NCBI RefSeq assembly: GCF_027944115.1
Contig: NZ_JAPJZI010000001.1
Coordinates: forward strand, 992,001 to 1,056,000
Direction of reading: 5' to 3'
DNA: 64,000 bases
Source of the DNA: Hoeflea prorocentri
GTDB taxonomy: Bacteria > Pseudomonadota > Alphaproteobacteria > Rhizobiales > Rhizobiaceae
Positions within the stretch are counted from its first letter, which is position 1; each line of letters starts with the position of its first letter. This document shows positions 1 to 64,000 of the stretch, piece after piece. Position numbers and translations under genes: made by a program. The notes below the pieces were generated by a model. That model had not been told where the DNA came from, ran no database searches, and saw nothing but the letters and a program-made list of their open reading frames with translations.

Positions 1-536
1 AGCGAAGCGGTGCCGCCTGCGCAGGTGTAGATATTGTCGTCCGTCTCGTAGAGGTCGGCATAGACATCGGCCATCGGGAATTTTTCGGAAAAGCCCGGAA
101 GATCTTCCCAGTGGATCGCACATCGCCTGCCCGAGAGAAGGCCGGCCGCGGCCAGTACGTAGGCGCCGGTACACAGGCCGCCAACGGAGATATTGCGGTT
201 GTGCACCTCACGCAGCCAGGCATGGACGGATTTTTGGGCATGTGTTTCGACATTGACGCCCGAACAAACAAACACCATGGAGGGCCGCATTTCGCCGGCA
301 AGATGACGGCGCTCTTCTTCCAGGGTTGATGTTGCCGATACCTCGACACCGTTGGAGGCTCTTACCGGCTGGGCGTCGAAGGAGGCGACACGCCATCTAT
401 AGGCCTCGTAGCCCAATATCCTGTTGGCAAGACGCAACGGTTCGATAGCTGTCGCAAATGCGATCAGCGAAAAATCCGGTACCAGATAAAATACGAAGGA
501 TCGTTTCACCAGCGGCGCATCGCCATCCATCGCCAT
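1..536 (-). CDS. GlxA/GbdR-type AraC family transcriptional regulator, N-terminal part (cut by window edge)
   Basis: The open frame starts at an ATG at 536 and runs off the left edge. The visible ~178 residues form the DJ-1/PfpI-like amidotransferase domain of GlxA-type AraC regulators: a start like SFVFYLVPDFSLIAFATAIE, then the segment GLCTGAYVLAAAGLLSGRR and the end IYTCAGGTAS. The AraC DNA-binding domain would lie beyond the window. GbdR, the activator of choline/glycine betaine catabolism in Pseudomonas, belongs to this family, and the gene sits next to a betaine demethylation cluster, so a similar role is plausible. The substrate sensed cannot be read from this fragment. The start could also be the ATG two codons downstream. 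Confidence 0.85.
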   Translation of the reverse strand, partial: MAMDGDAPLVKRSFVFYLVPDFSLIAFATAIEPLRLANRILGYEAYRWRVASFDAQPVRASNGVEVSATSTLEEERRHLAGEMRPSMVFVCSGVNVETHAQKSVHAWLREVHNRNISVGGLCTGAYVLAAAGLLSGRRCAIHWEDLPGFSEKFPMADVYADLYETDDNIYTCAGGTAS

Positions 537-654
537 CAATCCTTGATCAATGCTCAATAAAGACCCAGACCTTGGCATAGAGAGGGAATTCTGTGAAGCG
601 GAAAGTTCCGGTTTTCAGACCGATTTCGTCGGACCGCCAAACAGTGAAAATGTG

Positions 655-690
655 ATAAAAAACACCGGCGTGCAACAAGGCACGCCGGTC
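655..690 (-). terminator. Rho-independent terminator of the DUF1127 gene
   Basis: Ten-base arms ACCGGCGTGC (664-673) and GCACGCCGGT (680-689) enclose a six-base loop. On the minus strand the hairpin is followed by a run of six T (655-660). It lies just past the stop of the DUF1127 gene. Confidence 0.85.
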
Positions 691-694
691 TCAT

Positions 695-961
695 TCAGTG
701 TCCCATCCTGCGGCAGGATTCGCGCGGATCGTAACGCGCCGGCCAGCCGATATCGTGGCGAATCTGATCGTTGAGCTTCGCGATTTCCCGCTCGGTGTAA
801 CGATGCAGACTACGGCATTTGTGCTCTTTCCAGGCAGATATGATCCATTGCCGCAAGTGCTGCAGAAATCCGGTCTGTCCGCCTCTGGCGGTATCCAACC
901 CGCCTGATACAACTCTAAGGCCAGAAGACAGACGGTTCTCGACTGTATTGTGTTTCAACAT
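695..961 (-). CDS. DUF1127 domain protein
   Basis: Small basic protein of 88 residues. Its middle part (IISAWKEHKCRSLHRYTERE, then AKLNDQIRHDIGW) is a DUF1127 motif. I chose the ATG at 961 because AAGGAG lies seven bases upstream; an ATG at 1015 in the same frame lacks a comparable site. DUF1127 proteins in Rhizobiales are small and arginine-rich, several affect phosphate or carbon physiology or RNA turnover, and some are activated by LysR regulators (VtlR in Brucella). The gene is divergent from a LysR gene at 1114, so regulation by it is possible. A clear terminator follows. Confidence 0.75.
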   Translation of the reverse strand: MLKHNTVENRLSSGLRVVSGGLDTARGGQTGFLQHLRQWIISAWKEHKCRSLHRYTEREIAKLNDQIRHDIGWPARYDPRESCRRMGH

Positions 962-1113
962 GTTCAGGCTCCTTCCAGAATTCCCGGCGTTCATCGAAAC
1001 AACCGGTTGGCTCAAAGAAGGTCGCGACCCTTGATATTGACTATGGGGTTTTTATTTGGTTCAATCAAACAAATAGTAATCATCCTTTCATTCAGAAAAA
1101 TTGAACGATAGCC

Positions 1114-2013
1114 ATGAACGCTCCTTTGAATCATCCCGCGCCGCTTTTGGAACTGGATATCCTGCGCACCTTCGTGGCGATTGCCGATACGGGCAGTTTC
1201 ACAGCAGCTGCCTCCATCGTCTTTCGCACGCCCTCAGCGGTTTCCATGCAGATCAAGAAGCTCGAGGAGTTGCTGGGGCGGCCGGTCTTTGCGCGTGATG
1301 CCAGATCGGTCTCGTTAACGAATGACGGTGTGGTTCTTCTCGGCTATGCCCGGCGTCTTTTGTCGCTTAACCGTGAAGCGGTTTCACAGTTCGTTTCGCC
1401 GGACATTTCCGGCGTCGTGCGTCTTGGCTCACCTGATGACGTGGGCGAGCGCATGCTGCCGAGCGTGTTGACGCGGTTCGCCAAGACGCATCCGTCCATA
1501 GCGGTTGATGTCGTCATTGACATGAGTTCCAATCTTATCAAACGCATGGAGGAGCGGCGGCTCGATATAACCCTTTTGACCTGTTCGACCGGCAATGTGC
1601 CGCAGGGGGGAGAGGTTCTGCTGACGGAACAGCTCGTGTGGGCCGGTGCGAAGGGTGGCAGCGCGCATCTGTGTTCGCCGCTGCCGGTTTCGCTTTGGGA
1701 AGAAGGCTGTGCCTGGCGGGCGGGGGCGGTCGACGGGCTGAACGAGCGCGGCACCAAATACCGTGTTGCCTATATGAGCGCCCATACCGCCGGTCAGCGA
1801 GCGGCCATCATGTCTGATCTTGCCATCGCACCTTTGCCGAAATCCTTTGTCGGTGACGATCTGGTCGTTTTGGGCGAGGAAGACGGTCTGCCGCCCATCG
1901 GTTCCTATTCGCTCGGCATGATCGTGAAAAACGATGCGGAACCGCCGGTTGCGGCTGCCGCCGATCATATCCGCGCCGCCTTCGCGACATTGAACGAAAC
2001 CGGAGAATTCTGA
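1114..2013 (+). CDS. LysR family transcriptional regulator
   Basis: 299 residues, the usual LysR size. The N-terminal winged helix-turn-helix (residues ~14-75, LRTFVAIADTGSFTAAASIV and PSAVSMQIKKLEELLGRPVF) is intact. The rest is the periplasmic-binding-like effector domain. The C-terminal half is a little short and lacks the usual GIxxLP segment, so the effector cannot be guessed. The gene is divergent from the DUF1127 gene with an AT-rich 150-base intergenic region where LysR sites would be expected. The ATG at 1114 overlaps no other gene, and no strong ribosome site is visible. Confidence 0.9.
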   Translation: MNAPLNHPAPLLELDILRTFVAIADTGSFTAAASIVFRTPSAVSMQIKKLEELLGRPVFARDARSVSLTNDGVVLLGYARRLLSLNREAVSQFVSPDISGVVRLGSPDDVGERMLPSVLTRFAKTHPSIAVDVVIDMSSNLIKRMEERRLDITLLTCSTGNVPQGGEVLLTEQLVWAGAKGGSAHLCSPLPVSLWEEGCAWRAGAVDGLNERGTKYRVAYMSAHTAGQRAAIMSDLAIAPLPKSFVGDDLVVLGEEDGLPPIGSYSLGMIVKNDAEPPVAAAADHIRAAFATLNETGEF

Positions 2014-2042
2014 GCCTGATCCAGCCTCGGTGAAGACAGTGT

Positions 2043-2975
2043 TTAACGGGGGATCATCTCGACGCGCCGGTTTTGGGCGCGCCCGTCTTCGCTGTCATTC
2101 GGGGCGACGGGCGCCAGGAAGCCGGCCCCCGCGGCGACCAGCCGATCCGCGCCGATGCCATATGTCGCCGAAAGGGCATCGACGACGGCCTGCGCACGCC
2201 GTTGGGACAGGTTCAGATTGTAATCCATCGCTCCCTGGTTGTCCGTATGGCCGACGATCACCACGGAAAGGTCCGGAGCGGTTTTGAGGAACTTGGCCAT
2301 TTCCTCCAGCGTCGGCGCCGATTCGGGCTTGATGTCTGCCTTGTCGGTATCGAAATAAATGCCGTAAAGGGTAATGCTTCCCTTTTCCGCAAAGGCCTCC
2401 TGCATGGCTTTTGCATCGACCATCTGAAAGGCCAGGTTGTCGAGTTCCACGACAGTGACTTGTGTGCGGATATTCCTGTTCGTATCGGCGCTGATCACCA
2501 CGGACGCGTATGTTTCGCCGCCATCGGAGCTGCGCCTGGCTCCCAGATAGCGGAAGTTGAACGGGTCGACGACCATCTTGGGCAGCGGGAAGGTGTCGAG
2601 CGCATAGGCGAAATTGCCGCCGCCGCATTCCTTCGTCTTGCACTCAAACAGGATTTCGAACCCGTTCTGTGTCAGTCCGAGCTCAAAATTCCGCGCCACC
2701 TCGGCAAGCGATTGATCGCCTTCCAGTGTGTAGGCGATGCGTGTGACGACGCCCTCTATCGACTTTGCGTTTTCAGGGTCGCGTTTTTTCGCCGGTGCGT
2801 TTGGAAAAGCATATTCGTCGAAGTCGCGGTAGTCATAGGCGAGGATGTGAGAGCCCTCGAAACGTCCGATAAGCGGATGATCAGCGCTGCCGGCAATGTC
2901 TTCTGCGACTGCGCTCGTCGCCAGGGCGGTTGCCAAAAGGGTGTAGGCGGCCATTTGAACTGTGAGGTTTTTCAT
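2043..2975 (-). CDS. OmpA family outer-membrane/periplasmic protein
   Basis: 310 residues. A cleavable signal peptide (residues 1-24, ending ATSAVAED) leads into a unique N-terminal domain of ~170 residues that I do not recognise beyond DUF4892-like appearance. The C-terminal ~115 residues are an OmpA peptidoglycan-binding domain: YFDTDKADIKPES, then VVIVGHTDNQGAMDYNLNLS, then RRAQAVVDAL and QNRRVEM. The product is probably anchored to peptidoglycan in the periplasm. GGGAG lies upstream of the ATG at 2975. It is tail-to-tail with the LysR gene and has no obvious link to the one-carbon cluster. Confidence 0.85.
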   Translation of the reverse strand: MKNLTVQMAAYTLLATALATSAVAEDIAGSADHPLIGRFEGSHILAYDYRDFDEYAFPNAPAKKRDPENAKSIEGVVTRIAYTLEGDQSLAEVARNFELGLTQNGFEILFECKTKECGGGNFAYALDTFPLPKMVVDPFNFRYLGARRSSDGGETYASVVISADTNRNIRTQVTVVELDNLAFQMVDAKAMQEAFAEKGSITLYGIYFDTDKADIKPESAPTLEEMAKFLKTAPDLSVVIVGHTDNQGAMDYNLNLSQRRAQAVVDALSATYGIGADRLVAAGAGFLAPVAPNDSEDGRAQNRRVEMIPR

Positions 2976-3056
2976 CCGGTTGCTCCCATCATCTGCTCAC
3001 GCCACGGCAATTCTAGCCGAGCGGTGTCAGGTCACAAGTCGTCTGATGGCGGTATT

Positions 3057-5099
3057 TCAGCCGCGGCGGCGGCGTCTGCGCCCGGTCGTTGCTTCGCCTG
3101 CAGCCGGCTGTTTAGCCTTTGGCGGCAAGGTGACCGTCTCGGCGAGCCTCGGGAATGGATCGATCTTGTTTGGCAAGGCCATGGCGTTGACGAAGTGCTC
3201 CTGGAATTTGGGCTCCAGTGCAGTTTCGATCTTTTCGATCGCGGTCACGGTTTGCTCGATTTCGCGTCGGTAATCGCGGTTCAGCAGAGCCATGCGGGCA
3301 CCGGTTCCGGCCGCGTTGCCCACTGCTTTGACCTTGTCCAGATCACAATCAGGTACAAGACCGAGGACCATCGCGTATTTCGGGTCGATGAAAGATCCGA
3401 ACGCACCGGCAAGGCCGATGCGATCGACTTGGTCGACGGATTGCTTGTCCATGAGAAGTTTGATGCCGGCATAAAGCGCAGCCTTGGCAAGCTGGATCGC
3501 GCGGACATCGTTCTGCGTGATGGTGAGCGGCGTCTCGCCTTCCCAAAGAATATAGGAGAAGGTCCGACCATCCTCGACAATGCGTTTTGACCTGGCAGCA
3601 AGCGACCCGTCGATCACGCCGTCTTCGGTGATGATGCCGGCGAGATACATCTCGGCAATCACCTCGATGATGCCCGATCCGCAGACACCGGTCACGCCTG
3701 TTTTTTCGGCCTGAGCGGCAAAGTCCGGTTCATCCGACCAGGGCTCTACGCCAATGATGCGGATGCGCGGCTCGAGGGTTTGCGGATCGATCCGCACGCG
3801 TTCTATTGCGCCGGCGGCAGCGCGCTGGCCGCAGGAGATTTCAGCACCTTCAAAGGCGGGGCCGGTGGGCGAGGAGGCGGCGACGACGCGGCTTTGGTTG
3901 CCCAGCACAATTTCCGCATTGGTGCCGACATCGACCAGCAGCATCATCTCGTCCTGCCGGTGCGGTCCCTCGCTCAGCGTTGCCGCTGCCGCGTCCGCGC
4001 CGACATGGCCGGCGATGCACGGCAGCATGTAGACGCGGGTGCCGTGGTTGAGCGCGAGATTGAGGTCGGAGGCCCAGCTATGAACAGCACCCGATACCGC
4101 AAGGGCGAACGGCGCGCCGCCGAGTTCCGTCGGATCTATGCCGAGGAACAGGTGATGCATGATCGGGTTGCCGACAAAGACCGCATCCAGAATGTCCACG
4201 GGGTCGACTCCGGCTTCGGCGCAGAGTTCCTCGATCAGGCCGTTCAGTACGTTATGCACGGCATTGGTCATTGCCTCGCAGCCGTCGGGGTTCATCATGA
4301 CGTAGGACACGCGGCTCATCAGATCTTCGCCGAACCGAATCTGAGGATTCGACGCGCCGGCCGATGCAATCGTCAGGCCGGAAAGGAGTGATGACAGGTG
4401 CATCGCAATCGTTGTCGACCCGATATCGCAGGCAATCCCGTAAGCCTCGTTTTTCAAGCCGGGATAAAGGGCGATAAGAGACGGACGGGCCGTGTCCATA
4501 TCTCTATGAATCGCAGCTGTCACGGACCACTTGCCCTGCCGCAGGATCTTCTGCACCCGCGGCAGGAGATGCTGGTCGACAATGATGTCGGAAAAACCCC
4601 AATCGCGCTCCAGCGCGGTCTTCAAACGATCGAGATCACCGAGCGGCTTGTGCATGTCAGGCTCTTCGACCTCGACATAACACATCTGGATTGCCGGATT
4701 GCGTTCTATGAGCCGTGTGTCGGCAGCCTTACGCACGATCTGGGCGTTGACCTGAACGTCCTGCGGGATGTCGACGACAAGGTCTCCCTCTATGGTCGCC
4801 GAACAGGACAGACGTCTGCCGTCCTTCAATTCGCGTTTCTCGGCATAACGCTTTTCCTTCGCGCCAAAGGCCGAGATATGGGTGTCGGCAGATGTGACGC
4901 CGTGCTTGGCGAAATGGCCTTCCTGAACCTCGATCTGGCAGCGACCGCAAATGCCGCGCCCGCCGCAGACGCTCTCGACATAAACGCCGAGTTGGCGTGC
5001 GGCCTCAAGAACTTGCGTGCCTTTCTTGAAGCGGCCACGACGGCCGGACGGCATGAAGAGGACGAGGGGGTCCTTGTCGCTTTCAGCCTGTCGGTTCAT
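3057..5099 (-). CDS. Reductive activator of corrinoid enzymes (RACE/RamA-like, DUF4445 ASKHA ATPase)
   Basis: 680 residues from the ATG at 5099, preferred over 5138 because GGAAGGA sits about ten bases ahead. An N-terminal 2Fe-2S ferredoxin domain carries VCGGRGICGRCQIEVQEG. The C-terminal DUF4445/ASKHA ATPase domain shows ACDIGSTTIAMHL, VFVGNPIMHHLFLG, LLVDVGTNAEIVLG, GVCGSGIIEVIAEM and LAGAFGSFIDP. Proteins of this family use ATP and low-potential electrons to reduce inactive Co(II) corrinoid to Co(I). It lies downstream of the methyl-THF methyltransferase gene, separated by a strong hairpin. The protein ends in an arginine tail, TTGRRRRRRG. The electron donor is not identified; the Fe-S protein at 11,672 is a candidate. 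Confidence 0.93.
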   Translation of the reverse strand: MNRQAESDKDPLVLFMPSGRRGRFKKGTQVLEAARQLGVYVESVCGGRGICGRCQIEVQEGHFAKHGVTSADTHISAFGAKEKRYAEKRELKDGRRLSCSATIEGDLVVDIPQDVQVNAQIVRKAADTRLIERNPAIQMCYVEVEEPDMHKPLGDLDRLKTALERDWGFSDIIVDQHLLPRVQKILRQGKWSVTAAIHRDMDTARPSLIALYPGLKNEAYGIACDIGSTTIAMHLSSLLSGLTIASAGASNPQIRFGEDLMSRVSYVMMNPDGCEAMTNAVHNVLNGLIEELCAEAGVDPVDILDAVFVGNPIMHHLFLGIDPTELGGAPFALAVSGAVHSWASDLNLALNHGTRVYMLPCIAGHVGADAAAATLSEGPHRQDEMMLLVDVGTNAEIVLGNQSRVVAASSPTGPAFEGAEISCGQRAAAGAIERVRIDPQTLEPRIRIIGVEPWSDEPDFAAQAEKTGVTGVCGSGIIEVIAEMYLAGIITEDGVIDGSLAARSKRIVEDGRTFSYILWEGETPLTITQNDVRAIQLAKAALYAGIKLLMDKQSVDQVDRIGLAGAFGSFIDPKYAMVLGLVPDCDLDKVKAVGNAAGTGARMALLNRDYRREIEQTVTAIEKIETALEPKFQEHFVNAMALPNKIDPFPRLAETVTLPPKAKQPAAGEATTGRRRRRRG

Positions 5100-5146
5100 G
5101 TCCGGCCGTCCTTCCTGGATCCTGCGCGATTGCTGCATTTGCCCAT

Positions 5147-5168
5147 GAGGCCGGGTTTGCCCGGCCCG
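5147..5168 (-). other. Intergenic hairpin between the methyl-THF methyltransferase and RACE genes
   Basis: GGCCGGG (5149-5155), loop TTTG and CCCGGCC (5160-5166) form a perfect seven-base stem between the stop at 5183 and the next start at 5099. No T-run follows on the minus strand, so it more likely tunes or stabilises the mRNA than ends transcription. Confidence 0.6.
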
Positions 5169-5182
5169 TGAGGCTGTGCGGT

Positions 5183-6130
5183 TCAGGCGCGGGCGCGTCG
5201 TCCGCCGCGGCGGCGGCCGCCGTTTGTTGCGGCAGCGGCCACGGCTCCATCCGGAGCGGAAGCATTCGCCGGCGCGCGGTCACGATAGGTCATAATCCAG
5301 TTCTGGCAGTTGGGGTCGGTCGCGTTCAGGACATTGGCACCATGAACCATTTCCATTTCCTGCGGCCTGCAGGGGTTCATAATGGCCGATGTCATGCCGG
5401 ATGCTATGACCATCGGTATAAATGCGGCGTTGATCGCGTGACGATGCGGCAGGCCGAAAGAGATATTTGAAAGGCCGCAGGTGGTGTTGACGCCGAGCTC
5501 GTCGCGCAGCCTGCGAACGAGCTTGAAAACCTGCTGACCAGCCGTTCCCATTGCGCCAATCGGCATCACCAGCGGATCGACGACAATATCCTCGGCCTTG
5601 ATGCCGTAGTCGGCAGCATGCTCCACGATTTTCTTGGCGACTGCGAAACGGACGTCCGGGTCTTCGGAAATACCGGTTTCGTCATTTGATATCGCGACAA
5701 CCGGGACATCGTATTTTTTGACCAGCGGCAGGATCGCCTCCAGCTTTTCCATCTCGCCGGTCACCGAATTGACCAGTGGCCTGCCCTTGGCGACTTCGAG
5801 ACCGGCTTCGATCGCGCCGGTTACGGAGGAGTCGATCGAAAGCGGGACATCGACGAGGTCCTGCACGATACCCAGCGTCTTGACCAGAAGCGCCGGTTCC
5901 GTTGCATTAGGGTCCACAGCGGTGACGCCTGCATTGACATCGAGCATCGTCGCACCGGCGGCAACCTGTGCGAGGGCGTCCGACTTGACCGTCTCGAAAT
6001 TGTCGTCCTGCATCTCGGCGGCCAGCTTCTTACGGCCGGTCGGGTTGATGCGTTCGCCAATGACGCAAAAGGGCTGATCGAAACCGATAACGATTTCCTT
6101 TGTCGCGGAAGCAACGATTGTGCGGGCCAT
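5183..6130 (-). CDS. Methyl-THF:corrinoid methyltransferase (pterin-binding domain)
   Basis: 315 residues with the pterin-binding TIM-barrel of MtgA/AcsE/MetH-type methyltransferases: CVIGERINPTGRKKLAAEM, then MLDVNAGVTAVDPN, PLSIDSSV, PLVNSVTGE, DIVVDPLVMPIG and NTTCGLSNISFGLP. It should move the methyl group from the methyl-corrinoid protein to tetrahydrofolate, or the reverse. The C-terminus adds an alanine-rich linker and a tail NGGRRRGGRRARA that is not part of the barrel. A perfect 24-base palindrome lies 39 bases upstream of the start, inside the end of the metF frame. The preceding metF stops 11 bases upstream, so the two genes can also be co-transcribed. Confidence 0.93.
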   Translation of the reverse strand: MARTIVASATKEIVIGFDQPFCVIGERINPTGRKKLAAEMQDDNFETVKSDALAQVAAGATMLDVNAGVTAVDPNATEPALLVKTLGIVQDLVDVPLSIDSSVTGAIEAGLEVAKGRPLVNSVTGEMEKLEAILPLVKKYDVPVVAISNDETGISEDPDVRFAVAKKIVEHAADYGIKAEDIVVDPLVMPIGAMGTAGQQVFKLVRRLRDELGVNTTCGLSNISFGLPHRHAINAAFIPMVIASGMTSAIMNPCRPQEMEMVHGANVLNATDPNCQNWIMTYRDRAPANASAPDGAVAAAATNGGRRRGGRRARA

Positions 6131-6140
6131 ATGTCAGTCC

Positions 6141-7049
6141 TCAAAACTGCGCTGTTGATGACGTAGAAGGATATAAAGATGTCTTTATATCCCATGTTCC
6201 GCGATCTTCAAGCCACTCCGAGGTTTTTTTCAACCCGCCAAAGGCAAACACATGAATCTGCCGGATTGGTGTTGCCGCGCCACTTAACACGTGCGTCTCG
6301 ATGGGCCCGACAACATTTTCCGGCGAGTGCGAGGTTGCCAGTGTTGTTAGAGACAGGGCGTTCTTCTTTAAGAACGATACAGAGTTTCCGACACCGCACA
6401 TGGCGGCGAACTTCAACAGTGTCGTGATTTTCGCCGGACCCGCGACACCGAGATGCACGGGAAGGTCGATCCCGTGGCCCTTCAGGCTATCTGCCCATGA
6501 AATGAATTTTTGCGCATCGAAACCGAATTGCGTGACGATGCGAAGTTGTGCATCGCTGCGCTCGGCGAAAGATTTTTTCAACCGCAGCGCTGCAACAGCT
6601 ACTTCCTCGGAAAAGTCGGGGCTGCCTTCCGGGTGACCGGCAACGCCGATCGAGGACACACCGTATTTGTCGAAATATCCGGTTTCAAGCACCTCCATCG
6701 TGGAAGAGAACTCCCCGGCCTGGCGTTCCAGCCCTCCGCCGATAACCAGCACATTGTTGACACCGGCCTCTTCGCTCATGCGCTTGATACGGTCTTCCAG
6801 GACAGGGCGGGTCGTCAGCCTGCGGGAGGCAAAATGCGGGACCGGTTCAAAACCCAATTCCCGCAACCTGCGCGCGGCGGCAACCAGCGTATCCGTCGTG
6901 TCGGTGCCGACATCCGTCACATAGACATGGGTTCCCTTTGGGAACAGGTTCGGCAAGTCGGCTGATTCCACAGCCTGACGCGGCGCAACCTCAATGGATG
7001 CCGCTATCTTATCCGGTCGCGCCGGCTTCATTTCCACCACTGTCGTCAT
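6141..7049 (-). CDS. metF: MetF-like methylenetetrahydrofolate reductase
   Basis: 302 residues from the ATG at 7049, chosen because GGGAG lies upstream; six codons earlier there is another ATG (7067). Family signals are HVYVTDVGTDTTDTLVAAAR, FEPVPHFASRRL, VNNVLVIGGGLERQAGEF and IVTQFGFDAQKFISWADSL, with LPVHLGVAGPA. MetF enzymes interconvert 5-methyl-THF and 5,10-methylene-THF. In this cluster the oxidative direction is inferred. It overlaps the end of the gene upstream by 41 bases, so co-translation is likely. The last codons (WDIKTSLYPS) encode a perfect palindrome that may act as operator for the next gene. Confidence 0.9.
   Translation of the reverse strand: MTTVVEMKPARPDKIAASIEVAPRQAVESADLPNLFPKGTHVYVTDVGTDTTDTLVAAARRLRELGFEPVPHFASRRLTTRPVLEDRIKRMSEEAGVNNVLVIGGGLERQAGEFSSTMEVLETGYFDKYGVSSIGVAGHPEGSPDFSEEVAVAALRLKKSFAERSDAQLRIVTQFGFDAQKFISWADSLKGHGIDLPVHLGVAGPAKITTLLKFAAMCGVGNSVSFLKKNALSLTTLATSHSPENVVGPIETHVLSGAATPIRQIHVFAFGGLKKTSEWLEDRGTWDIKTSLYPSTSSTAQF
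6169..6192. promoter_or_regulatory. Perfect palindrome, SahR-like candidate operator inside the 3' end of metF
   Basis: Arms GGATATAAAGA (6169-6179) and TCTTTATATCC (6182-6192) are exact inverted repeats around a TG spacer. The core ATATAAAGA-TR-TCTTTATAT is the same as at 13,420. From memory it resembles operators of SahR, the ArsR-family regulator of methionine-cycle genes. It lies 39 bases before the methyl-THF methyltransferase start. Confidence 0.6.
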
Positions 7050-7350
7050 CGCTGCCGGCTCTCCCACCCGAGTTTACGAGGTCTACAAGGCGTTCCTTGG
7101 TGTAGCTTTCTTCCAGATAGGCGGCGGCTTTGTCCGCCTCCGTTTCCAGATCGTCGGAGACCGGCTGTGGATCGCCGCGGCGCCACTGCGCCAGATAATC
7201 ATCCGTTTCGTGGGCGCCGGAGCGCATCGCACACATGTCGATGGCTTCGGTAAAGCGCAGCGACAATTCGCGTTTTGCGCTCTTGCGGCCCTTCCGGACG
7301 ATGATCTGGGCGGGAATGTCGCGCCAATAAACGGTGATCAGATCAGCCAT
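7009..7350 (-). CDS. Small 'virulence factor' domain protein of one-carbon clusters
   Basis: 113 residues starting MADLITVYWRDIPAQIIVRK, with RFTEAIDMCAMRSGAHETDD in the middle. This is the family annotated as 'virulence factor' (PF13769), whose biochemical role I do not know. It is the first gene of the minus-strand run that continues through metF, methyl-THF methyltransferase and RACE, and it overlaps metF. The conserved Cys and charged first half suggest a folded domain; the last ~20 residues (GGRAGSDDDSGG) look disordered. A role in corrinoid or folate handling is inferred only from position. The name should not be read as evidence of virulence. Confidence 0.8.
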   Translation of the reverse strand: MADLITVYWRDIPAQIIVRKGRKSAKRELSLRFTEAIDMCAMRSGAHETDDYLAQWRRGDPQPVSDDLETEADKAAAYLEESYTKERLVDLVNSGGRAGSDDDSGGNEAGATG

Positions 7351-7365
7351 TCACAGTCTCCTTGT

Positions 7366-7440
7366 AACATAAGATGGTGTTAATCGGTTTTCCTGGCTAT
7401 CTGCGCGACGACGCGCACCAAGTTTAAAAACGACGTCAGT
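7366..7440 (-). promoter_or_regulatory. Candidate regulator site upstream of the virulence-factor/metF operon
   Basis: AACATAAG (7366-7373) and TTTAAAAACGACGTCA (7423-7438) both recur upstream of the corrinoid protein gene, and the first also upstream of proX. Together they suggest a common regulator, possibly the GlxA-type one at the left edge. A half-palindrome TATATAAAG follows at about 7452. Confidence 0.35.
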
Positions 7441-7529
7441 GCTGCGAATCTATATAAAGCGTCGCCGCGATCGGCAAAAGCCAGGTCGCGCGAAACGTTT
7501 ATGCGCAGTCATATGGGGCAAATGTGGGA

Positions 7530-8174
7530 TCAAACCACCGAATTGAAGATGGCGGTTGTCAAAAACAGTACAAAGGAGAAAAGAAGCGTTGCGATGATGC
7601 CGATGATCGAGCCGACGGCCAGACAATTTCCGTCCTGCTCCGTGTGAGCCAGTCCGATGGTTGCGATGGCGAAGGCCGGGAGCCAGTTTCCAAACGGAAT
7701 GGGAACAACCACGATAAAGGCAAGAAAAAGGATATAAAGTCCAAAAAGCCGTTCCGTCAGATCGCTTCTTAGCGGCCAATGACGCGGGCGTACCCAGGCC
7801 TCCATCCATTTGAGCCAGGGATCGCACCGTTTGACGATCTTTTGCAGCGTTTTCTTTTCCAGCGAATAGTTGGCAAGGCGTTCGGGCAGCCAAATCTTGT
7901 TGCGCCCGGCAACGATCTGCCAGGCGATGACAATCAGCGGCAGGCCGAGAACTAGTGTTGCGCCGGGTGGCAACGGTATGAGGTTGGGGATTGAGAAGAC
8001 AAGCAGGAAAGCACCGAACGAGCGCTCATCAAGCGCTTCGGCAAGCTGGCGCAGTGTGACGCGCGGACCTGCCTCGTCAGCAAGCCGATTAAGCAGGGCG
8101 GAAAGGCTCTCGGTATGTTTATGGTCGTCAACGGAGATAACTGAAACCGAACCTTTTGCCGATCTGTCGCTCAA
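7530..8174 (-). CDS. exoD: ExoD family exopolysaccharide synthesis protein
   Basis: Integral membrane protein of 214 residues with the ExoD signature: FGAFLLVFSIPNLIPLPPG, LVLGLPLIVIAWQIVAGR, then IWLPERLANYSLEK and two C-terminal membrane stretches (LYILFLAFIVVVPIPFGNWL and SIIGIIATLLFSFVLFLTTA). ExoD of Rhizobium is linked to exopolysaccharide and alkali tolerance, but its activity is not defined. I prefer a TTG start at 8174 with GAGG upstream, which gives the usual family length. The same frame is open to an ATG at 8246. It lies between the two halves of the one-carbon cluster with no evident functional link. Confidence 0.8.
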   Translation of the reverse strand: MSDRSAKGSVSVISVDDHKHTESLSALLNRLADEAGPRVTLRQLAEALDERSFGAFLLVFSIPNLIPLPPGATLVLGLPLIVIAWQIVAGRNKIWLPERLANYSLEKKTLQKIVKRCDPWLKWMEAWVRPRHWPLRSDLTERLFGLYILFLAFIVVVPIPFGNWLPAFAIATIGLAHTEQDGNCLAVGSIIGIIATLLFSFVLFLTTAIFNSVV

Positions 8175-8262
8175 CTCGAACCCTCTTTGTTCCCGCCCAC
8201 ACATAGACGGCGAGGGCATGCAAGATGAAACATGTGGGCCTTCCACGAGGTTTTGGCAAGAG

Positions 8263-8907
8263 TCAAATCACCGGGTCCGGCTTCGTTGCTGCCGGGACGG
8301 CCGCCATAAGAGCGCCACGAAGGTCGCCGTAGCCGGTAAAACGGTACTCGTATTCCAGGCCGAGATACTCGGCTGCCTGTCTGGCCTTTTCCTGCAGTTC
8401 CTGATCTGCCTTCTGGGACAGGTACACCAGCTTGCGGTAGTTGCCGAAATACATGTCCCGAAGTTCGGGATGCCGGTCGAGGGCAAGCGGTTCAACGATG
8501 AAGGCCTCAAATTGACGGGCCAGAAAGTCCGTCAGAAAGAATGCGTCGATATCGTCATCCCACGTCTCGAATTTCTCGTTGCCGGCGAAGAATGAATAGC
8601 AGTGCGGGCCGGCAATCCTGCCGACGTCTTCCTCTTCGCACACCCTGTCGAGCATACCGCCCGTTCCGCAATCGGCGTAAGCGACATAGATATTGCTGAA
8701 ACCCTCCTCGCGCGCCTCCCGTATCGCGGCCTGGACGCCGGGCGCTATCTTTTCGGGATAAAGATGCCACTTGGCCGGGAGGCAGACCAGGTCGATATGG
8801 GTGAGCCCGTTTGCCTCGCAGACCGCCAGGATTTCGCGTGCGATGGCTCCGCACCCGATGATGCGGACGGGGAGGGCCTCTTGCACTGATGTCGCGGTCT
8901 CGGACAT
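8263..8907 (-). CDS. DUF1638 domain protein
   Basis: 214 residues of the DUF1638 family: VRIIGCGAIAREILAVCEAN, DLVCLPAKWHLYPEKIAPGV, IYVAYADCGTGGMLDRVCEE and RIAGPHCYSFFAG. Conserved Cys and His residues (IGCGA, ADCGTGG, GPHCYSF) could bind a metal or act as nucleophiles. DUF1638 genes are repeatedly found beside MttB-type methyltransferases in bacteria and methanogens, but I know of no demonstrated reaction. It lies downstream of the corrinoid protein gene, separated by a terminator-like hairpin, so it may be expressed at a lower level than the corrinoid protein. A maturation or corrinoid-handling role is inference only. Confidence 0.85.
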   Translation of the reverse strand: MSETATSVQEALPVRIIGCGAIAREILAVCEANGLTHIDLVCLPAKWHLYPEKIAPGVQAAIREAREEGFSNIYVAYADCGTGGMLDRVCEEEDVGRIAGPHCYSFFAGNEKFETWDDDIDAFFLTDFLARQFEAFIVEPLALDRHPELRDMYFGNYRKLVYLSQKADQELQEKARQAAEYLGLEYEYRFTGYGDLRGALMAAVPAATKPDPVI

Positions 8908-8929
8908 GGCGATGCCTATACCCCAAAAC

Positions 8930-8955
8930 TCAAAAGGCGGCCATCCGGCCGCCTA
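8930..8955 (-). terminator. Terminator or attenuator between the corrinoid protein and DUF1638 genes
   Basis: AGGCGGCC (8935-8942), loop ATCC and GGCCGCCT (8947-8954) give an eight-base stem, followed on the minus strand by a short TTTTG. It would separate high expression of the corrinoid protein from its neighbour. Confidence 0.65.
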
Positions 8956-8982
8956 TGGATGTGTACAGATTGACACAAAATT

Positions 8983-9684
8983 TTACCCCGCGTCGGCCAT
9001 GGAATTGTGCTTGCGCTTCATGAATTCCTTTGCCGTTTCGACGGCGACAGCTGCATCGCGGCAATAGGCGTCTGCACCCACCGCCATGCCGAATTCCTCG
9101 TTAAGCGGCGCTCCGCCGACGAGCACGATATGATCGTCTCGGATACCCTTTTCCTTCATCGTGTCGATCACGACCTTCATATAGGGCATGGTGGTTGTCA
9201 AAAGCGCCGACATGCCGACGATATCAGGCTTGTGTTCGTCGATGGCTTCCAGATAGTTCTCGACCGCATTGTTGATGCCGATATCGATGACGTCGAAGCC
9301 GGCCCCTTCCATCATCATGCCGACAAGGTTCTTGCCGATATCATGAATGTCGCCCTTGACGGTCCCGATAACCATTTTCCCGAGCTTCGGGGCGCCTGTT
9401 TCTGCCAGCAAGGGGCGTAGAATGGCCATTCCGGACTTCATCGCATTGGCTGACAGCAGAACCTCCGGCACGAATAGGATACCGTCGCGGAAATCTTCGC
9501 CGACAATACGCATGCCCTCGACAAGGGCCTGGGTCAGAACATCGTAAGGGACCCAACCGCGGTCCAGCAGAATCGTCGTTCCCTCTTCGATTTCCTCCTT
9601 GAGGCCGTCATAGAGGTCGTCATGCATCTGCTGCACGAGTTCGTCGTCGGAGAGTTCGGACAAAATTATTTCGTCGTCAGACAT
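8983..9684 (-). CDS. Corrinoid (methylcobamide-binding) protein, MtgC/MttC-like
   Basis: 233 residues in two parts. The N-terminal four-helix cap domain (residues ~10-95) ends with VEGMRIVGEDFRDGILFVPE and LLSANAMKSGM. The C-terminal Rossmann B12-binding domain has the base-off signature GDIHDIGKN (DxHxxG, His being the lower cobalt ligand), then FDVIDIGINNAVENYLEAI, VGMSALLTTTM and VLVGGAPLNEEF with GADAYCRDA. It is the methyl carrier between the MttB-type methyltransferase, transcribed divergently 341 bases away, and the methyl-THF methyltransferase. No ribosome site stands out. The protein is cytoplasmic and needs cobalamin made or salvaged by the cob genes at 25-34 kb. Confidence 0.95.
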   Translation of the reverse strand: MSDDEIILSELSDDELVQQMHDDLYDGLKEEIEEGTTILLDRGWVPYDVLTQALVEGMRIVGEDFRDGILFVPEVLLSANAMKSGMAILRPLLAETGAPKLGKMVIGTVKGDIHDIGKNLVGMMMEGAGFDVIDIGINNAVENYLEAIDEHKPDIVGMSALLTTTMPYMKVVIDTMKEKGIRDDHIVLVGGAPLNEEFGMAVGADAYCRDAAVAVETAKEFMKRKHNSMADAG

Positions 9685-10025
9685 CGGCGTTCCCTCGAGG
9701 CTAGCGATTGTCTCGCCTTTTTTGAACCACGTAAGTGCTTATGCTGACAAGTGTTATGAGGAAAAAACATAAGCTGTGGCTTCTTAAAAACGACGCCACG
9801 CGATCTGAAAAGCGACCAACGGATAACAGTTGCGGTTGGGTGGGCGCGGATCGGTGGCCTGTCCTGTCGCCAGAGCGTCACGGCTTGGCGCATAGAGAAA
9901 GGCAGCGAAAGGGCTGTGGGCTAGCATGAATGGGGATGGTTTGCTGACGCTGGTCGGCCGCGCGAGGCGAGAAAAAGACTGTTGCGATATCATGGATTGT
10001 GCCAGGGGCACGAAAGGTAACCGGT
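9685..10025. promoter_or_regulatory. Divergent control region of corrinoid protein and MttB-type methyltransferase
   Basis: 341 bases without a gene. On the corrinoid gene side lies GGAAAAAACATAAGCT (9760-9775), nearly identical in reverse complement to a site upstream of proX (16,758). TTAAAAACGACGCCA (9784-9798) matches a site upstream of the virulence-factor gene. CTTATG (9739-9744) and GTTATG add further half-like repeats. An AraC/GlxA-type regulator would fit, but no regulator is shown to bind. Confidence 0.45.
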
Positions 10026-11588
10026 ATGGAAGCTGAAAATCGTGAAGAAGGCCGCCGGTCAGGCAGGCGCGGCAGTGGTGGTGCCGCCGCACGTCGCGCG
10101 GCACGTAGCGCGGCTGGTCCGGGCGAGAAGCATTATTACATTCAGCGCAAGATCCGCGAGTATGAAGTGCTGGATGAGGAGGCGCTTGCCCTTATCGAGG
10201 CCAATGCCGAGACGGTGCTTGAAGAGATCGGCATCGAGTTCCGCGACGATGCGGAGGCCATTGCGCTTTGGCGCGAGGCCGGCGCCGACATCAAGGGCGA
10301 GCGGGTGCATTTTCCAAAAGGCCTTTGCCGCTCGCTTTTGAAAACAGCGCCGCAGGTCTTTACACAGCATGCCCGCAATGCGGCACGCTCGGTGCAGATT
10401 GGCGGCAAGGCAACGGTATTCGCGCCCGTGTACGGACCGCCTTTCGTGCGTGATCTTGATGGTGAGCGGCGTTACGCCACGATTGAGGATTTCCAGAACT
10501 TTGTGAAGCTGGCCTATATGGCGCCGTCAATGCACCATTCGGGTGGCACGGTCTGCGAGCCGGTGGATGTGCCGGTCAACAAGCGTCACCTAGATATGGT
10601 CTATGCGCATATGCGCTTGTCCGACAAGCCGTTCATGGGCTCGGTGACGGCGCCGGAGAGGGCGCAGGACACAGTCGACATGTGCAAGATCCTGTTCGGG
10701 GCCGACTACGTTGATCAGAACTGCGTCGTTATCAATCTGATCAATGCAAACTCGCCGATGGTGTTTGACGACACGATGCTCGGTGCGGCGAAAGTCTATG
10801 CGCGCAACAACCAGGCATGCATTGTCTCGCCCTTTATCCTGGCGGGCGCCATGAGCCCGGTTACTGTTGCCGGCACGTTGACGCAGGTGCTTGCCGAGGT
10901 GCTTGCCGGGGCATCGTTTACGCAGCTCGTACGTCCCGGCGCGCCGGTGCTTTTTGGAACCTTTGCGGCCTCCATTTCCATGCAGTCGGGTGCGCCGACC
11001 TTTGGCACGCCGGAGCCGTCGCTGGTGTCCTATGGCGCTGCGCAGCTTGCACGCCGGCTCGGATTGCCGTTCCGCACGGGTGGTTCGCTATGCGCATCAA
11101 AGCTGCCCGATGCACAGGCCGCACAGGAAAGTGCCAACACGCTGAACATGACGCTGCTTGCCGGAACCAATTTCGCTTTGCATTCGGCCGGTTGGCTGGA
11201 GGGCGGCCTGGTGTCGTCCTACGAGAAATTCATGATCGACGTCGACCAGCTCGGCATGATGCAGAAATTTGCCGCCGGCGTTGATATCTCCGAGGATGCT
11301 CAGGCGATGGATGCGATCCGCGAGGTTGGGCCGGGCAGCCACTACCTTGGCTGTGCGCATACCCAATCGCATTTCCAGACGGCTTTTTATCGCTCGCCGC
11401 TGGCCGACAACAATTCGTTCGAACAGTGGCAGTCAGAAGGCGAAAAACGTATGGAGGTCCGGGCAAACGAGCTTTGCAGGCAGTGGTTGAATGCCTATGA
11501 GGCCCCGGCCTTGGATGAGGGCGTCAATGACGGCCTGCGCGACTTTATCCACCAGCGCAAGGAAGCCATGCCGGATGCGTTCACGTGA
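10026..11588 (+). CDS. MttB-family (non-pyrrolysine) quaternary amine:corrinoid methyltransferase, probable glycine betaine type
   Basis: 520 residues; the start at 10,026 is preceded by GAAAGGTAA. The body is the trimethylamine methyltransferase (MttB, COG5598) TIM barrel: EANAETVLEEIGIEFRDD, VFAPVYGPPFVRDLDGERR, MAPSMHHSGGTVCEPVDVP and VNLINANSPMV-like strands, ending HYLGCAHTQSHFQTAFYRS. There is no in-frame stop in the barrel, so no pyrrolysine is used. Such homologues include MtgB, which demethylates glycine betaine to dimethylglycine. The first 31 residues are an Arg/Gly/Ala-rich extension (GRRSGRRGSGG, ARRAARSAAG) outside the fold. The substrate is inferred from the importer and bmt; proline betaine, carnitine or other N-methyl substrates are possible. 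Confidence 0.93.
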   Translation: MEAENREEGRRSGRRGSGGAAARRAARSAAGPGEKHYYIQRKIREYEVLDEEALALIEANAETVLEEIGIEFRDDAEAIALWREAGADIKGERVHFPKGLCRSLLKTAPQVFTQHARNAARSVQIGGKATVFAPVYGPPFVRDLDGERRYATIEDFQNFVKLAYMAPSMHHSGGTVCEPVDVPVNKRHLDMVYAHMRLSDKPFMGSVTAPERAQDTVDMCKILFGADYVDQNCVVINLINANSPMVFDDTMLGAAKVYARNNQACIVSPFILAGAMSPVTVAGTLTQVLAEVLAGASFTQLVRPGAPVLFGTFAASISMQSGAPTFGTPEPSLVSYGAAQLARRLGLPFRTGGSLCASKLPDAQAAQESANTLNMTLLAGTNFALHSAGWLEGGLVSSYEKFMIDVDQLGMMQKFAAGVDISEDAQAMDAIREVGPGSHYLGCAHTQSHFQTAFYRSPLADNNSFEQWQSEGEKRMEVRANELCRQWLNAYEAPALDEGVNDGLRDFIHQRKEAMPDAFT

Positions 11589-11671
11589 AAGGGTGCGGAT
11601 GATGCACGCGCCAAGGTGGCTCGCCTTATTCACCGGGACGTATGGCGCTCTGCCTTTCGTGAGGATGAGTC

Positions 11672-12361
11672 ATGAGCGATCATCGACATTGGCACGCGGT
11701 TGATGGGCTCTATGAGCGCATTGACACAGCCCTGCGGGAAAGGGGCCTCATGGCGCGCGGCGGTGTCCAGTTTGCGGATGTTGCCGATCCGGCCCTTTGT
11801 GTGACAGGCTTCAGCACCATCATTTTGGCCGGTCATGCCGGGTCTTCCTTCTGGCCGCAATTTGAACGTTTCCGTCAAAAGCGCCGCATGGCCGACCCGC
11901 TGGATGCGTGGTCGCGCCGCATCGGTGAAGAAATTGAATCGGAATTTGGCTGTAAGGCGTTCTATCCATTTGAAAAACCATGGTGGCCGTTCCAATCCTG
12001 GATCAATGCTGCTGAAGGGCTGAAGCCTTCTCCATTGGCCATCCTCATCCATCCCGAATACGGGCTTTGGCATGGTTATCGCGCTGCGTTCGGGTTCCGG
12101 GAGGCGATTGCGCTCCCAGAGCCGGCGGAGCTTAATCATGCATGTGATGATTGCGCGGAAAAACCATGTTTGTCGGCCTGCCCGGCACACGCCATTGCTC
12201 CGGATGGCTTCGACCTTCCGAGGTGCCGGTCACATCTTTCTACGGATGACGGCCGGCAAGGCTGCATGCAGTTTGGTTGTCTGGCGCGCAATGCCTGTCC
12301 GGTCGGCGAGGCCTACCGGTATAAACCCGCACAATTACGCTTTCACATGGATGCGCTCTAG
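11672..12361 (+). CDS. Fe-S protein with epoxyqueuosine reductase-like double 4Fe-4S motif
   Basis: 229 residues. The C-terminus has two cysteine clusters, CDDCAEKPCLSACP (residues ~161-174) and CMQFGCLARNACPVG, the pattern of a 2x4Fe-4S double-cluster domain. The N-terminal part (VCDGLYERID-like start, then VTGFSTIILAGHAGSSFWPQ) resembles the pseudo-corrinoid-binding side of QueG-like proteins, but it is much shorter than QueG. It directly follows the MttB-type gene, 83 bases apart, and its end overlaps the converging bmt gene by four bases. Similar small Fe-S proteins occur in aerobic MttB clusters. Electron delivery to the corrinoid activator is inferred, not shown. Confidence 0.8.
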   Translation: MSDHRHWHAVDGLYERIDTALRERGLMARGGVQFADVADPALCVTGFSTIILAGHAGSSFWPQFERFRQKRRMADPLDAWSRRIGEEIESEFGCKAFYPFEKPWWPFQSWINAAEGLKPSPLAILIHPEYGLWHGYRAAFGFREAIALPEPAELNHACDDCAEKPCLSACPAHAIAPDGFDLPRCRSHLSTDDGRQGCMQFGCLARNACPVGEAYRYKPAQLRFHMDAL

Positions 12362-13386
12362 CTCGCCTGAGCGCGCCTGCGTCCGCGCCGCTCGCGTCTT
12401 TGCGGTGCACTGTCATTGGCAGCTTTGTTCCGCATTGGTCCGATGCGCTCGACAATTTCTTCAACAGTCGGGCGGGCCGCCTTTTCATGTGTATCGATCG
12501 CTGTCCGCATGGCGCGCAGATGGTCGCAGGATGTGCCGCAGCAGCCGCCGATAATCAGGGCGCCGGCGTCTATAGCCAAGCGGGCATAGTCCGCCATCAG
12601 CGGTGGGGTCCCGGAATAGTGGATTTCGGAGCCCTTGAACTCCGGGATACCGCAATTGCCTTTGACGATAATGGTCTGTTCCGGCGCGGCCTCACTCATA
12701 TCGAGCAGTGAGGCGAGGATATCCGACGCACCGACCCCGCAATTGGCTCCAACGGCAACCGGAGCGTCCACGCTGTCATCGACGACATTGTGGATGTCTT
12801 TGGGATGCAGGCCCATCATCGTCTTGCCGGCCGTGTCGAATGATCCGGTATAGGTGTATGGCATGCCACATTTGTGCGCGGCTTCAGCCGCAGCCCGGAT
12901 TTCCTCGGGTGCCGACATGGTTTCGATCCAGGCGATTTCCGCCCCGCCTGCCTTCAAACCCTTTATCTGCTCCACAAAGGCGTCTACCGCATCTTCATAG
13001 CTGAGTGCGCCGAGCGGTTGCAGCAATTCGCCGGTCGGTCCAACCGAGCCGGCGACAATGACACGCCGGTCTGCCTTGCCAGCAACTTCGCAGGCGATTT
13101 CCGCCGCGCGGCGGTTGAGTTCAAATACCCGGTCCTGGGCGTGATGGAGTTTCAGGCGGTGCCGGGTGCCACCAAAGCTGTTGGTCAATATGATATCAGC
13201 GCCGGCATCGACAAAATCCTGATGCAGCTTGAAGATCTTCTCCGGCGAATCCTCATTCCAGAGTTCCGGGGCTTCGCCCGATTCAAGCCCCATGGCAAAC
13301 AGGTTGGTGCCTGTCGCGCCATCGGCGAGCAGGACGCCCTTTTCGGCAATGAGGTCGGCAAGCGGATTGGTTGATCCGGTGGACAT
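12358..13386 (-). CDS. bmt: Betaine-homocysteine S-methyltransferase (zinc-dependent homocysteine methyltransferase)
   Basis: 342 residues from the ATG at 13,386 with AGGA upstream; the longer open frame to 13,467 lacks a good site and crosses the palindrome. The homocysteine methyltransferase barrel shows LLADGATGTNLFAMGLESGE, ILTNSFGGTRHRL, AGSVGPTGELL and the zinc ligands VGANCGVGASD and IGGCCGTS. It makes methionine from homocysteine, with betaine as the likely methyl donor given the context. The C-terminus carries the extension QRRERRGRRRAQAS, like three other enzymes of this cluster. A perfect palindrome 34 bases upstream is a likely operator for methionine-cycle control. Confidence 0.9.
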   Translation of the reverse strand: MSTGSTNPLADLIAEKGVLLADGATGTNLFAMGLESGEAPELWNEDSPEKIFKLHQDFVDAGADIILTNSFGGTRHRLKLHHAQDRVFELNRRAAEIACEVAGKADRRVIVAGSVGPTGELLQPLGALSYEDAVDAFVEQIKGLKAGGAEIAWIETMSAPEEIRAAAEAAHKCGMPYTYTGSFDTAGKTMMGLHPKDIHNVVDDSVDAPVAVGANCGVGASDILASLLDMSEAAPEQTIIVKGNCGIPEFKGSEIHYSGTPPLMADYARLAIDAGALIIGGCCGTSCDHLRAMRTAIDTHEKAARPTVEEIVERIGPMRNKAANDSAPQRRERRGRRRAQAS

Positions 13387-13419
13387 GGTGCGCTTCCTGT
13401 TAAGGTGATTAACGTAACG

Positions 13420-13439
13420 ATATAAAGATATCTTTATAT
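13420..13439. promoter_or_regulatory. Perfect palindrome upstream of bmt, SahR-like candidate operator
   Basis: ATATAAAGAT and ATCTTTATAT form an uninterrupted 20-base palindrome, 34 bases before the bmt start. Its core equals the site at 6,169 except for one spacer base, and both sit at nearly the same distance from a methyl-transfer gene. Confidence 0.65.
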
Positions 13440-13469
13440 TGAAGCAATCAAGAAATTCTAAATGCAAAG

Positions 13470-13500
13470 AAAAAAGGCGGCCCCGAGGCCGCCTTTTTCC
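13470..13500. terminator. Bidirectional terminator after proV
   Basis: GGCGGCC (13,477-13,483), short loop and GGCCGCC (13,487-13,493) are flanked by A-run and T-run on both sides. It ends the proXWV transcript on the minus strand just past the proV stop. Confidence 0.85.
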
Positions 13501-13513
13501 AGCTTTTCCGGCC

Positions 13514-14575
13514 TTATTCCGCAGCCATGGCGTCCTCGTGGCTGACAGGTGTCACCATGGCTGCGATCACCTCGTGGATATCCACCGCGCCGACCGGCGC
13601 CCCGCTCGCATCGGTCACATGGGCTTGAGCGACGTTGGCGTCGGTCATGGTTTTTGCTGCCTCTTCCAGCGTGGTGCCGAGCGGGATGCCCATACCTTCG
13701 GCGGCCCCATCGAAGGGCTTCATGATCGTCTCGATGAGGATCACGCGGCCCCGGTTCACTTCCCTGACGAAGTTCGAGATGTAGTCGTCAGCCGGGTTGA
13801 GCACGATGTCCTGACCTGTTCCCTGCTGTACGACTTCACCATCGCGAAGGATGGCGATCTTGTCGCCAAGGCGCAGCGCTTCATCGAGATCGTGGGTGAT
13901 GAAGACGATGGTCTTGCGAATCTCCTTTTGAAGATCGAGGAGGACCGACTGCATGTCCATGCGAATAAGCGGGTCAAGCGCCGAGAATGCTTCGTCCATG
14001 AGCAGGATCGGAGCATCGTTTGTCAGCGCTCTTGCAAGACCCACGCGTTGCTGCATGCCGCCGGAGAGCTGATTGGGGTAGTTGCCTTCAAAACCACTGA
14101 GGCCAACCCGGTCGATCCAGCGCTGCGCCCGCTCAAGCTGCTCGGAACGCGAGACGCCCTGAACCTCAAGCCCATAGACTGAATTGTCCATCACAGTGCG
14201 GTGCGGCAGCAGGGCAAATTTCTGAAACACCATTGCCGTTTCGTGACGGCGGAACTCACGCAACTGGTTGGGATTCATCTTGCAGACGTCATCATCGCCG
14301 ACGAGCACCTCGCCTGAGGTGGGGTCGATCAGGCGGTTGATGTGCCGGATCAATGTCGACTTGCCGGAACCGGACAGGCCCATGACGACCTGGATACCAC
14401 CGGCCGGCATGTCGATGTTGATGTCTTTCAGGCCCAGTACATGACTGTGCTTTTCATTAAGCTCGGTCTTGGTCATGCCTCCTTTGACAAGATCGATGAA
14501 CTTTTCCGGCGTCTTGCCGAAAATCTTGTAGAGGCTGCGGACAGAGATGCCCGGGCTTTCCTTCGCATCAGCCAT
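13514..14575 (-). CDS. proV: Quaternary amine ABC transporter ATP-binding protein (ProV type)
   Basis: 353 residues from the ATG at 14,575, which overlaps the proW stop by eight bases. Walker A GLSGSGKSTLIRH, signature LSGGMQQRVGLARAL and Walker B ILLMDEAFSALDPL are intact. After the nucleotide domain comes a CBS-like C-terminal part (residues ~280-345) of the kind that senses ionic strength or cyclic di-AMP in OpuA/ProV proteins; only a partial pair is visible. It powers import of glycine betaine or a related compound. Last gene of proXWV, ended by a strong terminator. Confidence 0.93.
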   Translation of the reverse strand: MADAKESPGISVRSLYKIFGKTPEKFIDLVKGGMTKTELNEKHSHVLGLKDINIDMPAGGIQVVMGLSGSGKSTLIRHINRLIDPTSGEVLVGDDDVCKMNPNQLREFRRHETAMVFQKFALLPHRTVMDNSVYGLEVQGVSRSEQLERAQRWIDRVGLSGFEGNYPNQLSGGMQQRVGLARALTNDAPILLMDEAFSALDPLIRMDMQSVLLDLQKEIRKTIVFITHDLDEALRLGDKIAILRDGEVVQQGTGQDIVLNPADDYISNFVREVNRGRVILIETIMKPFDGAAEGMGIPLGTTLEEAAKTMTDANVAQAHVTDASGAPVGAVDIHEVIAAMVTPVSHEDAMAAE

Positions 14576-15455
14576 GGACGACCTCCTGGTGTTTCTGCAG
14601 ACGCTTGCCGAATGCCTGGCTTGTTCTGTCAAAGATGATAGCGATGCCGACGATCGCCAGACCGTTGAACACGCCTAGCGTGAAATACTGGCTATTGATG
14701 GCCTTGAGCACCGGTTGGCCGAGGCCTTGAACACCGATCATGGACGCAACAACCACCATGGCGAGCGCCATCATGATGGTCTGGTTGATGCCGGCCATGA
14801 TAGTTGGCAGCGCAAGCGGCATCTGAACATTTTTCAGCCGCTGCCAGTTGGATGAACCAAAGGCGTCCGCGGCTTCCAGCACGTCCTTGTCGACAAGGCG
14901 GATACCCAGATTGGTCAGGCGAATGATCGGTGGAATGGCGTAGATGACCACCGCAATCAGACCCGGAACCTTGCCGATGCCAAGCAGCATGACCACCGGA
15001 ATAAGATAAACGAAGCTCGGCATGGTCTGCATGACATCGAGGATCGGATTTATGACAGCCTGCACCCTGTCCGACCGGGACATGATGATGCCGATCGGGA
15101 TGCCGATAAAAATTGCCAGTATCGTACACACGAAGATCATGGAGATGGTCTTCATCGTGTCTTCCCACATATCGAAATAGCCGATCAGAAGCAGGGTAAC
15201 GACTGTTCCGACAACGATCTTGATATTGCGGCTCGCAAACCAGGCGATCAGCGCTATCGCGAGGATGATGATCGGCCATGGCGTCTCAGTCATCAGATCC
15301 TCGGACCAGATGAGAAATTGTTTGAGTGGTTCGAAGAACAACTCGATATATTCGCCATATTCTCGTGTGAAGCTTCTAAAACCGTCGTCGATCGCCTTCT
15401 TCAGCGCGCGCAGACTTGCCCCGTTCATGCTCGGAAATTCGATAAGCCATTCCAT
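14568..15455 (-). CDS. proW: Quaternary amine ABC transporter permease (ProW type)
   Basis: 295 residues. The first ~75 residues form an amphipathic N-terminal extension, then six or so membrane segments follow (WPIIILAIALIAWFASRNIK, IVVGTVVTLLLIGYFDMW, ISMIFVCTILAIFIGIPIG). The permease EAA region is EAADAFGSSNWQRLKNVQMP. This is the inner-membrane channel of a ProU/OpuA-type importer. The TGA overlaps the proV start, so translation is coupled. An 11-base hairpin lies between it and proX, which would favour excess binding protein. Confidence 0.93.
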   Translation of the reverse strand: MEWLIEFPSMNGASLRALKKAIDDGFRSFTREYGEYIELFFEPLKQFLIWSEDLMTETPWPIIILAIALIAWFASRNIKIVVGTVVTLLLIGYFDMWEDTMKTISMIFVCTILAIFIGIPIGIIMSRSDRVQAVINPILDVMQTMPSFVYLIPVVMLLGIGKVPGLIAVVIYAIPPIIRLTNLGIRLVDKDVLEAADAFGSSNWQRLKNVQMPLALPTIMAGINQTIMMALAMVVVASMIGVQGLGQPVLKAINSQYFTLGVFNGLAIVGIAIIFDRTSQAFGKRLQKHQEVVHG

Positions 15456-15516
15456 TTTGTGGTCCCTTCCAGCCCCGCAGGTGGACGCTTTTTCTTGTTT
15501 TTGTCGTTCCTAGCAA

Positions 15517-15543
15517 GAAGCCCGGCGGTTTTCGCCGGGCTTC
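15517..15543 (-). terminator. Hairpin between proX and proW
   Basis: GAAGCCCGGCG (15,517-15,527) and CGCCGGGCTTC (15,533-15,543) make a perfect 11-base stem with a five-base loop. There is little T-run on the minus strand, so it probably acts as an mRNA stabiliser or attenuator that raises ProX over the membrane parts. Confidence 0.7.
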
Positions 15544-15550
15544 GCAATTT

Positions 15551-16558
15551 CTAAGAGTTTGCCAGGTAGTTCTTGACCTTTTCGGCGGCCTCAGGGGTCA
15601 CCCACTTGGTCCAGATTTCTTCCTGGTTCTCAAGGAAGTAACGTGCACCTTCCTCGCCGGTCGCCTGGTTTTCGACCATCCATGCAAGAAGGCCGTTGAC
15701 GGTCTTGTTACTCCAGGAACGGTTGGACAGATAGTTGTAGGCGGTGCCTCCGCGTTTCTGGAACTCGTCGGTTACGACGGTGTAGACTTCCGATTTCGGC
15801 CATGCGTTCGGCTTCGGATTTTCGCAATCGAGCTGGGACGTGCAGTTATCCCACTCTTCCTTGCTGTGGGGAACGCCAAAACCAAGGCGCACCATCTCGT
15901 ATTTTCCGAGGATGGCGGTTGGCGCCCAGTAGTAGCCGAGCCAGCCCTGATTACGCGAGAAGGCCTTGGCGATCGAGCCGTCCAGTCCGGCAGCCGAGCC
16001 TGTGTCGACCAACTGGAAGCCCTTGTCTTCAGCCTCGTAGGCCTTGAACAGATTACCGGTGGAAATCTGGCAGTTCCAGCCCGACGGGCAGTTATAGACA
16101 CCGCCCTTGTCCGGATCTTCCGGATCGGGGAAGAGGTCCGGACGTGCCAGCGCATCGTTGATCGTTTTGATCTCAGGATAGGCTTCGACGATATAATTCG
16201 GAACCCACCAGCCTTCAACGCCGCCATCGGCAAGCGATTCCGCGGCAATGTGCAGGCGGCCTTCCTTGACGGCGGCATCGACGGCGTCACGGAATGCGTT
16301 GATCCACAGCTCGGGCGCGACGTCCGGCTGGCCTTTCTCGTTCATTGAGGTGAAGGTGGGCATTGTATCGCCCGGTACCATTTCCGCGTCGCAACCGTAG
16401 CCTTCGGAAAGGATGATCTGGTCGACATTCGCCAGCACTTCGGCCGACTGCCAGTTCATCTCCGCAATCGTAACCGTACCGCATTCTTCAGCGGATGCGG
16501 CGTTGGCGAAAAACATCATTCCTGTGGCAAATAGCGACGAAGCAATCAGCTTCTTCAT
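15551..16558 (-). CDS. proX: Quaternary amine ABC transporter substrate-binding protein (ProX type)
   Basis: 335 residues with signal peptide (1-23, MKKLIASSLF...NAASAEE). The mature protein is an OpuAC-type solute receptor: CGTVTIAEMNWQSAEVLANV, DVAPELWINAF, GWWVPNYIVEAYPEIK and QGWLGYYWAPTAILGKYEMV. Many tryptophans (for example GWWVP, GYYWAP, LWIN) could build the aromatic cage that binds quaternary ammonium groups. Glycine betaine is the likeliest ligand given bmt and the MttB-type enzyme; TMAO-binding TmoX is a close relative and cannot be excluded. It shares a 493-base divergent region with formate dehydrogenase. Confidence 0.9.
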   Translation of the reverse strand: MKKLIASSLFATGMMFFANAASAEECGTVTIAEMNWQSAEVLANVDQIILSEGYGCDAEMVPGDTMPTFTSMNEKGQPDVAPELWINAFRDAVDAAVKEGRLHIAAESLADGGVEGWWVPNYIVEAYPEIKTINDALARPDLFPDPEDPDKGGVYNCPSGWNCQISTGNLFKAYEAEDKGFQLVDTGSAAGLDGSIAKAFSRNQGWLGYYWAPTAILGKYEMVRLGFGVPHSKEEWDNCTSQLDCENPKPNAWPKSEVYTVVTDEFQKRGGTAYNYLSNRSWSNKTVNGLLAWMVENQATGEEGARYFLENQEEIWTKWVTPEAAEKVKNYLANS

Positions 16559-17051
16559 TTTTTAAGGTCTCCCGTTTTGCAGCGTCTTAAATATGTCACG
16601 CCCTGGTGCTCCACTGCAAAACACCAAGCCGTTTTTCCTTTCACAGGCCGATCATGCCCCGAGCTCACGACCTGTTGTCCCCTCCGGCCTTTGCGACCGT
16701 TACGAGCATAGAAAAGCAACAAAAAGGCAGGCAATGGTCTTTTTGCGACATGCTGCAAGCTTATGTTGTTTCCCAGTGGGGTTAAAGCTCAAAATTGGAC
16801 GTCCGGAACAACTTGCAACATGGTAACTAAACTGGTTTTTTTTGTGTTTGACTCTGAATGATTTGATGCTGAATCAAAAAATCTGATATCTCGAAAGCGA
16901 CACACGTTTCCATTCCACCTTGGGGACAGTGCCGGTCTTGCGACGTTTCATTGCCGCAATCGGGCTGGCCTTTGCCCGGACAAGCGGTCTATATGCATTG
17001 GAAATTCGGGGCTTTGTTCCGCTCCGGTGGCAGACCCAGGGGTGGCGGAAA
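16559..17051. promoter_or_regulatory. Divergent control region of proXWV and formate dehydrogenase
   Basis: 493 bases without a supported gene. AGCTTATGTTGTTTCC (16,758-16,773) matches the corrinoid gene site at 9,760 in 15 of 16 bases. A near inverted repeat GCAACAAAAAGG (16,716-16,727) with TCTTTTTGCGAC (16,739-16,750) lies just beside it. The last ~190 bases are AT-rich and could hold the fds promoter. An upstream-extended frame for the fds gene exists but has no ribosome site. Confidence 0.45.
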
Positions 17052-18728
17052 ATGAATCAGCATGTGAATGTCAAGCGTCGTGATCGCGGTCCGAAGGGGC
17101 GATCCCTTGACGACACCGCGTTCGAGGAAATGCGCGGGCTTTTCGAAGGCGAAAACCTGCGACGCGATCTGCTCATCGAATATCTGCATCGGGTGCAGGA
17201 TACCTATGGATGTCTGTCCGCAGCGCACATACGGGCGCTTGCGGAAATGATGAAGCTGCCTCAGGCCGAGATTTACGAGGTGGCGTCTTTCTACGATCAT
17301 TTCGATGTCGTGCGGGAAAATGAAGATCCGCCGGCGCCCCTGACGGTGCGGGTATGCGACTCCCTGTCCTGCATGATGGCCGGATCCGAGGCCGTGATAT
17401 CCGCGCTCAATGACGGTGCGGATCCCTCATTTATGCGGATCGTGCGCGCACCGTGCATGGGTCGCTGCGACACCGCCCCTGCAGCGCGGGTTGGCAACCG
17501 GGAGGTGGATCACGCATCGGCTGACGGGCTGCTCAAGCTTGCCGGCGAGGGCGGTTTCGATGCGATCATTCCTGACTATGTCAACCTCTACGCCTATCAG
17601 GAATATGGCGGTTACGGGACTTACGAAAGGGTAAAATCGGGAGAAATCCCGATCCAGTCGCTTCTCGACGCCTTGTCAGACGCAGGGCTGCGCGGCCTTG
17701 GCGGCGCGGGATTTCCTGCCGGCAAGAAATGGGGCTTTGTCCGGTCCTATGACGGCCCGCGGCTGATGACGATCAACGGCGACGAGGGCGAACCTGGAAC
17801 GTTCAAGGACCGGTATCTGCTGGAGAGCGATCCGCATCGCACGCTCGAAGGTGCGTTGATCGCCGCACATGCCGTTGAGGCTGAACGTGTCTATTTTTAT
17901 ATGCGCGACGAATATCCGGCTGTTCTTGAGATCCTGCGAACGGAAATTGCGGCCCTTGAGGCAGCAGAACTCATCGAGCCGGGTTTTATCGAGCTTCGAC
18001 GCGGCGCGGGCGCTTATATCTGCGGCGAGGAAAGCGCCATGATCGAAAGCATCGAGGGTAAACGCGGACTGCCGCGCCATCGCCCGCCCTATATTGCTGA
18101 AGTTGGTCTCTTCGGCAGGCCAACGCTTAACCATAATGTCGAAACGCTATGGTGGATTCGCGACATTATCGAAAACGGTGCCAAGTGGTTTGCCGATCAA
18201 GGCAAGCCAGATCATCCGGGGCCTCGATCCTGGTCGGTTTCCGGGCGGGTTAAGGAACCGGGAGTTAAATTGGCACCGGCCGGTGTCACGATCCGTGAGC
18301 TTATCGATGAGTATTGCGGCGGCATGGCAGACGGGCACGTCTTTAAAGCTTATCTGCCGGGCGGTGCGTCGGGCGGGATTTTGCCGGCCGGTTTTGACGA
18401 CGTTCCACTGGATTTTGGCGGCAAGCTCGCCGAACTCGATGCATTTGTCGGCTCGCATGCCGTGGTTGTGTTGTCTGACAAGGACAGTGTGAAGGACGCA
18501 ACGCTCAATCTGTTGAAGTTCTTCAAGCATGAAAGCTGCGGCCAGTGCACACCTTGCCGGTCGGGCACCGAGAAAATGGTTGCACTTCTTCAAAAGGACG
18601 GTCCGCTGGATGAAGTGGCCATCAGGGATCTGGAAGCCGTTATGCGCGATGCGTCAATCTGCGGGCTTGGTCAGGCGGCGCCCAATCCGGTCAATCATCT
18701 GCTGACCCATTTCAGGGATGAGCTTTGA
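17052..18728 (+). CDS. fdsB: NAD-dependent formate dehydrogenase, fused gamma-beta subunit (FdsG-FdsB)
   Basis: 558 residues. Residues ~1-150 are a NuoE/FdsG thioredoxin-like 2Fe-2S domain (EVASFYDHFDVV, CDSLSC and APCMGRCDTAP). Residues ~160-558 are NuoF/FdsB: GLGGAGFPAGKKWGFVRS for FMN, NGDEGEPGTFKDRY, GAGAYICGEESAMIESIEGK for NADH, and the 4Fe-4S motif ESCGQCTPCRSGT. FdsG and FdsB are separate proteins in many bacteria; here they are one polypeptide. It passes electrons from formate to NAD+ with FdsA encoded 161 bases downstream. No fdsC/fdhD or fdsD follows in the window, so maturation factors must lie elsewhere. The ATG at 17,052 is preferred over TTG at 16,920. Confidence 0.93.
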   Translation: MNQHVNVKRRDRGPKGRSLDDTAFEEMRGLFEGENLRRDLLIEYLHRVQDTYGCLSAAHIRALAEMMKLPQAEIYEVASFYDHFDVVRENEDPPAPLTVRVCDSLSCMMAGSEAVISALNDGADPSFMRIVRAPCMGRCDTAPAARVGNREVDHASADGLLKLAGEGGFDAIIPDYVNLYAYQEYGGYGTYERVKSGEIPIQSLLDALSDAGLRGLGGAGFPAGKKWGFVRSYDGPRLMTINGDEGEPGTFKDRYLLESDPHRTLEGALIAAHAVEAERVYFYMRDEYPAVLEILRTEIAALEAAELIEPGFIELRRGAGAYICGEESAMIESIEGKRGLPRHRPPYIAEVGLFGRPTLNHNVETLWWIRDIIENGAKWFADQGKPDHPGPRSWSVSGRVKEPGVKLAPAGVTIRELIDEYCGGMADGHVFKAYLPGGASGGILPAGFDDVPLDFGGKLAELDAFVGSHAVVVLSDKDSVKDATLNLLKFFKHESCGQCTPCRSGTEKMVALLQKDGPLDEVAIRDLEAVMRDASICGLGQAAPNPVNHLLTHFRDEL

Positions 18729-18751
18729 TCGTGAAACGCTGGAGGCGTGTG

Positions 18752-18839
18752 CGGCAACCACATTGTCGCATTATCTGTTCCACCCCGCATTACATCTTGC
18801 CCTTTGCCGGTTGGCGCGGCAAATAATGTGGTGTTGCCG
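18752..18839 (+). ncRNA. Candidate structured RNA between fdsB and fdsA
   Basis: CGGCAACCACATT (18,752-18,764) pairs with AATGTG plus GTTGCCG (18,825-18,839) through 13 base pairs with a two-base bulge. Inside it TTTGCCG (18,803-18,809) pairs with CGGCAAA (18,817-18,823). The structure fills the 161-base gap ahead of fdsA. It matches no riboswitch I can name with confidence; a molybdenum cofactor sensor would fit the gene but is only a guess. Confidence 0.45.
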
Positions 18840-18889
18840 AGTGTTTTCCGTGGCGCTGGAGATGGTGCGCCTGCCGAGGTTGAATTGAG

Positions 18890-21679
18890 ATGACGGATAT
18901 TACCTTCAAGCTTGACGGCAAGACCGTCACCGCCAGAAGCGGCGAGACGATCTGGGAGGTTGCCAAACGCGAAGGTACGCGCATTCCACATCTTTGCCAT
19001 CTCGACAAACCCGGCTACAGGCCTGACGGGAATTGCCGTGCCTGCATGGTTGATGTCGAGGGCGAACGCACGCTGGCCGCATCATGTATAAGGCAACCAA
19101 GCGATGGCATGGTTGTTCACACCGATACCGAAAGGGCGGAAAAATCGCGCCATATGGTCTTTGAACTGTTGGCCAGCGATATGCGCGAACCGGAAGAAGG
19201 CCCGGACAATCAGTCGGAGTTCTGGAACTGGGCAGGTACCATGGGCATTGGCGGCTCGGACCGGTTTCCCTCCAAATTCGCAGATGAGGGGATGGACACC
19301 GGCTTCGATATCACCAACCCGGCCATTGCCGTCAATCTGGAGGCCTGCATTACCTGCGGCGCCTGCGTGCGGGCCTGCCGGGAAGTCCAGGTGAACGATG
19401 TGATCGGCATGGCCGGACGCGGCAATCATTCCGTTCCGGTGTTCGATATCCACGATCCGATGGGGCTTTCAACCTGTGTGACCTGCGGGGAGTGCGTACA
19501 GGCCTGTCCGACGGGCGCGTTGTTTGAGAAGACGCTGCTGGATGAGGAGAACAAGACCCGCGCTGTGCAGGAATTCGACAAGGTGGTCGACAGCGTCTGC
19601 CCGTTCTGTGGTGTCGGATGCCAGACAAGCGTTGCCGTCAAGGACAATCGTATTGTCCAGGTCGACGGGCGCAACGGACCCGCGAATGAGAACCGCTTGT
19701 GCGTCAAAGGCCGTTTCGGTTTTGACTATGTGCATTCGCCCGACAGGCTGACCAAACCGCTGATCCGCCGCGACGATGCGCCGAAAGCCGGCGATATCGA
19801 CCTGCGCGATGTCGACCCGCTGACCGTCTTCCGCGAGGCAAGCTGGGAAGAGGCTCTGGAAAGAGCCTCATCCGGGATCAAGACCATACTGGACCGTGAT
19901 GGCGGAGCGGCGCTTGCCGGTTTCGGATCCGCCAAGGGATCCAATGAGGAAGCCTATCTGTTCCAGAAGCTTATACGCGAAGGCTTCGGTACGAATAATG
20001 TCGATCATTGCACCCGGTTGTGCCACGCGTCTTCAGTCTCTGCGCTTCTCGAAGGTGTCGGGTCCGGTGCGGTGTCCGCGCCGTTCACGGACGCAATGAA
20101 GGCAGACTGCATCATTGTGATCGGCGCGCGGCCGGCGACAAACCATCCCGTTGCCGCAACCTATTTCAAACAGGCCGTCAAGCAGGGCAAGCAGCTGATC
20201 ATCATGGATCCGCGGCGGCAGAACCTTATGCGTCACGCCACCCATGCGCTGCAGTTCAAGCCCGGCAGTGATGTTGCTATGCTCAACGCGTTGCTCAATG
20301 TCATCGTTACCGAAAAACTCTACGACGAGCAGTATATCCAGGCGAATGTCTCCGGTTTCGAGGCACTGAAAGAGAAGGTCAAGGACTTTACGCCTGAGGC
20401 CATGGCGGAGGTCTGCGGGGTGGACGCTGAGACGTTGCGCACCGTTGCGCGTGTTTACGCGACTTCGGAGCGTTCGATCATTTTCTGGGGCATGGGCGTT
20501 TCCCAGCACACGCACGGCACGGACAATTCGCGCTGTCTGATCGCCCTGGCGCTGACAACGGGCCATGTGGGCCGGGAAGGCACCGGCCTTCATCCGCTGC
20601 GCGGCCAGAACAATGTTCAGGGTGCCTCGGATGCCGGCCTCATTCCGATGTTTTTTCCCGATTACAAATCCGTCGAAAACGTCGATATCAGGAGCAATTA
20701 CGAAGACCTGTGGGGGCGCTCGCTCGATCCTGTGAAAGGATTGACGGTTGTTGAGATCGTCGACGCGATCCACGACGACGTGATCAAGGGCATGTATATT
20801 ATGGGTGAAAACCCGGCGATGTCGGACCCCGACCAGCTTCATGCCCGGGCAGCGCTCGCCAAGCTGGAGCACCTTGTTGTGCAGGATATCTTCCTGACGG
20901 AAACGGCTTGGCATGCCGACGTTGTTTTTCCGGCATCAGCCCATGCCGAGAAGCTTGGAACCTACACCAATACGAACCGCCAGGTGCAGATCGGCCGGCC
21001 GGCGCTGGACCTGCCTGGCGAAGCGCGCCAGGACTGGGAGCTCATTGTCGACCTTGCCAAGGGCATTGGCCTCGATTGGGCCTATCGCGACATTTCTGAG
21101 GTTTACGACGAGATGGCGGCTGTCATGCCTTCGCTCAGGAATATTCCCTGGGAAAGAATCGAGCGGGAAGAATCGGTGACCTATCCGGCGGATGCGCCGG
21201 ATAAACCCGGCAATGAGGTGATTTTCCGGGAAGGATTTCCGACTGCGGACGGCCGCGGGAAAATCGTTCCGGCCGATCTTCTACCCCCCGACGAGGTTCC
21301 GGATGAACAGTATCCGATGGTGCTGACGACAGGCCGGCTGCTTGAGCACTGGCACACCGGCGCCATGACACGGCGCTCCGGTGTTCTCGACGAGATCGAA
21401 CCGCAGGGCATCGCGGTCATGAACCCTTACGAGATTGAACGCCAGGGTCTGGCTGCGGGCCAGATGGTTTCCGTGGAGACGCGACGCGGTGTTGTCGAAG
21501 CAGTGCTGCGTGCCGACAGGGAAGTTGCGGACGGGATGATCTTCATGCCGTTTTGTTTTAACGAGAGCCCTGCAAACAGGCTGACGAACCCGCAGCTCGA
21601 CCCGTACGGGAAGATTCCGGAGTTCAAATATTGCGCGGCGCGTATTGAAAGCATGGAACAGGCTGACGCTGCAGAGTAG
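18890..21679 (+). CDS. fdsA: NAD-dependent formate dehydrogenase alpha subunit (FdsA)
   Basis: 929 residues of a cytoplasmic molybdenum formate dehydrogenase. Order: N-terminal 2Fe-2S domain (CHLDKPGYRPDGNCRACMVD), a His-ligated cluster region, two 4Fe-4S motifs (CITCGACVRACREVQ, CVTCGECVQACPTGA), the cluster of the Mo domain (CPFCGVGCQTSVAV), then the bis-MGD domain with VDHCTRLCHASSV, where the metal ligand is cysteine rather than selenocysteine. The C-terminal MGD-binding part has TTGRLLEHWHTGAMTRRS. It oxidises formate to CO2 and passes electrons to the FdsGB protein. In this cluster it would finish oxidation of methyl groups released by corrinoid demethylation. Confidence 0.96.
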   Translation: MTDITFKLDGKTVTARSGETIWEVAKREGTRIPHLCHLDKPGYRPDGNCRACMVDVEGERTLAASCIRQPSDGMVVHTDTERAEKSRHMVFELLASDMREPEEGPDNQSEFWNWAGTMGIGGSDRFPSKFADEGMDTGFDITNPAIAVNLEACITCGACVRACREVQVNDVIGMAGRGNHSVPVFDIHDPMGLSTCVTCGECVQACPTGALFEKTLLDEENKTRAVQEFDKVVDSVCPFCGVGCQTSVAVKDNRIVQVDGRNGPANENRLCVKGRFGFDYVHSPDRLTKPLIRRDDAPKAGDIDLRDVDPLTVFREASWEEALERASSGIKTILDRDGGAALAGFGSAKGSNEEAYLFQKLIREGFGTNNVDHCTRLCHASSVSALLEGVGSGAVSAPFTDAMKADCIIVIGARPATNHPVAATYFKQAVKQGKQLIIMDPRRQNLMRHATHALQFKPGSDVAMLNALLNVIVTEKLYDEQYIQANVSGFEALKEKVKDFTPEAMAEVCGVDAETLRTVARVYATSERSIIFWGMGVSQHTHGTDNSRCLIALALTTGHVGREGTGLHPLRGQNNVQGASDAGLIPMFFPDYKSVENVDIRSNYEDLWGRSLDPVKGLTVVEIVDAIHDDVIKGMYIMGENPAMSDPDQLHARAALAKLEHLVVQDIFLTETAWHADVVFPASAHAEKLGTYTNTNRQVQIGRPALDLPGEARQDWELIVDLAKGIGLDWAYRDISEVYDEMAAVMPSLRNIPWERIEREESVTYPADAPDKPGNEVIFREGFPTADGRGKIVPADLLPPDEVPDEQYPMVLTTGRLLEHWHTGAMTRRSGVLDEIEPQGIAVMNPYEIERQGLAAGQMVSVETRRGVVEAVLRADREVADGMIFMPFCFNESPANRLTNPQLDPYGKIPEFKYCAARIESMEQADAAE

Positions 21680-21696
21680 GCGGCCTTAAAGCGCCG

Positions 21697-22308
21697 TTAG
21701 CTCAGATAGCCGAGCGAACGCAGGCGCCGCTCGATGGCCTCACGTTCGGCTGCGTCGAAGGCGCGCTGCTCGTTGTTGTGCTGTTCGAACATGGTCCGGA
21801 AAGTCATCCGCGCTTTTGTCATCAATTGGCGGCAGGTTTTCTGCGGCGGTATGGCAACCAGGGCTTCCTCGATCAAGCGAGAGTGCTTCTTGGAGATTTC
21901 AACATGCTGTTGCTCGTGCCATACGACATGCCGGCTGAGTGCCTCGAAGGCTGAGCGGGTCCTGCCGTCGGCCCTGTTGAGTTCCGACCATTCGGGCAGG
22001 GTCACCAGTAGATCAAGATCGATATCGGCACTTTCAATCCGGCATGTATCACCTTCTCGAACTGTTTTGACCTTGGGTGTCATTTTGGTCTCGGTCGTAC
22101 CGATCGCATGGCCGTTCTGCGGCCCCCGGCGGGCGATCTGCTCGTTGATCTGTTCCACGGTGGTGCCGGGAACCTTGTAGTAGACGGTTGTCAGCCCCGA
22201 GCTCGTGCTGGTGCAGGCCGAAAGCGCCATAAGGCCCGCCACAACCAGGATTGTTCGGCCCGTTCCCAGACCTGTCCCGAGCTTCCTGTCTTTGATGTTG
22301 CGGCGCAT
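21697..22308 (-). CDS. DUF922 lipoprotein (putative zinc protease-like)
   Basis: 203 residues from the ATG at 22,308; the open frame continues to 22,353. A signal peptide ends in the lipobox LSAC (residues ~29-32), so the protein is probably a lipoprotein. The domain shows VVWHEQQHVEISKKH, a HExxH-like metal motif typical of DUF922, with LPEWSELNRADGRTRSAFEA before it. DUF922 proteins are annotated as secreted zinc-dependent proteases, mostly without biochemical proof. It is tail-to-tail with fdsA, 17 bases apart. Confidence 0.8.
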   Translation of the reverse strand: MRRNIKDRKLGTGLGTGRTILVVAGLMALSACTSTSSGLTTVYYKVPGTTVEQINEQIARRGPQNGHAIGTTETKMTPKVKTVREGDTCRIESADIDLDLLVTLPEWSELNRADGRTRSAFEALSRHVVWHEQQHVEISKKHSRLIEEALVAIPPQKTCRQLMTKARMTFRTMFEQHNNEQRAFDAAEREAIERRLRSLGYLS

Positions 22309-22561
22309 CAACTCTGTGCTCTCCCCATTGTGCTTAAGACGAGCTGTGCACAAGTTTGCGGAAAAATCGTGTCAGGTACAATATATGTCGGGCAAAATTC
22401 ACCAGCCCGGCGGCCGGAGATGTCAAAAATGTCACATCGCCCTTTACCGGATGGCGGAAAAATGGTTCATGAAATGAACGGTCGTTTGTTTTGTTGATAT
22501 GTCGGATGGCTGTGGAGCGCGACTTCAGCGCCCGCGTCGTTGAATGTCAGGGAGAAGGACA

Positions 22562-23725
22562 ATGGATGCAGTTGTCGAAACGCAGCAGGAACGCTTCGGG
22601 CTGACAGAGGAGCAGCGTGCGATACAGGATATGGTCACGTCCTTTGCTGAGGATCGCGTGGCACCTTTCGCTGTGGAATGGGATCAAAAGAGACATTTTC
22701 CCCAGGACGTGGTGCGTGAAACCGCTCCGCTCGGTCTTGGCGGCATCTATGTCCACGATGATGTCGGGGGCTCTGCACTTGGACGGCTGGATGCCGTTGT
22801 CATATTCGAGGCGCTTGCCAAGGCCTGCCCGGCATTTTCCAGCTTCATCTCCATTCACAACATGGCGGCATGGATGATCGACCGGTTCGGTTCGGATGAA
22901 CTGCGCCAACGTTTTCTTCCGGGGCTGACATCGATGGAGCAGATTGCCAGCTATTGCCTGACCGAGCCGGGCTCGGGCTCGGATGCGGTGGCCCTCAAGA
23001 CGCGGGCGGTGCGCGATGGCGACCATTATGTCATCAACGGCGCCAAGCAGTTCATATCGGGCGCCGGCGTCAACGATATCTACGTTACCATGGTCAGGAC
23101 CGGCGAGGACGGCCCCGGTGGCGTCTCTGCCCTTGTCATTCCCAAGGACGCGCCGGGACTGTCTTTTGGGGCGCCGGAGACCAAGATGGGCTGGCATATC
23201 CAGCCGACCGCGCAGGTCATTTTCGACAATTGCCGTGTGCCGGTTGAAAACCGCATCAACGATGAGGGTATGGGTTTCAAGATCGCTATGGCCGGTCTTG
23301 ATGGCGGACGGTTGAATATCGCCGCCTGTTCTCTCGGCGGTGCGCAGTCAGCGTTTGAGAAGGCCATCGCCTATACGGCGGAGCGGCAGGCATTCGGCAG
23401 GACCATTAATCAGTTCCAGGGTCTTCAGTTCAAGATGGCCGATATGGCGACAGAACTCGAGGCATCGCGCCTGATGCTCTATGCCGCGGCTGATCGGCTC
23501 GACCGGAAGGCCTTTGATGCAACGACATGGTCGGCCATGGCCAAACGCTATGTGACGGATACCGGGTTCAAGGTCGCAAACGATGCATTGCAACTGTTCG
23601 GCGGCTACGGTTATCTGGCCGATTATGGCGTCGAGAAACTGGTCCGAGATCTACGGGTTCACCAGATTCTTGAAGGCACCAATGAAATCATGCGGGTTAT
23701 CATCGCGCGTCAGCTCGGCCGCTGA
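22562..23725 (+). CDS. Isobutyryl-CoA dehydrogenase-like acyl-CoA dehydrogenase
   Basis: 387 residues; the ATG at 22,562 has GGGAGAAGGA upstream. Acyl-CoA dehydrogenase signatures are CLTEPGSGSDAVALKTRAV, MGWHIQPTAQVIFDNCRVP and the C-terminal FGGYGYLADYGVEKLVRDLR with QILEGTNEIMRVIIAR, which carries the catalytic glutamate. The 3-hydroxyisobutyrate dehydrogenase gene follows after 30 bases, which points to valine breakdown (isobutyryl-CoA to methacrylyl-CoA). Other short branched acyl-CoAs cannot be excluded. Confidence 0.9.
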   Translation: MDAVVETQQERFGLTEEQRAIQDMVTSFAEDRVAPFAVEWDQKRHFPQDVVRETAPLGLGGIYVHDDVGGSALGRLDAVVIFEALAKACPAFSSFISIHNMAAWMIDRFGSDELRQRFLPGLTSMEQIASYCLTEPGSGSDAVALKTRAVRDGDHYVINGAKQFISGAGVNDIYVTMVRTGEDGPGGVSALVIPKDAPGLSFGAPETKMGWHIQPTAQVIFDNCRVPVENRINDEGMGFKIAMAGLDGGRLNIAACSLGGAQSAFEKAIAYTAERQAFGRTINQFQGLQFKMADMATELEASRLMLYAAADRLDRKAFDATTWSAMAKRYVTDTGFKVANDALQLFGGYGYLADYGVEKLVRDLRVHQILEGTNEIMRVIIARQLGR

Positions 23726-23755
23726 CGGACCGGTTGCATAAAGGCGGGAACAAAC

Positions 23756-24643
23756 ATGACCAATATCGCATTCATCGGCCTTGGAAATATGGGTAATCCA
23801 ATGGCGGCCAATCTCGTAAAGTCAGGCCTGAACGTGACGGGCTTTGATCTTGTCGCCGGCAATCTGAGCCAGGCAGAAGCCAATGGCCTTGCCATAGCAT
23901 CGACAGCCGCTGCCGCTGTCGATGGCGCCGATGTGATCATTACGATGCTGCCGGCGGGCGCGCATGTGCTGTCCGTCTATGAGGAGATTCTCCCGTATGC
24001 AAAGCCCGGAGCACTGCTGATCGACTCGTCCACGATCGATGTGGAGAGCGCACGGCAGGCGCATAAGATGGCGGCGGACAGGAAGATGCTCTCGGTGGAT
24101 GCACCGGTTTCCGGTGGCGTCGGTGGGGCGGAGGCCGGCACGTTGACATTCATGGCGGGTGGTTCAAAGGAGGCCTTCGCGCTGGCCGAGCCGATCCTCG
24201 ATCCGATGGCCGGTCGCGTTGTCTATTGCGGCGATGGCGGCGCCGGGCAGGCCGCAAAGATCTGCAACAACATGATCCTCGGCATATCCATGATCGGTGC
24301 CGGAGAGGCTTTTGTTCTTGCCGAAAAGCTCGGCTTGTCGCATCAGGCGCTGTTTGACGTGGCATCGACATCGTCCGGCCAGTGCTGGTCCATCAACACT
24401 TATTGCCCGGTTCCGGGGCCGGTTCCGACATCGCCGGCCAACAATGATTACAAGCCCGGCTTTGCCGCAGCGCTGATGTTGAAGGATCTGAAGCTGGCTC
24501 AGGAAGCAGCGCAAAGCGCCGGTGCTGTCACACCGCTCGGTGCGAGTGCTTTGCAGCTCTATGGTCTTTTCAATGCTGCCGGTGAGGGAGGGACCGATTT
24601 TTCCGGAATCATCAATCTGCTGCGCGGCGAAGAAAAAAAATGA
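23756..24643 (+). CDS. mmsB: 3-hydroxyisobutyrate dehydrogenase
   Basis: 295 residues. N-terminal NAD-binding motif FIGLGNMGNPMAANLVKSG, then VITMLPAGAHVLSVYEEIL, substrate motif DAPVSGGVGGAEAGTLTFM and catalytic lysine segment GAGQAAKICNNMILGISMIG. C-terminal specificity part has GFAAALMLKDLKLAQEAA. It oxidises 3-hydroxyisobutyrate to methylmalonate semialdehyde in valine degradation and is paired with the acyl-CoA dehydrogenase upstream. Other mmsA/mmsB-pathway genes are not in the window. Confidence 0.93.
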   Translation: MTNIAFIGLGNMGNPMAANLVKSGLNVTGFDLVAGNLSQAEANGLAIASTAAAAVDGADVIITMLPAGAHVLSVYEEILPYAKPGALLIDSSTIDVESARQAHKMAADRKMLSVDAPVSGGVGGAEAGTLTFMAGGSKEAFALAEPILDPMAGRVVYCGDGGAGQAAKICNNMILGISMIGAGEAFVLAEKLGLSHQALFDVASTSSGQCWSINTYCPVPGPVPTSPANNDYKPGFAAALMLKDLKLAQEAAQSAGAVTPLGASALQLYGLFNAAGEGGTDFSGIINLLRGEEKK

Positions 24644-24986
24644 AACAAAAGTGCCGAATTTAGTTTTGATTAAGGTCTCAATAACCGTCCGGTAACGTTA
24701 TTCCCCTAGAACAGTCCTGCGGCGGGAACACCGCCGACGGCTCCGGATCAGGTACTGCGTACCGGGGTGTCTGCGATCTTCGTGCGTATCAACGAAGGGC
24801 CGCGTGTTTGGTGGCCGTGCCGCGCCAAGGGCTTCCCGAAGCGCGGTTGTCGCGTATCCGAATCTCTCTTCCCTTGCAATTTCCAGGCGTTTCAGGCTGC
24901 CCGGTTCCCTATGATCGCACGCACTGAATCAGAAAGACCGTCCCAGTTTGTGACGGGGACGGCCTTGGTCTCGTTCCGTCAGTCGG
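24644..24986. other. Gene-free stretch with several hairpins
   Basis: No supported gene. It holds AATAAC/GTTATT arms near 24,678-24,701, a GGCGG-CCGCC hairpin near 24,723-24,737, CTTCGT/ACGAAG near 24,778-24,797, and CCGTCCC (24,938-24,944) pairing with GGGACGG (24,956-24,962), which would sit just past the small minus-strand frame that stops at 24,987. A small RNA or leader is possible, but I recognise none. Confidence 0.35.
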
Positions 24987-25127
24987 TTATCCGGCCGAAT
25001 AGGTCCTGATCCATGCGGTCGCCGAGGCCACCAGACTGCGATTTGAAGCTTCATTTTTGCGCGCATTGTCGGCAACGCCGTTCCATGCAATGTGCACGCC
25101 GTCATTCTTGTTGAAAATATACAACAT
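24987..25127 (-). CDS. Small hypothetical protein (46 residues)
   Basis: Frame from ATG at 25,127 to TAA at 24,987, starting MLYIFNKNDGVHIAWNGVAD and ending AWIRTYSAG. AAGGAA lies about seven bases upstream of the ATG, a good ribosome site. A hairpin that could end transcription lies just past the stop. It is too short for family recognition, has no membrane segment or cysteine, and may be a genuine small protein or chance. Confidence 0.45.
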   Translation of the reverse strand: MLYIFNKNDGVHIAWNGVADNARKNEASNRSLVASATAWIRTYSAG

Positions 25128-25339
25128 CGCCAAATTCCTTAGTTGAGGTTACAGCGCACAGGGGTGCTGTTATCGCCCATATAGTTGTGAAGCGAGTGCA
25201 TTGGAATATCTAAATCCGTCACTGGATATTCTCTCTGCGCCTTCGCTGAACACACGTGACGCACATGCACGTGCAGCAAGCTTTCGGGTTTGAAATTGGC
25301 GCTAGGCAGTCGCCGGCATCGGTGATACTCAGACCGGCC

Positions 25340-26797
25340 ATGACACGGGCACTTATGCTTCAGGGAACCGGATCGGATGTCGGCAAGACAGTGCTTGTCG
25401 CCGGCCTGTGCCGCCTCGCTGCCAACCGGGGCCTGAAGGTTCGGCCCTTCAAGCCGCAAAACATGTCAAACAATGCCGCCGTTGCCGACGATGGCGGAGA
25501 AATCGGCCGCGCACAGTGGCTGCAGGCGCTTGCCTGCCGGGTCGAGCCTTCCGTGCATATGAACCCGGTTTTGCTCAAGCCACAGTCGGAATGCGGTTCG
25601 CAAGTGGTGGTTCATGGCAAGGTCCGGGGCCAGGCGCGGGGCCGCGATTATCAGCAACTGAAGCGCGGCCTTCTCGAAGCCGTCATGCAAAGCTGGGATG
25701 CCGTCCGGCGCGATGCCGACCTCGTCATCGTCGAGGGTGCGGGCTCTCCTGCGGAAATCAACCTGCGCGCCAATGATATCGCCAATATGGGTTTTGCGAC
25801 GGCGGCCAATGTGCCGGTCGTCCTTGTGGGCGATATCGACAGGGGCGGGGTCATAGCTTCACTGGTGGGCACCCACCGGATCCTCGCAGACGAGGACCGG
25901 AACATGATCCGCGGTTACCTCATCAACAAGTTTCGCGGTGACGTTTCGCTTTTTGAAGACGGCATCGCACGCATCGGCGAGTTTACCGGATGGCCCTGTT
26001 TCGGAGTCATTCCGTGGCTGGAAGAAGCCGGGCGTCTTCCGGCCGAGGATTCCGTGGTGCTGGAACGCATGGCGCGGGGCAAGGGGACAGCTCTGAAAGT
26101 CGCTGTTCCCGTGCTTGACCGTATCGCCAATTTTGACGATCTCGATCCGCTACAAGCCGAAGCCGATGTGGATGTGGTTATGGTGCGCGGCGGCGACGAC
26201 CTGCCAGAGGATGCCGGGCTTGTCGTCATTCCGGGATCGAAATCCACCATTTCCGATCTTGCTGCCTTTCGTCGCAACGGCTGGGATATGCAGCTTAAAG
26301 ACCATATTCGCCGTGGCGGCCATGTCGTCGGTATTTGCGGTGGATTGCAGATGCTCGGCCGTAAGGTCTTTGATCCGGAAGGCATCGAAGGTCCTGATGG
26401 CGAAGCCGATGGCCTCGGCCTTCTTGATATTGAAACTGTGCTGGAACCTGAGAAAACGGTTCGCAATGTCAAGGCGCATAGCGCGATCTTCGACGCCGCG
26501 ATGTCGGGGTACGAAATTCATCTTGGCCGGACCGAAGGGCCTGATTGCAACCGTCCCTTCTGTTTTATCGATGGGCGTCCGGACGGCGCCATATCGGGCG
26601 ATGGACGGGTCGGCGGAACATATCTTCACGGTCTCTTTGGCGCGGATGCATTTCGCCGCCGGTTTCTTTCAGGCTTCGGTATTGCTGCTGACGGACTGGA
26701 TTACCGGGCGCATGTGGACGAGGCGCTTGATGCAATCGCAACGCGTCTGGACAGTCTGATCGGACCACACTTGCCCGGCTTTAAAGAGCTTTCTTAA
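25340..26797 (+). CDS. cobQ: Cobyric acid synthase CobQ
   Basis: 485 residues from the ATG at 25,340 (MTRALMLQGTGSDVGKTVLV); the open frame reaches back to 25,256 but the family begins here. The ATP-dependent amidase fold shows PFKPQNMSNNA, GRAQWLQALACRVEPSVHMN and EGAGSPAEINLR. The class I glutamine amidotransferase domain has the nucleophile in GGHVVGICGGLQMLGRKV and the His/Glu part VGGTYLHGLFG. It amidates adenosylcobyrinic acid diamide at four side chains. It lies upstream of the riboswitch operon but not directly behind a riboswitch, and a GGDEF gene separates it from cobP. Confidence 0.96.
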   Translation: MTRALMLQGTGSDVGKTVLVAGLCRLAANRGLKVRPFKPQNMSNNAAVADDGGEIGRAQWLQALACRVEPSVHMNPVLLKPQSECGSQVVVHGKVRGQARGRDYQQLKRGLLEAVMQSWDAVRRDADLVIVEGAGSPAEINLRANDIANMGFATAANVPVVLVGDIDRGGVIASLVGTHRILADEDRNMIRGYLINKFRGDVSLFEDGIARIGEFTGWPCFGVIPWLEEAGRLPAEDSVVLERMARGKGTALKVAVPVLDRIANFDDLDPLQAEADVDVVMVRGGDDLPEDAGLVVIPGSKSTISDLAAFRRNGWDMQLKDHIRRGGHVVGICGGLQMLGRKVFDPEGIEGPDGEADGLGLLDIETVLEPEKTVRNVKAHSAIFDAAMSGYEIHLGRTEGPDCNRPFCFIDGRPDGAISGDGRVGGTYLHGLFGADAFRRRFLSGFGIAADGLDYRAHVDEALDAIATRLDSLIGPHLPGFKELS

Positions 26798-27074
26798 CAA
26801 TCCGCTAACTCTCTTTCATAAACCGGTGTTTGTCTTTTCACGCTATTGTGTAGGTAGTTTGCGCGACCGAAATGAAAATCGGCTCGCGTCCATACCTATC
26901 TAAGGTGTGGAAACAGCTGACCCGGACTGACCGGTGAAGCAGGTGAATGATTGTTGCATTGCCTTTGGGCTGGCACTCGCTTTGCTGCAGGTGCAGATCT
27001 GTTGTGATCATCCCAAAGGCAGGTCCGGGCGACAAAGCCGGACGAGATGGTGTATCGCTTTTGTGGAGATCAGG

Positions 27075-27872
27075 GTGACTAACCCGGGTTTGACTTTATT
27101 TGGTGTCGTAAAAAGCAGACTGCGCGCGGTCGTTGCCCGCTCGCTGTTGCTTCTGGTCGGAATCGTCATTCTGGCGCAGGGCGTCAACGCCCATTTCATG
27201 CCGCCGCTCACCGGTCCGGATTTGCTGGCCGACATCATACTTTGCCTTAAGATCACGCTGGTTGTTGCTGTTCCCTTTGTTCTTTATGTCGTCACGCTTC
27301 AGACACGTGCGGATATGCTGGCTGAACATTTTCGCATGCTTTCAAGAACGGATGCGCTGACAGGCCTTTTGAACCGACGCGCTTTTGTCGAATCCCAAAA
27401 AATGTCGAAGGATCAAGGAAGGAGAAAAGGACATTCAAAACGGGCTGACAGCAGGGCGCTGCTGGTAATCGACCTTGATCATTTCAAGCAGGTCAACGAT
27501 CAATTCGGACATGATGCCGGTGATGCCATCCTGGTTCAGGTGGCCGATCTGTTCCGCATCAATCTGCGGGCCGACGACGTTGTCGCGCGGCTGGGCGGTG
27601 AAGAATTTGCCGTGGCCTTGCAACGCGGAACCGTCCAGGAGACATGGAATGTCGCACAGCGCCTGCGCCAGGCGGTTGAACGCAATGTGTTCATCTACGG
27701 TGAAAACGAAATCCGGCTGACAATCAGCGTCGGCGTCGTTCGCTATGAGGGCGGCAAGTGTTTCGAAACCGCGCTGCGACAGGCCGATCTGCTGACCTAT
27801 AAATCCAAGAAGGACGGGCGCAACCGCGTCAGCTATGTCGACAACAAGTCAGGACTGGCCGCTGCCGCATAG
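27075..27872 (+). CDS. Membrane-anchored diguanylate cyclase (GGDEF domain)
   Basis: 265 residues from a GTG at 27,075 with GGAGATCAGG upstream; the frame is open back to 26,934. Two N-terminal membrane segments (LLLLVGIVILAQGV and IILCLKITLVVAVPFVLYVV) are followed by a short linker and a GGDEF domain starting RTDALTGLLNRRAFVES. The active-site motif reads LGGEEFAVAL (GGEEF), which is catalytically competent, and IDLDHFKQVNDQFGHDAGD precedes it. It should make cyclic di-GMP at the membrane. It lies between cobQ and the cob operon with no evident relation to them. Confidence 0.9.
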   Translation: MTNPGLTLFGVVKSRLRAVVARSLLLLVGIVILAQGVNAHFMPPLTGPDLLADIILCLKITLVVAVPFVLYVVTLQTRADMLAEHFRMLSRTDALTGLLNRRAFVESQKMSKDQGRRKGHSKRADSRALLVIDLDHFKQVNDQFGHDAGDAILVQVADLFRINLRADDVVARLGGEEFAVALQRGTVQETWNVAQRLRQAVERNVFIYGENEIRLTISVGVVRYEGGKCFETALRQADLLTYKSKKDGRNRVSYVDNKSGLAAAA

Positions 27873-27946
27873 AGGGGACATGTCCTTTCGGTCCTAAACA
27901 TTCCATTCAAAGACCGGCTTTAGAGCGCGAAGTACGTCAGTGCTGA

Positions 27947-27976
27947 TTGACACCCCTGTCCAACTGCGCCTATCAC
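27947..27976 (+). promoter_or_regulatory. Candidate sigma-70 promoter of the cob operon
   Basis: TTGACA (27,947-27,952), 18-base spacer and TATCAC (27,971-27,976), ending shortly before the cobalamin riboswitch. The -35 box is a consensus match. Confidence 0.5.
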
Positions 27977-28004
27977 TCCTAGTGCGAATGGTCCGCAATG
28001 GCAT

Positions 28005-28302
28005 AAAGCCAGGAGGATCAAAGGGAATGCGACGGGCGGACCCAAACCGGGCGCTTAAATCGCAGCCGACCCCGCGACTGTAGAGCGGATTGGCAATCCC
28101 TGCCGGAGAATGAAGGTGATCCGAATAGTCGGAGCATGTGGGTTTTCCGGTAAGCCACTGGAGTGGCGGCGCGATGAACCGGGTTGGACGCCTCTAGAAA
28201 TCTGCGAATCGTCCGCCTTCGCGCCGCAAACACTCTGGGAAGGTGAGGGACTGCCGGACCGGCCGATTGGCCGATCAATTCGTGAGCCAGGAGACCTGCC
28301 AT
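28005..28302 (+). ncRNA. Cobalamin riboswitch
   Basis: B12-element landmarks occur in the expected order: AAAGGGAATGCGACGGGCGG near 28,019, the B12 box GCCGACCCCGCGACTGTA (28,065-28,082), AAGCCACTGG (28,152-28,161), GGGAAGGTGAGGGAC near 28,238, and the closing segment GAGCCAGGAGACCTGCC (28,284-28,300). The 5' limit is approximate. It stands in front of cobP-cobW-cobN-cobO and should reduce their expression when adenosylcobalamin is plentiful. Confidence 0.92.
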
Positions 28303-28365
28303 TCGTAAGGGGCGTTTTTGCCCGCCTGAAAGGGACCTGTTCCCCGGCCGGACACGGAGGTTGCG

Positions 28366-28449
28366 ATGGCTGCACAAAATCTATTACCCGCCATTTTGGT
28401 GGTCACTGCGCATAATGTATCGGACGCTCACTGTTTCCCGTATCGATAG
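28366..28449 (+). CDS. Very short open frame after the riboswitch (27 residues)
   Basis: ATG at 28,366 with GGAGG seven bases upstream, product MAAQNLLPAILVVTAHNVSD then AHCFPYR, stop at 28,449. The ribosome site is the best in this stretch, so the riboswitch could control its translation. The His-rich end faintly recalls the C-terminus of CbtB cobalt transporters, but no membrane segment of proper length is present. It could be a leader peptide or a decayed gene. Confidence 0.35.
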   Translation: MAAQNLLPAILVVTAHNVSDAHCFPYR

Positions 28450-28463
28450 CGGGACGCGCGACC

Positions 28464-28568
28464 ATGATTATGCAATCTTCGCCCGCCGCGTCTGCGGCCG
28501 GCTGGCTCCTGGCATCTGACTGTCCGCCCGGTGGTTTGACGGCAAAGCGTTTGCGTGGACAGCCATGA
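28464..28568 (+). CDS. Short open frame overlapping the cobP start (34 residues)
   Basis: ATG at 28,464, product MIMQSSPAASAAGWLLASDC..., TGA at 28,566-28,568 inside the overlap ATGA with the cobP start. No strong ribosome site is visible. Such an overlap permits translational coupling, but the frame may be chance. Confidence 0.25.
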   Translation: MIMQSSPAASAAGWLLASDCPPGGLTAKRLRGQP

Positions 28569-29089
28569 CCACGCTCGGCCCTGGTGTGACGTTCATTCTC
28601 GGCGGTGCCCGCTCCGGTAAATCCGCCTTTGCCGAAGAGCTGGTGATTTCAAGCGGCCTTGAGGCGGTTTATCTGGCGACCGCTCAATCCCTCGACGGTG
28701 AAATGGAAGACCGTATCCAACGTCATCGCGATCGGCGCGGTGCTGACTGGAAGACTGTCGAGGAGCCCTTGGAGCTCGTCGCGTCCTTGCGCACGCAAGT
28801 GCGTCCAGGTCGCGCTGTTCTGGTTGATTGCCTGACGCTTTGGATAACCAACCTGATGCTCGCTGAGCGCGATATCGCTGCTGAAACACAGACGCTCATC
28901 GATCGGCTCAAGGATATCAGCGGTTCGGTTGTTCTGGTTTCCAACGAAGTGGGGCTCGGTATCGTTCCCGAAAACGCCATGGCACGCGCCTTTCGCGATC
29001 ATGCCGGGCATTTGCATCAACGTGTCGCATCATGTGCGCGCAACGTATTTTTTGTAGCGGCGGGCTTGCCGCTGAAAATGAAGGGTTGA
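28565..29089 (+). CDS. cobP: Adenosylcobinamide kinase/guanylyltransferase (CobP/CobU)
   Basis: 174 residues, usual family length. P-loop VTFILGGARSGKSAFAEEL at residues ~7-25, VYLATAQSLDGEMEDRIQRH and the guanylylated-His region HRDRRGADWKTVEEPLE, then VLVDCLTLWITNLML and VSNEVGLGIVPEN. It phosphorylates adenosylcobinamide and attaches GMP in the lower-loop assembly of cobalamin. First full gene after the cobalamin riboswitch; cobW begins four bases after its stop. Confidence 0.95.
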   Translation: MTTLGPGVTFILGGARSGKSAFAEELVISSGLEAVYLATAQSLDGEMEDRIQRHRDRRGADWKTVEEPLELVASLRTQVRPGRAVLVDCLTLWITNLMLAERDIAAETQTLIDRLKDISGSVVLVSNEVGLGIVPENAMARAFRDHAGHLHQRVASCARNVFFVAAGLPLKMKG

Positions 29090-29092
29090 ACA

Positions 29093-30166
29093 ATGCAGGG
29101 ACAGAAAATTCCCGCGACTGTGATTACCGGATTCCTTGGTGCCGGAAAGACCACAATGATCCGCCACCTGCTCAGCAAGGCAGACGGGAGACGCATTGCG
29201 CTGATCGTCAACGAGTTCGGCGATCTTGGCGTGGACGGTGATGTGCTGAAGGGATGCGGCGCTGAAAACTGTACGGAAGACGATATTGTCGAGCTGACCA
29301 ATGGCTGCATCTGCTGCACCGTTGCGGACGACTTCATACCGACGATGGAAAAACTCCTGGACCGGGACGAAAAGCCTGATCACATCGTCATTGAAACCTC
29401 CGGTCTCGCCTTGCCCCAGCCTCTGGTCGCCGCCTTTAACTGGCCGGGCATCAAACCGCGTGTCACCGTCGATGGCGTGATCACTGTTGTGGACAGTGCG
29501 GCTGTGGCCGATGGCAGGTTCGCCGAGGATCACGAGCGGCTCGATGCGCAACGCAGGGACGACGATGCGCTGGATCACGAAAGCCCGCTTGAAGAACTGT
29601 TTGAAGATCAATTGACCGCGGCTGACCTGATTGTCCTCAACAAGGCGGATCTGATTGACGATACACGTCTTGAAGCGGTTCGCAGCGATGTCGCGGTGCG
29701 GTCGAAGCGCAGCCCGGCTATGGTCACGGCCAAAGGCGGTGAGGTTCCGCCTGCTGTCCTTCTGGGGCTTGGCATGGAGAGCGAAGCCGATATCGCAAAC
29801 CGCAAGTCGCATCATGAACGCGCGCATGATGCCGCGCATGAGGCTGGTGAAGATCACCACCACGATCATGACGAGTTTGACAGTTTTGTTGTTGAGGCCG
29901 GTGCGATCGCCGATCCGGACCGGTTTATCGAACAACTGAAATCCATCATATCGGATCACGACGTGCTGCGGCTGAAGGGCTTTGCCGATGTGCCGGGCAA
30001 GCCGATGCGGCTTGTGATCCAGGCCGTCGGGACCCGTATCGATAGCTATTTCGACCGGCCCTGGTCGGTGGGCGAGGTGCGAGGCAGCCGGCTGGTTGTC
30101 ATCGGCCTTCATGATATCGACAAATCCACTATAGAAACGGCCATCCGGCAAGCGGCCGGCGGCTGA
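29093..30166 (+). CDS. cobW: CobW, GTP-dependent cobalt chaperone
   Basis: 357 residues. G3E GTPase: P-loop VITGFLGAGKTTMIRHLL, metal-binding NGCICCTVADDF (CxCC), ETSGLALPQPLV and NKADLID. A histidine-rich stretch HHERAHDAAHEAGEDHHHDH (residues ~240-260) is a metal-binding loop, and the CobW C-terminal domain follows (RLKGFADVPGKPMRLVIQAV). It is thought to load cobalt onto CobN for the chelatase step. It lies directly upstream of cobN, nine bases apart. Confidence 0.95.
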   Translation: MQGQKIPATVITGFLGAGKTTMIRHLLSKADGRRIALIVNEFGDLGVDGDVLKGCGAENCTEDDIVELTNGCICCTVADDFIPTMEKLLDRDEKPDHIVIETSGLALPQPLVAAFNWPGIKPRVTVDGVITVVDSAAVADGRFAEDHERLDAQRRDDDALDHESPLEELFEDQLTAADLIVLNKADLIDDTRLEAVRSDVAVRSKRSPAMVTAKGGEVPPAVLLGLGMESEADIANRKSHHERAHDAAHEAGEDHHHDHDEFDSFVVEAGAIADPDRFIEQLKSIISDHDVLRLKGFADVPGKPMRLVIQAVGTRIDSYFDRPWSVGEVRGSRLVVIGLHDIDKSTIETAIRQAAGG

Positions 30167-30174
30167 GAGACGAT

Positions 30175-33100
30175 ATGCATCTGCTGCTGGCGCAAAAGGG
30201 TACGATCTCCGACAGCGATGAGGCCGTCGATCTCGGCCAGTCGCCGGGCGACATTGTTTTCCTCAGCGCCGCCGACACGGAGCTTGCAAGCCTCGCAGCC
30301 GCGCAGGCAGGTCTCACCTCCTCGGCGCCGACACTGCGCCTTGCCAGCCTCATGACGCTGCGCCATCCGATGTCCGTTGACAGTTATGTCGAGCGGACGG
30401 CCAAACATGCGCGGCTGATCGTCGTGCGCGCATTGGGCGGCGCGAGCTACTTTTCCTATGCGCTTGAATGCCTGCACAGCTGTGCCGTGGCCAACGGCAT
30501 TGCCATGGCCGTATTGCCAGGCGACGACAAGCCGGATGACGGCCTTTCTTCGTTTTCGACCATGTCCGAAGGTGATGTTGAAGCGCTATGGCGTTATCTG
30601 GTTGAGGGCGGGGCGGCAAACACCGCGTCCTTTCTCACTTATTGCGCATGGCTTCTGGGCCGCGCCGACAAACCTGCCTCGGCAGTTCCTCTGCTCAAAT
30701 CCGGTCTTTGGTGGCCTGGGCTGGACACCCCGGCGCTGGCCGATATCGTCACGTCCGGAAATGAGCGGCCCGTCGTGCCGATCTGTTTTTACCGGGCGCT
30801 TGTGCAAAGCGGTCAAACCCAGCCGGTCGAGGCGCTTGTCAGCGCGCTGCAGGGCGAAGGCGTTCAACCGTTGCCGATTTTCATTTCGAGCCTGAAGGAT
30901 CCTGTGTCTGTCGCCACAGTGGAAGCCGTTTTCGGCGAATGTCCGCCTGACGTTGTTATCAATGCAACGGGGTTTGCGGTTTCCGCACCCGGCGGCGCGC
31001 GCAAGCCAACAGCTCTGGAAGCAACCGGAGCGGTCGTTCTTCAGGCCATATTTTCAGGATCCACCCATGAGACCTGGTCAGCATCCGCGCAAGGTCTCAG
31101 CGCCCGCGATCTGGCGATGAACGTCGCATTGCCGGAGGTTGATGGCCGTGTGCTCAGCCGAGCCGTGTCGTTCAAGTCTGCAGCCTCCTTTGATGAAAAG
31201 GTCGAAGCCAATATCGTTACGCATGTCGCAGAGCCGGATCGGGCCTTGTTTGTCGCCCGCCTTGCGGCCAATTGGGCATCCCTGCGCCGGGGCAAACCGG
31301 TAGAGCGCAGGGTTGCGCTCATTCTTGCCAACTATCCGAACCGGGACGGCCGGCTGGGAAACGGCGTCGGTCTTGATACGCCGGCGGGGACGATCGAAGT
31401 TCTTACAGCGATGGCGGCTGCCGGTTACGACGTTTCCGCACTGCCCGACGATGGCAACGTTCTGATGGATGTGCTGATGGAAGGGCCGACTAACGCCGCC
31501 GTGGATGCGCGTGCGATCCGCGAGACCATCAGCCGGACAGATTACCTTCAATTTTTCGATCAACTGCCGGAACCTGTGAGACGAGCCGTCAGCACCCGCT
31601 GGGGTGCGCCGGACGAGGATCCGTTTTTTGTGGGTGACAAAGAAGGCGGCCGGTTCGCCTTGCCGTTGATGCGGTTCGGCAATGTGATGGTCGGTATCCA
31701 GCCGGCGCGGGGCTACAATATCGATCCGAAGGATAGTTATCACTCACCCGATCTGGTGCCGCCGCACGGCTATCTGGCCTTCTATGCATTCTTGCGGACC
31801 TCGTTTGAAGCCGACGCAGTTGTCCATATGGGCAAACACGGCAATCTTGAATGGCTGCCCGGCAAGGCGCTCGCCCTGTCGCAGGATTGCTACCCGGAAG
31901 CCGTCTTTGGCCCCGTTCCGCATCTCTACCCCTTTATCGTCAACGATCCGGGTGAGGGGACACAGGCCAAGCGGCGGACATCGGCAGTGATTATCGATCA
32001 CCTGACACCGCCGCTGACAAGGGCCGGGAGTTACGGGCCGCTGAAGGATCTGGAAGCGCTGGTCGATGAGTATTACGAGGCGGCGGGCAGCGATCCGCGC
32101 CGGTTGCGGCTGCTGAAAGCGCAAATTCTCGATCTGGTGCGCGATATCGGGCTCGACAGCGATGCCGGGATCGCTACGGGAGACAGTGACGAGGCAGCGC
32201 TGGAAAAACTCGACGCCTATCTGTGCGATCTGAAGGAAATGCAGATACGCGACGGGCTTCACATTTTCGGTCGTTCTCCGGAAGGACGGTTGCGGGACGA
32301 CCTGATATGCGCCCTGGCGCGGGTTCCGCGTGGCATGGGCGAGGGGGGCGATGCCAGCCTGCAACGGGCGATTGCGGATGATCTGCAGCTCGGTTTCGAT
32401 CCGCTTGATTGCGCCATGGCGTCACCCTGGAGCGGTTCGCGCCCGCAATGGCTTCTGGACCTTTGCTCCGATCCGTGGCGCACGGCGGGCGACGCCGTTG
32501 AACGTATCGAACTGGCGGCACAGGAACTTGTGTCCGGCCGCAGGGAATGCCCTGCTGAGTGGACTGCGACGCAGCAGGTTCTGGAAGGTGTCAGTCAGGT
32601 GCTGGAACCAGCTTTGCGCCGCTGCGGAACGGCAGAGCTGGAGGGCTTGCTTTTGGGTCTCTCGGGGCGCTTCGTCGAGCCTGGGCCATCGGGTGCGCCG
32701 ACGCGCGGGCGGCCCGATGTCCTGCCGACCGGCCGCAATTTCTATTCCGTCGACAGCCGTAGCGTGCCGACGCCGGCTGCCTGGGAACTGGGCAGGAAAT
32801 CGGCAGAACTGCTTGTTGCCCGCTATACGCAGGACCATGGCGAATGGCCGACCTCTTTCGGTCTTACGGCGTGGGGCACCTCGAACATGCGTACTGGCGG
32901 GGATGATATTGCCCAGGCACTTGCGCTAATCGGCGCAAAGCCGGTGTGGGACAATGCCTCGCGCCGGGTGACGGGATATGAGGTCGTTCCGCTGGCGCTG
33001 CTCGACCGGCCGCGCATTGATGTGACGCTTCGCGTATCAGGCTTTTTCCGCGATGCGTTTCCGGAGCAGATTGCACTGTTCGACCGGGCGGTGCGGGCGA

Positions 33101-33939
33101 TTGGCGTGCTGGAAGAGGATGCTTCGGACAACCCCATTGCTGCCCGTATGAAGGCCGAACGTCAGGCCCTGGTGGATGATGGTGTGGATGAGCAACTTGC
33201 ATCCGAGCGCGCCGGATACCGTGTCTTCGGGTCAAAACCGGGTGCCTATGGCGCGGGTCTTCAGGCCTTGATCGATGAAGGCGGTTGGGAAGGCAGGCAG
33301 GATCTTGCCGAAGCCTATCTGGTCTGGGGCGGTTATGCCTATGGTGCCCATGCGGAAGGCAGGGCCGAACGCAATGCCTTGGAAAAACGGCTCGGCACGG
33401 TTGAGGCGGTGGTGCAAAACCAGGACAACCGGGAGCACGATCTGCTCGACAGCGACGATTATTACCAGTTCGAAGGCGGCATGACGGCTGCCGTTGAAGC
33501 GCTGTCCGGCAACCGGCCATCGGTTTTCCACAATGATCATTCGCGGCCTGCAAAGCCGGTGATCCGTACACTTGAAGAGGAAATCGCCCGGGTGGTGCGC
33601 GGCCGCGCGGTTAATCCGAAGTGGATCGACGGCGTTATGCGCCATGGTTACAAGGGCGCGTTTGAGATTGCGGCCACCGTCGACTATCTCTTCGCCTTCG
33701 CCGCGACAACGGGCGCGGTCCGCGACCACCATTTCGAGGCCGTCTATCAGGCCTTTATTCTTGATGATCGTGTCCGCGACTTTATCGAACAGAACAACCG
33801 TCCGGCCCTGCGCGAAATGGCGGCGCGGCTGGACGAGGCGATCACGCGCGGGCTATGGGTGCCGCGGTCCAACTCCGCGCAGTTCGATCTGCGCGCGCTC
33901 TCGGGAACCAGTGAAGAAAGGCGGTCCGGACATGGCTGA
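30175..33939 (+). CDS. cobN: Aerobic cobaltochelatase subunit CobN
   Basis: 1254 residues, normal for CobN. Characteristic motifs: RVALILANYPNRDGRLGNGV, GFNIDPKD-like GYNIDPKDSYHSPDLVPPHG, VVHMGKHGNLEWLPGKALAL, IVNDPGEGTQAKRRTSAVII and near the end GHYKGAFEIAATVDYLFA-like GYKGAFEIAATVDYLFAFAA. It inserts cobalt into hydrogenobyrinic acid diamide together with CobS and CobT, which are not in the window. This is the oxygen-dependent route, consistent with an aerobic organism. Its end overlaps cobO by eight bases. Confidence 0.96.
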   Translation: MHLLLAQKGTISDSDEAVDLGQSPGDIVFLSAADTELASLAAAQAGLTSSAPTLRLASLMTLRHPMSVDSYVERTAKHARLIVVRALGGASYFSYALECLHSCAVANGIAMAVLPGDDKPDDGLSSFSTMSEGDVEALWRYLVEGGAANTASFLTYCAWLLGRADKPASAVPLLKSGLWWPGLDTPALADIVTSGNERPVVPICFYRALVQSGQTQPVEALVSALQGEGVQPLPIFISSLKDPVSVATVEAVFGECPPDVVINATGFAVSAPGGARKPTALEATGAVVLQAIFSGSTHETWSASAQGLSARDLAMNVALPEVDGRVLSRAVSFKSAASFDEKVEANIVTHVAEPDRALFVARLAANWASLRRGKPVERRVALILANYPNRDGRLGNGVGLDTPAGTIEVLTAMAAAGYDVSALPDDGNVLMDVLMEGPTNAAVDARAIRETISRTDYLQFFDQLPEPVRRAVSTRWGAPDEDPFFVGDKEGGRFALPLMRFGNVMVGIQPARGYNIDPKDSYHSPDLVPPHGYLAFYAFLRTSFEADAVVHMGKHGNLEWLPGKALALSQDCYPEAVFGPVPHLYPFIVNDPGEGTQAKRRTSAVIIDHLTPPLTRAGSYGPLKDLEALVDEYYEAAGSDPRRLRLLKAQILDLVRDIGLDSDAGIATGDSDEAALEKLDAYLCDLKEMQIRDGLHIFGRSPEGRLRDDLICALARVPRGMGEGGDASLQRAIADDLQLGFDPLDCAMASPWSGSRPQWLLDLCSDPWRTAGDAVERIELAAQELVSGRRECPAEWTATQQVLEGVSQVLEPALRRCGTAELEGLLLGLSGRFVEPGPSGAPTRGRPDVLPTGRNFYSVDSRSVPTPAAWELGRKSAELLVARYTQDHGEWPTSFGLTAWGTSNMRTGGDDIAQALALIGAKPVWDNASRRVTGYEVVPLALLDRPRIDVTLRVSGFFRDAFPEQIALFDRAVRAIGVLEEDASDNPIAARMKAERQALVDDGVDEQLASERAGYRVFGSKPGAYGAGLQALIDEGGWEGRQDLAEAYLVWGGYAYGAHAEGRAERNALEKRLGTVEAVVQNQDNREHDLLDSDDYYQFEGGMTAAVEALSGNRPSVFHNDHSRPAKPVIRTLEEEIARVVRGRAVNPKWIDGVMRHGYKGAFEIAATVDYLFAFAATTGAVRDHHFEAVYQAFILDDRVRDFIEQNNRPALREMAARLDEAITRGLWVPRSNSAQFDLRALSGTSEERRSGHG

Positions 33940-34570
33940 AAAGTCTGACAAGCTGAAAAACCTCTCTGAAGAGGAACTCAATGCACGCCATGCGGAGAAG
34001 ATGAAGAAGAAGAAAGCGGCCCGCGACAAGATCATCGCCACCAAGACCATCGAAAAGGGTTTGACCATCGTCCACACGGGCAAGGGAAAGGGCAAGTCCA
34101 CCGCTGCGTTCGGTATGATATTCCGGGCGATCGGCAATGATATGAAGGTTGGTGTCGTCCAGTTCGTCAAAGGCAAATGGGGCACCGGCGAGCGCAAGGT
34201 GCTTGAGGCCTTCCCCGATCAGGTGACGCTCGCCACGATGGGCGAAGGTTTTACCTGGGAAACACAAGACCGCCAGCGCGACATCGATGCGGCACGCCAG
34301 GCCTGGGAAAAGGCGAAGGAGATGATCCTCGACGACGAGCACCAGATGGTGCTGTGCGATGAGTTGAACATCGTGCTTCGCTACGACTACCTGCCGATCG
34401 ACGAGATCATCGAAACGCTGAAACAGAAGCCTGAAATGAAGCATGTGATCATTACAGGCAGGAATGCGAAAGACGAGCTCATGGACTTCGCCGATCTCGT
34501 GACCGAAATGGAAATGGTCAAACACCCGTTCCGCTCAGGCGTGAAAGCCCAGGTCGGTATCGAATTTTAG
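33932..34570 (+). CDS. cobO: Cob(I)yrinic acid a,c-diamide adenosyltransferase CobO
   Basis: 212 residues from the ATG at 33,932, overlapping cobN by eight bases. A basic N-terminal helix (MKKKKAARDKIIATKTIEKG) precedes the P-loop IVHTGKGKGKSTAAFGMIFR. VGVVQFVKGKWGTGERKVLE, MVLCDELNIVLRYDYLPID and VIITGRNAKDELMDFADLVT complete the family. It attaches the 5'-deoxyadenosyl group to cobalt. It is the last gene of the riboswitch-controlled operon; no clear terminator follows before 34,700. Confidence 0.96.
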   Translation: MAEKSDKLKNLSEEELNARHAEKMKKKKAARDKIIATKTIEKGLTIVHTGKGKGKSTAAFGMIFRAIGNDMKVGVVQFVKGKWGTGERKVLEAFPDQVTLATMGEGFTWETQDRQRDIDAARQAWEKAKEMILDDEHQMVLCDELNIVLRYDYLPIDEIIETLKQKPEMKHVIITGRNAKDELMDFADLVTEMEMVKHPFRSGVKAQVGIEF

Positions 34571-34731
34571 TCCACTCTAACGGTTTTGGGTAAGGCAGTT
34601 GTGCTTCATTAGGGTTGCAGTTTGGCGTGTGACAACCATCCTTTGCGGTCTGTCCGAACACAGAGGCGTGACCTGATTCTGTATGTGCTTGGATTTCTGT
34701 AGCTGTCTTTTGATTGGTTGGAGTTTTAAGT

Positions 34732-35289
34732 TTGTCAAAGGGTAGAGAGAAGGCAGGAGTACTTCCCTATCTGATAGGTGGTTTGTCCTTCATTCCCCTT
34801 TTGGGGGTAGTATTTGGAATTATAGCCATAGTCTGGGGCGTCTTCACCAGACACGTAGCTGGACGAAAAGTAGCGATTATCGGGGCATGTGGTATCGCGT
34901 TCACCGTTGTTATCTATTCGGCGCTTTTCTATTTTGGTTTTGTTCAGCGCGGCGGTGTCTACGACAAGCTGAGGTCAGAGGCAGCAAGGGCCCAGCTCAC
35001 ATCGTTGGTCAGCGCGATTGAATTCTACAAATTGGAGAACGGAGCTTATCCAGCTACATTGATTGAATTGGCAGCTTCTCTTCCCGACAATTCGATGGTG
35101 TTTGTTTATGACCCTACTGACATATCGACGGGCGACAACCGAAGACGCTTTTATTACAGGGTATTAGAGAACGGAAAATATCATCTGCGAAGTGTTGGTC
35201 TTGATGGCAAGCTGTTCACTGAAGACGACATACTTCCCGATATCGAACTCAAAAAAGACAGTAGGATAGGAGTTCAACTCCAACCCTAG
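34732..35289 (+). CDS. Membrane-anchored pseudopilin GspG-like C-terminal domain protein
   Basis: 185 residues from a TTG at 34,732 with GGAG nine bases upstream; another TTG at 34,714 is in frame. Two membrane segments (LPYLIGGLSFIPLLGVVFGI and AIIGACGIAFTVVIYSALFY) resemble a DUF4190-type pair. The outer part contains RAQLTSLVSAIEFYKLENGA, YPATLIELA and LDGKLFTEDDI, as in the GspG C-terminal domain. There is no prepilin peptidase site and no secretion operon around it, so a stand-alone role is likely. The gene is richer in A+T and uses codons unlike its neighbours, suggesting transfer. Confidence 0.65.
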   Translation: MSKGREKAGVLPYLIGGLSFIPLLGVVFGIIAIVWGVFTRHVAGRKVAIIGACGIAFTVVIYSALFYFGFVQRGGVYDKLRSEAARAQLTSLVSAIEFYKLENGAYPATLIELAASLPDNSMVFVYDPTDISTGDNRRRFYYRVLENGKYHLRSVGLDGKLFTEDDILPDIELKKDSRIGVQLQP

Positions 35290-35623
35290 CGTGCCCATCT
35301 GTCTTCGCATTGTGCAAGCGTAGCTTCTCGATCGAAAGGTCTAATATTAGGACCGGAATACCCCCACACTCGACGATCGGTTTAGAATGGGCGATGTAGT
35401 GCTGAAATATCGGTGCCGGGCAGGGCAGTGTGCATTCTTCGTTTGCTTGACTGTATCAGCAACGCCCAATTGTCATCTTTCTAGCGATGACTGGATTGTT
35501 TCTCAAACGTGTTTTCATACGCCGAACTGATCATTGCCTGCGACCCGGCACCTCAAAAAAGAGTTGATCGCGGTTAAACTCGTAAGATAGGCTGGAGCCG
35601 GGGAAAATATTGGGGGGCAATAC
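35290..35623. other. Gene-free stretch
   Basis: 334 bases of lower GC than the average. Apart from the probable ribosome site ATTGGGGGGC just before the GTG at 35,624, I see no terminator, promoter or repeat that I can support. Confidence 0.4.
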
Positions 35624-36382
35624 GTGAATTATCTGGGCTATCTGCGCGGGTTACTTGCCGCGATGAGCTTTGCCGTTCCGGCAGCCTACGCAGCGGACTC
35701 CCTGACCGTCACGACACTTGAATGGCCTCCCTATACGTCCGAGAACCTTCCCAAAGGAGGTGCCACCACCGAAGTGGTGCGCCAGGCTTTCGCCGCCGCG
35801 GGGCTTGACGTCAGCGTTGTGACGCTCCCGTGGAAGCGGGCCATTTCAATGGCCAAGGAAGACGCTAAATCCGTTGCATATTTTCCGGGTTATCACTGCC
35901 GTCATGTGGACGGATTTGTTGCCTCCGATCCGATCGGCAACGGGCCGCTGGGGTTTGCGGAGAATGTCAATTCGCCCGTAACCTGGGCGAATGTTGACGA
36001 TATTGGTGAGCAGAAGCTCAAGGTCGGCACGGTTCTTGGCTACGCCAACACGGATGAATTTGACGAGAAGGCCGGAACCGGCTGGATTCGTGCGATCCCG
36101 GCTCCGGACGATGTAACGAACCTGCGCAAGCTCGCCCGCGAGCGGATCGATATCGCCGTTATCGACAAGCTGGTCCTGTCCTATCTTCTGGCGACTGAAG
36201 ACTCGCTGAAGGATCTGAACGAGGTTCTGGTGTTCAACGAACGGCCGCTTGAGGACAAGACGCTTTATCTTTGTTTTAACGACGATGAAGACGGGCGTGC
36301 CATGCGTGACAAATTCAATGAAGGTCTTGCCAAGATAAACGTTGAGGGCGTCGTCGAGAACTATTTCGAAGACGAGTTCTGA
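35624..36382 (+). CDS. Periplasmic solute-binding protein (SBP_bac_3-like), putative sensor input
   Basis: 252 residues from a GTG at 35,624 with GGGGGGC upstream. Signal peptide 1-23 ends AAYAADS. The mature protein has TTLEWPPYTSENLPKGGATT, VVRQAFAAAGLDVSV, LPWKRAISMAKED and the second lobe LKVGTVLGYANTDEFDE, typical of family 3 binding proteins without an ABC transporter. Its TGA overlaps the ATG of the hybrid kinase (TGATG), so the two are translated together. The natural inference is that it binds a small ligand and signals to the kinase's periplasmic domain. Ligand unknown. Confidence 0.85.
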   Translation: MNYLGYLRGLLAAMSFAVPAAYAADSLTVTTLEWPPYTSENLPKGGATTEVVRQAFAAAGLDVSVVTLPWKRAISMAKEDAKSVAYFPGYHCRHVDGFVASDPIGNGPLGFAENVNSPVTWANVDDIGEQKLKVGTVLGYANTDEFDEKAGTGWIRAIPAPDDVTNLRKLARERIDIAVIDKLVLSYLLATEDSLKDLNEVLVFNERPLEDKTLYLCFNDDEDGRAMRDKFNEGLAKINVEGVVENYFEDEF

Positions 36383-39201
36383 TGGTTGATTCGACTGGCG
36401 GATCCACCGAGGACAGATCGGCAAATCCGGAACCTCAAGTGCGCAGCCGGTTTGGACGGTCCGTTCAGACCAAGTTTCTGCTTTACGTGGTGCCGCTCGT
36501 TCTTGTCTCGACGGTTGTTGTTTTCGGCCTTTTTGAATGGAATGCCCGCCGGTCTGCAGAGGAACAATTGCAGGGCAAGCTGGAAAAGCTTGCCGAGATT
36601 CAGAGCGCGGTGGTTGCAGAATCCCTTTGGAACGTAGCTGACGAGCAGATCAAGCTCATTCTGGCCGCCTTGCTGACTGACTCCGATGTCCTGGCAGCTG
36701 CCGTTTATGACGAGCGCGACAGGCTCGTTGCCGAGGCGGGCATGACCGATAAGTTCGATACGACGCGGTTTATCGCACAGGAGGATATTTTTTACGACTC
36801 AGGTGATCAGAAGATCAGAATCGGCTCGTTGCGCATTGCCCTTGCCGAAACCCGGCTGGGGGCGTTGGCGAGCGAACGCCTGGCGCTGGTCGTGCTCCTT
36901 GCGGGTATATTGCTCGTCGCAGTTGTTGCGGCGACCCTGACTGCCAACAGGCGGATCATTGGCCGGCCGCTGGCCCTGATGATGGAGTCCATCAACCAGC
37001 CCCGCTCCGGAGCGCCGCGAAAACCGGTTGATTGGAAGAGCGACGACGAGATCGGGCGGGTGGTGACGGCATTCAATGAAATGCAGGCGCGCCAGAACGC
37101 CTATGAGCAGCAATTGCGCGCCGCCAATGATGAGCTTGAGCGGCGTGTGCAGGAGCGGACCGCCGAACTGGTGGATGCAGAAGCAACGGCCCGCGAGGCA
37201 CGGGGACAGTTGACGGACGCCATCGCCAGTATTTCCGAAGGCTTTGCGATTTATGACGATAAGGACCAGCTGATTGTTGCCAACCAGCGCTACCGGGAAA
37301 TCATGCTTGGCGATGCGGAGGCGGAGTTGCCGGGCGGCACGCCTTATGTGGACCTTTTGAAGCGCGCCGCCGATTCCGGACGTTTTCCAAATGCGAAAGA
37401 AGATCAGGTATTGTGGATCGAGCGCCAGATCGGGCGGCATCGGGCAGCCGGTACCCCATACATTCAGGAACTGACCGGCAAGCAGTGGCAGCAGGTCAGC
37501 AATCGCCGGACTGACCAGGGCGGCACCGTTGCCGTGCATTCCGATATTACGGAAATCAAGCGCATATCCGACGAGCTCAAGAGCGCCAAGGATGCGGCCG
37601 AGGCGGCCAATGAGGCAAAGAGCGCGTTCCTGGCCACCATGAGCCACGAAATCCGCACGCCGCTGAATGGCATTATCGGGATGAGCACATTGCTCAACGG
37701 CACCGATCTTGACGACGAGCAGCGCGACTTCAGCGATACGATCGCAACCGCCGCGGACACATTGCTCACCATCATCAGCGACATTCTCGATTTCTCCAAG
37801 GTCGAGGCCGGTGCGCTTGAGCTTGAACGCACGCCGATGGACCTTGTCGAAACGGTCGAGTCGTCGGTGGAGCTGGTTGCCTCGAAAGCGGCCGAGAAGG
37901 GAATTGAGCTTGCCTGCCGGATCAATCCGGATGTGCCGGCAGCGCTTTTCGGCGATCCGGTTCGCCTTAAGCAGATCCTGATGAACCTTCTCAACAACGC
38001 AGTGAAGTTCACTGAAGTTGGCGAAGTGGTGCTGACGGTCTCCACCATGATGCCCGAGGCGGGGGAAACCCCGGGTGAGACAGCGCTTTTGACATTTGCT
38101 GTCCGTGACACCGGAATCGGCATTCCGGCGGACAGGATGGACCGGCTCTTCAAATCGTTCAGCCAGGTGGATGCCTCGACCACGCGGCGTTATGGCGGTA
38201 CCGGACTTGGCCTCGTCATCACCAAGCGTCTTGTTGAACTGATGGGTGGTGAGATCTCGGTCGAAAGCACGGCAGGCGAGGGCACGACCTTCACCTTCAC
38301 GCTGCCGGGCGAAGTCGCACGACTGCCGGACAGGGCGAGCCGAGAGACGCAGCTTTCAGCCATCCGCGGCAAACGGGTCCTGATTGTTGATGACAACCGA
38401 ACCAATCGTTTGATTCTCAATGAAAAATTCAGGTCCTGGGATTTGGTTCCACGGACTTGCGGCACGCCGGGAGAAGCACTTGAACTGATCAAAAACGGTG
38501 ATCTCTTCGACATCATCATCGTGGACTACAAGATGCCTGAAATGAACGGTTTCGAGTTCACGGCCGCGGTTCGCGATTTCCTCGGGGGCGAGGCGCCGCC
38601 AATGATCCTGTTCAGTTCGGTATCGCCGCTTGAAGATCGTTTCCGCGAGGGTGTGGCGGAGATGAATTATGCTGCATCGCTGACCAAGCCGGCCAAATCA
38701 GGCCAATTGCTGAGTGCGCTGGTCAGAACTCTTGCGCCGGATGTTGTTGCAACGGAGCCGCAAAAGGACGAGACGTCCAATGCCGAGATGGCGGAAGGGC
38801 AGGATCTGAGGATCCTTCTTGTCGATGACAATTCCATAAACCAGAAAGTCGGCCGCAAGATTTTGAAACGGCTCGGTTACGACCCGGTTGTTGTCAGCTC
38901 CGGTGTCGAAGCGATCGAAGCCTGCCAGAGCGACGAGTATCACATCGTCCTGATGGATATCGAGATGCCCGACATGGACGGCATCGCGGCGACCGGCAAG
39001 ATAAGATCGTTATTGCCGGAGGACCGTGTGCCTTACATCGTTGCGCTTACGGCAAACGCCATGAATTCGGAGCGAGAGAATTACCTGAAGTCCGGGATGG
39101 ACGATTATCTGAGCAAGCCGATTGACGTCGATGCTCTGACGGAGAGTTTGGCATCGGCAATGGAACTGAAGGAAAACAGAGCGGCCAGCCACACAGGATA
39201 A
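36382..39201 (+). CDS. Hybrid sensor histidine kinase with two receiver domains
   Basis: 939 residues. Membrane segment ~29-50 (FLLYVVPLVLVSTVVVFGLF), periplasmic part ~50-165, second segment ~167-190 (LALVVLLAGILLVAVVAATL), HAMP (~190-245), coiled coil, PAS-7-like domain (ASISEGFAIYDDKDQLIVAN), HisKA with phospho-His in FLATMSHEIRTPLNGIIGMS, ATPase domain (NLLNNAVKFTE, DTGIGIP, GGTGLGLVI). Two receivers follow: VLIVDDNRTNRLI with acceptor Asp in IIIVDYKMPEMNG, and ILLVDDNSINQKVG with VLMDIEMPDMDG. No DNA-binding output exists. Its neighbours are an upstream binding protein, an HPt protein and a receiver-transporter fusion, forming a complete relay. Confidence 0.93.
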   Translation: MVDSTGGSTEDRSANPEPQVRSRFGRSVQTKFLLYVVPLVLVSTVVVFGLFEWNARRSAEEQLQGKLEKLAEIQSAVVAESLWNVADEQIKLILAALLTDSDVLAAAVYDERDRLVAEAGMTDKFDTTRFIAQEDIFYDSGDQKIRIGSLRIALAETRLGALASERLALVVLLAGILLVAVVAATLTANRRIIGRPLALMMESINQPRSGAPRKPVDWKSDDEIGRVVTAFNEMQARQNAYEQQLRAANDELERRVQERTAELVDAEATAREARGQLTDAIASISEGFAIYDDKDQLIVANQRYREIMLGDAEAELPGGTPYVDLLKRAADSGRFPNAKEDQVLWIERQIGRHRAAGTPYIQELTGKQWQQVSNRRTDQGGTVAVHSDITEIKRISDELKSAKDAAEAANEAKSAFLATMSHEIRTPLNGIIGMSTLLNGTDLDDEQRDFSDTIATAADTLLTIISDILDFSKVEAGALELERTPMDLVETVESSVELVASKAAEKGIELACRINPDVPAALFGDPVRLKQILMNLLNNAVKFTEVGEVVLTVSTMMPEAGETPGETALLTFAVRDTGIGIPADRMDRLFKSFSQVDASTTRRYGGTGLGLVITKRLVELMGGEISVESTAGEGTTFTFTLPGEVARLPDRASRETQLSAIRGKRVLIVDDNRTNRLILNEKFRSWDLVPRTCGTPGEALELIKNGDLFDIIIVDYKMPEMNGFEFTAAVRDFLGGEAPPMILFSSVSPLEDRFREGVAEMNYAASLTKPAKSGQLLSALVRTLAPDVVATEPQKDETSNAEMAEGQDLRILLVDDNSINQKVGRKILKRLGYDPVVVSSGVEAIEACQSDEYHIVLMDIEMPDMDGIAATGKIRSLLPEDRVPYIVALTANAMNSERENYLKSGMDDYLSKPIDVDALTESLASAMELKENRAASHTG

Positions 39202-39226
39202 AGGTCGCCACAGAACGGGGGAAACA

Positions 39227-39577
39227 GTGTCGGACGATGTAATTGACCGCAACGCGCTCAAGCGCTTGCTGGACGTTATCGGCGGAGACCGTGACGACTT
39301 CGAAGAACTCCTCGAAGAGTTCGAGGAATCGACGCCGCAGACCTTGCAGAAGATGACGGAAGCTGCTCAATCAGCTGACCTTGATGCGCTGAGGATTGCG
39401 TCCCATAGCCTGAAATCCAATGGCAGGGATTTTGGCGCTGCTGCATTGGCCGCGGCCTGCGAGGCGCTGGAGCAAGCGTGCCGCGAGGGATCGGTTGACG
39501 ATCCGCAGGCGAGGGTGACGGAGATATCCGAGGAGCTGCAGCGCGCCCGCGCGGCGCTTGCGGGTGTCGAACTCTAA
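39227..39577 (+). CDS. HPt phosphotransfer protein
   Basis: 116 residues from a GTG at 39,227 with GGGGGAAA upstream. The phospho-accepting histidine is in ASHSLKSNGRDFGAAALAAA (residues ~64-83), the HPt consensus HxLKxxxxxxG. An acidic helix DRDDFEELLEEFEEST precedes it. It would carry phosphate between the hybrid kinase receivers and the receiver of the next protein. Its TAA overlaps the next ATG by one base (TAATG). Confidence 0.88.
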   Translation: MSDDVIDRNALKRLLDVIGGDRDDFEELLEEFEESTPQTLQKMTEAAQSADLDALRIASHSLKSNGRDFGAAALAAACEALEQACREGSVDDPQARVTEISEELQRARAALAGVEL

Positions 39578-41124
39578 TGAACGAGGCGCTCTCGACGTCT
39601 GCAGGCAAAGGCGCTCAAACCGCCGATGCTGCGCGGATTCTTGTGGTTGACGACAATAGTCTCAGTCGCAAGAAAATGCGGATGGCCGTCGAGAGCCTGG
39701 GACATTCCGCCGATGTTGCGAAGAACGGCCTGGAAGCGCTTGAAGCCCTGAAATCACAGGCGTTTGATGCTGTTCTGCTTGATATCGTCATGCCCGAGAT
39801 GGATGGCTTTGATGTGCTTGCCGCTATGAAGGCGGATGAGCGGATGCGTGATGTTCCGGTCATCGTGATTTCGGCTCTTGATGATGAGACGGAGAGCGTC
39901 GTCAAGGCCATCGAACTGGGCGCGGAAGACTTCCTGCCGAAGAATTTCGATCCGGTACTCCTGCGCGCGCGCGTCGAGAGTTCCTTGTCGAAGAAACGGT
40001 TCCGCGATCAGGAGCTGGAGTATTTCGGCCGTATCGAGCGTTTGACGGAAGCCGCCGAAGTGCTTGAAAGCGGCAGGTTCAATCCTGAAAGCCTTGAACT
40101 CGATGAACTTGCAAACAAGGATGATCCGCTGGGGCGGCTGGCCGCCGTGTTTCGCGGCATGGCCGGCGAGATCTATGAGCGCGAACTGAAGCTCAAGCGC
40201 GCGATCCACACCTTGCAGGGAGCGTTCCTCGTGATCGCCGTCGGTCTTGTGTGGGGTCTGACACCGGCGCTTTCCCGCATGGCGTCCGGCCTTGGATCGA
40301 ACCCCTTGGGTCTGGCCATCTGGGTCAATGGCATCGCCGCGGTGTTCTGCCTGGGGATTGCCGCCTACCGGGGAAAGCTTCCCAGGCTTAATTGCTCCCA
40401 ATTCATGTTCTTCGTTTACTGGGCGATCATAGCCGGCATCCTGCAGCGCATGACGACCTTTGTCGTCACCGAGCACGTCGAGGCGGCGATGTTGTCTTTG
40501 ATCGTCACGCTTCAGGGTTTCATGGTTTTTGCGTTTGCTGCCGTTACGCGCATGGAGAAGGCGACGCCCCGGCGTCTCGTCGGACTGCTCGTTGGCCTCA
40601 TAGGCGTGTCGCTTGTCCTGCTGACGCGATTTGACATGTCGAACGGCGCTCAAAGTGCGTGGCTGCTCTTTGCCATGCTGCTGCCGTTGCTCTTTGCCGT
40701 CGAAGCCCTGGTGCTTGCCGGAAAGCGCCCCGAACATGTGGATATCTTTGCCTCCGTGGGGCTGATGATGGGGCTGTCGGCCTGCATGCTTGCGCCGTGG
40801 GCCTATTTCAGCGGGGATCTCATGCCGCTGGGTCCACAGATCGGGCAGCTCGAAGTCCTTGTTGTCCTGATGGGCATTGTCGGGGCGGGATCGTTGCTAT
40901 TGGCCTTCCATCTGATCGCCACCGCCGGCGCGGTCTTCTACAGTCAAAGTGCCTACACCATGACGATCGCGGGTGTGGTCTGGGGCATGCTGTTGCTGAA
41001 TGAGGAACTGTCCGCGCTGGCCTGGATCGCCTTTGCAATCATCGCGATCGGGATGTATCTGGTCGAGCCGAAGGCCAGCGATGAAGAGTTGGTCATCAAG
41101 CGGTCTTTCAACGCCCGAGACTAA
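39577..41124 (+). CDS. Receiver domain fused to EamA/DMT-type membrane transporter
   Basis: 515 residues. Residues ~20-140 form a response regulator receiver: ARILVVDDNSLSRKKMRMAV, acceptor Asp in AVLLDIVMPEMDGFDVLAAM, and VIVISALDDE. A helical linker (~140-205, RFRDQELEYFGRIERLTEAA) follows. Residues ~205-500 carry about ten membrane segments in two EamA repeats (AFLVIAVGLVWGLTPALSRM; LLFAMLLPLLFAVEALVLAG; AGVVWGMLLLNEELSALAWI), a drug/metabolite transporter. There is no DNA-binding or enzymatic output. The start overlaps the HPt stop. The order suggests that phosphorylation directly gates or tunes a transporter. Confidence 0.9.
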   Translation: MNEALSTSAGKGAQTADAARILVVDDNSLSRKKMRMAVESLGHSADVAKNGLEALEALKSQAFDAVLLDIVMPEMDGFDVLAAMKADERMRDVPVIVISALDDETESVVKAIELGAEDFLPKNFDPVLLRARVESSLSKKRFRDQELEYFGRIERLTEAAEVLESGRFNPESLELDELANKDDPLGRLAAVFRGMAGEIYERELKLKRAIHTLQGAFLVIAVGLVWGLTPALSRMASGLGSNPLGLAIWVNGIAAVFCLGIAAYRGKLPRLNCSQFMFFVYWAIIAGILQRMTTFVVTEHVEAAMLSLIVTLQGFMVFAFAAVTRMEKATPRRLVGLLVGLIGVSLVLLTRFDMSNGAQSAWLLFAMLLPLLFAVEALVLAGKRPEHVDIFASVGLMMGLSACMLAPWAYFSGDLMPLGPQIGQLEVLVVLMGIVGAGSLLLAFHLIATAGAVFYSQSAYTMTIAGVVWGMLLLNEELSALAWIAFAIIAIGMYLVEPKASDEELVIKRSFNARD

Positions 41125-41243
41125 CGCGCGGCAGGCAGGCCGGCGTTGCCCTGTCATCCGATTGGGGCCTTTAACACGGTTATGTGTTGCTTTGCCCAAA
41201 TCCCGCCAGCTGATTTCAGCCTTGACCGGGCAGCTTATAATAC

Positions 41244-41278
41244 TTTAGGATTTTCTATATAGTATAGGAAAACCTAAA
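41244..41278. promoter_or_regulatory. Inverted repeat operator at the first ArsR gene
   Basis: TTTAGGATTTTCTATA (41,244-41,259) and TATAGGAAAACCTAAA (41,263-41,278) are an imperfect inverted repeat (13 of 16 positions) that overlaps the start codon. Autoregulation by the ArsR protein encoded there is likely. Confidence 0.6.
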
Positions 41279-41613
41279 TGATTCTAAGTCACGATTCGGC
41301 TTTTGCTGCCCTTGCCAACCCGGTTCGCCGCCAGATGCTGGATGAGTTGCTGGGCGGCAGTAAGACGGTCAGGGAGTTGGGCAGCGGCCATGACCTGACG
41401 CCGGGCGCGATCTCTCAGCATCTGAAGGTTCTGGAAGAAGCACAGCTTATCAAGCGTGTGGTAAAGGGCCGAGAGCACCACTGCGAGCTGTCGCCGGCCG
41501 GCCTTGATCCGGCCCTCGAATGGGTCGAGCGGCATCGGGCGTTTTGGAGGCAGAAACTGAGATCCTTCGGCGCCCATATCGACAAGGGTTCCGGCGGAGA
41601 GACCAATGGGTGA
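41278..41613 (+). CDS. ArsR family transcriptional regulator
   Basis: 111 residues of a winged helix repressor: FAALANPVRRQMLDELLGGS, LTPGAISQHLKVLEEAQLIK and VVKGREHHCELSPAGLDPAL. It lacks the metal-binding Cys pairs of ArsR/SmtB metal sensors, as is usual for members coupled to SRPBCC proteins. It overlaps the SRPBCC gene by eight bases and has a palindromic operator over its own start. The inducer is unknown. The second ArsR gene at 43,600 belongs to a similar module on the other strand. Confidence 0.9.
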   Translation: MILSHDSAFAALANPVRRQMLDELLGGSKTVRELGSGHDLTPGAISQHLKVLEEAQLIKRVVKGREHHCELSPAGLDPALEWVERHRAFWRQKLRSFGAHIDKGSGGETNG

Positions 41614-42070
41614 CGTTCCCGAAGACAATTACCGGGTCCATGAAAGCATGTGGTTCAATACCGATCGTGAGACGGCGTTTGCCGGCTGGACGGAACCGGA
41701 GGCCATTGCTTCCTGGTTCGGCCCGCCCGGCTACAAAGCCGAGGTTCTTGAACTGGACCTTGTGACAGGTGGGCGTTGGCGGTTTCGGATGGTTCCGGAG
41801 GCGGGTTGGCCATCGCATCATGCCGGTCGATATGTCGAGATAGTCCGGCCGGGCAGATTGGTGTTCACGTGGGAAAGCGAGGAGGACCTGCATCTGACAA
41901 ATGGGCGCGAGACTCTTGTCACCGTGACATTTGCAGAGGAGGCCGGCGGTGTGCGGATCGATATCATACATGAGCGATTGCCGGATCGATCAGCGAAGGA
42001 GGCGCTTTCCTACGGGTGGCGCAGCGGCATCGAACGTCTCGAGGACTGGCTCAGGAGGCTTGAAACATGA
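41606..42070 (+). CDS. SRPBCC (AHSA1-like) domain protein
   Basis: 154 residues with the helix-grip SRPBCC fold: WFNTDRETAFAGWTEPEAIA, SWFGPPGYKAEVLELDLVTG, GRWRFRM, GRYVEIVRPGRLVFTWESEE. AHSA1-type proteins bind hydrophobic ligands in a deep cavity; no reaction is known. It overlaps both the ArsR gene upstream and the GFA gene downstream, so the three form an operon. Confidence 0.88.
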   Translation: MGDVPEDNYRVHESMWFNTDRETAFAGWTEPEAIASWFGPPGYKAEVLELDLVTGGRWRFRMVPEAGWPSHHAGRYVEIVRPGRLVFTWESEEDLHLTNGRETLVTVTFAEEAGGVRIDIIHERLPDRSAKEALSYGWRSGIERLEDWLRRLET

Positions 42071-42468
42071 CAAGTCACATCACCGGCGGATGCGCCTGCG
42101 GCGCGGTGCGATATGAGGCTGCCAACGATATCGAATTCTCCTTCAACTGCCACTGCCGCAAGTGCCAACATTCGACCGGGACGGGACATTCTTCCGCTTT
42201 TGCCTTGCCCGTGTCGACGGTGCGGGTTCAAGGCGAAATCAGGGAATTCGAGGCTGGGAGCGACGCCGGAGCCGCGACGTTTTCCGGTTTTTGCCCGATA
42301 TGCGGCTCTCCGATGACCAGCCGGACGGAGCGGTTTCCTGAGCGGATATACTTTCATGCCGCGACATTGGATGATCCAACGGTTTTCAGCCCGATGTTCA
42401 CGGTCTTTGAAAATTGTGCGCAACCATGGGACCCGCCTCGAAAAGACCTCGAACCCGCCTCGCATTGA
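42067..42468 (+). CDS. GFA family zinc protein (glutathione-dependent formaldehyde-activating type)
   Basis: 133 residues with the GFA zinc cysteines: TGGCACGAVRYEA, FNCHCRKCQHSTGTGHSS and GFCPICGSPMTSR. Gfa catalyses or speeds formation of S-hydroxymethylglutathione, but most GFA proteins are not proven to do so. In this window a formaldehyde role would fit one-carbon metabolism, yet the gene is in an ArsR/SRPBCC operon, so the link is weak. Confidence 0.88.
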   Translation: MTSHITGGCACGAVRYEAANDIEFSFNCHCRKCQHSTGTGHSSAFALPVSTVRVQGEIREFEAGSDAGAATFSGFCPICGSPMTSRTERFPERIYFHAATLDDPTVFSPMFTVFENCAQPWDPPRKDLEPASH

Positions 42469-42536
42469 ACTCCTCGCGACACGTTCCGCAGGCGACCGGA
42501 ACTCGCATCGGCTTTTCTCCGGCCATCCAGCACGGG

Positions 42537-43148
42537 CTATTCACTCAATGCACGGTTCTGGTCTTCCTTCGTGTTGCGTCTGTAGACACTCATGATTGCG
42601 CCATTTTTACAGGCCTGCGATTTGACAAGCGAAAGCTGCGCCGAAGGGCTGTTTTGCCCGAATAGCCGCTTGCCTGATCCGACTGTCACCGGAAAGGTCC
42701 ATAGGCGGAATTCGTCGATCAAATCATGGGAAAGAAGGGTCTGGATGAGCTCCCAACTTCCGTGAATTTGCAAAAGCGGGCCATCTTCGTTTTTCAATCG
42801 CGAAACGGCATTCGCAATGTCGCCAGAGATCGCGACGGAATTGTTCCACGTCAGATCTTTCAGCGTCGACGTCACCACATATTTTCTGGCTGAATTCATC
42901 ATGCGCGCGGTCGGACTTTCTTCAGCTTCCGGCCAGTGGCCGGCAAAAAGCTCATAGGTTTTGCGGCCGAACAGCATGTCGTAGGGTACGGCCATGGCTT
43001 CCTTTTGCACCTGCTCCATAACATCTTCCCAGTAGGGAGCGGCCCAACCGCCTTTTATAAAGCCGCTGGACCGGTCTTCCTCGGGCATGCTCGGTGCCTG
43101 CATGACGCCATCCAGCGTAACGAAAGTCAAAATCGATAGGTCTCTCAC
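42537..43148 (-). CDS. Dihydrofolate reductase family (RibD C-terminal domain) protein
   Basis: 203 residues from a GTG at 43,148 that overlaps the SRPBCC stop (GTGA), with AAGGAG upstream; the frame is open to 43,223. The RibD-C/DHFR-like fold shows LTFVTLDGVMQAP, PYDMLFGRKTYELFAGHWPE, KYVVTSTLKDLTWNNSVAIS and IHGSWELIQTLLSHDLIDEF. These small oxidoreductases are often linked to ArsR/SRPBCC pairs. They are not shown to act on dihydrofolate. Confidence 0.85.
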   Translation of the reverse strand: MRDLSILTFVTLDGVMQAPSMPEEDRSSGFIKGGWAAPYWEDVMEQVQKEAMAVPYDMLFGRKTYELFAGHWPEAEESPTARMMNSARKYVVTSTLKDLTWNNSVAISGDIANAVSRLKNEDGPLLQIHGSWELIQTLLSHDLIDEFRLWTFPVTVGSGKRLFGQNSPSAQLSLVKSQACKNGAIMSVYRRNTKEDQNRALSE

Positions 43149-43603
43149 CGGTCGGTCTCCTTTTTCAGAAACCCTGCGAGAACGGTGAGGGTGCCCTCCC
43201 ATCCGTTGGCATGGATGGTGCATGCCGTGTCCGACGGGATTCCTTTGTGCGTAATGACAATTTCAGTCACGTCCGCCTTGTCGAGAAACTCGAACGTGAC
43301 TTCCATTGGTATGTTTTCAAGCGGATCCGGCGCTTGCCAGATCCATGTCATGGCAATGAGTTCGGGCGGTTCAATCCGCTGGAACACGCCGGCAACTTCC
43401 GGGTTTCGGCCGTCGGGCATAACGTAGCGGAGCCGAAACTCGCCGTTCGGTGTGAAGTCGAACGTCAGCGCTTCCACTGAAATATCCGTACTGGGCGTGA
43501 ACCATTGTTTAAGGAGCTCCGGCCGCGTGAAGGCCTTAAATATGCGTTCGCGCGGCGCTGCTATGTCACGGCGCACAATCAACGGGATGGGGTAATCCGT
43601 CAC
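43145..43603 (-). CDS. SRPBCC (AHSA1-like) domain protein, second module
   Basis: 152 residues: VRRDIAAPRERIFKAFTRPE, LLKQWFTPSTDISVEALTFD, GEFRLRYVMPDGRN, VTEIVITHKGIPSDTACTIH and the C-terminal helix GWEGTLTVLAGFL. The order ArsR, SRPBCC, DHFR-like on the minus strand mirrors the ArsR, SRPBCC, GFA order nearby. It overlaps its neighbours by four bases on each side. Confidence 0.9.
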   Translation of the reverse strand: MTDYPIPLIVRRDIAAPRERIFKAFTRPELLKQWFTPSTDISVEALTFDFTPNGEFRLRYVMPDGRNPEVAGVFQRIEPPELIAMTWIWQAPDPLENIPMEVTFEFLDKADVTEIVITHKGIPSDTACTIHANGWEGTLTVLAGFLKKETDR

Positions 43604-43950
43604 CGGCCGCCTCCTGCCTCATCATCTGAGCAAACAAATGCTTCCAGGCGTTCCAGCGTGCCTTCCCAGAATGTACGGTGTTCTGCTATCCAGTCCTCAG
43701 CCTCCCGCAGTGTCTTTGTTTGCAAGTGAAACCGGTGCACGCGTCCGACGATTTCACGACGGACCATGCCGGCTGCTTCGAGCACCTTGAGATGTTTGGA
43801 GATGGTCGGCTGGGCGACGTTGAAGGGTGCGCGCAACTGGTTGGCCGACAGAGCGCCATCGTGGGCCAGCATGGAAATCATCTGACGTCTGGTGCCATCA
43901 CCGAGTGCGTGAAAGGCGCGATCAAGCGCCGCTTGATATTGAATAGCCAT
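43600..43950 (-). CDS. ArsR family transcriptional regulator, second module
   Basis: 116 residues: ALDRAFHALGDGTRRQMISM, LRAPFNVAQPTISKHLKVLE, EIVGRVHRFHLQTKTLREAE. No metal-binding cysteines. A palindrome ATAGCCA-TG-TGGCTAT covers the start codon, distinct in sequence from the operator of the first ArsR. It leads an operon with an SRPBCC and a DHFR-like protein. Confidence 0.9.
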   Translation of the reverse strand: MAIQYQAALDRAFHALGDGTRRQMISMLAHDGALSANQLRAPFNVAQPTISKHLKVLEAAGMVRREIVGRVHRFHLQTKTLREAEDWIAEHRTFWEGTLERLEAFVCSDDEAGGGR

Positions 43951-43958
43951 GTGGCTAT
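43943..43958. promoter_or_regulatory. Palindromic operator over the start of the second ArsR gene
   Basis: ATAGCCA (43,943-43,949), two-base spacer and TGGCTAT (43,952-43,958), a perfect seven-base inverted repeat typical of SRPBCC-linked ArsR regulators. Confidence 0.6.
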
Positions 43959-44109
43959 ATGATTGACTTTTTCCGGGATGTCAACGCCGGCCTGGAGATG
44001 ATCGCCGTCCTGCCGCAACGTGATCCATATCGCTGTGCTGCGAAACACTGTATTGTGCCGCAATGTCCGCAACCACCCAAGAAGGGAGCATTTTCGGGAT
44101 GAAAGAGAC

Positions 44110-44352
44110 ATGAATTCCGCGCGCATCAGTCTGACGGGGAAGGTCTTTGAGCAGGATTTTGCTCCGTGGATCCGCCGCCACTCCAGAAAGCTCGGTCTGG
44201 AGATCCTTAGGCTGTCAAGAGATCGCGATGCGCTGATTGTGGAAGCCTGTGGATCAGAGCCGATGCTGCAGGCTCTAGCCCTTGGTTGTGCGCTTGGACC
44301 GGAAAGTGTTCTGGTGGATAGGTTTGATATCGAAATCCGGAATTTGCAATAA
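44110..44352 (+). CDS. Degenerate acylphosphatase-like protein
   Basis: 80 residues from the ATG at 44,110 (the frame is open to 44,020). The pattern ISLTGKVFEQDFAPWIRRHS and then KLGLEILRLSRDRDALIVEA matches the length and alternation of the acylphosphatase fold, with GxV...F...W...A..LGL. The catalytic Arg of the loop is replaced by Ala (DFAPW in place of GFRYW) and the Asn after the helix is absent, so enzymatic activity is doubtful. A binding or regulatory role would be inferred. It lies alone between the ArsR module and the Rieske operon. Confidence 0.55.
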   Translation: MNSARISLTGKVFEQDFAPWIRRHSRKLGLEILRLSRDRDALIVEACGSEPMLQALALGCALGPESVLVDRFDIEIRNLQ

Positions 44353-44501
44353 TTTTATGCAATTAGACGGTTTTGTTGGCGTCAAAATAGGCATCTTGCC
44401 CTGTCAATAGCAGGGCCTGAGAAACATTGAGCAATTTAGTCAACGAACGTTGATTTGCCCGCAAAAATGATTCTAACCTGTGCTCACTTAGGAGTTTTGA
44501 G

Positions 44502-45104
44502 ATGGGTTGGATTGCGGGGGGCCTGTGTGCCGATGTTCCGCCGGGCACGGTGGTGCCGATCTGTGTCGATGGTGTAGACCTCGCAGTCTGGTGCTCGCAA
44601 AAGGGTACCTTCAGCGCCTGGGGCGACCGCTGCCCGCACCGCGGCATGAGATTGTCCCACGGCTTTGTGCGGGGTGAAACGCTGTCCTGCATTTACCATG
44701 GATGGCAGTATGACGAAGCGGGAAGCTGCGCCTACATTCCGGCACACCCGGCGCTGACTCCACCGAAAACGATCTGCGCCAAAAGCTATTTGTGCAGCGC
44801 TAAAGACGGCGTTATCTGGGTTTCGCTTACAGAGACAACAAAAGAGCCTCCAGATATCGGAAACCGGAAACCCGTTCGGTCTCTTCCATTCGATTGTTCG
44901 CCAGGCGATCTTGGCCGTCTGCTCAAGACCAACCTTCATCCTGTTATTGTTGTCGGCGGCAGTTCCGATCTGGCTTTGGCCGTCCAACCGGTCTCCGATC
45001 GTACATGCATGGTGCACGCCCTTGCTGCCGAGGGCCACGATCCAAAAGCCGTCTCCAGACAGCTTGAAGACATGAGGCGTGCGTTTGAGGAACAGGCGGC
45101 ATGA
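44502..45104 (+). CDS. Rieske 2Fe-2S protein (separate Rieske component of an oxygenase)
   Basis: 200 residues; AGGAG lies nine bases before the ATG at 44,502. A complete Rieske motif is present: C44-P-H46 in WGDRCPHRGMRLSHG and C63-x2-H66 in LSCIYHGWQYDEAGSC. No mononuclear iron motif follows; the ~80-residue C-terminus (SDLALAVQPVSDRTCMVHAL) is unrecognised. The next gene encodes an oxygenase catalytic domain lacking a Rieske cluster, with a four-base overlap, so the two probably form one split enzyme. A reductase is missing from the operon. In NdmD of Pseudomonas an extra Rieske domain serves NdmC in the same manner. Confidence 0.85.
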   Translation: MGWIAGGLCADVPPGTVVPICVDGVDLAVWCSQKGTFSAWGDRCPHRGMRLSHGFVRGETLSCIYHGWQYDEAGSCAYIPAHPALTPPKTICAKSYLCSAKDGVIWVSLTETTKEPPDIGNRKPVRSLPFDCSPGDLGRLLKTNLHPVIVVGGSSDLALAVQPVSDRTCMVHALAAEGHDPKAVSRQLEDMRRAFEEQAA

Positions 45105-45937
45105 CGGGAAACGCCGAGAACCACTGGTATCCCGTAGCCATGCTGTCGGGGCTCACCGAGGCGCGAGAAACGCTCTTGCTCGGCCGGCAGATAACCGTCG
45201 GGCCCGGTGAGGATGTAGCATGGGCCAAATCCGCGGACGGGTCGCCCATGCCGGTTGTCGAGCGATTTGGCCATTTGTGGACTTGCCCGGGAGAACCGCG
45301 CAAGGATCTTTTCTCGATACCAGAAGCAGATGCGCCCGGCAGGCGGCTTGTGGATGTCGGCTCGGTCAAGGTCCGCTGTTCGCCGCTGAGAGCTGTCGAG
45401 AACTTTCTCGACATAGCGCATTTTCCCTTCGTTCATACGGATATCCTCGGCGCAGAACCCCATACCGAGGTCGAGCGCTATGAGGTGGAGATTCAGGACG
45501 ACACGGATGAGGTCTGGGCCAAGAAGGTCAAGTTTCACCAGCCGCAGGCGGCAAAATCGGCAACAACCGGGATTATGACCGAATATATGTATCGGGTCCC
45601 CGAGCCGACATGCTCGGTACTCTACAAGACTTGCCCGCCGAGGCCCGGCGAATGGGACATCATCACTCTTTTTGTGCAACCGCTGACGGAGGAGTGGTGT
45701 GAGGTCTGGCCATGGATGGCCCTTTATGACGACGAGAGCACCATGTCGGAGATGGTGAGTTTCCAGCAGATGATCTTCTTGCAGGACAGGTCAATTCTTG
45801 AAAATCAGATCCCCAGGAAGCTGCCGCTGGACCCTGGTATGGAGGTTCCCACCCAGGCCGATATGACATCGGTGGCGTATCGCCGGTGGTTGAAAAAGAT
45901 AGGCTTTGGCTACGGCGCGCAATTGGTGGCCGCATGA
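45101..45937 (+). CDS. Rieske oxygenase catalytic subunit without a Rieske cluster (NdmC-like)
   Basis: 278 residues. The opening NHWYPVAMLSGLTEARETLL is as in Rieske oxygenases, but the Rieske CxH/CxxH pairs are gone; only a remnant GHLWTCPGEPRKDLFSIPE is left. The mononuclear iron site is intact: N101, D104, H107 and H112 in ENFLDIAHFPFVHTDILGAE, with E234 in DRSILENQIPRKLPLD as probable third ligand. The family is that of vanillate and N-methyl demethylases. With the separate Rieske protein upstream and a GST downstream the set resembles NdmC-NdmD-NdmE. Likely reaction: oxidative removal of a methyl group from a methylated purine, inferred from the neighbours. Confidence 0.85.
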   Translation: MTGNAENHWYPVAMLSGLTEARETLLLGRQITVGPGEDVAWAKSADGSPMPVVERFGHLWTCPGEPRKDLFSIPEADAPGRRLVDVGSVKVRCSPLRAVENFLDIAHFPFVHTDILGAEPHTEVERYEVEIQDDTDEVWAKKVKFHQPQAAKSATTGIMTEYMYRVPEPTCSVLYKTCPPRPGEWDIITLFVQPLTEEWCEVWPWMALYDDESTMSEMVSFQQMIFLQDRSILENQIPRKLPLDPGMEVPTQADMTSVAYRRWLKKIGFGYGAQLVAA

Positions 45938-46581
45938 TCCTCCATGACTATGTACTGAGTGCCAGTTGCTACAAGGTCCGGCTCATGGCCGCGCTGCTGG
46001 GGCAAAAGCTCACCTTAAAGGCGGTCAACTTTCACCCGGCGCGGGAACACAAATCGCCCGAGATGCTGGAGCTCAATCCAGCCGGCACGCTGCCTGTTCT
46101 GGTCGATGGCGACGTCATCCTGACCGACAGTGTGGAAATCCTGCGATATATGACACGTGGTGTTCCGCAATGGCATACGGACGATGAAAGCTGGTTCGGC
46201 TTCGCAGCCACGCTGAACGATACGTTGGGTCTGGCGCGGCTGCATGACATACTAGGGTATGAGGCCGATATCGAGGATGCCAGGAAACAGGGCGTCGCAT
46301 CGCTTCGTTTTCTTGAAGCTGCCCTGGCGGATCGGCGCTTTGACGGTGGCATGTTCCTCACCGGACCAGATCCGACGATCGCTGACATCGTCTGCTTTCC
46401 CAACACTGCGCTCGCTCCCGATGGCGGTGTAAGCCTTGACCTTTATCCGTCCATCCGCCTGTGGATGCGCGCCATTCGATCATTGCCCGGATTTATCGAG
46501 ATGCCCGGCATTCATCGGCTGCATGAACTCTCGCCGGTTCCGCAGGCTCAAATATCTGTATCCGAAAGTGTTCCGTCATGA
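45934..46581 (+). CDS. Glutathione S-transferase family protein (NdmE-like position)
   Basis: 215 residues from the ATG at 45,934, overlapping the oxygenase stop (ATGA). Thioredoxin-like N-terminal domain: LHDYVLSASCYKVRLMAALL, FHPAREHKSPEMLELNPAGT, LPVLVDGDVILTDSVEILRY. The C-terminal helical domain has LTGPDPTIADIVCFPN. In Pseudomonas NdmE is a GST homologue that acts as a scaffold for the N7-demethylase rather than as an enzyme. Position between oxygenase and deaminase suggests the same here. Confidence 0.85.
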   Translation: MILHDYVLSASCYKVRLMAALLGQKLTLKAVNFHPAREHKSPEMLELNPAGTLPVLVDGDVILTDSVEILRYMTRGVPQWHTDDESWFGFAATLNDTLGLARLHDILGYEADIEDARKQGVASLRFLEAALADRRFDGGMFLTGPDPTIADIVCFPNTALAPDGGVSLDLYPSIRLWMRAIRSLPGFIEMPGIHRLHELSPVPQAQISVSESVPS

Positions 46582-47960
46582 CTGCGCTGCTGCTTCGAAA
46601 GTGTGATGCGATCGTCACATCCGCGTTGGAGCCTGTGCGCATCGGTGAGGATATCCTGTGCGAAAATGGTGCTGTTTCCGCGATTGGGCCCGACCTCCAC
46701 ATTCCCGAAGGCGCGCAGGTGATCGATGGCGCCGGGCTCTTTGTCTATCCCGGACTCGTCAACACGCATCACCATTTTTTTCAATGTTTCGTGCGTAACA
46801 GGGCCGAACTCGACTGGACCCGTTACTCGGTCATCGAGTGGCTGGATCTGATCTATCCGATATTCTCGCGGCTGACCGAAGACTGCTTCTATCACAGTTC
46901 CATTGTCGCCATGGCCGAACTGATAAAACACGGATGCACAACGGCCTTTGACCATCAATATTGCTTTCCGCGCCATGCCGGCTCTCGCATTATCGACCGT
47001 CAATTCGAGGCGGCGGAGCTGCTGGGTATGCGTTTTCACGCCGGGCGCGGCGGCAACACGCTGCCCAAGTCAGAAGGCAGCACCATTCCGGATGAGATGC
47101 TGGAGAGTACCGACGCGTTCATTGCCGACTGTGAACGCGCGATTGACACGTTTCATGATCCTGCGCCGCTGTCGATGCGGCAGGTGGCTGTCGCGCCGTG
47201 CCAACCGGTCAATTGTTACCGGGAAACCTTCGAGCAATCGGTGCGGCTCGCCCGCGACAAGGGTGTTATGCTGCACACCCATGTGGGTGAGGGAGAAAGT
47301 CCGGTTATCGAGAAGGTTCATGGAATGCGGACCGTGGACTATTGCGAAAGCATCGGTTTCGCCGGGGCCGACACCTTCTACGCCCACTGCTGGGAACTGA
47401 GCCGTGACGAACTGGAAAAGCTCGCGGCCTCGGGCACGGGTGTGTCGCACTGCCCCGAACCGGTCTATCTGGTGGGTGCGGAGGTGACGGATGTGCCCGC
47501 GATGGACGCCCTTGGTGTGAGGCTGGGTCTGGGCTGTGACGGGGCTGCTTCCAACGACAATTCAAACCTCATGCACTGCATCCATTCCGGTTATATGTTG
47601 CAGTGCCTGGCAGCGGCGACACGCCAGGACCCGGTACCGGTTCCCGCCCGCTTCCTCGGCTACGCTACAGAAGGCGGCGCTTCGCTTCTCGGTCGCTCCG
47701 ACATTGGAGCCCTGCGACCAGGGATGGCCGCCGATCTCTTCGCCATTGATACCCGCAGGCTGGATTTTGTCGGAACACGGCACGATCCGATCAGCCTGCC
47801 TGCGAAGGTGGGCATGGGCGCGCCGGTTGATCTTACCGTGATCAATGGGCGGATCGTCTGGAAAGACGGCGCATTCCCGGATCTGGACGAAGGCGCGCTG
47901 TTCGCCGCCGCCGAAACCACGCTTCAAACTGTACTGCCCGATACAAAGCTTAGGAGATAA
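46578..47960 (+). CDS. 8-oxoguanine deaminase-like amidohydrolase
   Basis: 460 residues of the AtzA/TrzN/SsnA amidohydrolase class. Metal residues: H64-x-H66 in GLVNTHHHFFQCFVRNRAEL, then MLHTHVGEGESP, TFYAHCWELS and the Asp of LGCDGAASNDNSNLMH. The hydrophobic pocket (RYSVIEWLDLIYPIFSRLTE) is that of 8-oxoguanine deaminases, which convert 8-oxoguanine to urate. Hydroxy-s-triazine deaminases are close relatives. It starts within the GST gene's stop codon and is followed after three bases by the transporter genes, which argues for a purine substrate taken up from outside. Confidence 0.88.
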   Translation: MTALLLRKCDAIVTSALEPVRIGEDILCENGAVSAIGPDLHIPEGAQVIDGAGLFVYPGLVNTHHHFFQCFVRNRAELDWTRYSVIEWLDLIYPIFSRLTEDCFYHSSIVAMAELIKHGCTTAFDHQYCFPRHAGSRIIDRQFEAAELLGMRFHAGRGGNTLPKSEGSTIPDEMLESTDAFIADCERAIDTFHDPAPLSMRQVAVAPCQPVNCYRETFEQSVRLARDKGVMLHTHVGEGESPVIEKVHGMRTVDYCESIGFAGADTFYAHCWELSRDELEKLAASGTGVSHCPEPVYLVGAEVTDVPAMDALGVRLGLGCDGAASNDNSNLMHCIHSGYMLQCLAAATRQDPVPVPARFLGYATEGGASLLGRSDIGALRPGMAADLFAIDTRRLDFVGTRHDPISLPAKVGMGAPVDLTVINGRIVWKDGAFPDLDEGALFAAAETTLQTVLPDTKLRR

Positions 47961-47963
47961 GAC

Positions 47964-49058
47964 ATGCAGAACCAACTCAAGCGCCGCACGTTTCTGAAGA
48001 CGTCGCTGGCTGCCGCCGCGGCAACCACGGTACCCTTCAAAGCCCATGCGGCTGATGCATTGAAAATGGGTGTTGTTTTGCCATCCCCGGTAGCCGATGT
48101 CGGCTGGTCCCATACACTGATGGACGGAGTAAACACCGTCAAGGAAGCCTATGGCGACAAGATCGAGGTCACGGTTCTGGAAAATATCGCGGAAGGCCCT
48201 GACGCCGACCGTATCGCCAACGGGTTGGTGGGAGATGGCAATACCGTTCTTCTTCTGGGTTCCTTCGGCTACCAGAATGGCGGTATGCAAATCGCAAGGC
48301 GGCGTCCTGACGTGTCGATCATTCATGCCTCCGGCTTCATGACCGCCCCGAATTTTTCTCCCTTTACCGCCAAATACTGGCAAGGCACCTACCTGATGGG
48401 AATGGCTGCCGCCTCGCTGAGCAAAACCAAGAAGCTGGGTTGTGTGGCCGCCTTTGCGATCCCGGAGCTCATTACCTCGATCAACGCCTTCATGCTGGGC
48501 GCCAAATCGGTCGACCCGGACACTGAAGTCAGTGTCGTTTGGGTGAACTCCTGGTTCGATCCTGCTTCGGAACAGGAAGCCGCAAAGGCACTGATCAGCC
48601 AGGACGTGGATGTGATTTTCTCAAACGCGCAAGACACGCCATCGGTTATCTCCGTAGCCGAGGAGGCAGGGGTCTACGCATTCAATCTCAACTCGTCGAT
48701 GAAATCCTATGCGCCAAGCAAATATCTCGGCGTGGTGGGAACCGATTGGGGACCGCACTTCAAACGGCTTGTTGACGCCCACGTGGCCGGCAATTATCCG
48801 GGCGAAAACTTCTGGCTGGGTATGGAGGATGACATCGTCTATACGGCTGACTGGAACGCCGACATTCCCGCTGACGCCGTGGCGGCAATAGAGGCGCGGC
48901 AGAAGGAAATTCGCGACGGTTCCTTTGTGGTCTTCAAGGGCCCGCTTGTCGACCAGTCCGGAACCGAGCGTTTCGCCGAGGGTACAGCCATGTCGGATGG
49001 CGAAATTCTGGGTATGGATTGGCATGTGGCCGGCGTCACCACGCCTTTGCCTTCATGA
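47964..49058 (+). CDS. BMP family ABC transporter substrate-binding protein (purine/nucleoside type)
   Basis: 364 residues. The N-terminus KRRTFLKTSLAAAAATTVPF is a twin-arginine signal peptide ending near AHAAD. The mature part is a Bmp/PnrA-like receptor: LKMGVVLPSPVADVGWSHTL, ITVLENIAEGPDAD-like segment, VLLLGSFGYQNGGMQIARRR and YWQGTYLMGMAAASLSKTKK. Tat export implies a prefolded or cofactor-sensitive receptor. BMP systems import nucleosides or purines, and this fits the deaminase and oxygenase upstream. Confidence 0.92.
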   Translation: MQNQLKRRTFLKTSLAAAAATTVPFKAHAADALKMGVVLPSPVADVGWSHTLMDGVNTVKEAYGDKIEVTVLENIAEGPDADRIANGLVGDGNTVLLLGSFGYQNGGMQIARRRPDVSIIHASGFMTAPNFSPFTAKYWQGTYLMGMAAASLSKTKKLGCVAAFAIPELITSINAFMLGAKSVDPDTEVSVVWVNSWFDPASEQEAAKALISQDVDVIFSNAQDTPSVISVAEEAGVYAFNLNSSMKSYAPSKYLGVVGTDWGPHFKRLVDAHVAGNYPGENFWLGMEDDIVYTADWNADIPADAVAAIEARQKEIRDGSFVVFKGPLVDQSGTERFAEGTAMSDGEILGMDWHVAGVTTPLPS

Positions 49059-50554
49059 GCAAGCCTGCATTGCTGACGCTGACGGGTGTTTCCAAGCGTT
49101 ATGGCAAAATACAGGCCAACAGAAATATCGACCTCAGCGTAAAGCTGGGGTCTATTCATGCCGTTCTGGGTGAAAATGGTGCTGGCAAGTCCACGCTGAT
49201 GAAGCTCATTTACGGAATCGAGCAGCCCGACGAAGGCACAATTGCCTGGGAGGGCAAGCCGATTTCCCTGTCGCGTCCCTCCGAGGCGCAGGCGCTGGGT
49301 ATCGGAATGGTGTTCCAGCACTTTTCGCTCTTCGAGACGCTGAGTGTCGTGCAAAATGTTTCTCTGATGGTGCCGGGGCGATTGAACGAGCTGGCTGACC
49401 GGATCACCGAACTTGGCGAGCAATTCGGCTTGAGTGTCGATCCTCATGCCATGGTCCACACCATGTCCGTGGGTGAGCGGCAGCGCGTCGAGATCATCCG
49501 CTGCCTGCTCCTCAATCCCAAGGTGCTTATCCTTGATGAGCCGACCTCAGTCCTGCCGCCGCAAAGCGTGCGGATGCTTTTTGATACGCTGAGGCGGCTC
49601 CAGGCCGAGGGCATGGCGGTTCTTTTCATCTCTCACAAGCTGGAAGAGATACGTGAGCTCTGTGACGAAGCCACGATCCTGCGCCACGGCGAGGTTACGG
49701 GCAGGGTGGATCCGCGCGAGCACGATGCGCATTCCCTTGCAAAGATGATGATCGGTCGTGATATGCCGCATCTTTCACCCGGCACCCATGCCACGCCGGG
49801 CGAAGTCAGGCTGGTCCTGAACGACCTCAGCCACCCGCGGGCAACACGGTTCGGTACGTCGCTGGAGAAGATAAATCTGTCGCTGCGCAGTGGGGAAATC
49901 ATTGGCATTGCCGGGATTTCCGGCAACGGCCAGCAGGAGCTGGCCGCGCTTGTTTCCGGCGAGACCCGCGCCGGGGATGCCGCGATGATTGAAATCATGG
50001 GACGTCCGGTGGGCCACCTCGGACCGCTTCAACGCCGCAAGCTGGGCTTTGCGTTCGTTCCGGAAGAAAGACTGGGTCGCGGTTCGGTTCCTGAAATGAC
50101 GCTCTCCGACAACAGCCTGCTGACGGCCCATTCCCGCGGAATGCTGCGTGGCGGCTTCATTCGCCGCCAGATGGAGCGAGCCTTCACGCGCGACTGCATA
50201 AAGGCCTTTGACGTGCGCACGCCCGGCATCGACGCCGAAGCCGGAGCGCTCTCGGGCGGCAATCTGCAGAAATTTATCCTGGGGCGTGAGATCATGCTGG
50301 CGCCCGGCGTGATGCTGGTCGCACAGCCGACCTGGGGTGTTGATGTCGGGGCGGCGACGGCCATCCGTCTGAAGCTGCTTGAGATGAGGGATCAGGGTGC
50401 CGCGATCCTTGTTATTTCCGAGGAGCTGGAGGAGCTTTTCGAGATCTGTGACACGCTGCATGTGCTTCGTGCCGGTCATCTCTCACCGCCCTTGCCGGCG
50501 GCGGAGACCTCAGCCAGGGATGTTGGCGCATACATGATTGGAGCGGCGGCATGA
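49055..50554 (+). CDS. ABC transporter ATP-binding protein (double ATPase, purine/nucleoside importer)
   Basis: 499 residues from the ATG at 49,055, overlapping the binding protein's stop. Two ABC cassettes: the first has VLGENGAGKSTLMKLIYGIE, signature MSVGERQRVEIIRCLL and VLILDEPTSVLPPQ; the second has GISGNGQQELAALVSG, EERLGRG and signature LSGGNLQKFILGREI, with the degenerate Walker sites usual for BMP/rbs-type double ATPases. It energises the two permeases that follow. Confidence 0.93.
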   Translation: MSKPALLTLTGVSKRYGKIQANRNIDLSVKLGSIHAVLGENGAGKSTLMKLIYGIEQPDEGTIAWEGKPISLSRPSEAQALGIGMVFQHFSLFETLSVVQNVSLMVPGRLNELADRITELGEQFGLSVDPHAMVHTMSVGERQRVEIIRCLLLNPKVLILDEPTSVLPPQSVRMLFDTLRRLQAEGMAVLFISHKLEEIRELCDEATILRHGEVTGRVDPREHDAHSLAKMMIGRDMPHLSPGTHATPGEVRLVLNDLSHPRATRFGTSLEKINLSLRSGEIIGIAGISGNGQQELAALVSGETRAGDAAMIEIMGRPVGHLGPLQRRKLGFAFVPEERLGRGSVPEMTLSDNSLLTAHSRGMLRGGFIRRQMERAFTRDCIKAFDVRTPGIDAEAGALSGGNLQKFILGREIMLAPGVMLVAQPTWGVDVGAATAIRLKLLEMRDQGAAILVISEELEELFEICDTLHVLRAGHLSPPLPAAETSARDVGAYMIGAAA

Positions 50555-51621
50555 AAGTGCGTCTGGTCCGCCGAGACAGCGCGTCGCGCATGGCCATGCT
50601 GGCCGCGCCTGTACTTGCGCTGGTATTGACGTGTCTGACAAGCCTTATCCTCTTCGCCGCTTTGGGTAAGCCGGCCGGTGTTGCCCTTCACGCCTTGCTG
50701 CTGAAGCCCTTTTTGAGCTGGTACAGCTTTTCCGAGGTGTTGCTGAAAACGGCGCCTTTGCTCCTGATCGCCCAGGGTTTGGCCATCGGGTTCCGGGCAA
50801 ATGTCTTCAATATCGGCGCCGAGGGGCAGTTTGTGATCGGCGCCATTTGTGCGTCGGCCTTTCCTGTCTATTTCCCCAATGGCGATTTGCCCATGATGCT
50901 TCCCGCCATGATCATATGCGGGGCTTTGGGCGGTATGGCCTATGCTCTGATCGCGGCGGCACTGCGCACCCGTTTCGGGGCATCGGAGATCCTGGTGACG
51001 CTGATGCTCACCCTCATTGCGATACAGATTCTCAACTATCTTCTCCTCGGCCCCTGGAAGGACCCGCGCGGGTTCAATTTTCCACAGACGGTGATGTTCC
51101 CCTTCAATGCGCTGTTGCCAATTCTCATAGAGGGCACGCGAACGAATATCTCACTGATCTTCGCACTCGTCGCGAGCGTGTTTACCTATCTGATGATGCA
51201 ACATCATTTCGGCGGATATCAGCTGCGTACCGCCGGCCTCGCGCCCAAGGCGGCCCTTTATGCGGGTTTCAGCGCTCCGCGTCTGATCTGGATCAGCCTT
51301 GCTTTTGGCGGGCTGGCGGCCGGCATCGCGGGTGCCAGCGAAGTCGCCGGCCCACTCGGCCAGTTGCAGCGCTCGGTTGCCACCGGTTACGGCTTTGCGG
51401 CGATTATCGTGGCCTATCTGGGCGGGTTGAACCCGATCGGCATCGTGATCTCCAGCTTCATCATATCGGCGCTCTATATCGGCGGTGACAGCGCTACTGT
51501 TTCCGCCGGTCTGCCGGTAGCAGCGGTGGAGGTCTTCCAGGGCATGCTCCTGGGTTTTTATCTGCTCACCTTCACGCTGATCCGTTACCGGATAGAGTTT
51601 GACCGGAGGATTGCGGCATGA
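50551..51621 (+). CDS. ABC transporter permease (purine/nucleoside importer), first subunit
   Basis: 356 residues, about nine or ten membrane segments (LAAPVLALVLTCLTSLILFA, LLIAQGLAIGFRANVFNIGA and others). The segment GFRANVFNIGAEGQFVIGAI is characteristic of BPD_transp_2 permeases of nucleoside systems (YufP type). It overlaps the ATPase gene and the next permease gene by four bases each. Confidence 0.93.
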   Translation: MKVRLVRRDSASRMAMLAAPVLALVLTCLTSLILFAALGKPAGVALHALLLKPFLSWYSFSEVLLKTAPLLLIAQGLAIGFRANVFNIGAEGQFVIGAICASAFPVYFPNGDLPMMLPAMIICGALGGMAYALIAAALRTRFGASEILVTLMLTLIAIQILNYLLLGPWKDPRGFNFPQTVMFPFNALLPILIEGTRTNISLIFALVASVFTYLMMQHHFGGYQLRTAGLAPKAALYAGFSAPRLIWISLAFGGLAAGIAGASEVAGPLGQLQRSVATGYGFAAIIVAYLGGLNPIGIVISSFIISALYIGGDSATVSAGLPVAAVEVFQGMLLGFYLLTFTLIRYRIEFDRRIAA

Positions 51622-52496
51622 GCGGGCTTGAATTCCTTCTGGCCGGAACACTGGCCGCCGCACTGCCGATGCTTCTTGCAGCGTTGGGCGAAATGGTTGT
51701 TGAAAAAACCGGCCTTTTGAACCTCGGTCTTGAGGGGATGATGGCGTTGGGGGCCGCGATCGCCTTCATCTGTGTTTATCACAGCGGTTCACATGGTCTG
51801 GGATTTCTGGCGGCCGCATTCGCGGGTGCTTTGCTATCCATGCTGTTTGCTATTCTGGTTATCGGTGTGCGCGCCAATGCCGTCGCGACGGGACTGGCGG
51901 TCGGGGTTCTGGGGCTGGGCCTGTCGGCGCTGTTCGGCAAGTCCTACGAAAGCCTGACGGTTGATGGACTTCCGGAAATCGGTCTGCCGGTTCTCTCCCA
52001 GATCCCGCTCGTCGGTCCCACCCTTTTTACCCAGGACATCGTGGTCTGGCTGACGATCCTCGGCACGGTTGGTCTTTGGTATGTGCTCAACCGCACGAAA
52101 CTGGGCCTGATCATCTCTGCCGTTGGGGAAAACGCTGAAGCCGCGCGGGCTATTGGTTATCAGGTTGGCGCTATTCGTTGCGCGGCCGTCGGTTTTGGCG
52201 GCGCTCTTTGCGGTCTGGCCGGGGCCTATGCCTCGACGGTCTACACGCCGCTTTGGGCTGACGGGATGATTGCCGGCCGCGGGTGGATCGCGCTTGCACT
52301 GGTTGTCTTCGGAACATGGAAGACCGGTCGCGTGGTTTTCGGCGCGCTGTTGTTCGGCCTTTTGTCGCTGGGAGAACTGACCGCGCAGGCTGTCGGGGTC
52401 GGTCTTCCGTCCCAGCTCCTGTCCAGCCTCCCATATATCGTGACAATCTTGATGCTGACCGTGATCTCAAGCCGAGGCCTGAAATCCAGGACATAG
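51618..52496 (+). CDS. ABC transporter permease (purine/nucleoside importer), second subunit
   Basis: 292 residues with about eight membrane segments. The BPD_transp_2 motif EKTGLLNLGLEGMMALGAAI and the region VGFGGALCGLAGAYASTVYT, WIALALVVFGTWKTGRVVFG match the YufQ-type partner. Last gene of the operon that begins with the Rieske protein. It converges with the ABC-F gene, 18 bases apart; no strong terminator lies between them. Confidence 0.93.
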   Translation: MSGLEFLLAGTLAAALPMLLAALGEMVVEKTGLLNLGLEGMMALGAAIAFICVYHSGSHGLGFLAAAFAGALLSMLFAILVIGVRANAVATGLAVGVLGLGLSALFGKSYESLTVDGLPEIGLPVLSQIPLVGPTLFTQDIVVWLTILGTVGLWYVLNRTKLGLIISAVGENAEAARAIGYQVGAIRCAAVGFGGALCGLAGAYASTVYTPLWADGMIAGRGWIALALVVFGTWKTGRVVFGALLFGLLSLGELTAQAVGVGLPSQLLSSLPYIVTILMLTVISSRGLKSRT

Positions 52497-52514
52497 GCAG
52501 TCTTGCGCGTATCT

Positions 52515-54398
52515 TTATAGCCCGGATGCAGCGTCTTCATATTGGCTGGACAGGGTAAGCCATTGTTCTTCGGCCTCGGCAAGCCTCTTTTGCGCTTCGC
52601 CGCGGTTCTTTGCTTTTCGTGTGGCACCATCCGGATCGCGTTCATAAAGCGACGGGTCGGCAAGCTCCGTGTCCAAAGCCTGAATTTCTTTCTCAAGCCG
52701 CGCCGTCAGCGTCTCGATTTCATTGATCTTTTTCTTCAAGGGCGCCAGCTCCTGGCGCCTTTCGGCGGCGGCCCGTCTCAGATCGGCTTTTGACTGACCG
52801 GTCGCGTTGTCGCGCGCCCTGGCCTTGCGTGAGTTGCCGCCAAGGATCAGTGTCCGATAATCGTCGAGGTCGCCTTCATAGGATTTGACCGTGGCATCGC
52901 CCACCAGCCACAGCCGATCGGCCGTTGCCTCGATGAGGTGTTGATCGTGCGAGATCAGAATCACCGCGCCTTCGAAGGTGTTGAGGGCATCAATCAGAGC
53001 GGCGCGGCTGTCGATATCCAGATGGTTGGTCGGCTCGTCCAGTATAAGCAGGTTCGGGCCGTCAAATGCCGCAAGACCCATCAGCAGGCGGGCCTTTTCA
53101 CCCCCCGACAGGTCGCGGGCGGCGGTGTCCATCTTTTCGGTTGAAAGGCCCATCTGCGCGACCCGTGAGCGCAATTGCGCCTCCGTCGCGTCCGGCAACA
53201 GCTTGCGTACATGTTCGACCGCACTGTCGGCGGGCCTTAGATCATCCAGCTGATGCTGGGCGAAATAACCGATCTTGAGGTGCGCAGCCCGGGTCATCGA
53301 GCCTGCTTCCGTCGCCAGTTTGCCTGATATCAGCTTGGCGAAGGTGGATTTTCCGTTTCCGTTGGCGCCAAGAAGGGCGATCCGGTCGTCATTGTCGATG
53401 CGCAGATCAAGCCTGGACAGGATTGGCTCACCCGGTGTGTATCCCACCGATGCCTTCTCCAGGGCGATGATCGGCGATGCCGGTTGTTTGGCCGGTTTTG
53501 GAAATGCGAAACCCTGGACGTGGTCATCAACGACCGCCGATATATTGCCGAGGCGTTCGATGGCTTTGAGGCGGGACTGCGCCTGCCGGGCTTTCGAGGC
53601 CTTGTAACGGAAGCGTTCGACAAAGGCTTCCATGTGCTTTCGCTTGGCGAGCATCTTTTCGCGGGCCTTGGTCTGCAGCGTCAGTGCTTCGGCGCGCTGG
53701 CGTTCGAACTGATCGAACGGGCCGCGATAGAAGCTCAGCCCTTTTTGCTGAAGGTGAACGATCGAGTTGACGGCGCGGTTCAACAGGTCGCGGTCGTGGC
53801 TGATGATGATGACCGTATGTGGATAGCGTCTGACATAATCCTCAAGCCACAGAGTGCCTTCCAGGTCGAGATAGTTGGTCGGCTCGTCCAGGAGCAGAAG
53901 ATCGGGCTGGGCGAAGAGCACTGCGGCCAGCGCGACCCGCATGCGCCAGCCGCCGGAAAAGCTTGCCGCCGGTCTTTGCTGGGCTTCGTTGTCGAAACCG
54001 AGACCGGATAGAATGCTGGCCGCGCGTGACTCGGCCGAATGGGAATCGATATCGGTCAACCGTGTCTGGATGTCGGCAATGCGATGCGGGTCGGTTGCCG
54101 TTTGTGCCTCCGCCAGGAGGGCTACGCGCTCCTCATCGGCCCGCAAAACGATATCGATCAGCGGCTCATCCGTTCCCGGCGCTTCCTGAGCGACCTGTCC
54201 GATGCGGCAGTTCTTCTTCAGGCTGACCGAGCCGGTTTCCGATGAAAGGTCACCGCAGATCACCTTGAACAGGGTGGATTTGCCGGTGCCGTTGCGGCCG
54301 ACCAGTCCTGCCTTTGTTCCCTCCGGCAGGGTCAGCGACGCGTGGTCGATCAGCAGGCGCCCGGCAATGCGCACGGAAAGGTCGGTTATCGTCAGCAT
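52515..54398 (-). CDS. ABC-F family ATP-binding protein
   Basis: 627 residues, no membrane segment. Two ABC cassettes: LVGRNGTGKSTLFKVICGDL, FSGGWRMRVALAAVL and LLLLDEPTNYLDLEGTLWLE in the first; LLGANGNGKSTFAKLISGKL, LSGGEKARLLMGLAA and ILDEPTNHLDIDSRAAL in the second. The inter-domain linker (PtIM-like, ~235-290) and a C-terminal coiled coil (LKKKINEIETLTARLEKEIQ) match the YheS/Uup type. ABC-F proteins work on the ribosome, not in transport. A housekeeping gene. Confidence 0.95.
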   Translation of the reverse strand: MLTITDLSVRIAGRLLIDHASLTLPEGTKAGLVGRNGTGKSTLFKVICGDLSSETGSVSLKKNCRIGQVAQEAPGTDEPLIDIVLRADEERVALLAEAQTATDPHRIADIQTRLTDIDSHSAESRAASILSGLGFDNEAQQRPAASFSGGWRMRVALAAVLFAQPDLLLLDEPTNYLDLEGTLWLEDYVRRYPHTVIIISHDRDLLNRAVNSIVHLQQKGLSFYRGPFDQFERQRAEALTLQTKAREKMLAKRKHMEAFVERFRYKASKARQAQSRLKAIERLGNISAVVDDHVQGFAFPKPAKQPASPIIALEKASVGYTPGEPILSRLDLRIDNDDRIALLGANGNGKSTFAKLISGKLATEAGSMTRAAHLKIGYFAQHQLDDLRPADSAVEHVRKLLPDATEAQLRSRVAQMGLSTEKMDTAARDLSGGEKARLLMGLAAFDGPNLLILDEPTNHLDIDSRAALIDALNTFEGAVILISHDQHLIEATADRLWLVGDATVKSYEGDLDDYRTLILGGNSRKARARDNATGQSKADLRRAAAERRQELAPLKKKINEIETLTARLEKEIQALDTELADPSLYERDPDGATRKAKNRGEAQKRLAEAEEQWLTLSSQYEDAASGL

Positions 54399-54439
54399 AG
54401 GGCTTATTGGATCGGGCGCGGCCCGAACGCAAGAAAAAA

Positions 54440-55342
54440 CTAGGCGCTGGTGCGAGTGGCAAATTCTGTCGCGTAATGATCACGCTGCAGCCTTGCCGCC
54501 GTCACGGCATTGCGCAGCAGCATGGCCACCGTTACCGGCCCGACACCGCCGGGAACGGGCGTGATCCAGCCGGCAACCTCCGAGCAACTGTCGAAATCCG
54601 CATCGCCAACCACCTTCGGCCCGTCCGGCCCGTCGATCTGGTTGATGCCGATATCGATCAGGACAGCGCCCGGTTTCAGCATATTTGCCGTGACGAGACC
54701 CGGCTTGCCGACGGCGACGAAAACCGCATCGGCCGAGCGCGAATGCATGGCGATGTTGCGCGTTTCATGGTGGCAGACGGTAACGGTCGCGCCTTGCGCC
54801 ATCAGCAGAAAGGCGATTGGTTTGCCGACAATGGCGGAATGGCCGATGACGGTCACCTCCAGCCCTTCAAGGTTTACCCCGGTTGCCTTCAGAAGTTCCA
54901 CGGCGGCAACGGCTGTGCAGGGTCCCATCTTCAGGTCGTTGTAGACGATGTCGCCGATATTGGACGGGTGCATGCCCTCGACATCCTTGAGCGGATGCAC
55001 GGTGCGCTGAAGGCGCCGCTCGGTCAGATGTTTCGGGGTCGGGCGCTGGATGATGATACCCGTGACGCGCGGATCCGTGTTGAGACCCTGAATGATGCCG
55101 ACAAGCTCATCGCGGCTGATGTCGGACTGATAATTGCGGGCTTCAAATTCAATGCCCACCTTTTCGGCAGCGCGCTGCTGGTTGCGCACATAAAGGGCCG
55201 AGGCGTCCACATCTCCGATCGAAATGGATACCAGCTTGATCGGCCAACCTTCCTTCTTGAGGGCTTCAACGTCCTTTGAGACGGTTTCGCGAATGCCGGC
55301 TGCAATGGACCTGCCATCGAGCAATTTGTGTGCATGGGACAT
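54440..55342 (-). CDS. folD: Divergent FolD-like methylene-THF dehydrogenase lacking the catalytic lysine
   Basis: 300 residues from the ATG at 55,342 (frame open to 55,438). FolD fold: IQRPTPKHLTERRL, HPLKDVEGMHPSNIGDIVYN, VTVIGHSAIVGKPIAFLLMA for NADP, LIDIGINQIDGP and VPGGVGPVTVAMLL. Deviations: in place of YVxxK the protein has Y51-V-R-N-Q55, and PCTP reads PCTA. The lysine (K56 in human, K54 in E. coli) is needed for cyclohydrolase activity; the human K56Q variant is reported to retain dehydrogenase only. So this protein may oxidise methylene-THF to methenyl-THF without hydrolysing it. It could serve the one-carbon pathway of region 1; 41 kb separate them. Confidence 0.85.
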   Translation of the reverse strand: MSHAHKLLDGRSIAAGIRETVSKDVEALKKEGWPIKLVSISIGDVDASALYVRNQQRAAEKVGIEFEARNYQSDISRDELVGIIQGLNTDPRVTGIIIQRPTPKHLTERRLQRTVHPLKDVEGMHPSNIGDIVYNDLKMGPCTAVAAVELLKATGVNLEGLEVTVIGHSAIVGKPIAFLLMAQGATVTVCHHETRNIAMHSRSADAVFVAVGKPGLVTANMLKPGAVLIDIGINQIDGPDGPKVVGDADFDSCSEVAGWITPVPGGVGPVTVAMLLRNAVTAARLQRDHYATEFATRTSA

Positions 55343-55514
55343 TATCCGGAAATTCCTTCTGCCGGGTGATGCGGTTGCATGAACTGCGCAATAGGCAAAT
55401 TGCAATGCGGCGTAAACCGAAAAAGGCACGGCCCACACCGCGATGTGTTGAATGCCGTGGCAAAACCGGCAAAATGCCGCCGAATTTCTTCTTTCGGATT
55501 TCTCGGAGCATTTG

Positions 55515-56207
55515 ATGACAATTACACTCTATGAACTCACCGGACGCGACACGGAGCGGCCGTTCAGCCCCCATTGCTGGAAAACGGTTATGGCCCTTGC
55601 GCACAAAGGCCTGACCTATGAGCGCTCCGCTGTGCCGTTTACCGAGGTTCCGAACGTCGAAAACGGGATCGGCAAGACGGTGCCGGTGCTGCGCGATGGC
55701 GAGCATGTCGTTTCCGATTCATTCGATATCGCGCTTTATCTTGATGAAGCCTACCCGGACAGGCCAACGCTTTTTGGCGGCGAGGGCGGTGTTGCCCTGT
55801 CGCGCTTTATCGAAGCCTGGAGCGCGACCCAGATATCAGCGACGATATTCGGTGCCTTGCTGCTCGACATCCATTCCATGCTTGAGCCGGTAGATCAGGA
55901 CTACTTCCGCAGGAGCAGGGAAGCGCGTCTCGGCAAGTCACTGGAAGATGTTGTGGGTGCGAGTCCGGACAAGGTCAAGGAGCTTGCAAACAGGCTCGAT
56001 CCGTTACGCTTGATGCTCAAGCGTCAGCCCTTTATCGGCGGGGATCAGCCGTTGTTTGCTGACTATATCGTGTTCGGGATTTTGCAGTGGGCCCGCATAT
56101 GTTCGCCCATTCAGCTGCTGCAGCCGGATGATCAGGTCACCGCATGGTTTGAGCGCTGTCTCGACCTGCATGGCGGCGTTGGGCGGTCGGTCGCCGCGGC
56201 TGCCTGA
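55515..56207 (+). CDS. Glutathione S-transferase family protein (beta-etherase-like N-terminus)
   Basis: 230 residues from the ATG at 55,515. The N-terminal segment TLYELTGRDTERPFSPHCWK, then TVMALAHKGLTYERSAVPFT, is closest in my memory to LigE/LigF beta-etherase-type GSTs. VPVLRDGEHVVSDSFDIALY and LFADYIVFGILQWARICSPI complete the two domains. Substrate unknown. It is divergent from folD and upstream of ndk, in the same direction and 92 bases apart. Confidence 0.85.
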   Translation: MTITLYELTGRDTERPFSPHCWKTVMALAHKGLTYERSAVPFTEVPNVENGIGKTVPVLRDGEHVVSDSFDIALYLDEAYPDRPTLFGGEGGVALSRFIEAWSATQISATIFGALLLDIHSMLEPVDQDYFRRSREARLGKSLEDVVGASPDKVKELANRLDPLRLMLKRQPFIGGDQPLFADYIVFGILQWARICSPIQLLQPDDQVTAWFERCLDLHGGVGRSVAAAA

Positions 56208-56299
56208 CCGGCGGGTGAGGGGAGACCCTTGTGTTGCCTTTCCAGCAAGGCTATAGAGCCGGCAAATCTCCCGCGAATATGACAAAGGATAAGCAGATC

Positions 56300-56722
56300 A
56301 TGGCGATCGAACGCACCTTCTCGATGATCAAACCCGACGCGACAAAGCGCAACCTGACCGGCGACATTACCAAGATGCTGGAAGATGCCGGACTGCGGGT
56401 CGTGGCCTCCAAACGCGTCTGGATGAGCCTGCGCGAAGCCGAGGGCTTTTACGCCGTTCATAAAGAACGTCCTTTCTTTGGCGAACTGACCGAATTCATG
56501 TCCTCAGGTCCGACAATCGTTCAGGTGCTTGAGGGCGAGAATGCCATCGCCAAGAACCGCGAAGTCATGGGCGCGACCAACCCGGCCGATGCCGCGGATG
56601 GCACAATCCGCAAAAAGCATGCCCTGTCCATCGGCGAGAACTCCGTGCACGGCTCGGACGCGCCGGAAACCGCGGCAGAAGAAATTGCCTACTGGTTCTC
56701 CGGAACGGAAATCGTCGGCTGA
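56300..56722 (+). CDS. ndk: Nucleoside diphosphate kinase
   Basis: 140 residues from the ATG at 56,300, the full family length. [20 protein letters not shown] opens the fold, and the phosphorylated His117 lies in [19 protein letters not shown]. It balances NTP pools by phosphate transfer from ATP. A strong terminator follows. Confidence 0.98.
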
Positions 56723-56745
56723 TCCAAAGTCGCGGATCCGACAAT

Positions 56746-56787
56746 CAAGGCCGCCGCCTCAGAGAGGCCGGCGGCCTTTTTATTGGT
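56746..56787 (+). terminator. Rho-independent terminator of ndk
   Basis: AAGGCCGCCGCCTC and the complementary AGGCCGGCGGCCTT around a short loop form a long GC stem, followed by TTTTTATT, 30 bases past the ndk stop. Confidence 0.9.
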
Positions 56788-57222
56788 TTGCATCGGTGAT
56801 GCGGTTCCGCATGTCCGTGAAAGAACACACACCAGCGCGTGAACACCGGTCCATAGCCTGAGATGTTCCGACGTCCGGCTTATTCCCAAGCCTCATTGAA
56901 ATACCTTTGGTAATGTTCTAGGAGATCCGGAACAGAACCTGCCTGTCATATCGAAGGAACGATGCCGATCCGGCCGTGCTGCAATCGCATGCGCTGGAGC
57001 CTGAACAAAACCGAGACACACATATCCACATATTTCGATGGAAGCGGCCTGCTCAGCTTGTCACTTCCGAAAGGAAATTCGCGCCTGACATATGGCGTGA
57101 GGGTTGGGATGTGTCTTGTTGTGTTTGTGCGGGTTGAACCCAGGTCCGGCATATTCTCCGATCCACCTCAAATCCCTACAGATGTCCAAGACCATGCCGC
57201 CTGCATTCGACCGGAGGCCGAC
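56788..57222. other. Gene-free stretch, with open upstream extension of the next gene
   Basis: 435 bases. The next gene's frame is open to 56,962, but that extension has no family resemblance or ribosome site, so I place it here. I see no other supported signal. Confidence 0.4.
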
Positions 57223-58044
57223 ATGCATGTCGAGCATAATCAAAAGATCGCCCTGTGCGAGTTTGGCGAAGAGTTGGGGTTAATCGCTCCCGAAACCAGA
57301 AACCGTCAGGACAAACAGAAAAAAGTTGAACAAATTCTATCGTTTGTTGAGGAAATTGCGACAGTTTCACGACACTATTCCAAAAGCAAACCACTTCAGC
57401 TTGTCGACGGGGCCGCGGGAAGCTGCGCTCTTGGTTTCTTCATCTATCACTATTATCACGGGTTGATCGGGCGCTCCGTCCAGGTCAAGTCCATCGACAC
57501 AAACGCGGCCCTTATGCAAAAGGCTGCGAACACTGCACACCGTCTTGGTTTCTCGGGGATGGATTTTCAGAATGGCGATGTTCTGGATCTTGAAACACAG
57601 GTACAACCGGATGTCGTCTGTGGGCTTCATGCCTGTGATCTCGCGACGGACAAGGTCATCGCCCTCGGGGTCCGTACAGGCGCGCGCAATATCCTGTCGG
57701 TATCTTGCTGTCAGCACAGCTTTCGAAAGAAGATGACATTCGCCCCGGAGCTCAGATTTTTTACGGAGCATCGGATCTATCGTGACCGGATGACTTACAT
57801 GGTCGCTGACAGCATGCGCGCGCTTCTTCTTGAGATGGTCGGATACAGGGCCAGCGTCGTGGAGTTTGTATCCTCGCGCGCCACCGACAAGAATGCGATG
57901 TTGCGCGCTGCGCGCACCAACCTGCCAGCCTCGCGATCAGCAATCGAAGGCTATCTGCGTCTGCGGGACGCATATCGCACAGCGCCTCGTCTTGAGGACT
58001 ACCTTTTCGCATTTGGCCGTCTGCCCGAGGCTGTTCGAACATGA
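57223..58044 (+). CDS. Methyltransferase-like protein (Methyltransf_32 type)
   Basis: 273 residues from the ATG at 57,223 (MHVEHNQKIALCEFGEELGL); the start is uncertain. A SAM-binding Rossmann part shows LQLVDGAAGSCALGFFIYHY, VQVKSIDTNAALMQKAANTA and VVCGLHACDLATDKVIALGV, with NILSVSCCQHSFRKKMTF after it. The pattern GLHACDLATD and the SCCQH segment are those of a class I methyltransferase family whose substrate is unknown (PF13679). No neighbour explains it. Confidence 0.65.
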   Translation: MHVEHNQKIALCEFGEELGLIAPETRNRQDKQKKVEQILSFVEEIATVSRHYSKSKPLQLVDGAAGSCALGFFIYHYYHGLIGRSVQVKSIDTNAALMQKAANTAHRLGFSGMDFQNGDVLDLETQVQPDVVCGLHACDLATDKVIALGVRTGARNILSVSCCQHSFRKKMTFAPELRFFTEHRIYRDRMTYMVADSMRALLLEMVGYRASVVEFVSSRATDKNAMLRAARTNLPASRSAIEGYLRLRDAYRTAPRLEDYLFAFGRLPEAVRT

Positions 58045-58068
58045 TGGAATTCCAGGCAGGGAATGCCA

Positions 58069-58109
58069 GAAGGCCGGGCCGGATTTGAACCGCAAATCGG
58101 CCCACCTTC
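58069..58109 (+). other. Stem-loop after the methyltransferase gene
   Basis: GAAGG/CCTTC outside and GGGCCG-ATTTG/CAAAT-CGGCCC inside, with one bulged G and loop AACCG. There is no T-run, so it may be an RNA-stabilising end or a decayed terminator. Confidence 0.5.
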
Positions 58110-58376
58110 ATTCAAGCAGCCCATCGGATCGGGGCAAAGATACGCGATGTTCAACACAGGCTGTTGAATGTCAGTTGACTTTGACATCCGCTTCATAGAC
58201 GGACCTCCCGCTTTCGACCCAAGCCCGCTGTCGATAGGTTTCTTCTTAAACATTGGAGAAAGTGATCATCTGCAAACAGCGGCTGGAACGGCCTGATTTC
58301 AGCCCGTCATTTTCACGGTAGGGAATACCTCTTCAAATACTTCACTGCGTTGACCAGCAGTGCTCTCCGAGTGTGT
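58110..58376. other. Gene-free stretch between convergent genes
   Basis: About 270 bases between the methyltransferase and the AraC regulator; no gene, repeat or RNA that I can support. A tRNA-like T-loop string nearby is part of the hairpin just upstream. Confidence 0.4.
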
Positions 58377-59297
58377 TCATCGTCCGAAATCTGCACGATA
58401 GGCACGTGGTGTTGTCCCCACCAATCTGGTGAACGAGCGGGTAAAATGTGCCTGGTCACAATAGCCGGACAGGAAACCGATCTCGGCCAGCTCCCGCGCC
58501 GGCTCATTGCAGAGATACCTGGCCGCAGTCTGAAGTCGGGCCTCGGCGATCAGTCGCGAAAACGACGTTGAGTTCTCAGTTAAGCGGCGCTGTAAGGTGC
58601 GTCGGGAAGCCCCCGCTTCGGCACAGAGGTCTGTGAGAGTCCAACGGCGCAACGGGTCTGAGGCGACGCGATGGCGTAGGTTTTCGACCAAGCCTTCATG
58701 TGGTGCCTCTGGCGCCATTGCCGACTGGCCATCGAACGGCGCACCGCTCAGGACGATTTGTTGATGTGCGCCAACAGCACCGGGGTCATGCCAAATACCC
58801 GCGTTCCGCAAGACCTTGCCCTCACTCGCACACAGATCGACTGGGGCAGAGGTTACGATTTCGCACAGCACGGTCAGCACCGCCATAACAAGAAGCGTCT
58901 CGACCTCGGTTGGCGGCGCATGGCCATCGCGTGCGCGGTGGCGCAGACCAAACGTGGTCTGCCCCTGATTTTCGACCTGTATCTCGTGACGGCCGTGGCT
59001 GAATTTTTCAAGCCGCCGCCAGCGATCCAGCAAATCCGAAATGCTACGGGCTTTCAGGAGCGCTTGAGCGACCGGTTCAGGCGGCATGTCGCGCGCTGCA
59101 TCTGCAATTGTCAGAACTGCGATCCTGCCGTGCTCGGCCATGACCGCCTCAAGCAGTTCGCGCTTGGCCGTCCGCGAAACCCGAGCGCCCGTTGGCGGGC
59201 GAACCGGCACCGGAATGCCCTGCTGCGCCAGCCCTGCTGCGACCAGCCGGATCATCGTCGCCGATGCAAAATCCTCATTTTTTGAGTTCGCGGTCAT
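58377..59297 (-). CDS. AraC family transcriptional regulator
   Basis: 306 residues. The N-terminal ~200 residues are a divergent sensor region of the arabinose-binding AraC_binding_2/DUF type. The C-terminal double helix-turn-helix shows WTLTDLCAEAGASRRTLQRR, FSRLIAEARLQTAARYLCNE, ELAEIGFLSGYCDQAHFTRS and PRAYRADFGR. It is the last gene of an operon with a molybdenum hydroxylase and a methyltransferase; four-base overlaps connect all four genes. It probably regulates that operon. Confidence 0.9.
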   Translation of the reverse strand: MTANSKNEDFASATMIRLVAAGLAQQGIPVPVRPPTGARVSRTAKRELLEAVMAEHGRIAVLTIADAARDMPPEPVAQALLKARSISDLLDRWRRLEKFSHGRHEIQVENQGQTTFGLRHRARDGHAPPTEVETLLVMAVLTVLCEIVTSAPVDLCASEGKVLRNAGIWHDPGAVGAHQQIVLSGAPFDGQSAMAPEAPHEGLVENLRHRVASDPLRRWTLTDLCAEAGASRRTLQRRLTENSTSFSRLIAEARLQTAARYLCNEPARELAEIGFLSGYCDQAHFTRSFTRLVGTTPRAYRADFGR

Positions 59298-59905
59298 TCA
59301 GCCACTTTTTCCCTTCGCAATTCATAGACCCAAGCGGGTGGGATGTTAAAGGGGACGAAGGCGATCCGGCGAGTAACAATGCCAAGATGATCGAGTATCG
59401 CGCCTGGCACAGGGCAACGCCAGCCATAGGTGAAAAGGCGAAAGCTGCCACCGGGCCGAAGGCTGGCGAAGCTTCCCGCCAGGATGCGAAACACCTTGCC
59501 GTGCGGCATGGACAGCAGCGGCAAGCCGCAGATGACCACGTTAGCCGGGACGCCAAAGAGATTGAGGTGCCGGATGCGCGCTGCGTCTGCGCAGATTACC
59601 GTTGCCGCAGGATATCGGGCGGCCAGTGCGGAGGCAAATCCGCTGCTGGCCTCTATCGCCGCGATGCGACTATCCGGAATTCCGCGGGCAAGCAGGGCGG
59701 ATGTGAACACACCCGTTCCAGGACCGAGTTCAATCACGGGTCCATCTGATGCCGAGAGCCCATTTGTGATCGCGCGAGCCAGACCAGAGCTTGAGGGTGC
59801 GACAGCGCCGACCTTAAGTGGGGCTTTCATCCACTCGCGCCCGAAGCTGGACGCGGGCAGGCGGCCTGTCGCTGCATCTCCTTTAAAGAGAGTGCTCCAT
59901 GTCAT
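59294..59905 (-). CDS. SAM-dependent methyltransferase (phospholipid N-methyltransferase-like)
   Basis: 203 residues. SFGREWMKAPLKVGAVAPSS and GPVIELGPGTGVFTSALLAR are the opening motifs of PmtA-type enzymes that methylate phosphatidylethanolamine. NVVICGLPLLSMPHGKVFRI carries the post-motif of that group. It overlaps both the hydroxylase subunit upstream and the AraC gene downstream (ATGA), an unusual gene order. Lipid or small-molecule substrate unknown. Confidence 0.82.
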   Translation of the reverse strand: MTWSTLFKGDAATGRLPASSFGREWMKAPLKVGAVAPSSSGLARAITNGLSASDGPVIELGPGTGVFTSALLARGIPDSRIAAIEASSGFASALAARYPAATVICADAARIRHLNLFGVPANVVICGLPLLSMPHGKVFRILAGSFASLRPGGSFRLFTYGWRCPVPGAILDHLGIVTRRIAFVPFNIPPAWVYELRREKVAE

Positions 59906-61971
59906 GCCGCAAACTCCTCTGCCTGCACCGGAAAGCGCGTGGGCCTGACGCCGGTGGCTGCGCGGATCGCATTGGCGATGGCGCCCGGGCCAGCGACAAT
60001 GACGGTCTCACCTGCACCCGCGGGCGGCAGGTCGCTGGTTATCAGGTCCACGTGAAGCGGTGGTACCTCCGATAGGGCAGGAATCGGAATGTCGTTGAAG
60101 TTTTCCGCGACGACACGACCCGTTTCGATCGGCAGGTCATCGGACAGGATCATTCCGATGCTCCAGACCAGGTTGCCTTCGCATTGTGCGCGCACCTGAT
60201 CCGGGTTGATCACCAGTCCGCAATCGTGAACACACCAAAGCCGGGTCACACGAACATAACCTGACGGATCAATCGCCACGTCCGCAACGACTGCGGCGTA
60301 GCTGTTTTCTTTATAAATGCCACAGGCAATGCCTCGACCGGTCCGTATGCGATTTTTGATCGATGCCGCCTTGCCCGGCCAGTTTGCCGTTTTGCCTACC
60401 CGTCGCAATACATTGGCGAGGCGGGGATCACGTATATGGGCAAGGCGGAACGCAAGTGGATCGGCACCTGCTGCAATCGCAGCTTCGTCCATGGCGCTTT
60501 CAACCGCCAGGCAGTTTGGTCCCGCACCCAATCCGCGCCATGGGCCGGAGTGGACTGGCAGCCGGATCATATCGTATGCCGCATGGGCGCGGTCCACCGC
60601 ATAGGGGATCCGCATCCCTCTGGCGACACCCGGATCGCCTGCGACAAAATCAGTGGCCTTCTGCATCCAGGCCGGCATGCCCGCTGACGTGAATATGATG
60701 TGCGAAGATACCTGCTGGTGTTCCCAATCCGTGATCCGACTTTCCGAAACCCGCAGGCGCAGCCGGTGCGAGGAAGGGGGTCGGTGAAAGCCAAAGGCAA
60801 GCTCTTGCGCTCGCGTCCACTGGACTTTAACCGGCGCGCCGACGGCCTGCGCCAGAGCCGCCGCCTCGATTTCCGCGCGGCACAACACCTTTCCGCCGAA
60901 GGCTCCACCAATCCGCATGCTTTGGACCGTCACAGCATCTTGTTCTAGCCTGAAATGACCGGCCAGTTCATCGCGGACATAAAATGCATCCTGGGTGCCG
61001 GTCCAGACTTTCAGCCGCCCATCGTTCCACTCCGCCACCGCGGCACGGGGTTCGATCTGTGCATGAGGCGCGAAGGAAAGGTCTAACCTCAGGTTGATAT
61101 CCCACGATGTCCCGTCGACAGGATCATCCATTACCCGGTTGCCGAGTTTGCCCTTGCTGAGTGTGGTGTCAATGTCGATGGTCTGAGCAATGTTTGAAAA
61201 TGTCGGGTGGCAGTCGATCTGCCAGTTGACCGCCAGGGCCTCTGCGATCTGGTCCAGGGCGGCGGGTCGCTCGGCGACGATCCCAAGCCCCTCAGCCAGT
61301 CCGTTCGGGTGACCGCAGTCTTCGACAATAGCAACAAAGCCCGGGATTGTTTCGGCGGCAATTCTGTCCCAGCCTGTTGCCCGTGATCCAACCTCGGGCG
61401 AGACCGGCGCACGCAGCACCCGTCCGTGAAGTAAGCCCGGGCGAGCGACATCCGCCGCATAGAGTGCGGACCCGGTCACGATGTCCCGTCCCTGCGCAAG
61501 CTCGGGCGAAGCGCCGATCAAACCTCCTCTTTGGAGCGCCCTGAGCGTACTCACCGGTCGGGGCGTCACTTCCACGTGACCTTCCAGGCGACCAGCTTCC
61601 AGCGCATCCCGAAGACTTGCACAGGCTTGTGCCAGAGGTTCAGAGAACTCTGCTACGGATTCGCTGCCCACCGTCGCTTTGACGGGAGACAATGAGGTGT
61701 CGTGGAGGGCAAGCTGGACGGCTTCCCACTCTACCCCAAGTTCGGCGCATGCGATTTGTTTGAACGCGGTGGCAACATTCTGTCCCATCTCAGCCCTTGG
61801 CAAGGTCAAAACAAACAGACCTTCCCGGTGGGAGATCCAGCCAAACGCTGCATCTAGATTCGGCTCGGGTCGCTTTGGTATGACAGGGACGTGGCTCCAT
61901 GTCGTGATGCCAGCGCCAATCAGTGCAACCAGCCCGCCACCTGCGGTGGCAAGAAACGTTCTCCGCCGCAT
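59902..61971 (-). CDS. Xanthine dehydrogenase-family molybdopterin subunit (IorB-like)
   Basis: 689 residues from the ATG at 61,971, sharing one base with the stop of the small subunit (TGATG). [20 protein letters not shown] is a twin-arginine-like signal. Molybdopterin motifs: MRIGGAFGGKVLCRAEIEAA, GPWRGLGAGPNCLAVESAMD and the active-site glutamate near the end in PAGAGETVIVAGP. It resembles IorB/aldehyde oxidase large subunits, periplasmic or membrane-associated. The substrate (N-heterocycle or aldehyde) is not readable. The moaD/moaE genes at 63 kb help make its cofactor. Confidence 0.9.
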   Translation of the reverse strand: MRRRTFLATAGGGLVALIGAGITTWSHVPVIPKRPEPNLDAAFGWISHREGLFVLTLPRAEMGQNVATAFKQIACAELGVEWEAVQLALHDTSLSPVKATVGSESVAEFSEPLAQACASLRDALEAGRLEGHVEVTPRPVSTLRALQRGGLIGASPELAQGRDIVTGSALYAADVARPGLLHGRVLRAPVSPEVGSRATGWDRIAAETIPGFVAIVEDCGHPNGLAEGLGIVAERPAALDQIAEALAVNWQIDCHPTFSNIAQTIDIDTTLSKGKLGNRVMDDPVDGTSWDINLRLDLSFAPHAQIEPRAAVAEWNDGRLKVWTGTQDAFYVRDELAGHFRLEQDAVTVQSMRIGGAFGGKVLCRAEIEAAALAQAVGAPVKVQWTRAQELAFGFHRPPSSHRLRLRVSESRITDWEHQQVSSHIIFTSAGMPAWMQKATDFVAGDPGVARGMRIPYAVDRAHAAYDMIRLPVHSGPWRGLGAGPNCLAVESAMDEAAIAAGADPLAFRLAHIRDPRLANVLRRVGKTANWPGKAASIKNRIRTGRGIACGIYKENSYAAVVADVAIDPSGYVRVTRLWCVHDCGLVINPDQVRAQCEGNLVWSIGMILSDDLPIETGRVVAENFNDIPIPALSEVPPLHVDLITSDLPPAGAGETVIVAGPGAIANAIRAATGVRPTRFPVQAEEFAA

Positions 61972-62426
61972 CACGTAGCCTCCACCGCGCGCTGGATTGC
62001 AGCGCGAATCCGTCCGTAGGTGCCACAACGGCATAGATTCCCGTCCATTGCAGCATCTATATCGGCGTCACTTGGCGATGAGAATTCATTCAGAAGCGCC
62101 ACCGCCGACATGATCTGACCTGGCTGACAATAGCCGCATTGCGGAACCGCGAGGTCGAGCCATGCCTGTTGTACAGGATGCAGTACACCGTCTGTCGCGA
62201 GCCCCTCGACAGAGCGGACTTCGGAACCCTCAATGCTTTCGGCAGGTGTTATGCAGGACCGCGTTGCAACCCCGTCAACGATCACCGTACAGGCACCACA
62301 GACACCGACACCGCACCCGTATTTCGCACCGACAAGGCCGAAATGATCGCGTAGCAGAAAGAGCAAGGTTTCGCCGGCCCAATCCGCCGGAATAGCTTGG
62401 GTTTTACCATTCAATACAAAGGCCAT
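61971..62426 (-). CDS. 2Fe-2S subunit of a molybdenum hydroxylase (IorA-like)
   Basis: 151 residues. Plant-type 2Fe-2S motif [16 protein letters not shown] with the fourth cysteine, then the second cluster [16 protein letters not shown] and [18 protein letters not shown]. Standard small subunit of a two-subunit xanthine-oxidase-type enzyme; the FAD subunit is absent, as in IorAB. First gene of the four-gene operon. Confidence 0.95.
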
Positions 62427-62934
62427 GACTCATTCCCGTTCGTTGGTTTCGAATGGAATTTAGGAACCTGTGGCAAAGTGGTATTGAACGATCACGCCAA
62501 AATACGCTTCTCCTCCTTTTCCGCACAATGAAGGTGTCGTGTTTGCTCGCCGGCAGCGTGATGGATGATCGCAGGTTTATGTGCTCGTCAGGTAGAGCGT
62601 GACACAGAGGTTAAGTATTCAGCGAGCCGCTTGGGTGCCACGGTTACACCCGGACAGGCAGCAATGAGCATCCGGCGTTGCCTGCGTGAACATGTCCGGA
62701 CGCCTGCTATAGCCGATCGGCAGCAGCCAGACGATCTCAGCAACAAAAGTATACGCAATCATCGCCGTCAGCCGGGAAGATTGTTTGCTTCCTTTTGTCC
62801 GCCCATACAAGCTCTCAGAAGATATCTGATCGTCCCGGTGCTGATGCTCCGTGGCGGTTTCCAGACTTTTCGCCGGTGTTTGCAGGCGGTTTTGATAATT
62901 TGTGCTGCAGATTGTGGCAGGCGCGCGGTCGTGT
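62427..62934. other. Gene-free stretch upstream of the hydroxylase operon
   Basis: 508 bases. Overlapping short frames on both strands have no family resemblance or ribosome site. The promoter of the hydroxylase operon must lie here. I see no supported repeat or operator. Confidence 0.4.
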
Positions 62935-63396
62935 CTATTGCCAGCGCTTCATCGCATCTTCATCCGTGTCCCGGGCATCCACCCAGGAGCCGGTGCTTCC
63001 ATCGATCTTGATTTCACGTTTCCAGAAGGGTGCCCTGGATTTCATGAAATCCATGAGGAAGGCCGCGCCATCGAATGCTGCCTGCCGATGGCGTGAGGCG
63101 GCTATCACCAGAACGATATTTTCGCCCGGAGCAATCCTGCCGTAGCGGTGGATCGCGGTGACGGCATCAAGCGGCCAGCGCTCGCAGGCCTCTTCGGCAA
63201 TGCGCCGCATTTCGCTTTCGGCCATGCCCGGATAGTGTTCAAGCTCCAGCGCCTCCAACGCACCTTTTTCGTCGCGGCACAGACCGGTGAAGGTCACAAC
63301 CGCGCCGATATCGCTCTTGCCCCCGCTCATGAGATCGATTTCCTTGCGGATATCGAAATCCTCCTGCTGAACCCGGATATCCGGTTTGACACCCAC
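62935..63396 (-). CDS. moaE: Molybdopterin synthase catalytic subunit MoaE
   Basis: 153 residues. GAVVTFTGLCRDEKGALEAL, LELEHYPGMAESEMRRIAEE, RYGRIAPGENIVLVIAASRH and the catalytic lysine region FMKSRAPFWKREIKIDGSTG. With MoaD it puts the dithiolene sulfurs onto cPMP. It stops at the window's hydroxylase-side intergenic region and follows moaD by three bases. Confidence 0.97.
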   Translation of the reverse strand: MGVKPDIRVQQEDFDIRKEIDLMSGGKSDIGAVVTFTGLCRDEKGALEALELEHYPGMAESEMRRIAEEACERWPLDAVTAIHRYGRIAPGENIVLVIAASRHRQAAFDGAAFLMDFMKSRAPFWKREIKIDGSTGSWVDARDTDEDAMKRWQ

Positions 63397-63399
63397 GTC

Positions 63400-63654
63400 T
63401 CAGCCTCCCGTCATTGGCGGAAAGAGCGCGACTTCACGCGCATCGCCCAGCGCATCACCGTGCTGGCTATGCTCCTGATTGATCGCCACATGAATGACCT
63501 CCGGCGTCTCAAGGGCGAGGGCGTATTCCTCACCGCGCGTGCGCAGATGATCAATGAGGTCCGATACTGTGACGACGCCGTCCGGCAGATCGATCGTTTC
63601 TTCGCTCTTGCCGATGCGCTCCCGGATCCATGCGAAATAGACAAGCTTGATCAT
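63400..63654 (-). CDS. moaD: Molybdopterin synthase sulfur carrier MoaD
   Basis: 84 residues ending in the required Gly-Gly (REVALFPPMTGG), with LVYFAWIRERIGKSEETIDL at the start: a ubiquitin-like sulfur carrier. Its start overlaps the pgsA stop by one base. With MoaE it completes molybdopterin, needed here by FdsA and the IorAB-like enzyme. Confidence 0.96.
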   Translation of the reverse strand: MIKLVYFAWIRERIGKSEETIDLPDGVVTVSDLIDHLRTRGEEYALALETPEVIHVAINQEHSQHGDALGDAREVALFPPMTGG

Positions 63655-64000
63655 CAGTTCTCCACCACGTGCTTCAGTCCTGCGCGGAAATAATCATATC
63701 CGGTATATATCGTTACGACGGCGGCGATCCACAAAAGCGTGATGCCGATTTCCGTCGTATAGGGGATGATGACATCGCCGGCGGGCCCTGCCAGGAGGAA
63801 GCCGATTGCGATCATCTGAATTGTTGTCTTCCATTTCGCGATCCAGGTCACCGGAACCGAGACCTTCAGTTCAGCCAGATATTCCCGCAGCCCAGAAACC
63901 AGGATTTCCCGGCAAAGGATGATGATGGCCGCCCAGATCGTCCAGCCGGCAATTGTGCCGTCGGCCGCCAGCAGCAGAAGGATTGAAGAGACGAGCAACT
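63654..64000 (-). CDS. pgsA: CDP-diacylglycerol-glycerol-3-phosphate phosphatidyltransferase PgsA, C-terminal part (cut by window edge)
   Basis: 114 residues visible, upstream part outside the window. Membrane segments (GTIAGWTIWAAIIILCREIL, IGITLLWIAAVVTIYTGYDY) and SGLREYLAELKVSVPVTWIA, the region after the CDP-alcohol motif, match PgsA. It makes phosphatidylglycerol phosphate. The pgsA-moaD-moaE order is typical of Rhizobiales. Confidence 0.93.
   Translation of the reverse strand, partial: LLVSSILLLLAADGTIAGWTIWAAIIILCREILVSGLREYLAELKVSVPVTWIAKWKTTIQMIAIGFLLAGPAGDVIIPYTTEIGITLLWIAAVVTIYTGYDYFRAGLKHVVEN

Follow-up and report, generated by a model that had tools for sequence, protein, structure and literature searches.

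A receiver domain fused to an EamA/DMT carrier as putative output of a phosphorelay in Hoeflea prorocentri and other Alphaproteobacteria

In multistep phosphorelays, phosphate passes from a histidine of the kinase to an aspartate of the kinase receiver, then to a histidine of an HPt protein and lastly to an aspartate of the terminal receiver, and one HPt protein can feed several regulators. To our knowledge, described response regulators act via DNA, RNA, enzymes or protein contacts, and we know of no precedent for a receiver that acts, once phosphorylated, on a carrier within its own polypeptide. The LuxP-LuxQ-LuxU-LuxO relay of Vibrio resembles the locus described here, as it has a separate periplasmic binding protein on a hybrid kinase and a separate HPt protein; it differs in its last regulator, LuxO being a transcription activator, whereas the last regulator here is a membrane carrier. 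Binding proteins have been described to control the LuxQ, TorS, and LytS kinases (PMC6321045), and an assay of phosphotransfer from LuxP-loaded LuxQ to LuxU has been published (PMC5394107). A transporter domain within a two-component protein occurs in CbrA and CrbS (SLC5-STAC-PAS-kinase; PMC8871633), although that domain belongs to another family and sits on the kinase, at the input end, whereas that of the present locus sits on the terminal receiver, at the output end. Table 5 of an Azospirillum survey gives no transporter output class, although it holds unclassified entries (PMC4618731), and the domain tables of another study name receiver and EamA domains in separate rows (PMC12487129). Among the matches listed from the open-licence literature, no receiver-EamA or receiver-transporter system was described, in line with the initial annotation of this DNA, which knew of no characterised system of such a layout. 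The relay is of a known kind, with an output class that was not found described.

The window, i.e. the whole stretch of 64,000 nucleotides that was analysed, is part of the genome of H. prorocentri (5.04 Mb, two contigs). Four ORFs lie head to tail on its plus strand (35624-41124), with the following features:

35624..36382, plus strand: solute-binding-protein-like protein, predicted to be periplasmic, 252 amino acids, with a GTG start and a signal-peptide-like N-terminus (SBP_bac_3 sub-threshold)
36382..39201, plus strand: hybrid histidine kinase, 939 amino acids (Pfam and hydropathy)
39227..39577, plus strand: HPt phosphotransfer protein, 116 amino acids (Hpt domain, 58 bits)
39577..41124, plus strand: receiver-EamA fusion, 515 amino acids, terminal response regulator with a carrier (Response_reg and EamA in a single frame)
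39637..39975, plus strand: receiver domain of the fusion, residues 21-133, phosphoacceptor D69 (Pfam and alignment)
40003..40212, plus strand: HAMP-like helical linker of the fusion, residues 143-212, joined to alpha5 and TM1 in the model (alignment and AlphaFold)
40213..41073, plus strand: EamA carrier part of the fusion, residues 213-499, two EamA repeats, ten helices in the model (Pfam, AlphaFold, Foldseek, and hydropathy)

The sequence bears out the four ORFs and both start/stop overlaps as initially placed, namely TGATG at 36380 between the binding-protein and kinase genes and TAATG at 39575 between the HPt and fusion genes; the kinase and HPt genes are 25 bases apart. Likewise, the reported absence of a DNA-binding output holds, as Pfam finds no DNA-binding domain within the four-gene unit, whose only response regulator gene is the fusion (ORFs and Pfam). 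A promoter and terminator scan listed no promoter-like site upstream of the unit; it returned four promoter-like sites in all versus 1.8 (sd 1.3) by chance, and eight terminator-like sites versus 6.3 (sd 2.5). Upstream of the unit lie CobN and CobO/BtuR cobalamin-synthesis genes (29093-34570), with a P-loop metal-chaperone-like gene, read from the sequence alone, ahead of them (29093-30166). On the other side, two ArsR-type regulator/AHSA1-domain gene pairs of opposite orientation lie close together (41278-42070 and 43145-43950), separated by one GFA-domain gene and one RibD_C-domain gene. A row of Rieske-domain, VanA_C-domain, GST, and amidohydrolase genes (44502-47960) looks like a catabolic cluster whose oxygenase has its Rieske part and its catalytic part encoded by separate genes.

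All parts of a multistep phosphorelay are present, i.e. a kinase core with receivers, the HPt histidine, and the terminal receiver aspartate D69 (14/14 copies of the fusion). Pfam matches above cut-off in the kinase comprise PAS_7 (residues 282-394), HisKA (412-477), HATPase_c (524-642), and two Response_reg stretches, so that PAS, HisKA, ATPase, and both receivers of the initial domain reading were recovered, whereas its HAMP domain stays sub-threshold (21.4 bits, cut-off 25). Strong hydropathic membrane segments (32-50 and 167-185) flank the sensor part, with a weaker third one at 90-108. The Hpt domain of the HPt protein (residues 27-110) is above the Pfam cut-off, the phosphoacceptor-type histidine of its H-x-x-K-S motif is kept in 11/11 aligned HPt proteins, and LuxU is its best NCBIfam match (31.7 bits, cut-off 140).

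The first protein of the unit had been read as a binding protein, a reading that holds in part. It scores below every Pfam cut-off (SBP_bac_3, 12.4 bits and E 0.13 versus 26.4 required) and reaches 26.1 bits against NCBIfam EhuB, with a cut-off of 190.9; its AlphaFold model is poor (pLDDT 41.7), and no solved structure related to it by sequence was found. A 72% identical protein is encoded at the same position in locus L060. In addition, the loci of genomes G1709 and G1713 encode weakly related proteins (24 and 30 bits, respectively, with the profile of the window protein), both of which pass SBP_bac_3, as do the binding proteins of genomes G322, G293, G616, and G1629. From its signal-peptide-like start and these weak relatives, the window protein appears binding-protein-like, weakly tied to a known family.

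The fusion itself was recovered as initially read, i.e. an intact receiver with its phosphoacceptor D69 in LLDIVMPEMDG and an EamA part in a single chain of 515 residues, with Response_reg (21-133; 92.4 bits) and EamA (two stretches; 69.5 bits) both above the Pfam cut-off. Three further copies, scanned singly, have both domains above cut-off in one intact frame each, and every one of the nine sequences in alignment A2 has a match to both families (E<=1). Besides the receiver, EamA is the only domain above cut-off, and it is not known as an output class of response regulators, for which a domain of a described class is usual although not obligatory. The two repeats above cut-off in Pfam and the ten helices counted in the AlphaFold model (pLDDT 77.9, pTM 0.56, four sequences) are those of an EamA/DMT carrier, and the earlier count of about ten membrane segments agrees with these ten helices and with nine segments by hydropathy. 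The loops taken as inside hold 15 K/R versus one in those taken as outside, and from this bias the receiver should be cytoplasmic. For the membrane part, Foldseek lists the triose-phosphate translocator, LicB, and 5i20 (the latter presumably YddG) as matches, which are stand-alone carriers; they share the fold and the two EamA repeats with the window carrier, whereas the latter has a receiver and a linker ahead of TM1. The receiver part matches RR468, PleD, and CheY-type structures, and a viral fold library returned generic EamA and receiver matches. PleD is also the best solved relative of the receiver by sequence; however, it has a diguanylate cyclase output that makes a second messenger, whereas Pfam finds no enzyme domain in the fusion.

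Fourteen intact copies of the fusion from 12 lineages were aligned, without the broken copies and without additional Mesorhizobium records that are nearly identical; copy G1624a was read from an internal codon. Five receiver residues (the acid pair D25 and D26, with D69, S99, and K122) and two glutamates of the EamA part (E327 and E476) are invariant among them. Sequence varies more in the carrier than in the receiver: mean pairwise identity is 0.56 in the receiver, 0.47 in the linker, and 0.41 in either EamA half. Furthermore, broken copies occur in G616 (frame), G1648 (N-terminus missing), and G1624 (third copy, in two pieces). Both observations would suit a vestigial or accidental fusion, with a carrier that is inactive or an anchor only and transport that does not respond to phosphorylation. 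This reading is nevertheless regarded as very improbable, as none of the 14 intact copies has lost either EamA half or its conserved glutamates, the model contains a complete carrier fold, and dN is low versus dS in the carrier (0.137 and 1.42, respectively, between the window genome, G000, and genome G003). Per part of the protein, the same pair gives dN values of 0.14-0.17 and dS values of 1.4-2.3, the latter near saturation.

The segment between both domains, initially described as a helical linker, is helical in the model and is conserved in most copies, with the pattern LGRLA-x-VF-x-x-MA and YERE. Its likeness to HAMP is weak: it misses the Pfam HAMP cut-off (15.8 bits and E 0.018 versus 25 bits; 2/9 members match at E<=1), and hhalign against eight kinase HAMP stretches gave E 0.007 over 27 columns with a probability of 5%, a coiled-coil control giving E 0.033. 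It is thus best described as conserved and weakly HAMP-like. In the model, a helix leaves the receiver (126-165) and, after a short connector, a second helix (184-238) becomes TM1; coupling would likely follow this helical path, which connects alpha5 with TM1 by way of the linker. Conservation of the linker in most copies and the helical link, short connector aside, are what conformational coupling expects, and they argue against a constitutive carrier that the receiver merely places, stabilises or multimerises, so that phosphorylation would determine where or in what quantity it occurs and leave its transport cycle unaffected. The degenerate linker pattern of the second-type copies G1624b and G1659b weakens this argument, and a single-domain response regulator has been described to contact a membrane-linked polysaccharide-synthesis enzyme (PMC12802240). 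All in all, a constitutive carrier is judged improbable, albeit less so than a vestigial fusion.

The fusion was found in 12 other alphaproteobacterial genomes, two of which have a broken or truncated copy only, and on three Mesorhizobium plasmids. The draws of genomes overlap, and few candidates were scored per genome under strict limits; hence, no summed frequency is given. At the level of the genus, the fusion occurs in 2/8 genomes (the window genome and G003, 79% identical). In the family draw (1e-35), 7/394 genomes match, 5/394 near full length (G000, G003, G073, G322, and G293), while G290 and G357 match by their receiver only and carry cyclases. In the order draw (1e-45), 12/397 genomes match, with both parts only in the window genome and in G616, whose frame is broken; in the class draw, 13/385 match, with both parts only in the window genome, the long frame of G1029 having EamA without a receiver. 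The phylum draw (1e-60) returned 2/299 genomes, i.e. the window genome and G1341. Within the family of G1341, 8/394 genomes match, seven with the fusion (that of G1648 lacking the N-terminus), and G1713 with a receiver-linker protein without EamA. Draws around G322, G293, and G616 returned the centre genome only (1/9, 1/4, and 1/11, respectively). Among 72,556 plasmid records, four match (1e-30), three from Mesorhizobium with the fusion (43% identity), annotated as 'response regulator', and one from Rhizobium with the receiver part only. By gene content, G1624 corresponds closely to a MAG of Brevirhabdus, a Rhodobacterales genus, and G073, from the family of the window genome, to a MAG named 'Hyphomicrobiales bacterium'. 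A genome-wide pattern scan, which used receiver motifs and whose misses are uninformative on the distribution of the fusion, had two fusions by query coverage, L059 and L060, among the 80 loci listed. The fusion is rare, with 5/394 genomes in its own family and 7/394 in that of G1341. Two objections foreseen in the initial annotation are answered by these data. A sequencing error, or a missed stop or start, was rejected, since the fusion recurs in other genomes and plasmids at 38-79% identity and no frame break separates receiver and transporter here; nor are receiver and transporter always separate genes in homologues, the fusion being present in the 12 other genomes and in Mesorhizobium.

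The genes next to the fusion were compared in 14 lineages, i.e. 13 genomes, the window genome included, and Mesorhizobium (flanks of two of the three plasmid records read), using profiles from the unit's own proteins for the neighbours and Pfam for the window. Histidine kinase and HPt genes adjoin the fusion in 13/14 lineages, as judged for HPt with a profile of seven rows, among which the G073 row is in the wrong frame (its frame is right in the comparison of 11 HPt proteins); in G322 and G293, the binding-protein gene sits between them. As a control, neither an HPt gene nor a fused receiver was found near any of 13 EamA-only relatives (L144-L156; all EamA-only matches of the order and class draws, some loci being cut by contig ends), with a kinase gene about 2 kb away in L152. 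The exception is G1648, where a binding-protein gene and a kinase that is split over two overlapping frames are followed by a stretch of 1,386 bases (L180, 7685-9070) and a fusion without its N-terminus, with no profile match for HPt in the locus. This stretch is unannotated, occupies the expected place of the HPt gene and the first part of the receiver, and recurs in identical, inverted form later in the locus; G1648 appears to carry a copy of the unit that a mobile element has disrupted. It is virtually certain that the architecture and the recurring unit are real.

A binding-protein gene is present in 12/13 lineages with judgeable flanks, G073 ending at a contig edge, and none was seen in the Mesorhizobium stretches opened. 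Three kinds occur: the window type (G000, G003, G1624, G1659, and G1648), the SBP_bac_3 type (G322, G293, G616, G1629, and G1709, the latter on the opposite strand), and the TRAP-type DctP (G1341 and G1418). The Mesorhizobium kinase has four GAF stretches. As the input thus consists of three kinds of binding protein or of GAF domains, while HPt and receiver-EamA stay, the input arm appears exchangeable. The co-occurrence with three upstream genes that had been proposed for checking was accordingly seen for kinase and HPt, whereas the binding protein and the sensor part are exchangeable; the constant core is HK-HPt-REC-EamA. In addition, distances among kinases, HPt proteins, and fusions correlate over 11 loci (r 0.80-0.83, species relatedness uncorrected; G616, G1648, and G1624 left out), with 0/5000 permutations as high, which fits joint inheritance.

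Several receiver-EamA genes occur near one HPt gene in two genomes, two of them in G1659 and three in G1624. The latter lie around a single binding protein-kinase-HPt set (L060 7698-16381, the same locus as L179), the third in two open pieces. This arrangement fits parallel outputs of one relay, and it suits these better than several feedback sensors, as would be expected if the transporter were a sensor. In that case, EamA would report its occupancy or flux to its own receiver and alter the phosphorylation lifetime, feeding back via HPt on the kinase and on other regulators, with the receiver-carrier as input and phosphate sink. The fused transporter domain of the CbrA kinase, whose signalling role is debated (PMC8871633), and the lack of any other response regulator gene in the four-gene unit speak for such a sensor. 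However, input is already provided for by the binding protein or the GAF domains, a protein that follows HPt stands where an output is expected, and cyclases accompany most of the closest receivers outside the group. A sensing transporter is therefore considered unlikely, although less so than the two readings weighed above. As a related observation, G1713 has a binding protein, a kinase with fused HPt, and a 245-amino-acid protein with a receiver and a HAMP-like linker but without EamA (L184 1729-6046).

Regarding its origin, the EamA parts of the 14 fusions form one clade versus 18 other EamA rows (support 100/97). Their receivers fall in a group of 15 rows (support 86/94), the 15th being the broken G616 fusion (L157); the two changes and the clade test (p-AU 0.166) refer to 14 rows, L157 not being labelled as a fusion, and the non-fusion rows in both trees were hand-picked. 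In an unresolved fork, this group joins the receiver-cyclase proteins L158 and L061, the receiver-kinase protein L062, L063 (a receiver protein without a second Pfam domain), and the G1713 receiver-linker protein. Regulators with a receiver and a class III cyclase are alike in that L158 and L061 are among the nearest receivers and in that L161 and L162, where the receivers in HK-HPt loci come with cyclases, share the gene order HK-HPt-regulator; they are unlike in their soluble Guanylate_cyc output. A linker common to these regulators and the fusion was rejected, as the linker profile has no match to them despite the near receivers. In L062, from an Ignavibacteriae MAG, a related receiver is fused to a histidine kinase core (8771-9958) and adjoins a hybrid kinase with HPt. 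The most economical reading of these trees is a single fusion event, in which a carrier would have replaced another output behind an HPt-served receiver, followed by a spread of the fusion between Hyphomicrobiales and Rhodobacterales.

Taken as an output, the fusion may work as follows. A first step would consist of the binding protein docking on the periplasmic part of the kinase, thereby shifting its kinase/phosphatase balance; the tie seen between these proteins is gene adjacency and the overlap of their genes. Secondly, phosphate would pass from the HisKA histidine to the aspartate of a kinase receiver, to the HPt histidine, and to D69 of the receiver-carrier, further targets of the window HPt protein being possible. 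Thirdly, phosphorylation of D69 would alter the pairing of the receiver, and alpha5, via the linker into the first membrane helix, would convey this change to the carrier, switching transport on or off. That phosphorylation gates transport in this way is considered probable, although the carrier part could instead act as a sensor or anchor without transport. Lastly, the carrier may move a small polar metabolite of the amino-acid or carboxylate type, more likely outward. Any statement on substrate or direction is doubtful: a substrate deduced from the neighbourhood was rejected, since the genes around the unit vary from locus to locus, and NCBIfam matches of the carrier are all far below cut-off.

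Flux would thus come under post-translational control by the relay, with joint switching of the receiver-carriers wherever one relay has several. The reading that is favoured, if by a small distance over even chances, is that of a transporter as response-regulator output: phosphorylation of the fused receiver would gate a secondary carrier, an outside signal would set flux quickly without transcription, and genomes with several such carriers would have a post-translational carrier regulon. If true, a receiver on a complete secondary carrier would represent a new output class and a natural signal-controlled transporter. Whether a phosphorelay can gate a carrier directly has become a testable question, for which the family offers useful comparisons: its sensors are exchangeable, paralogous carriers can lie close to a single relay, and cyclases are the output of related receivers. 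The coupling from receiver through linker to TM1 could be dissected and perhaps reused for transport control.
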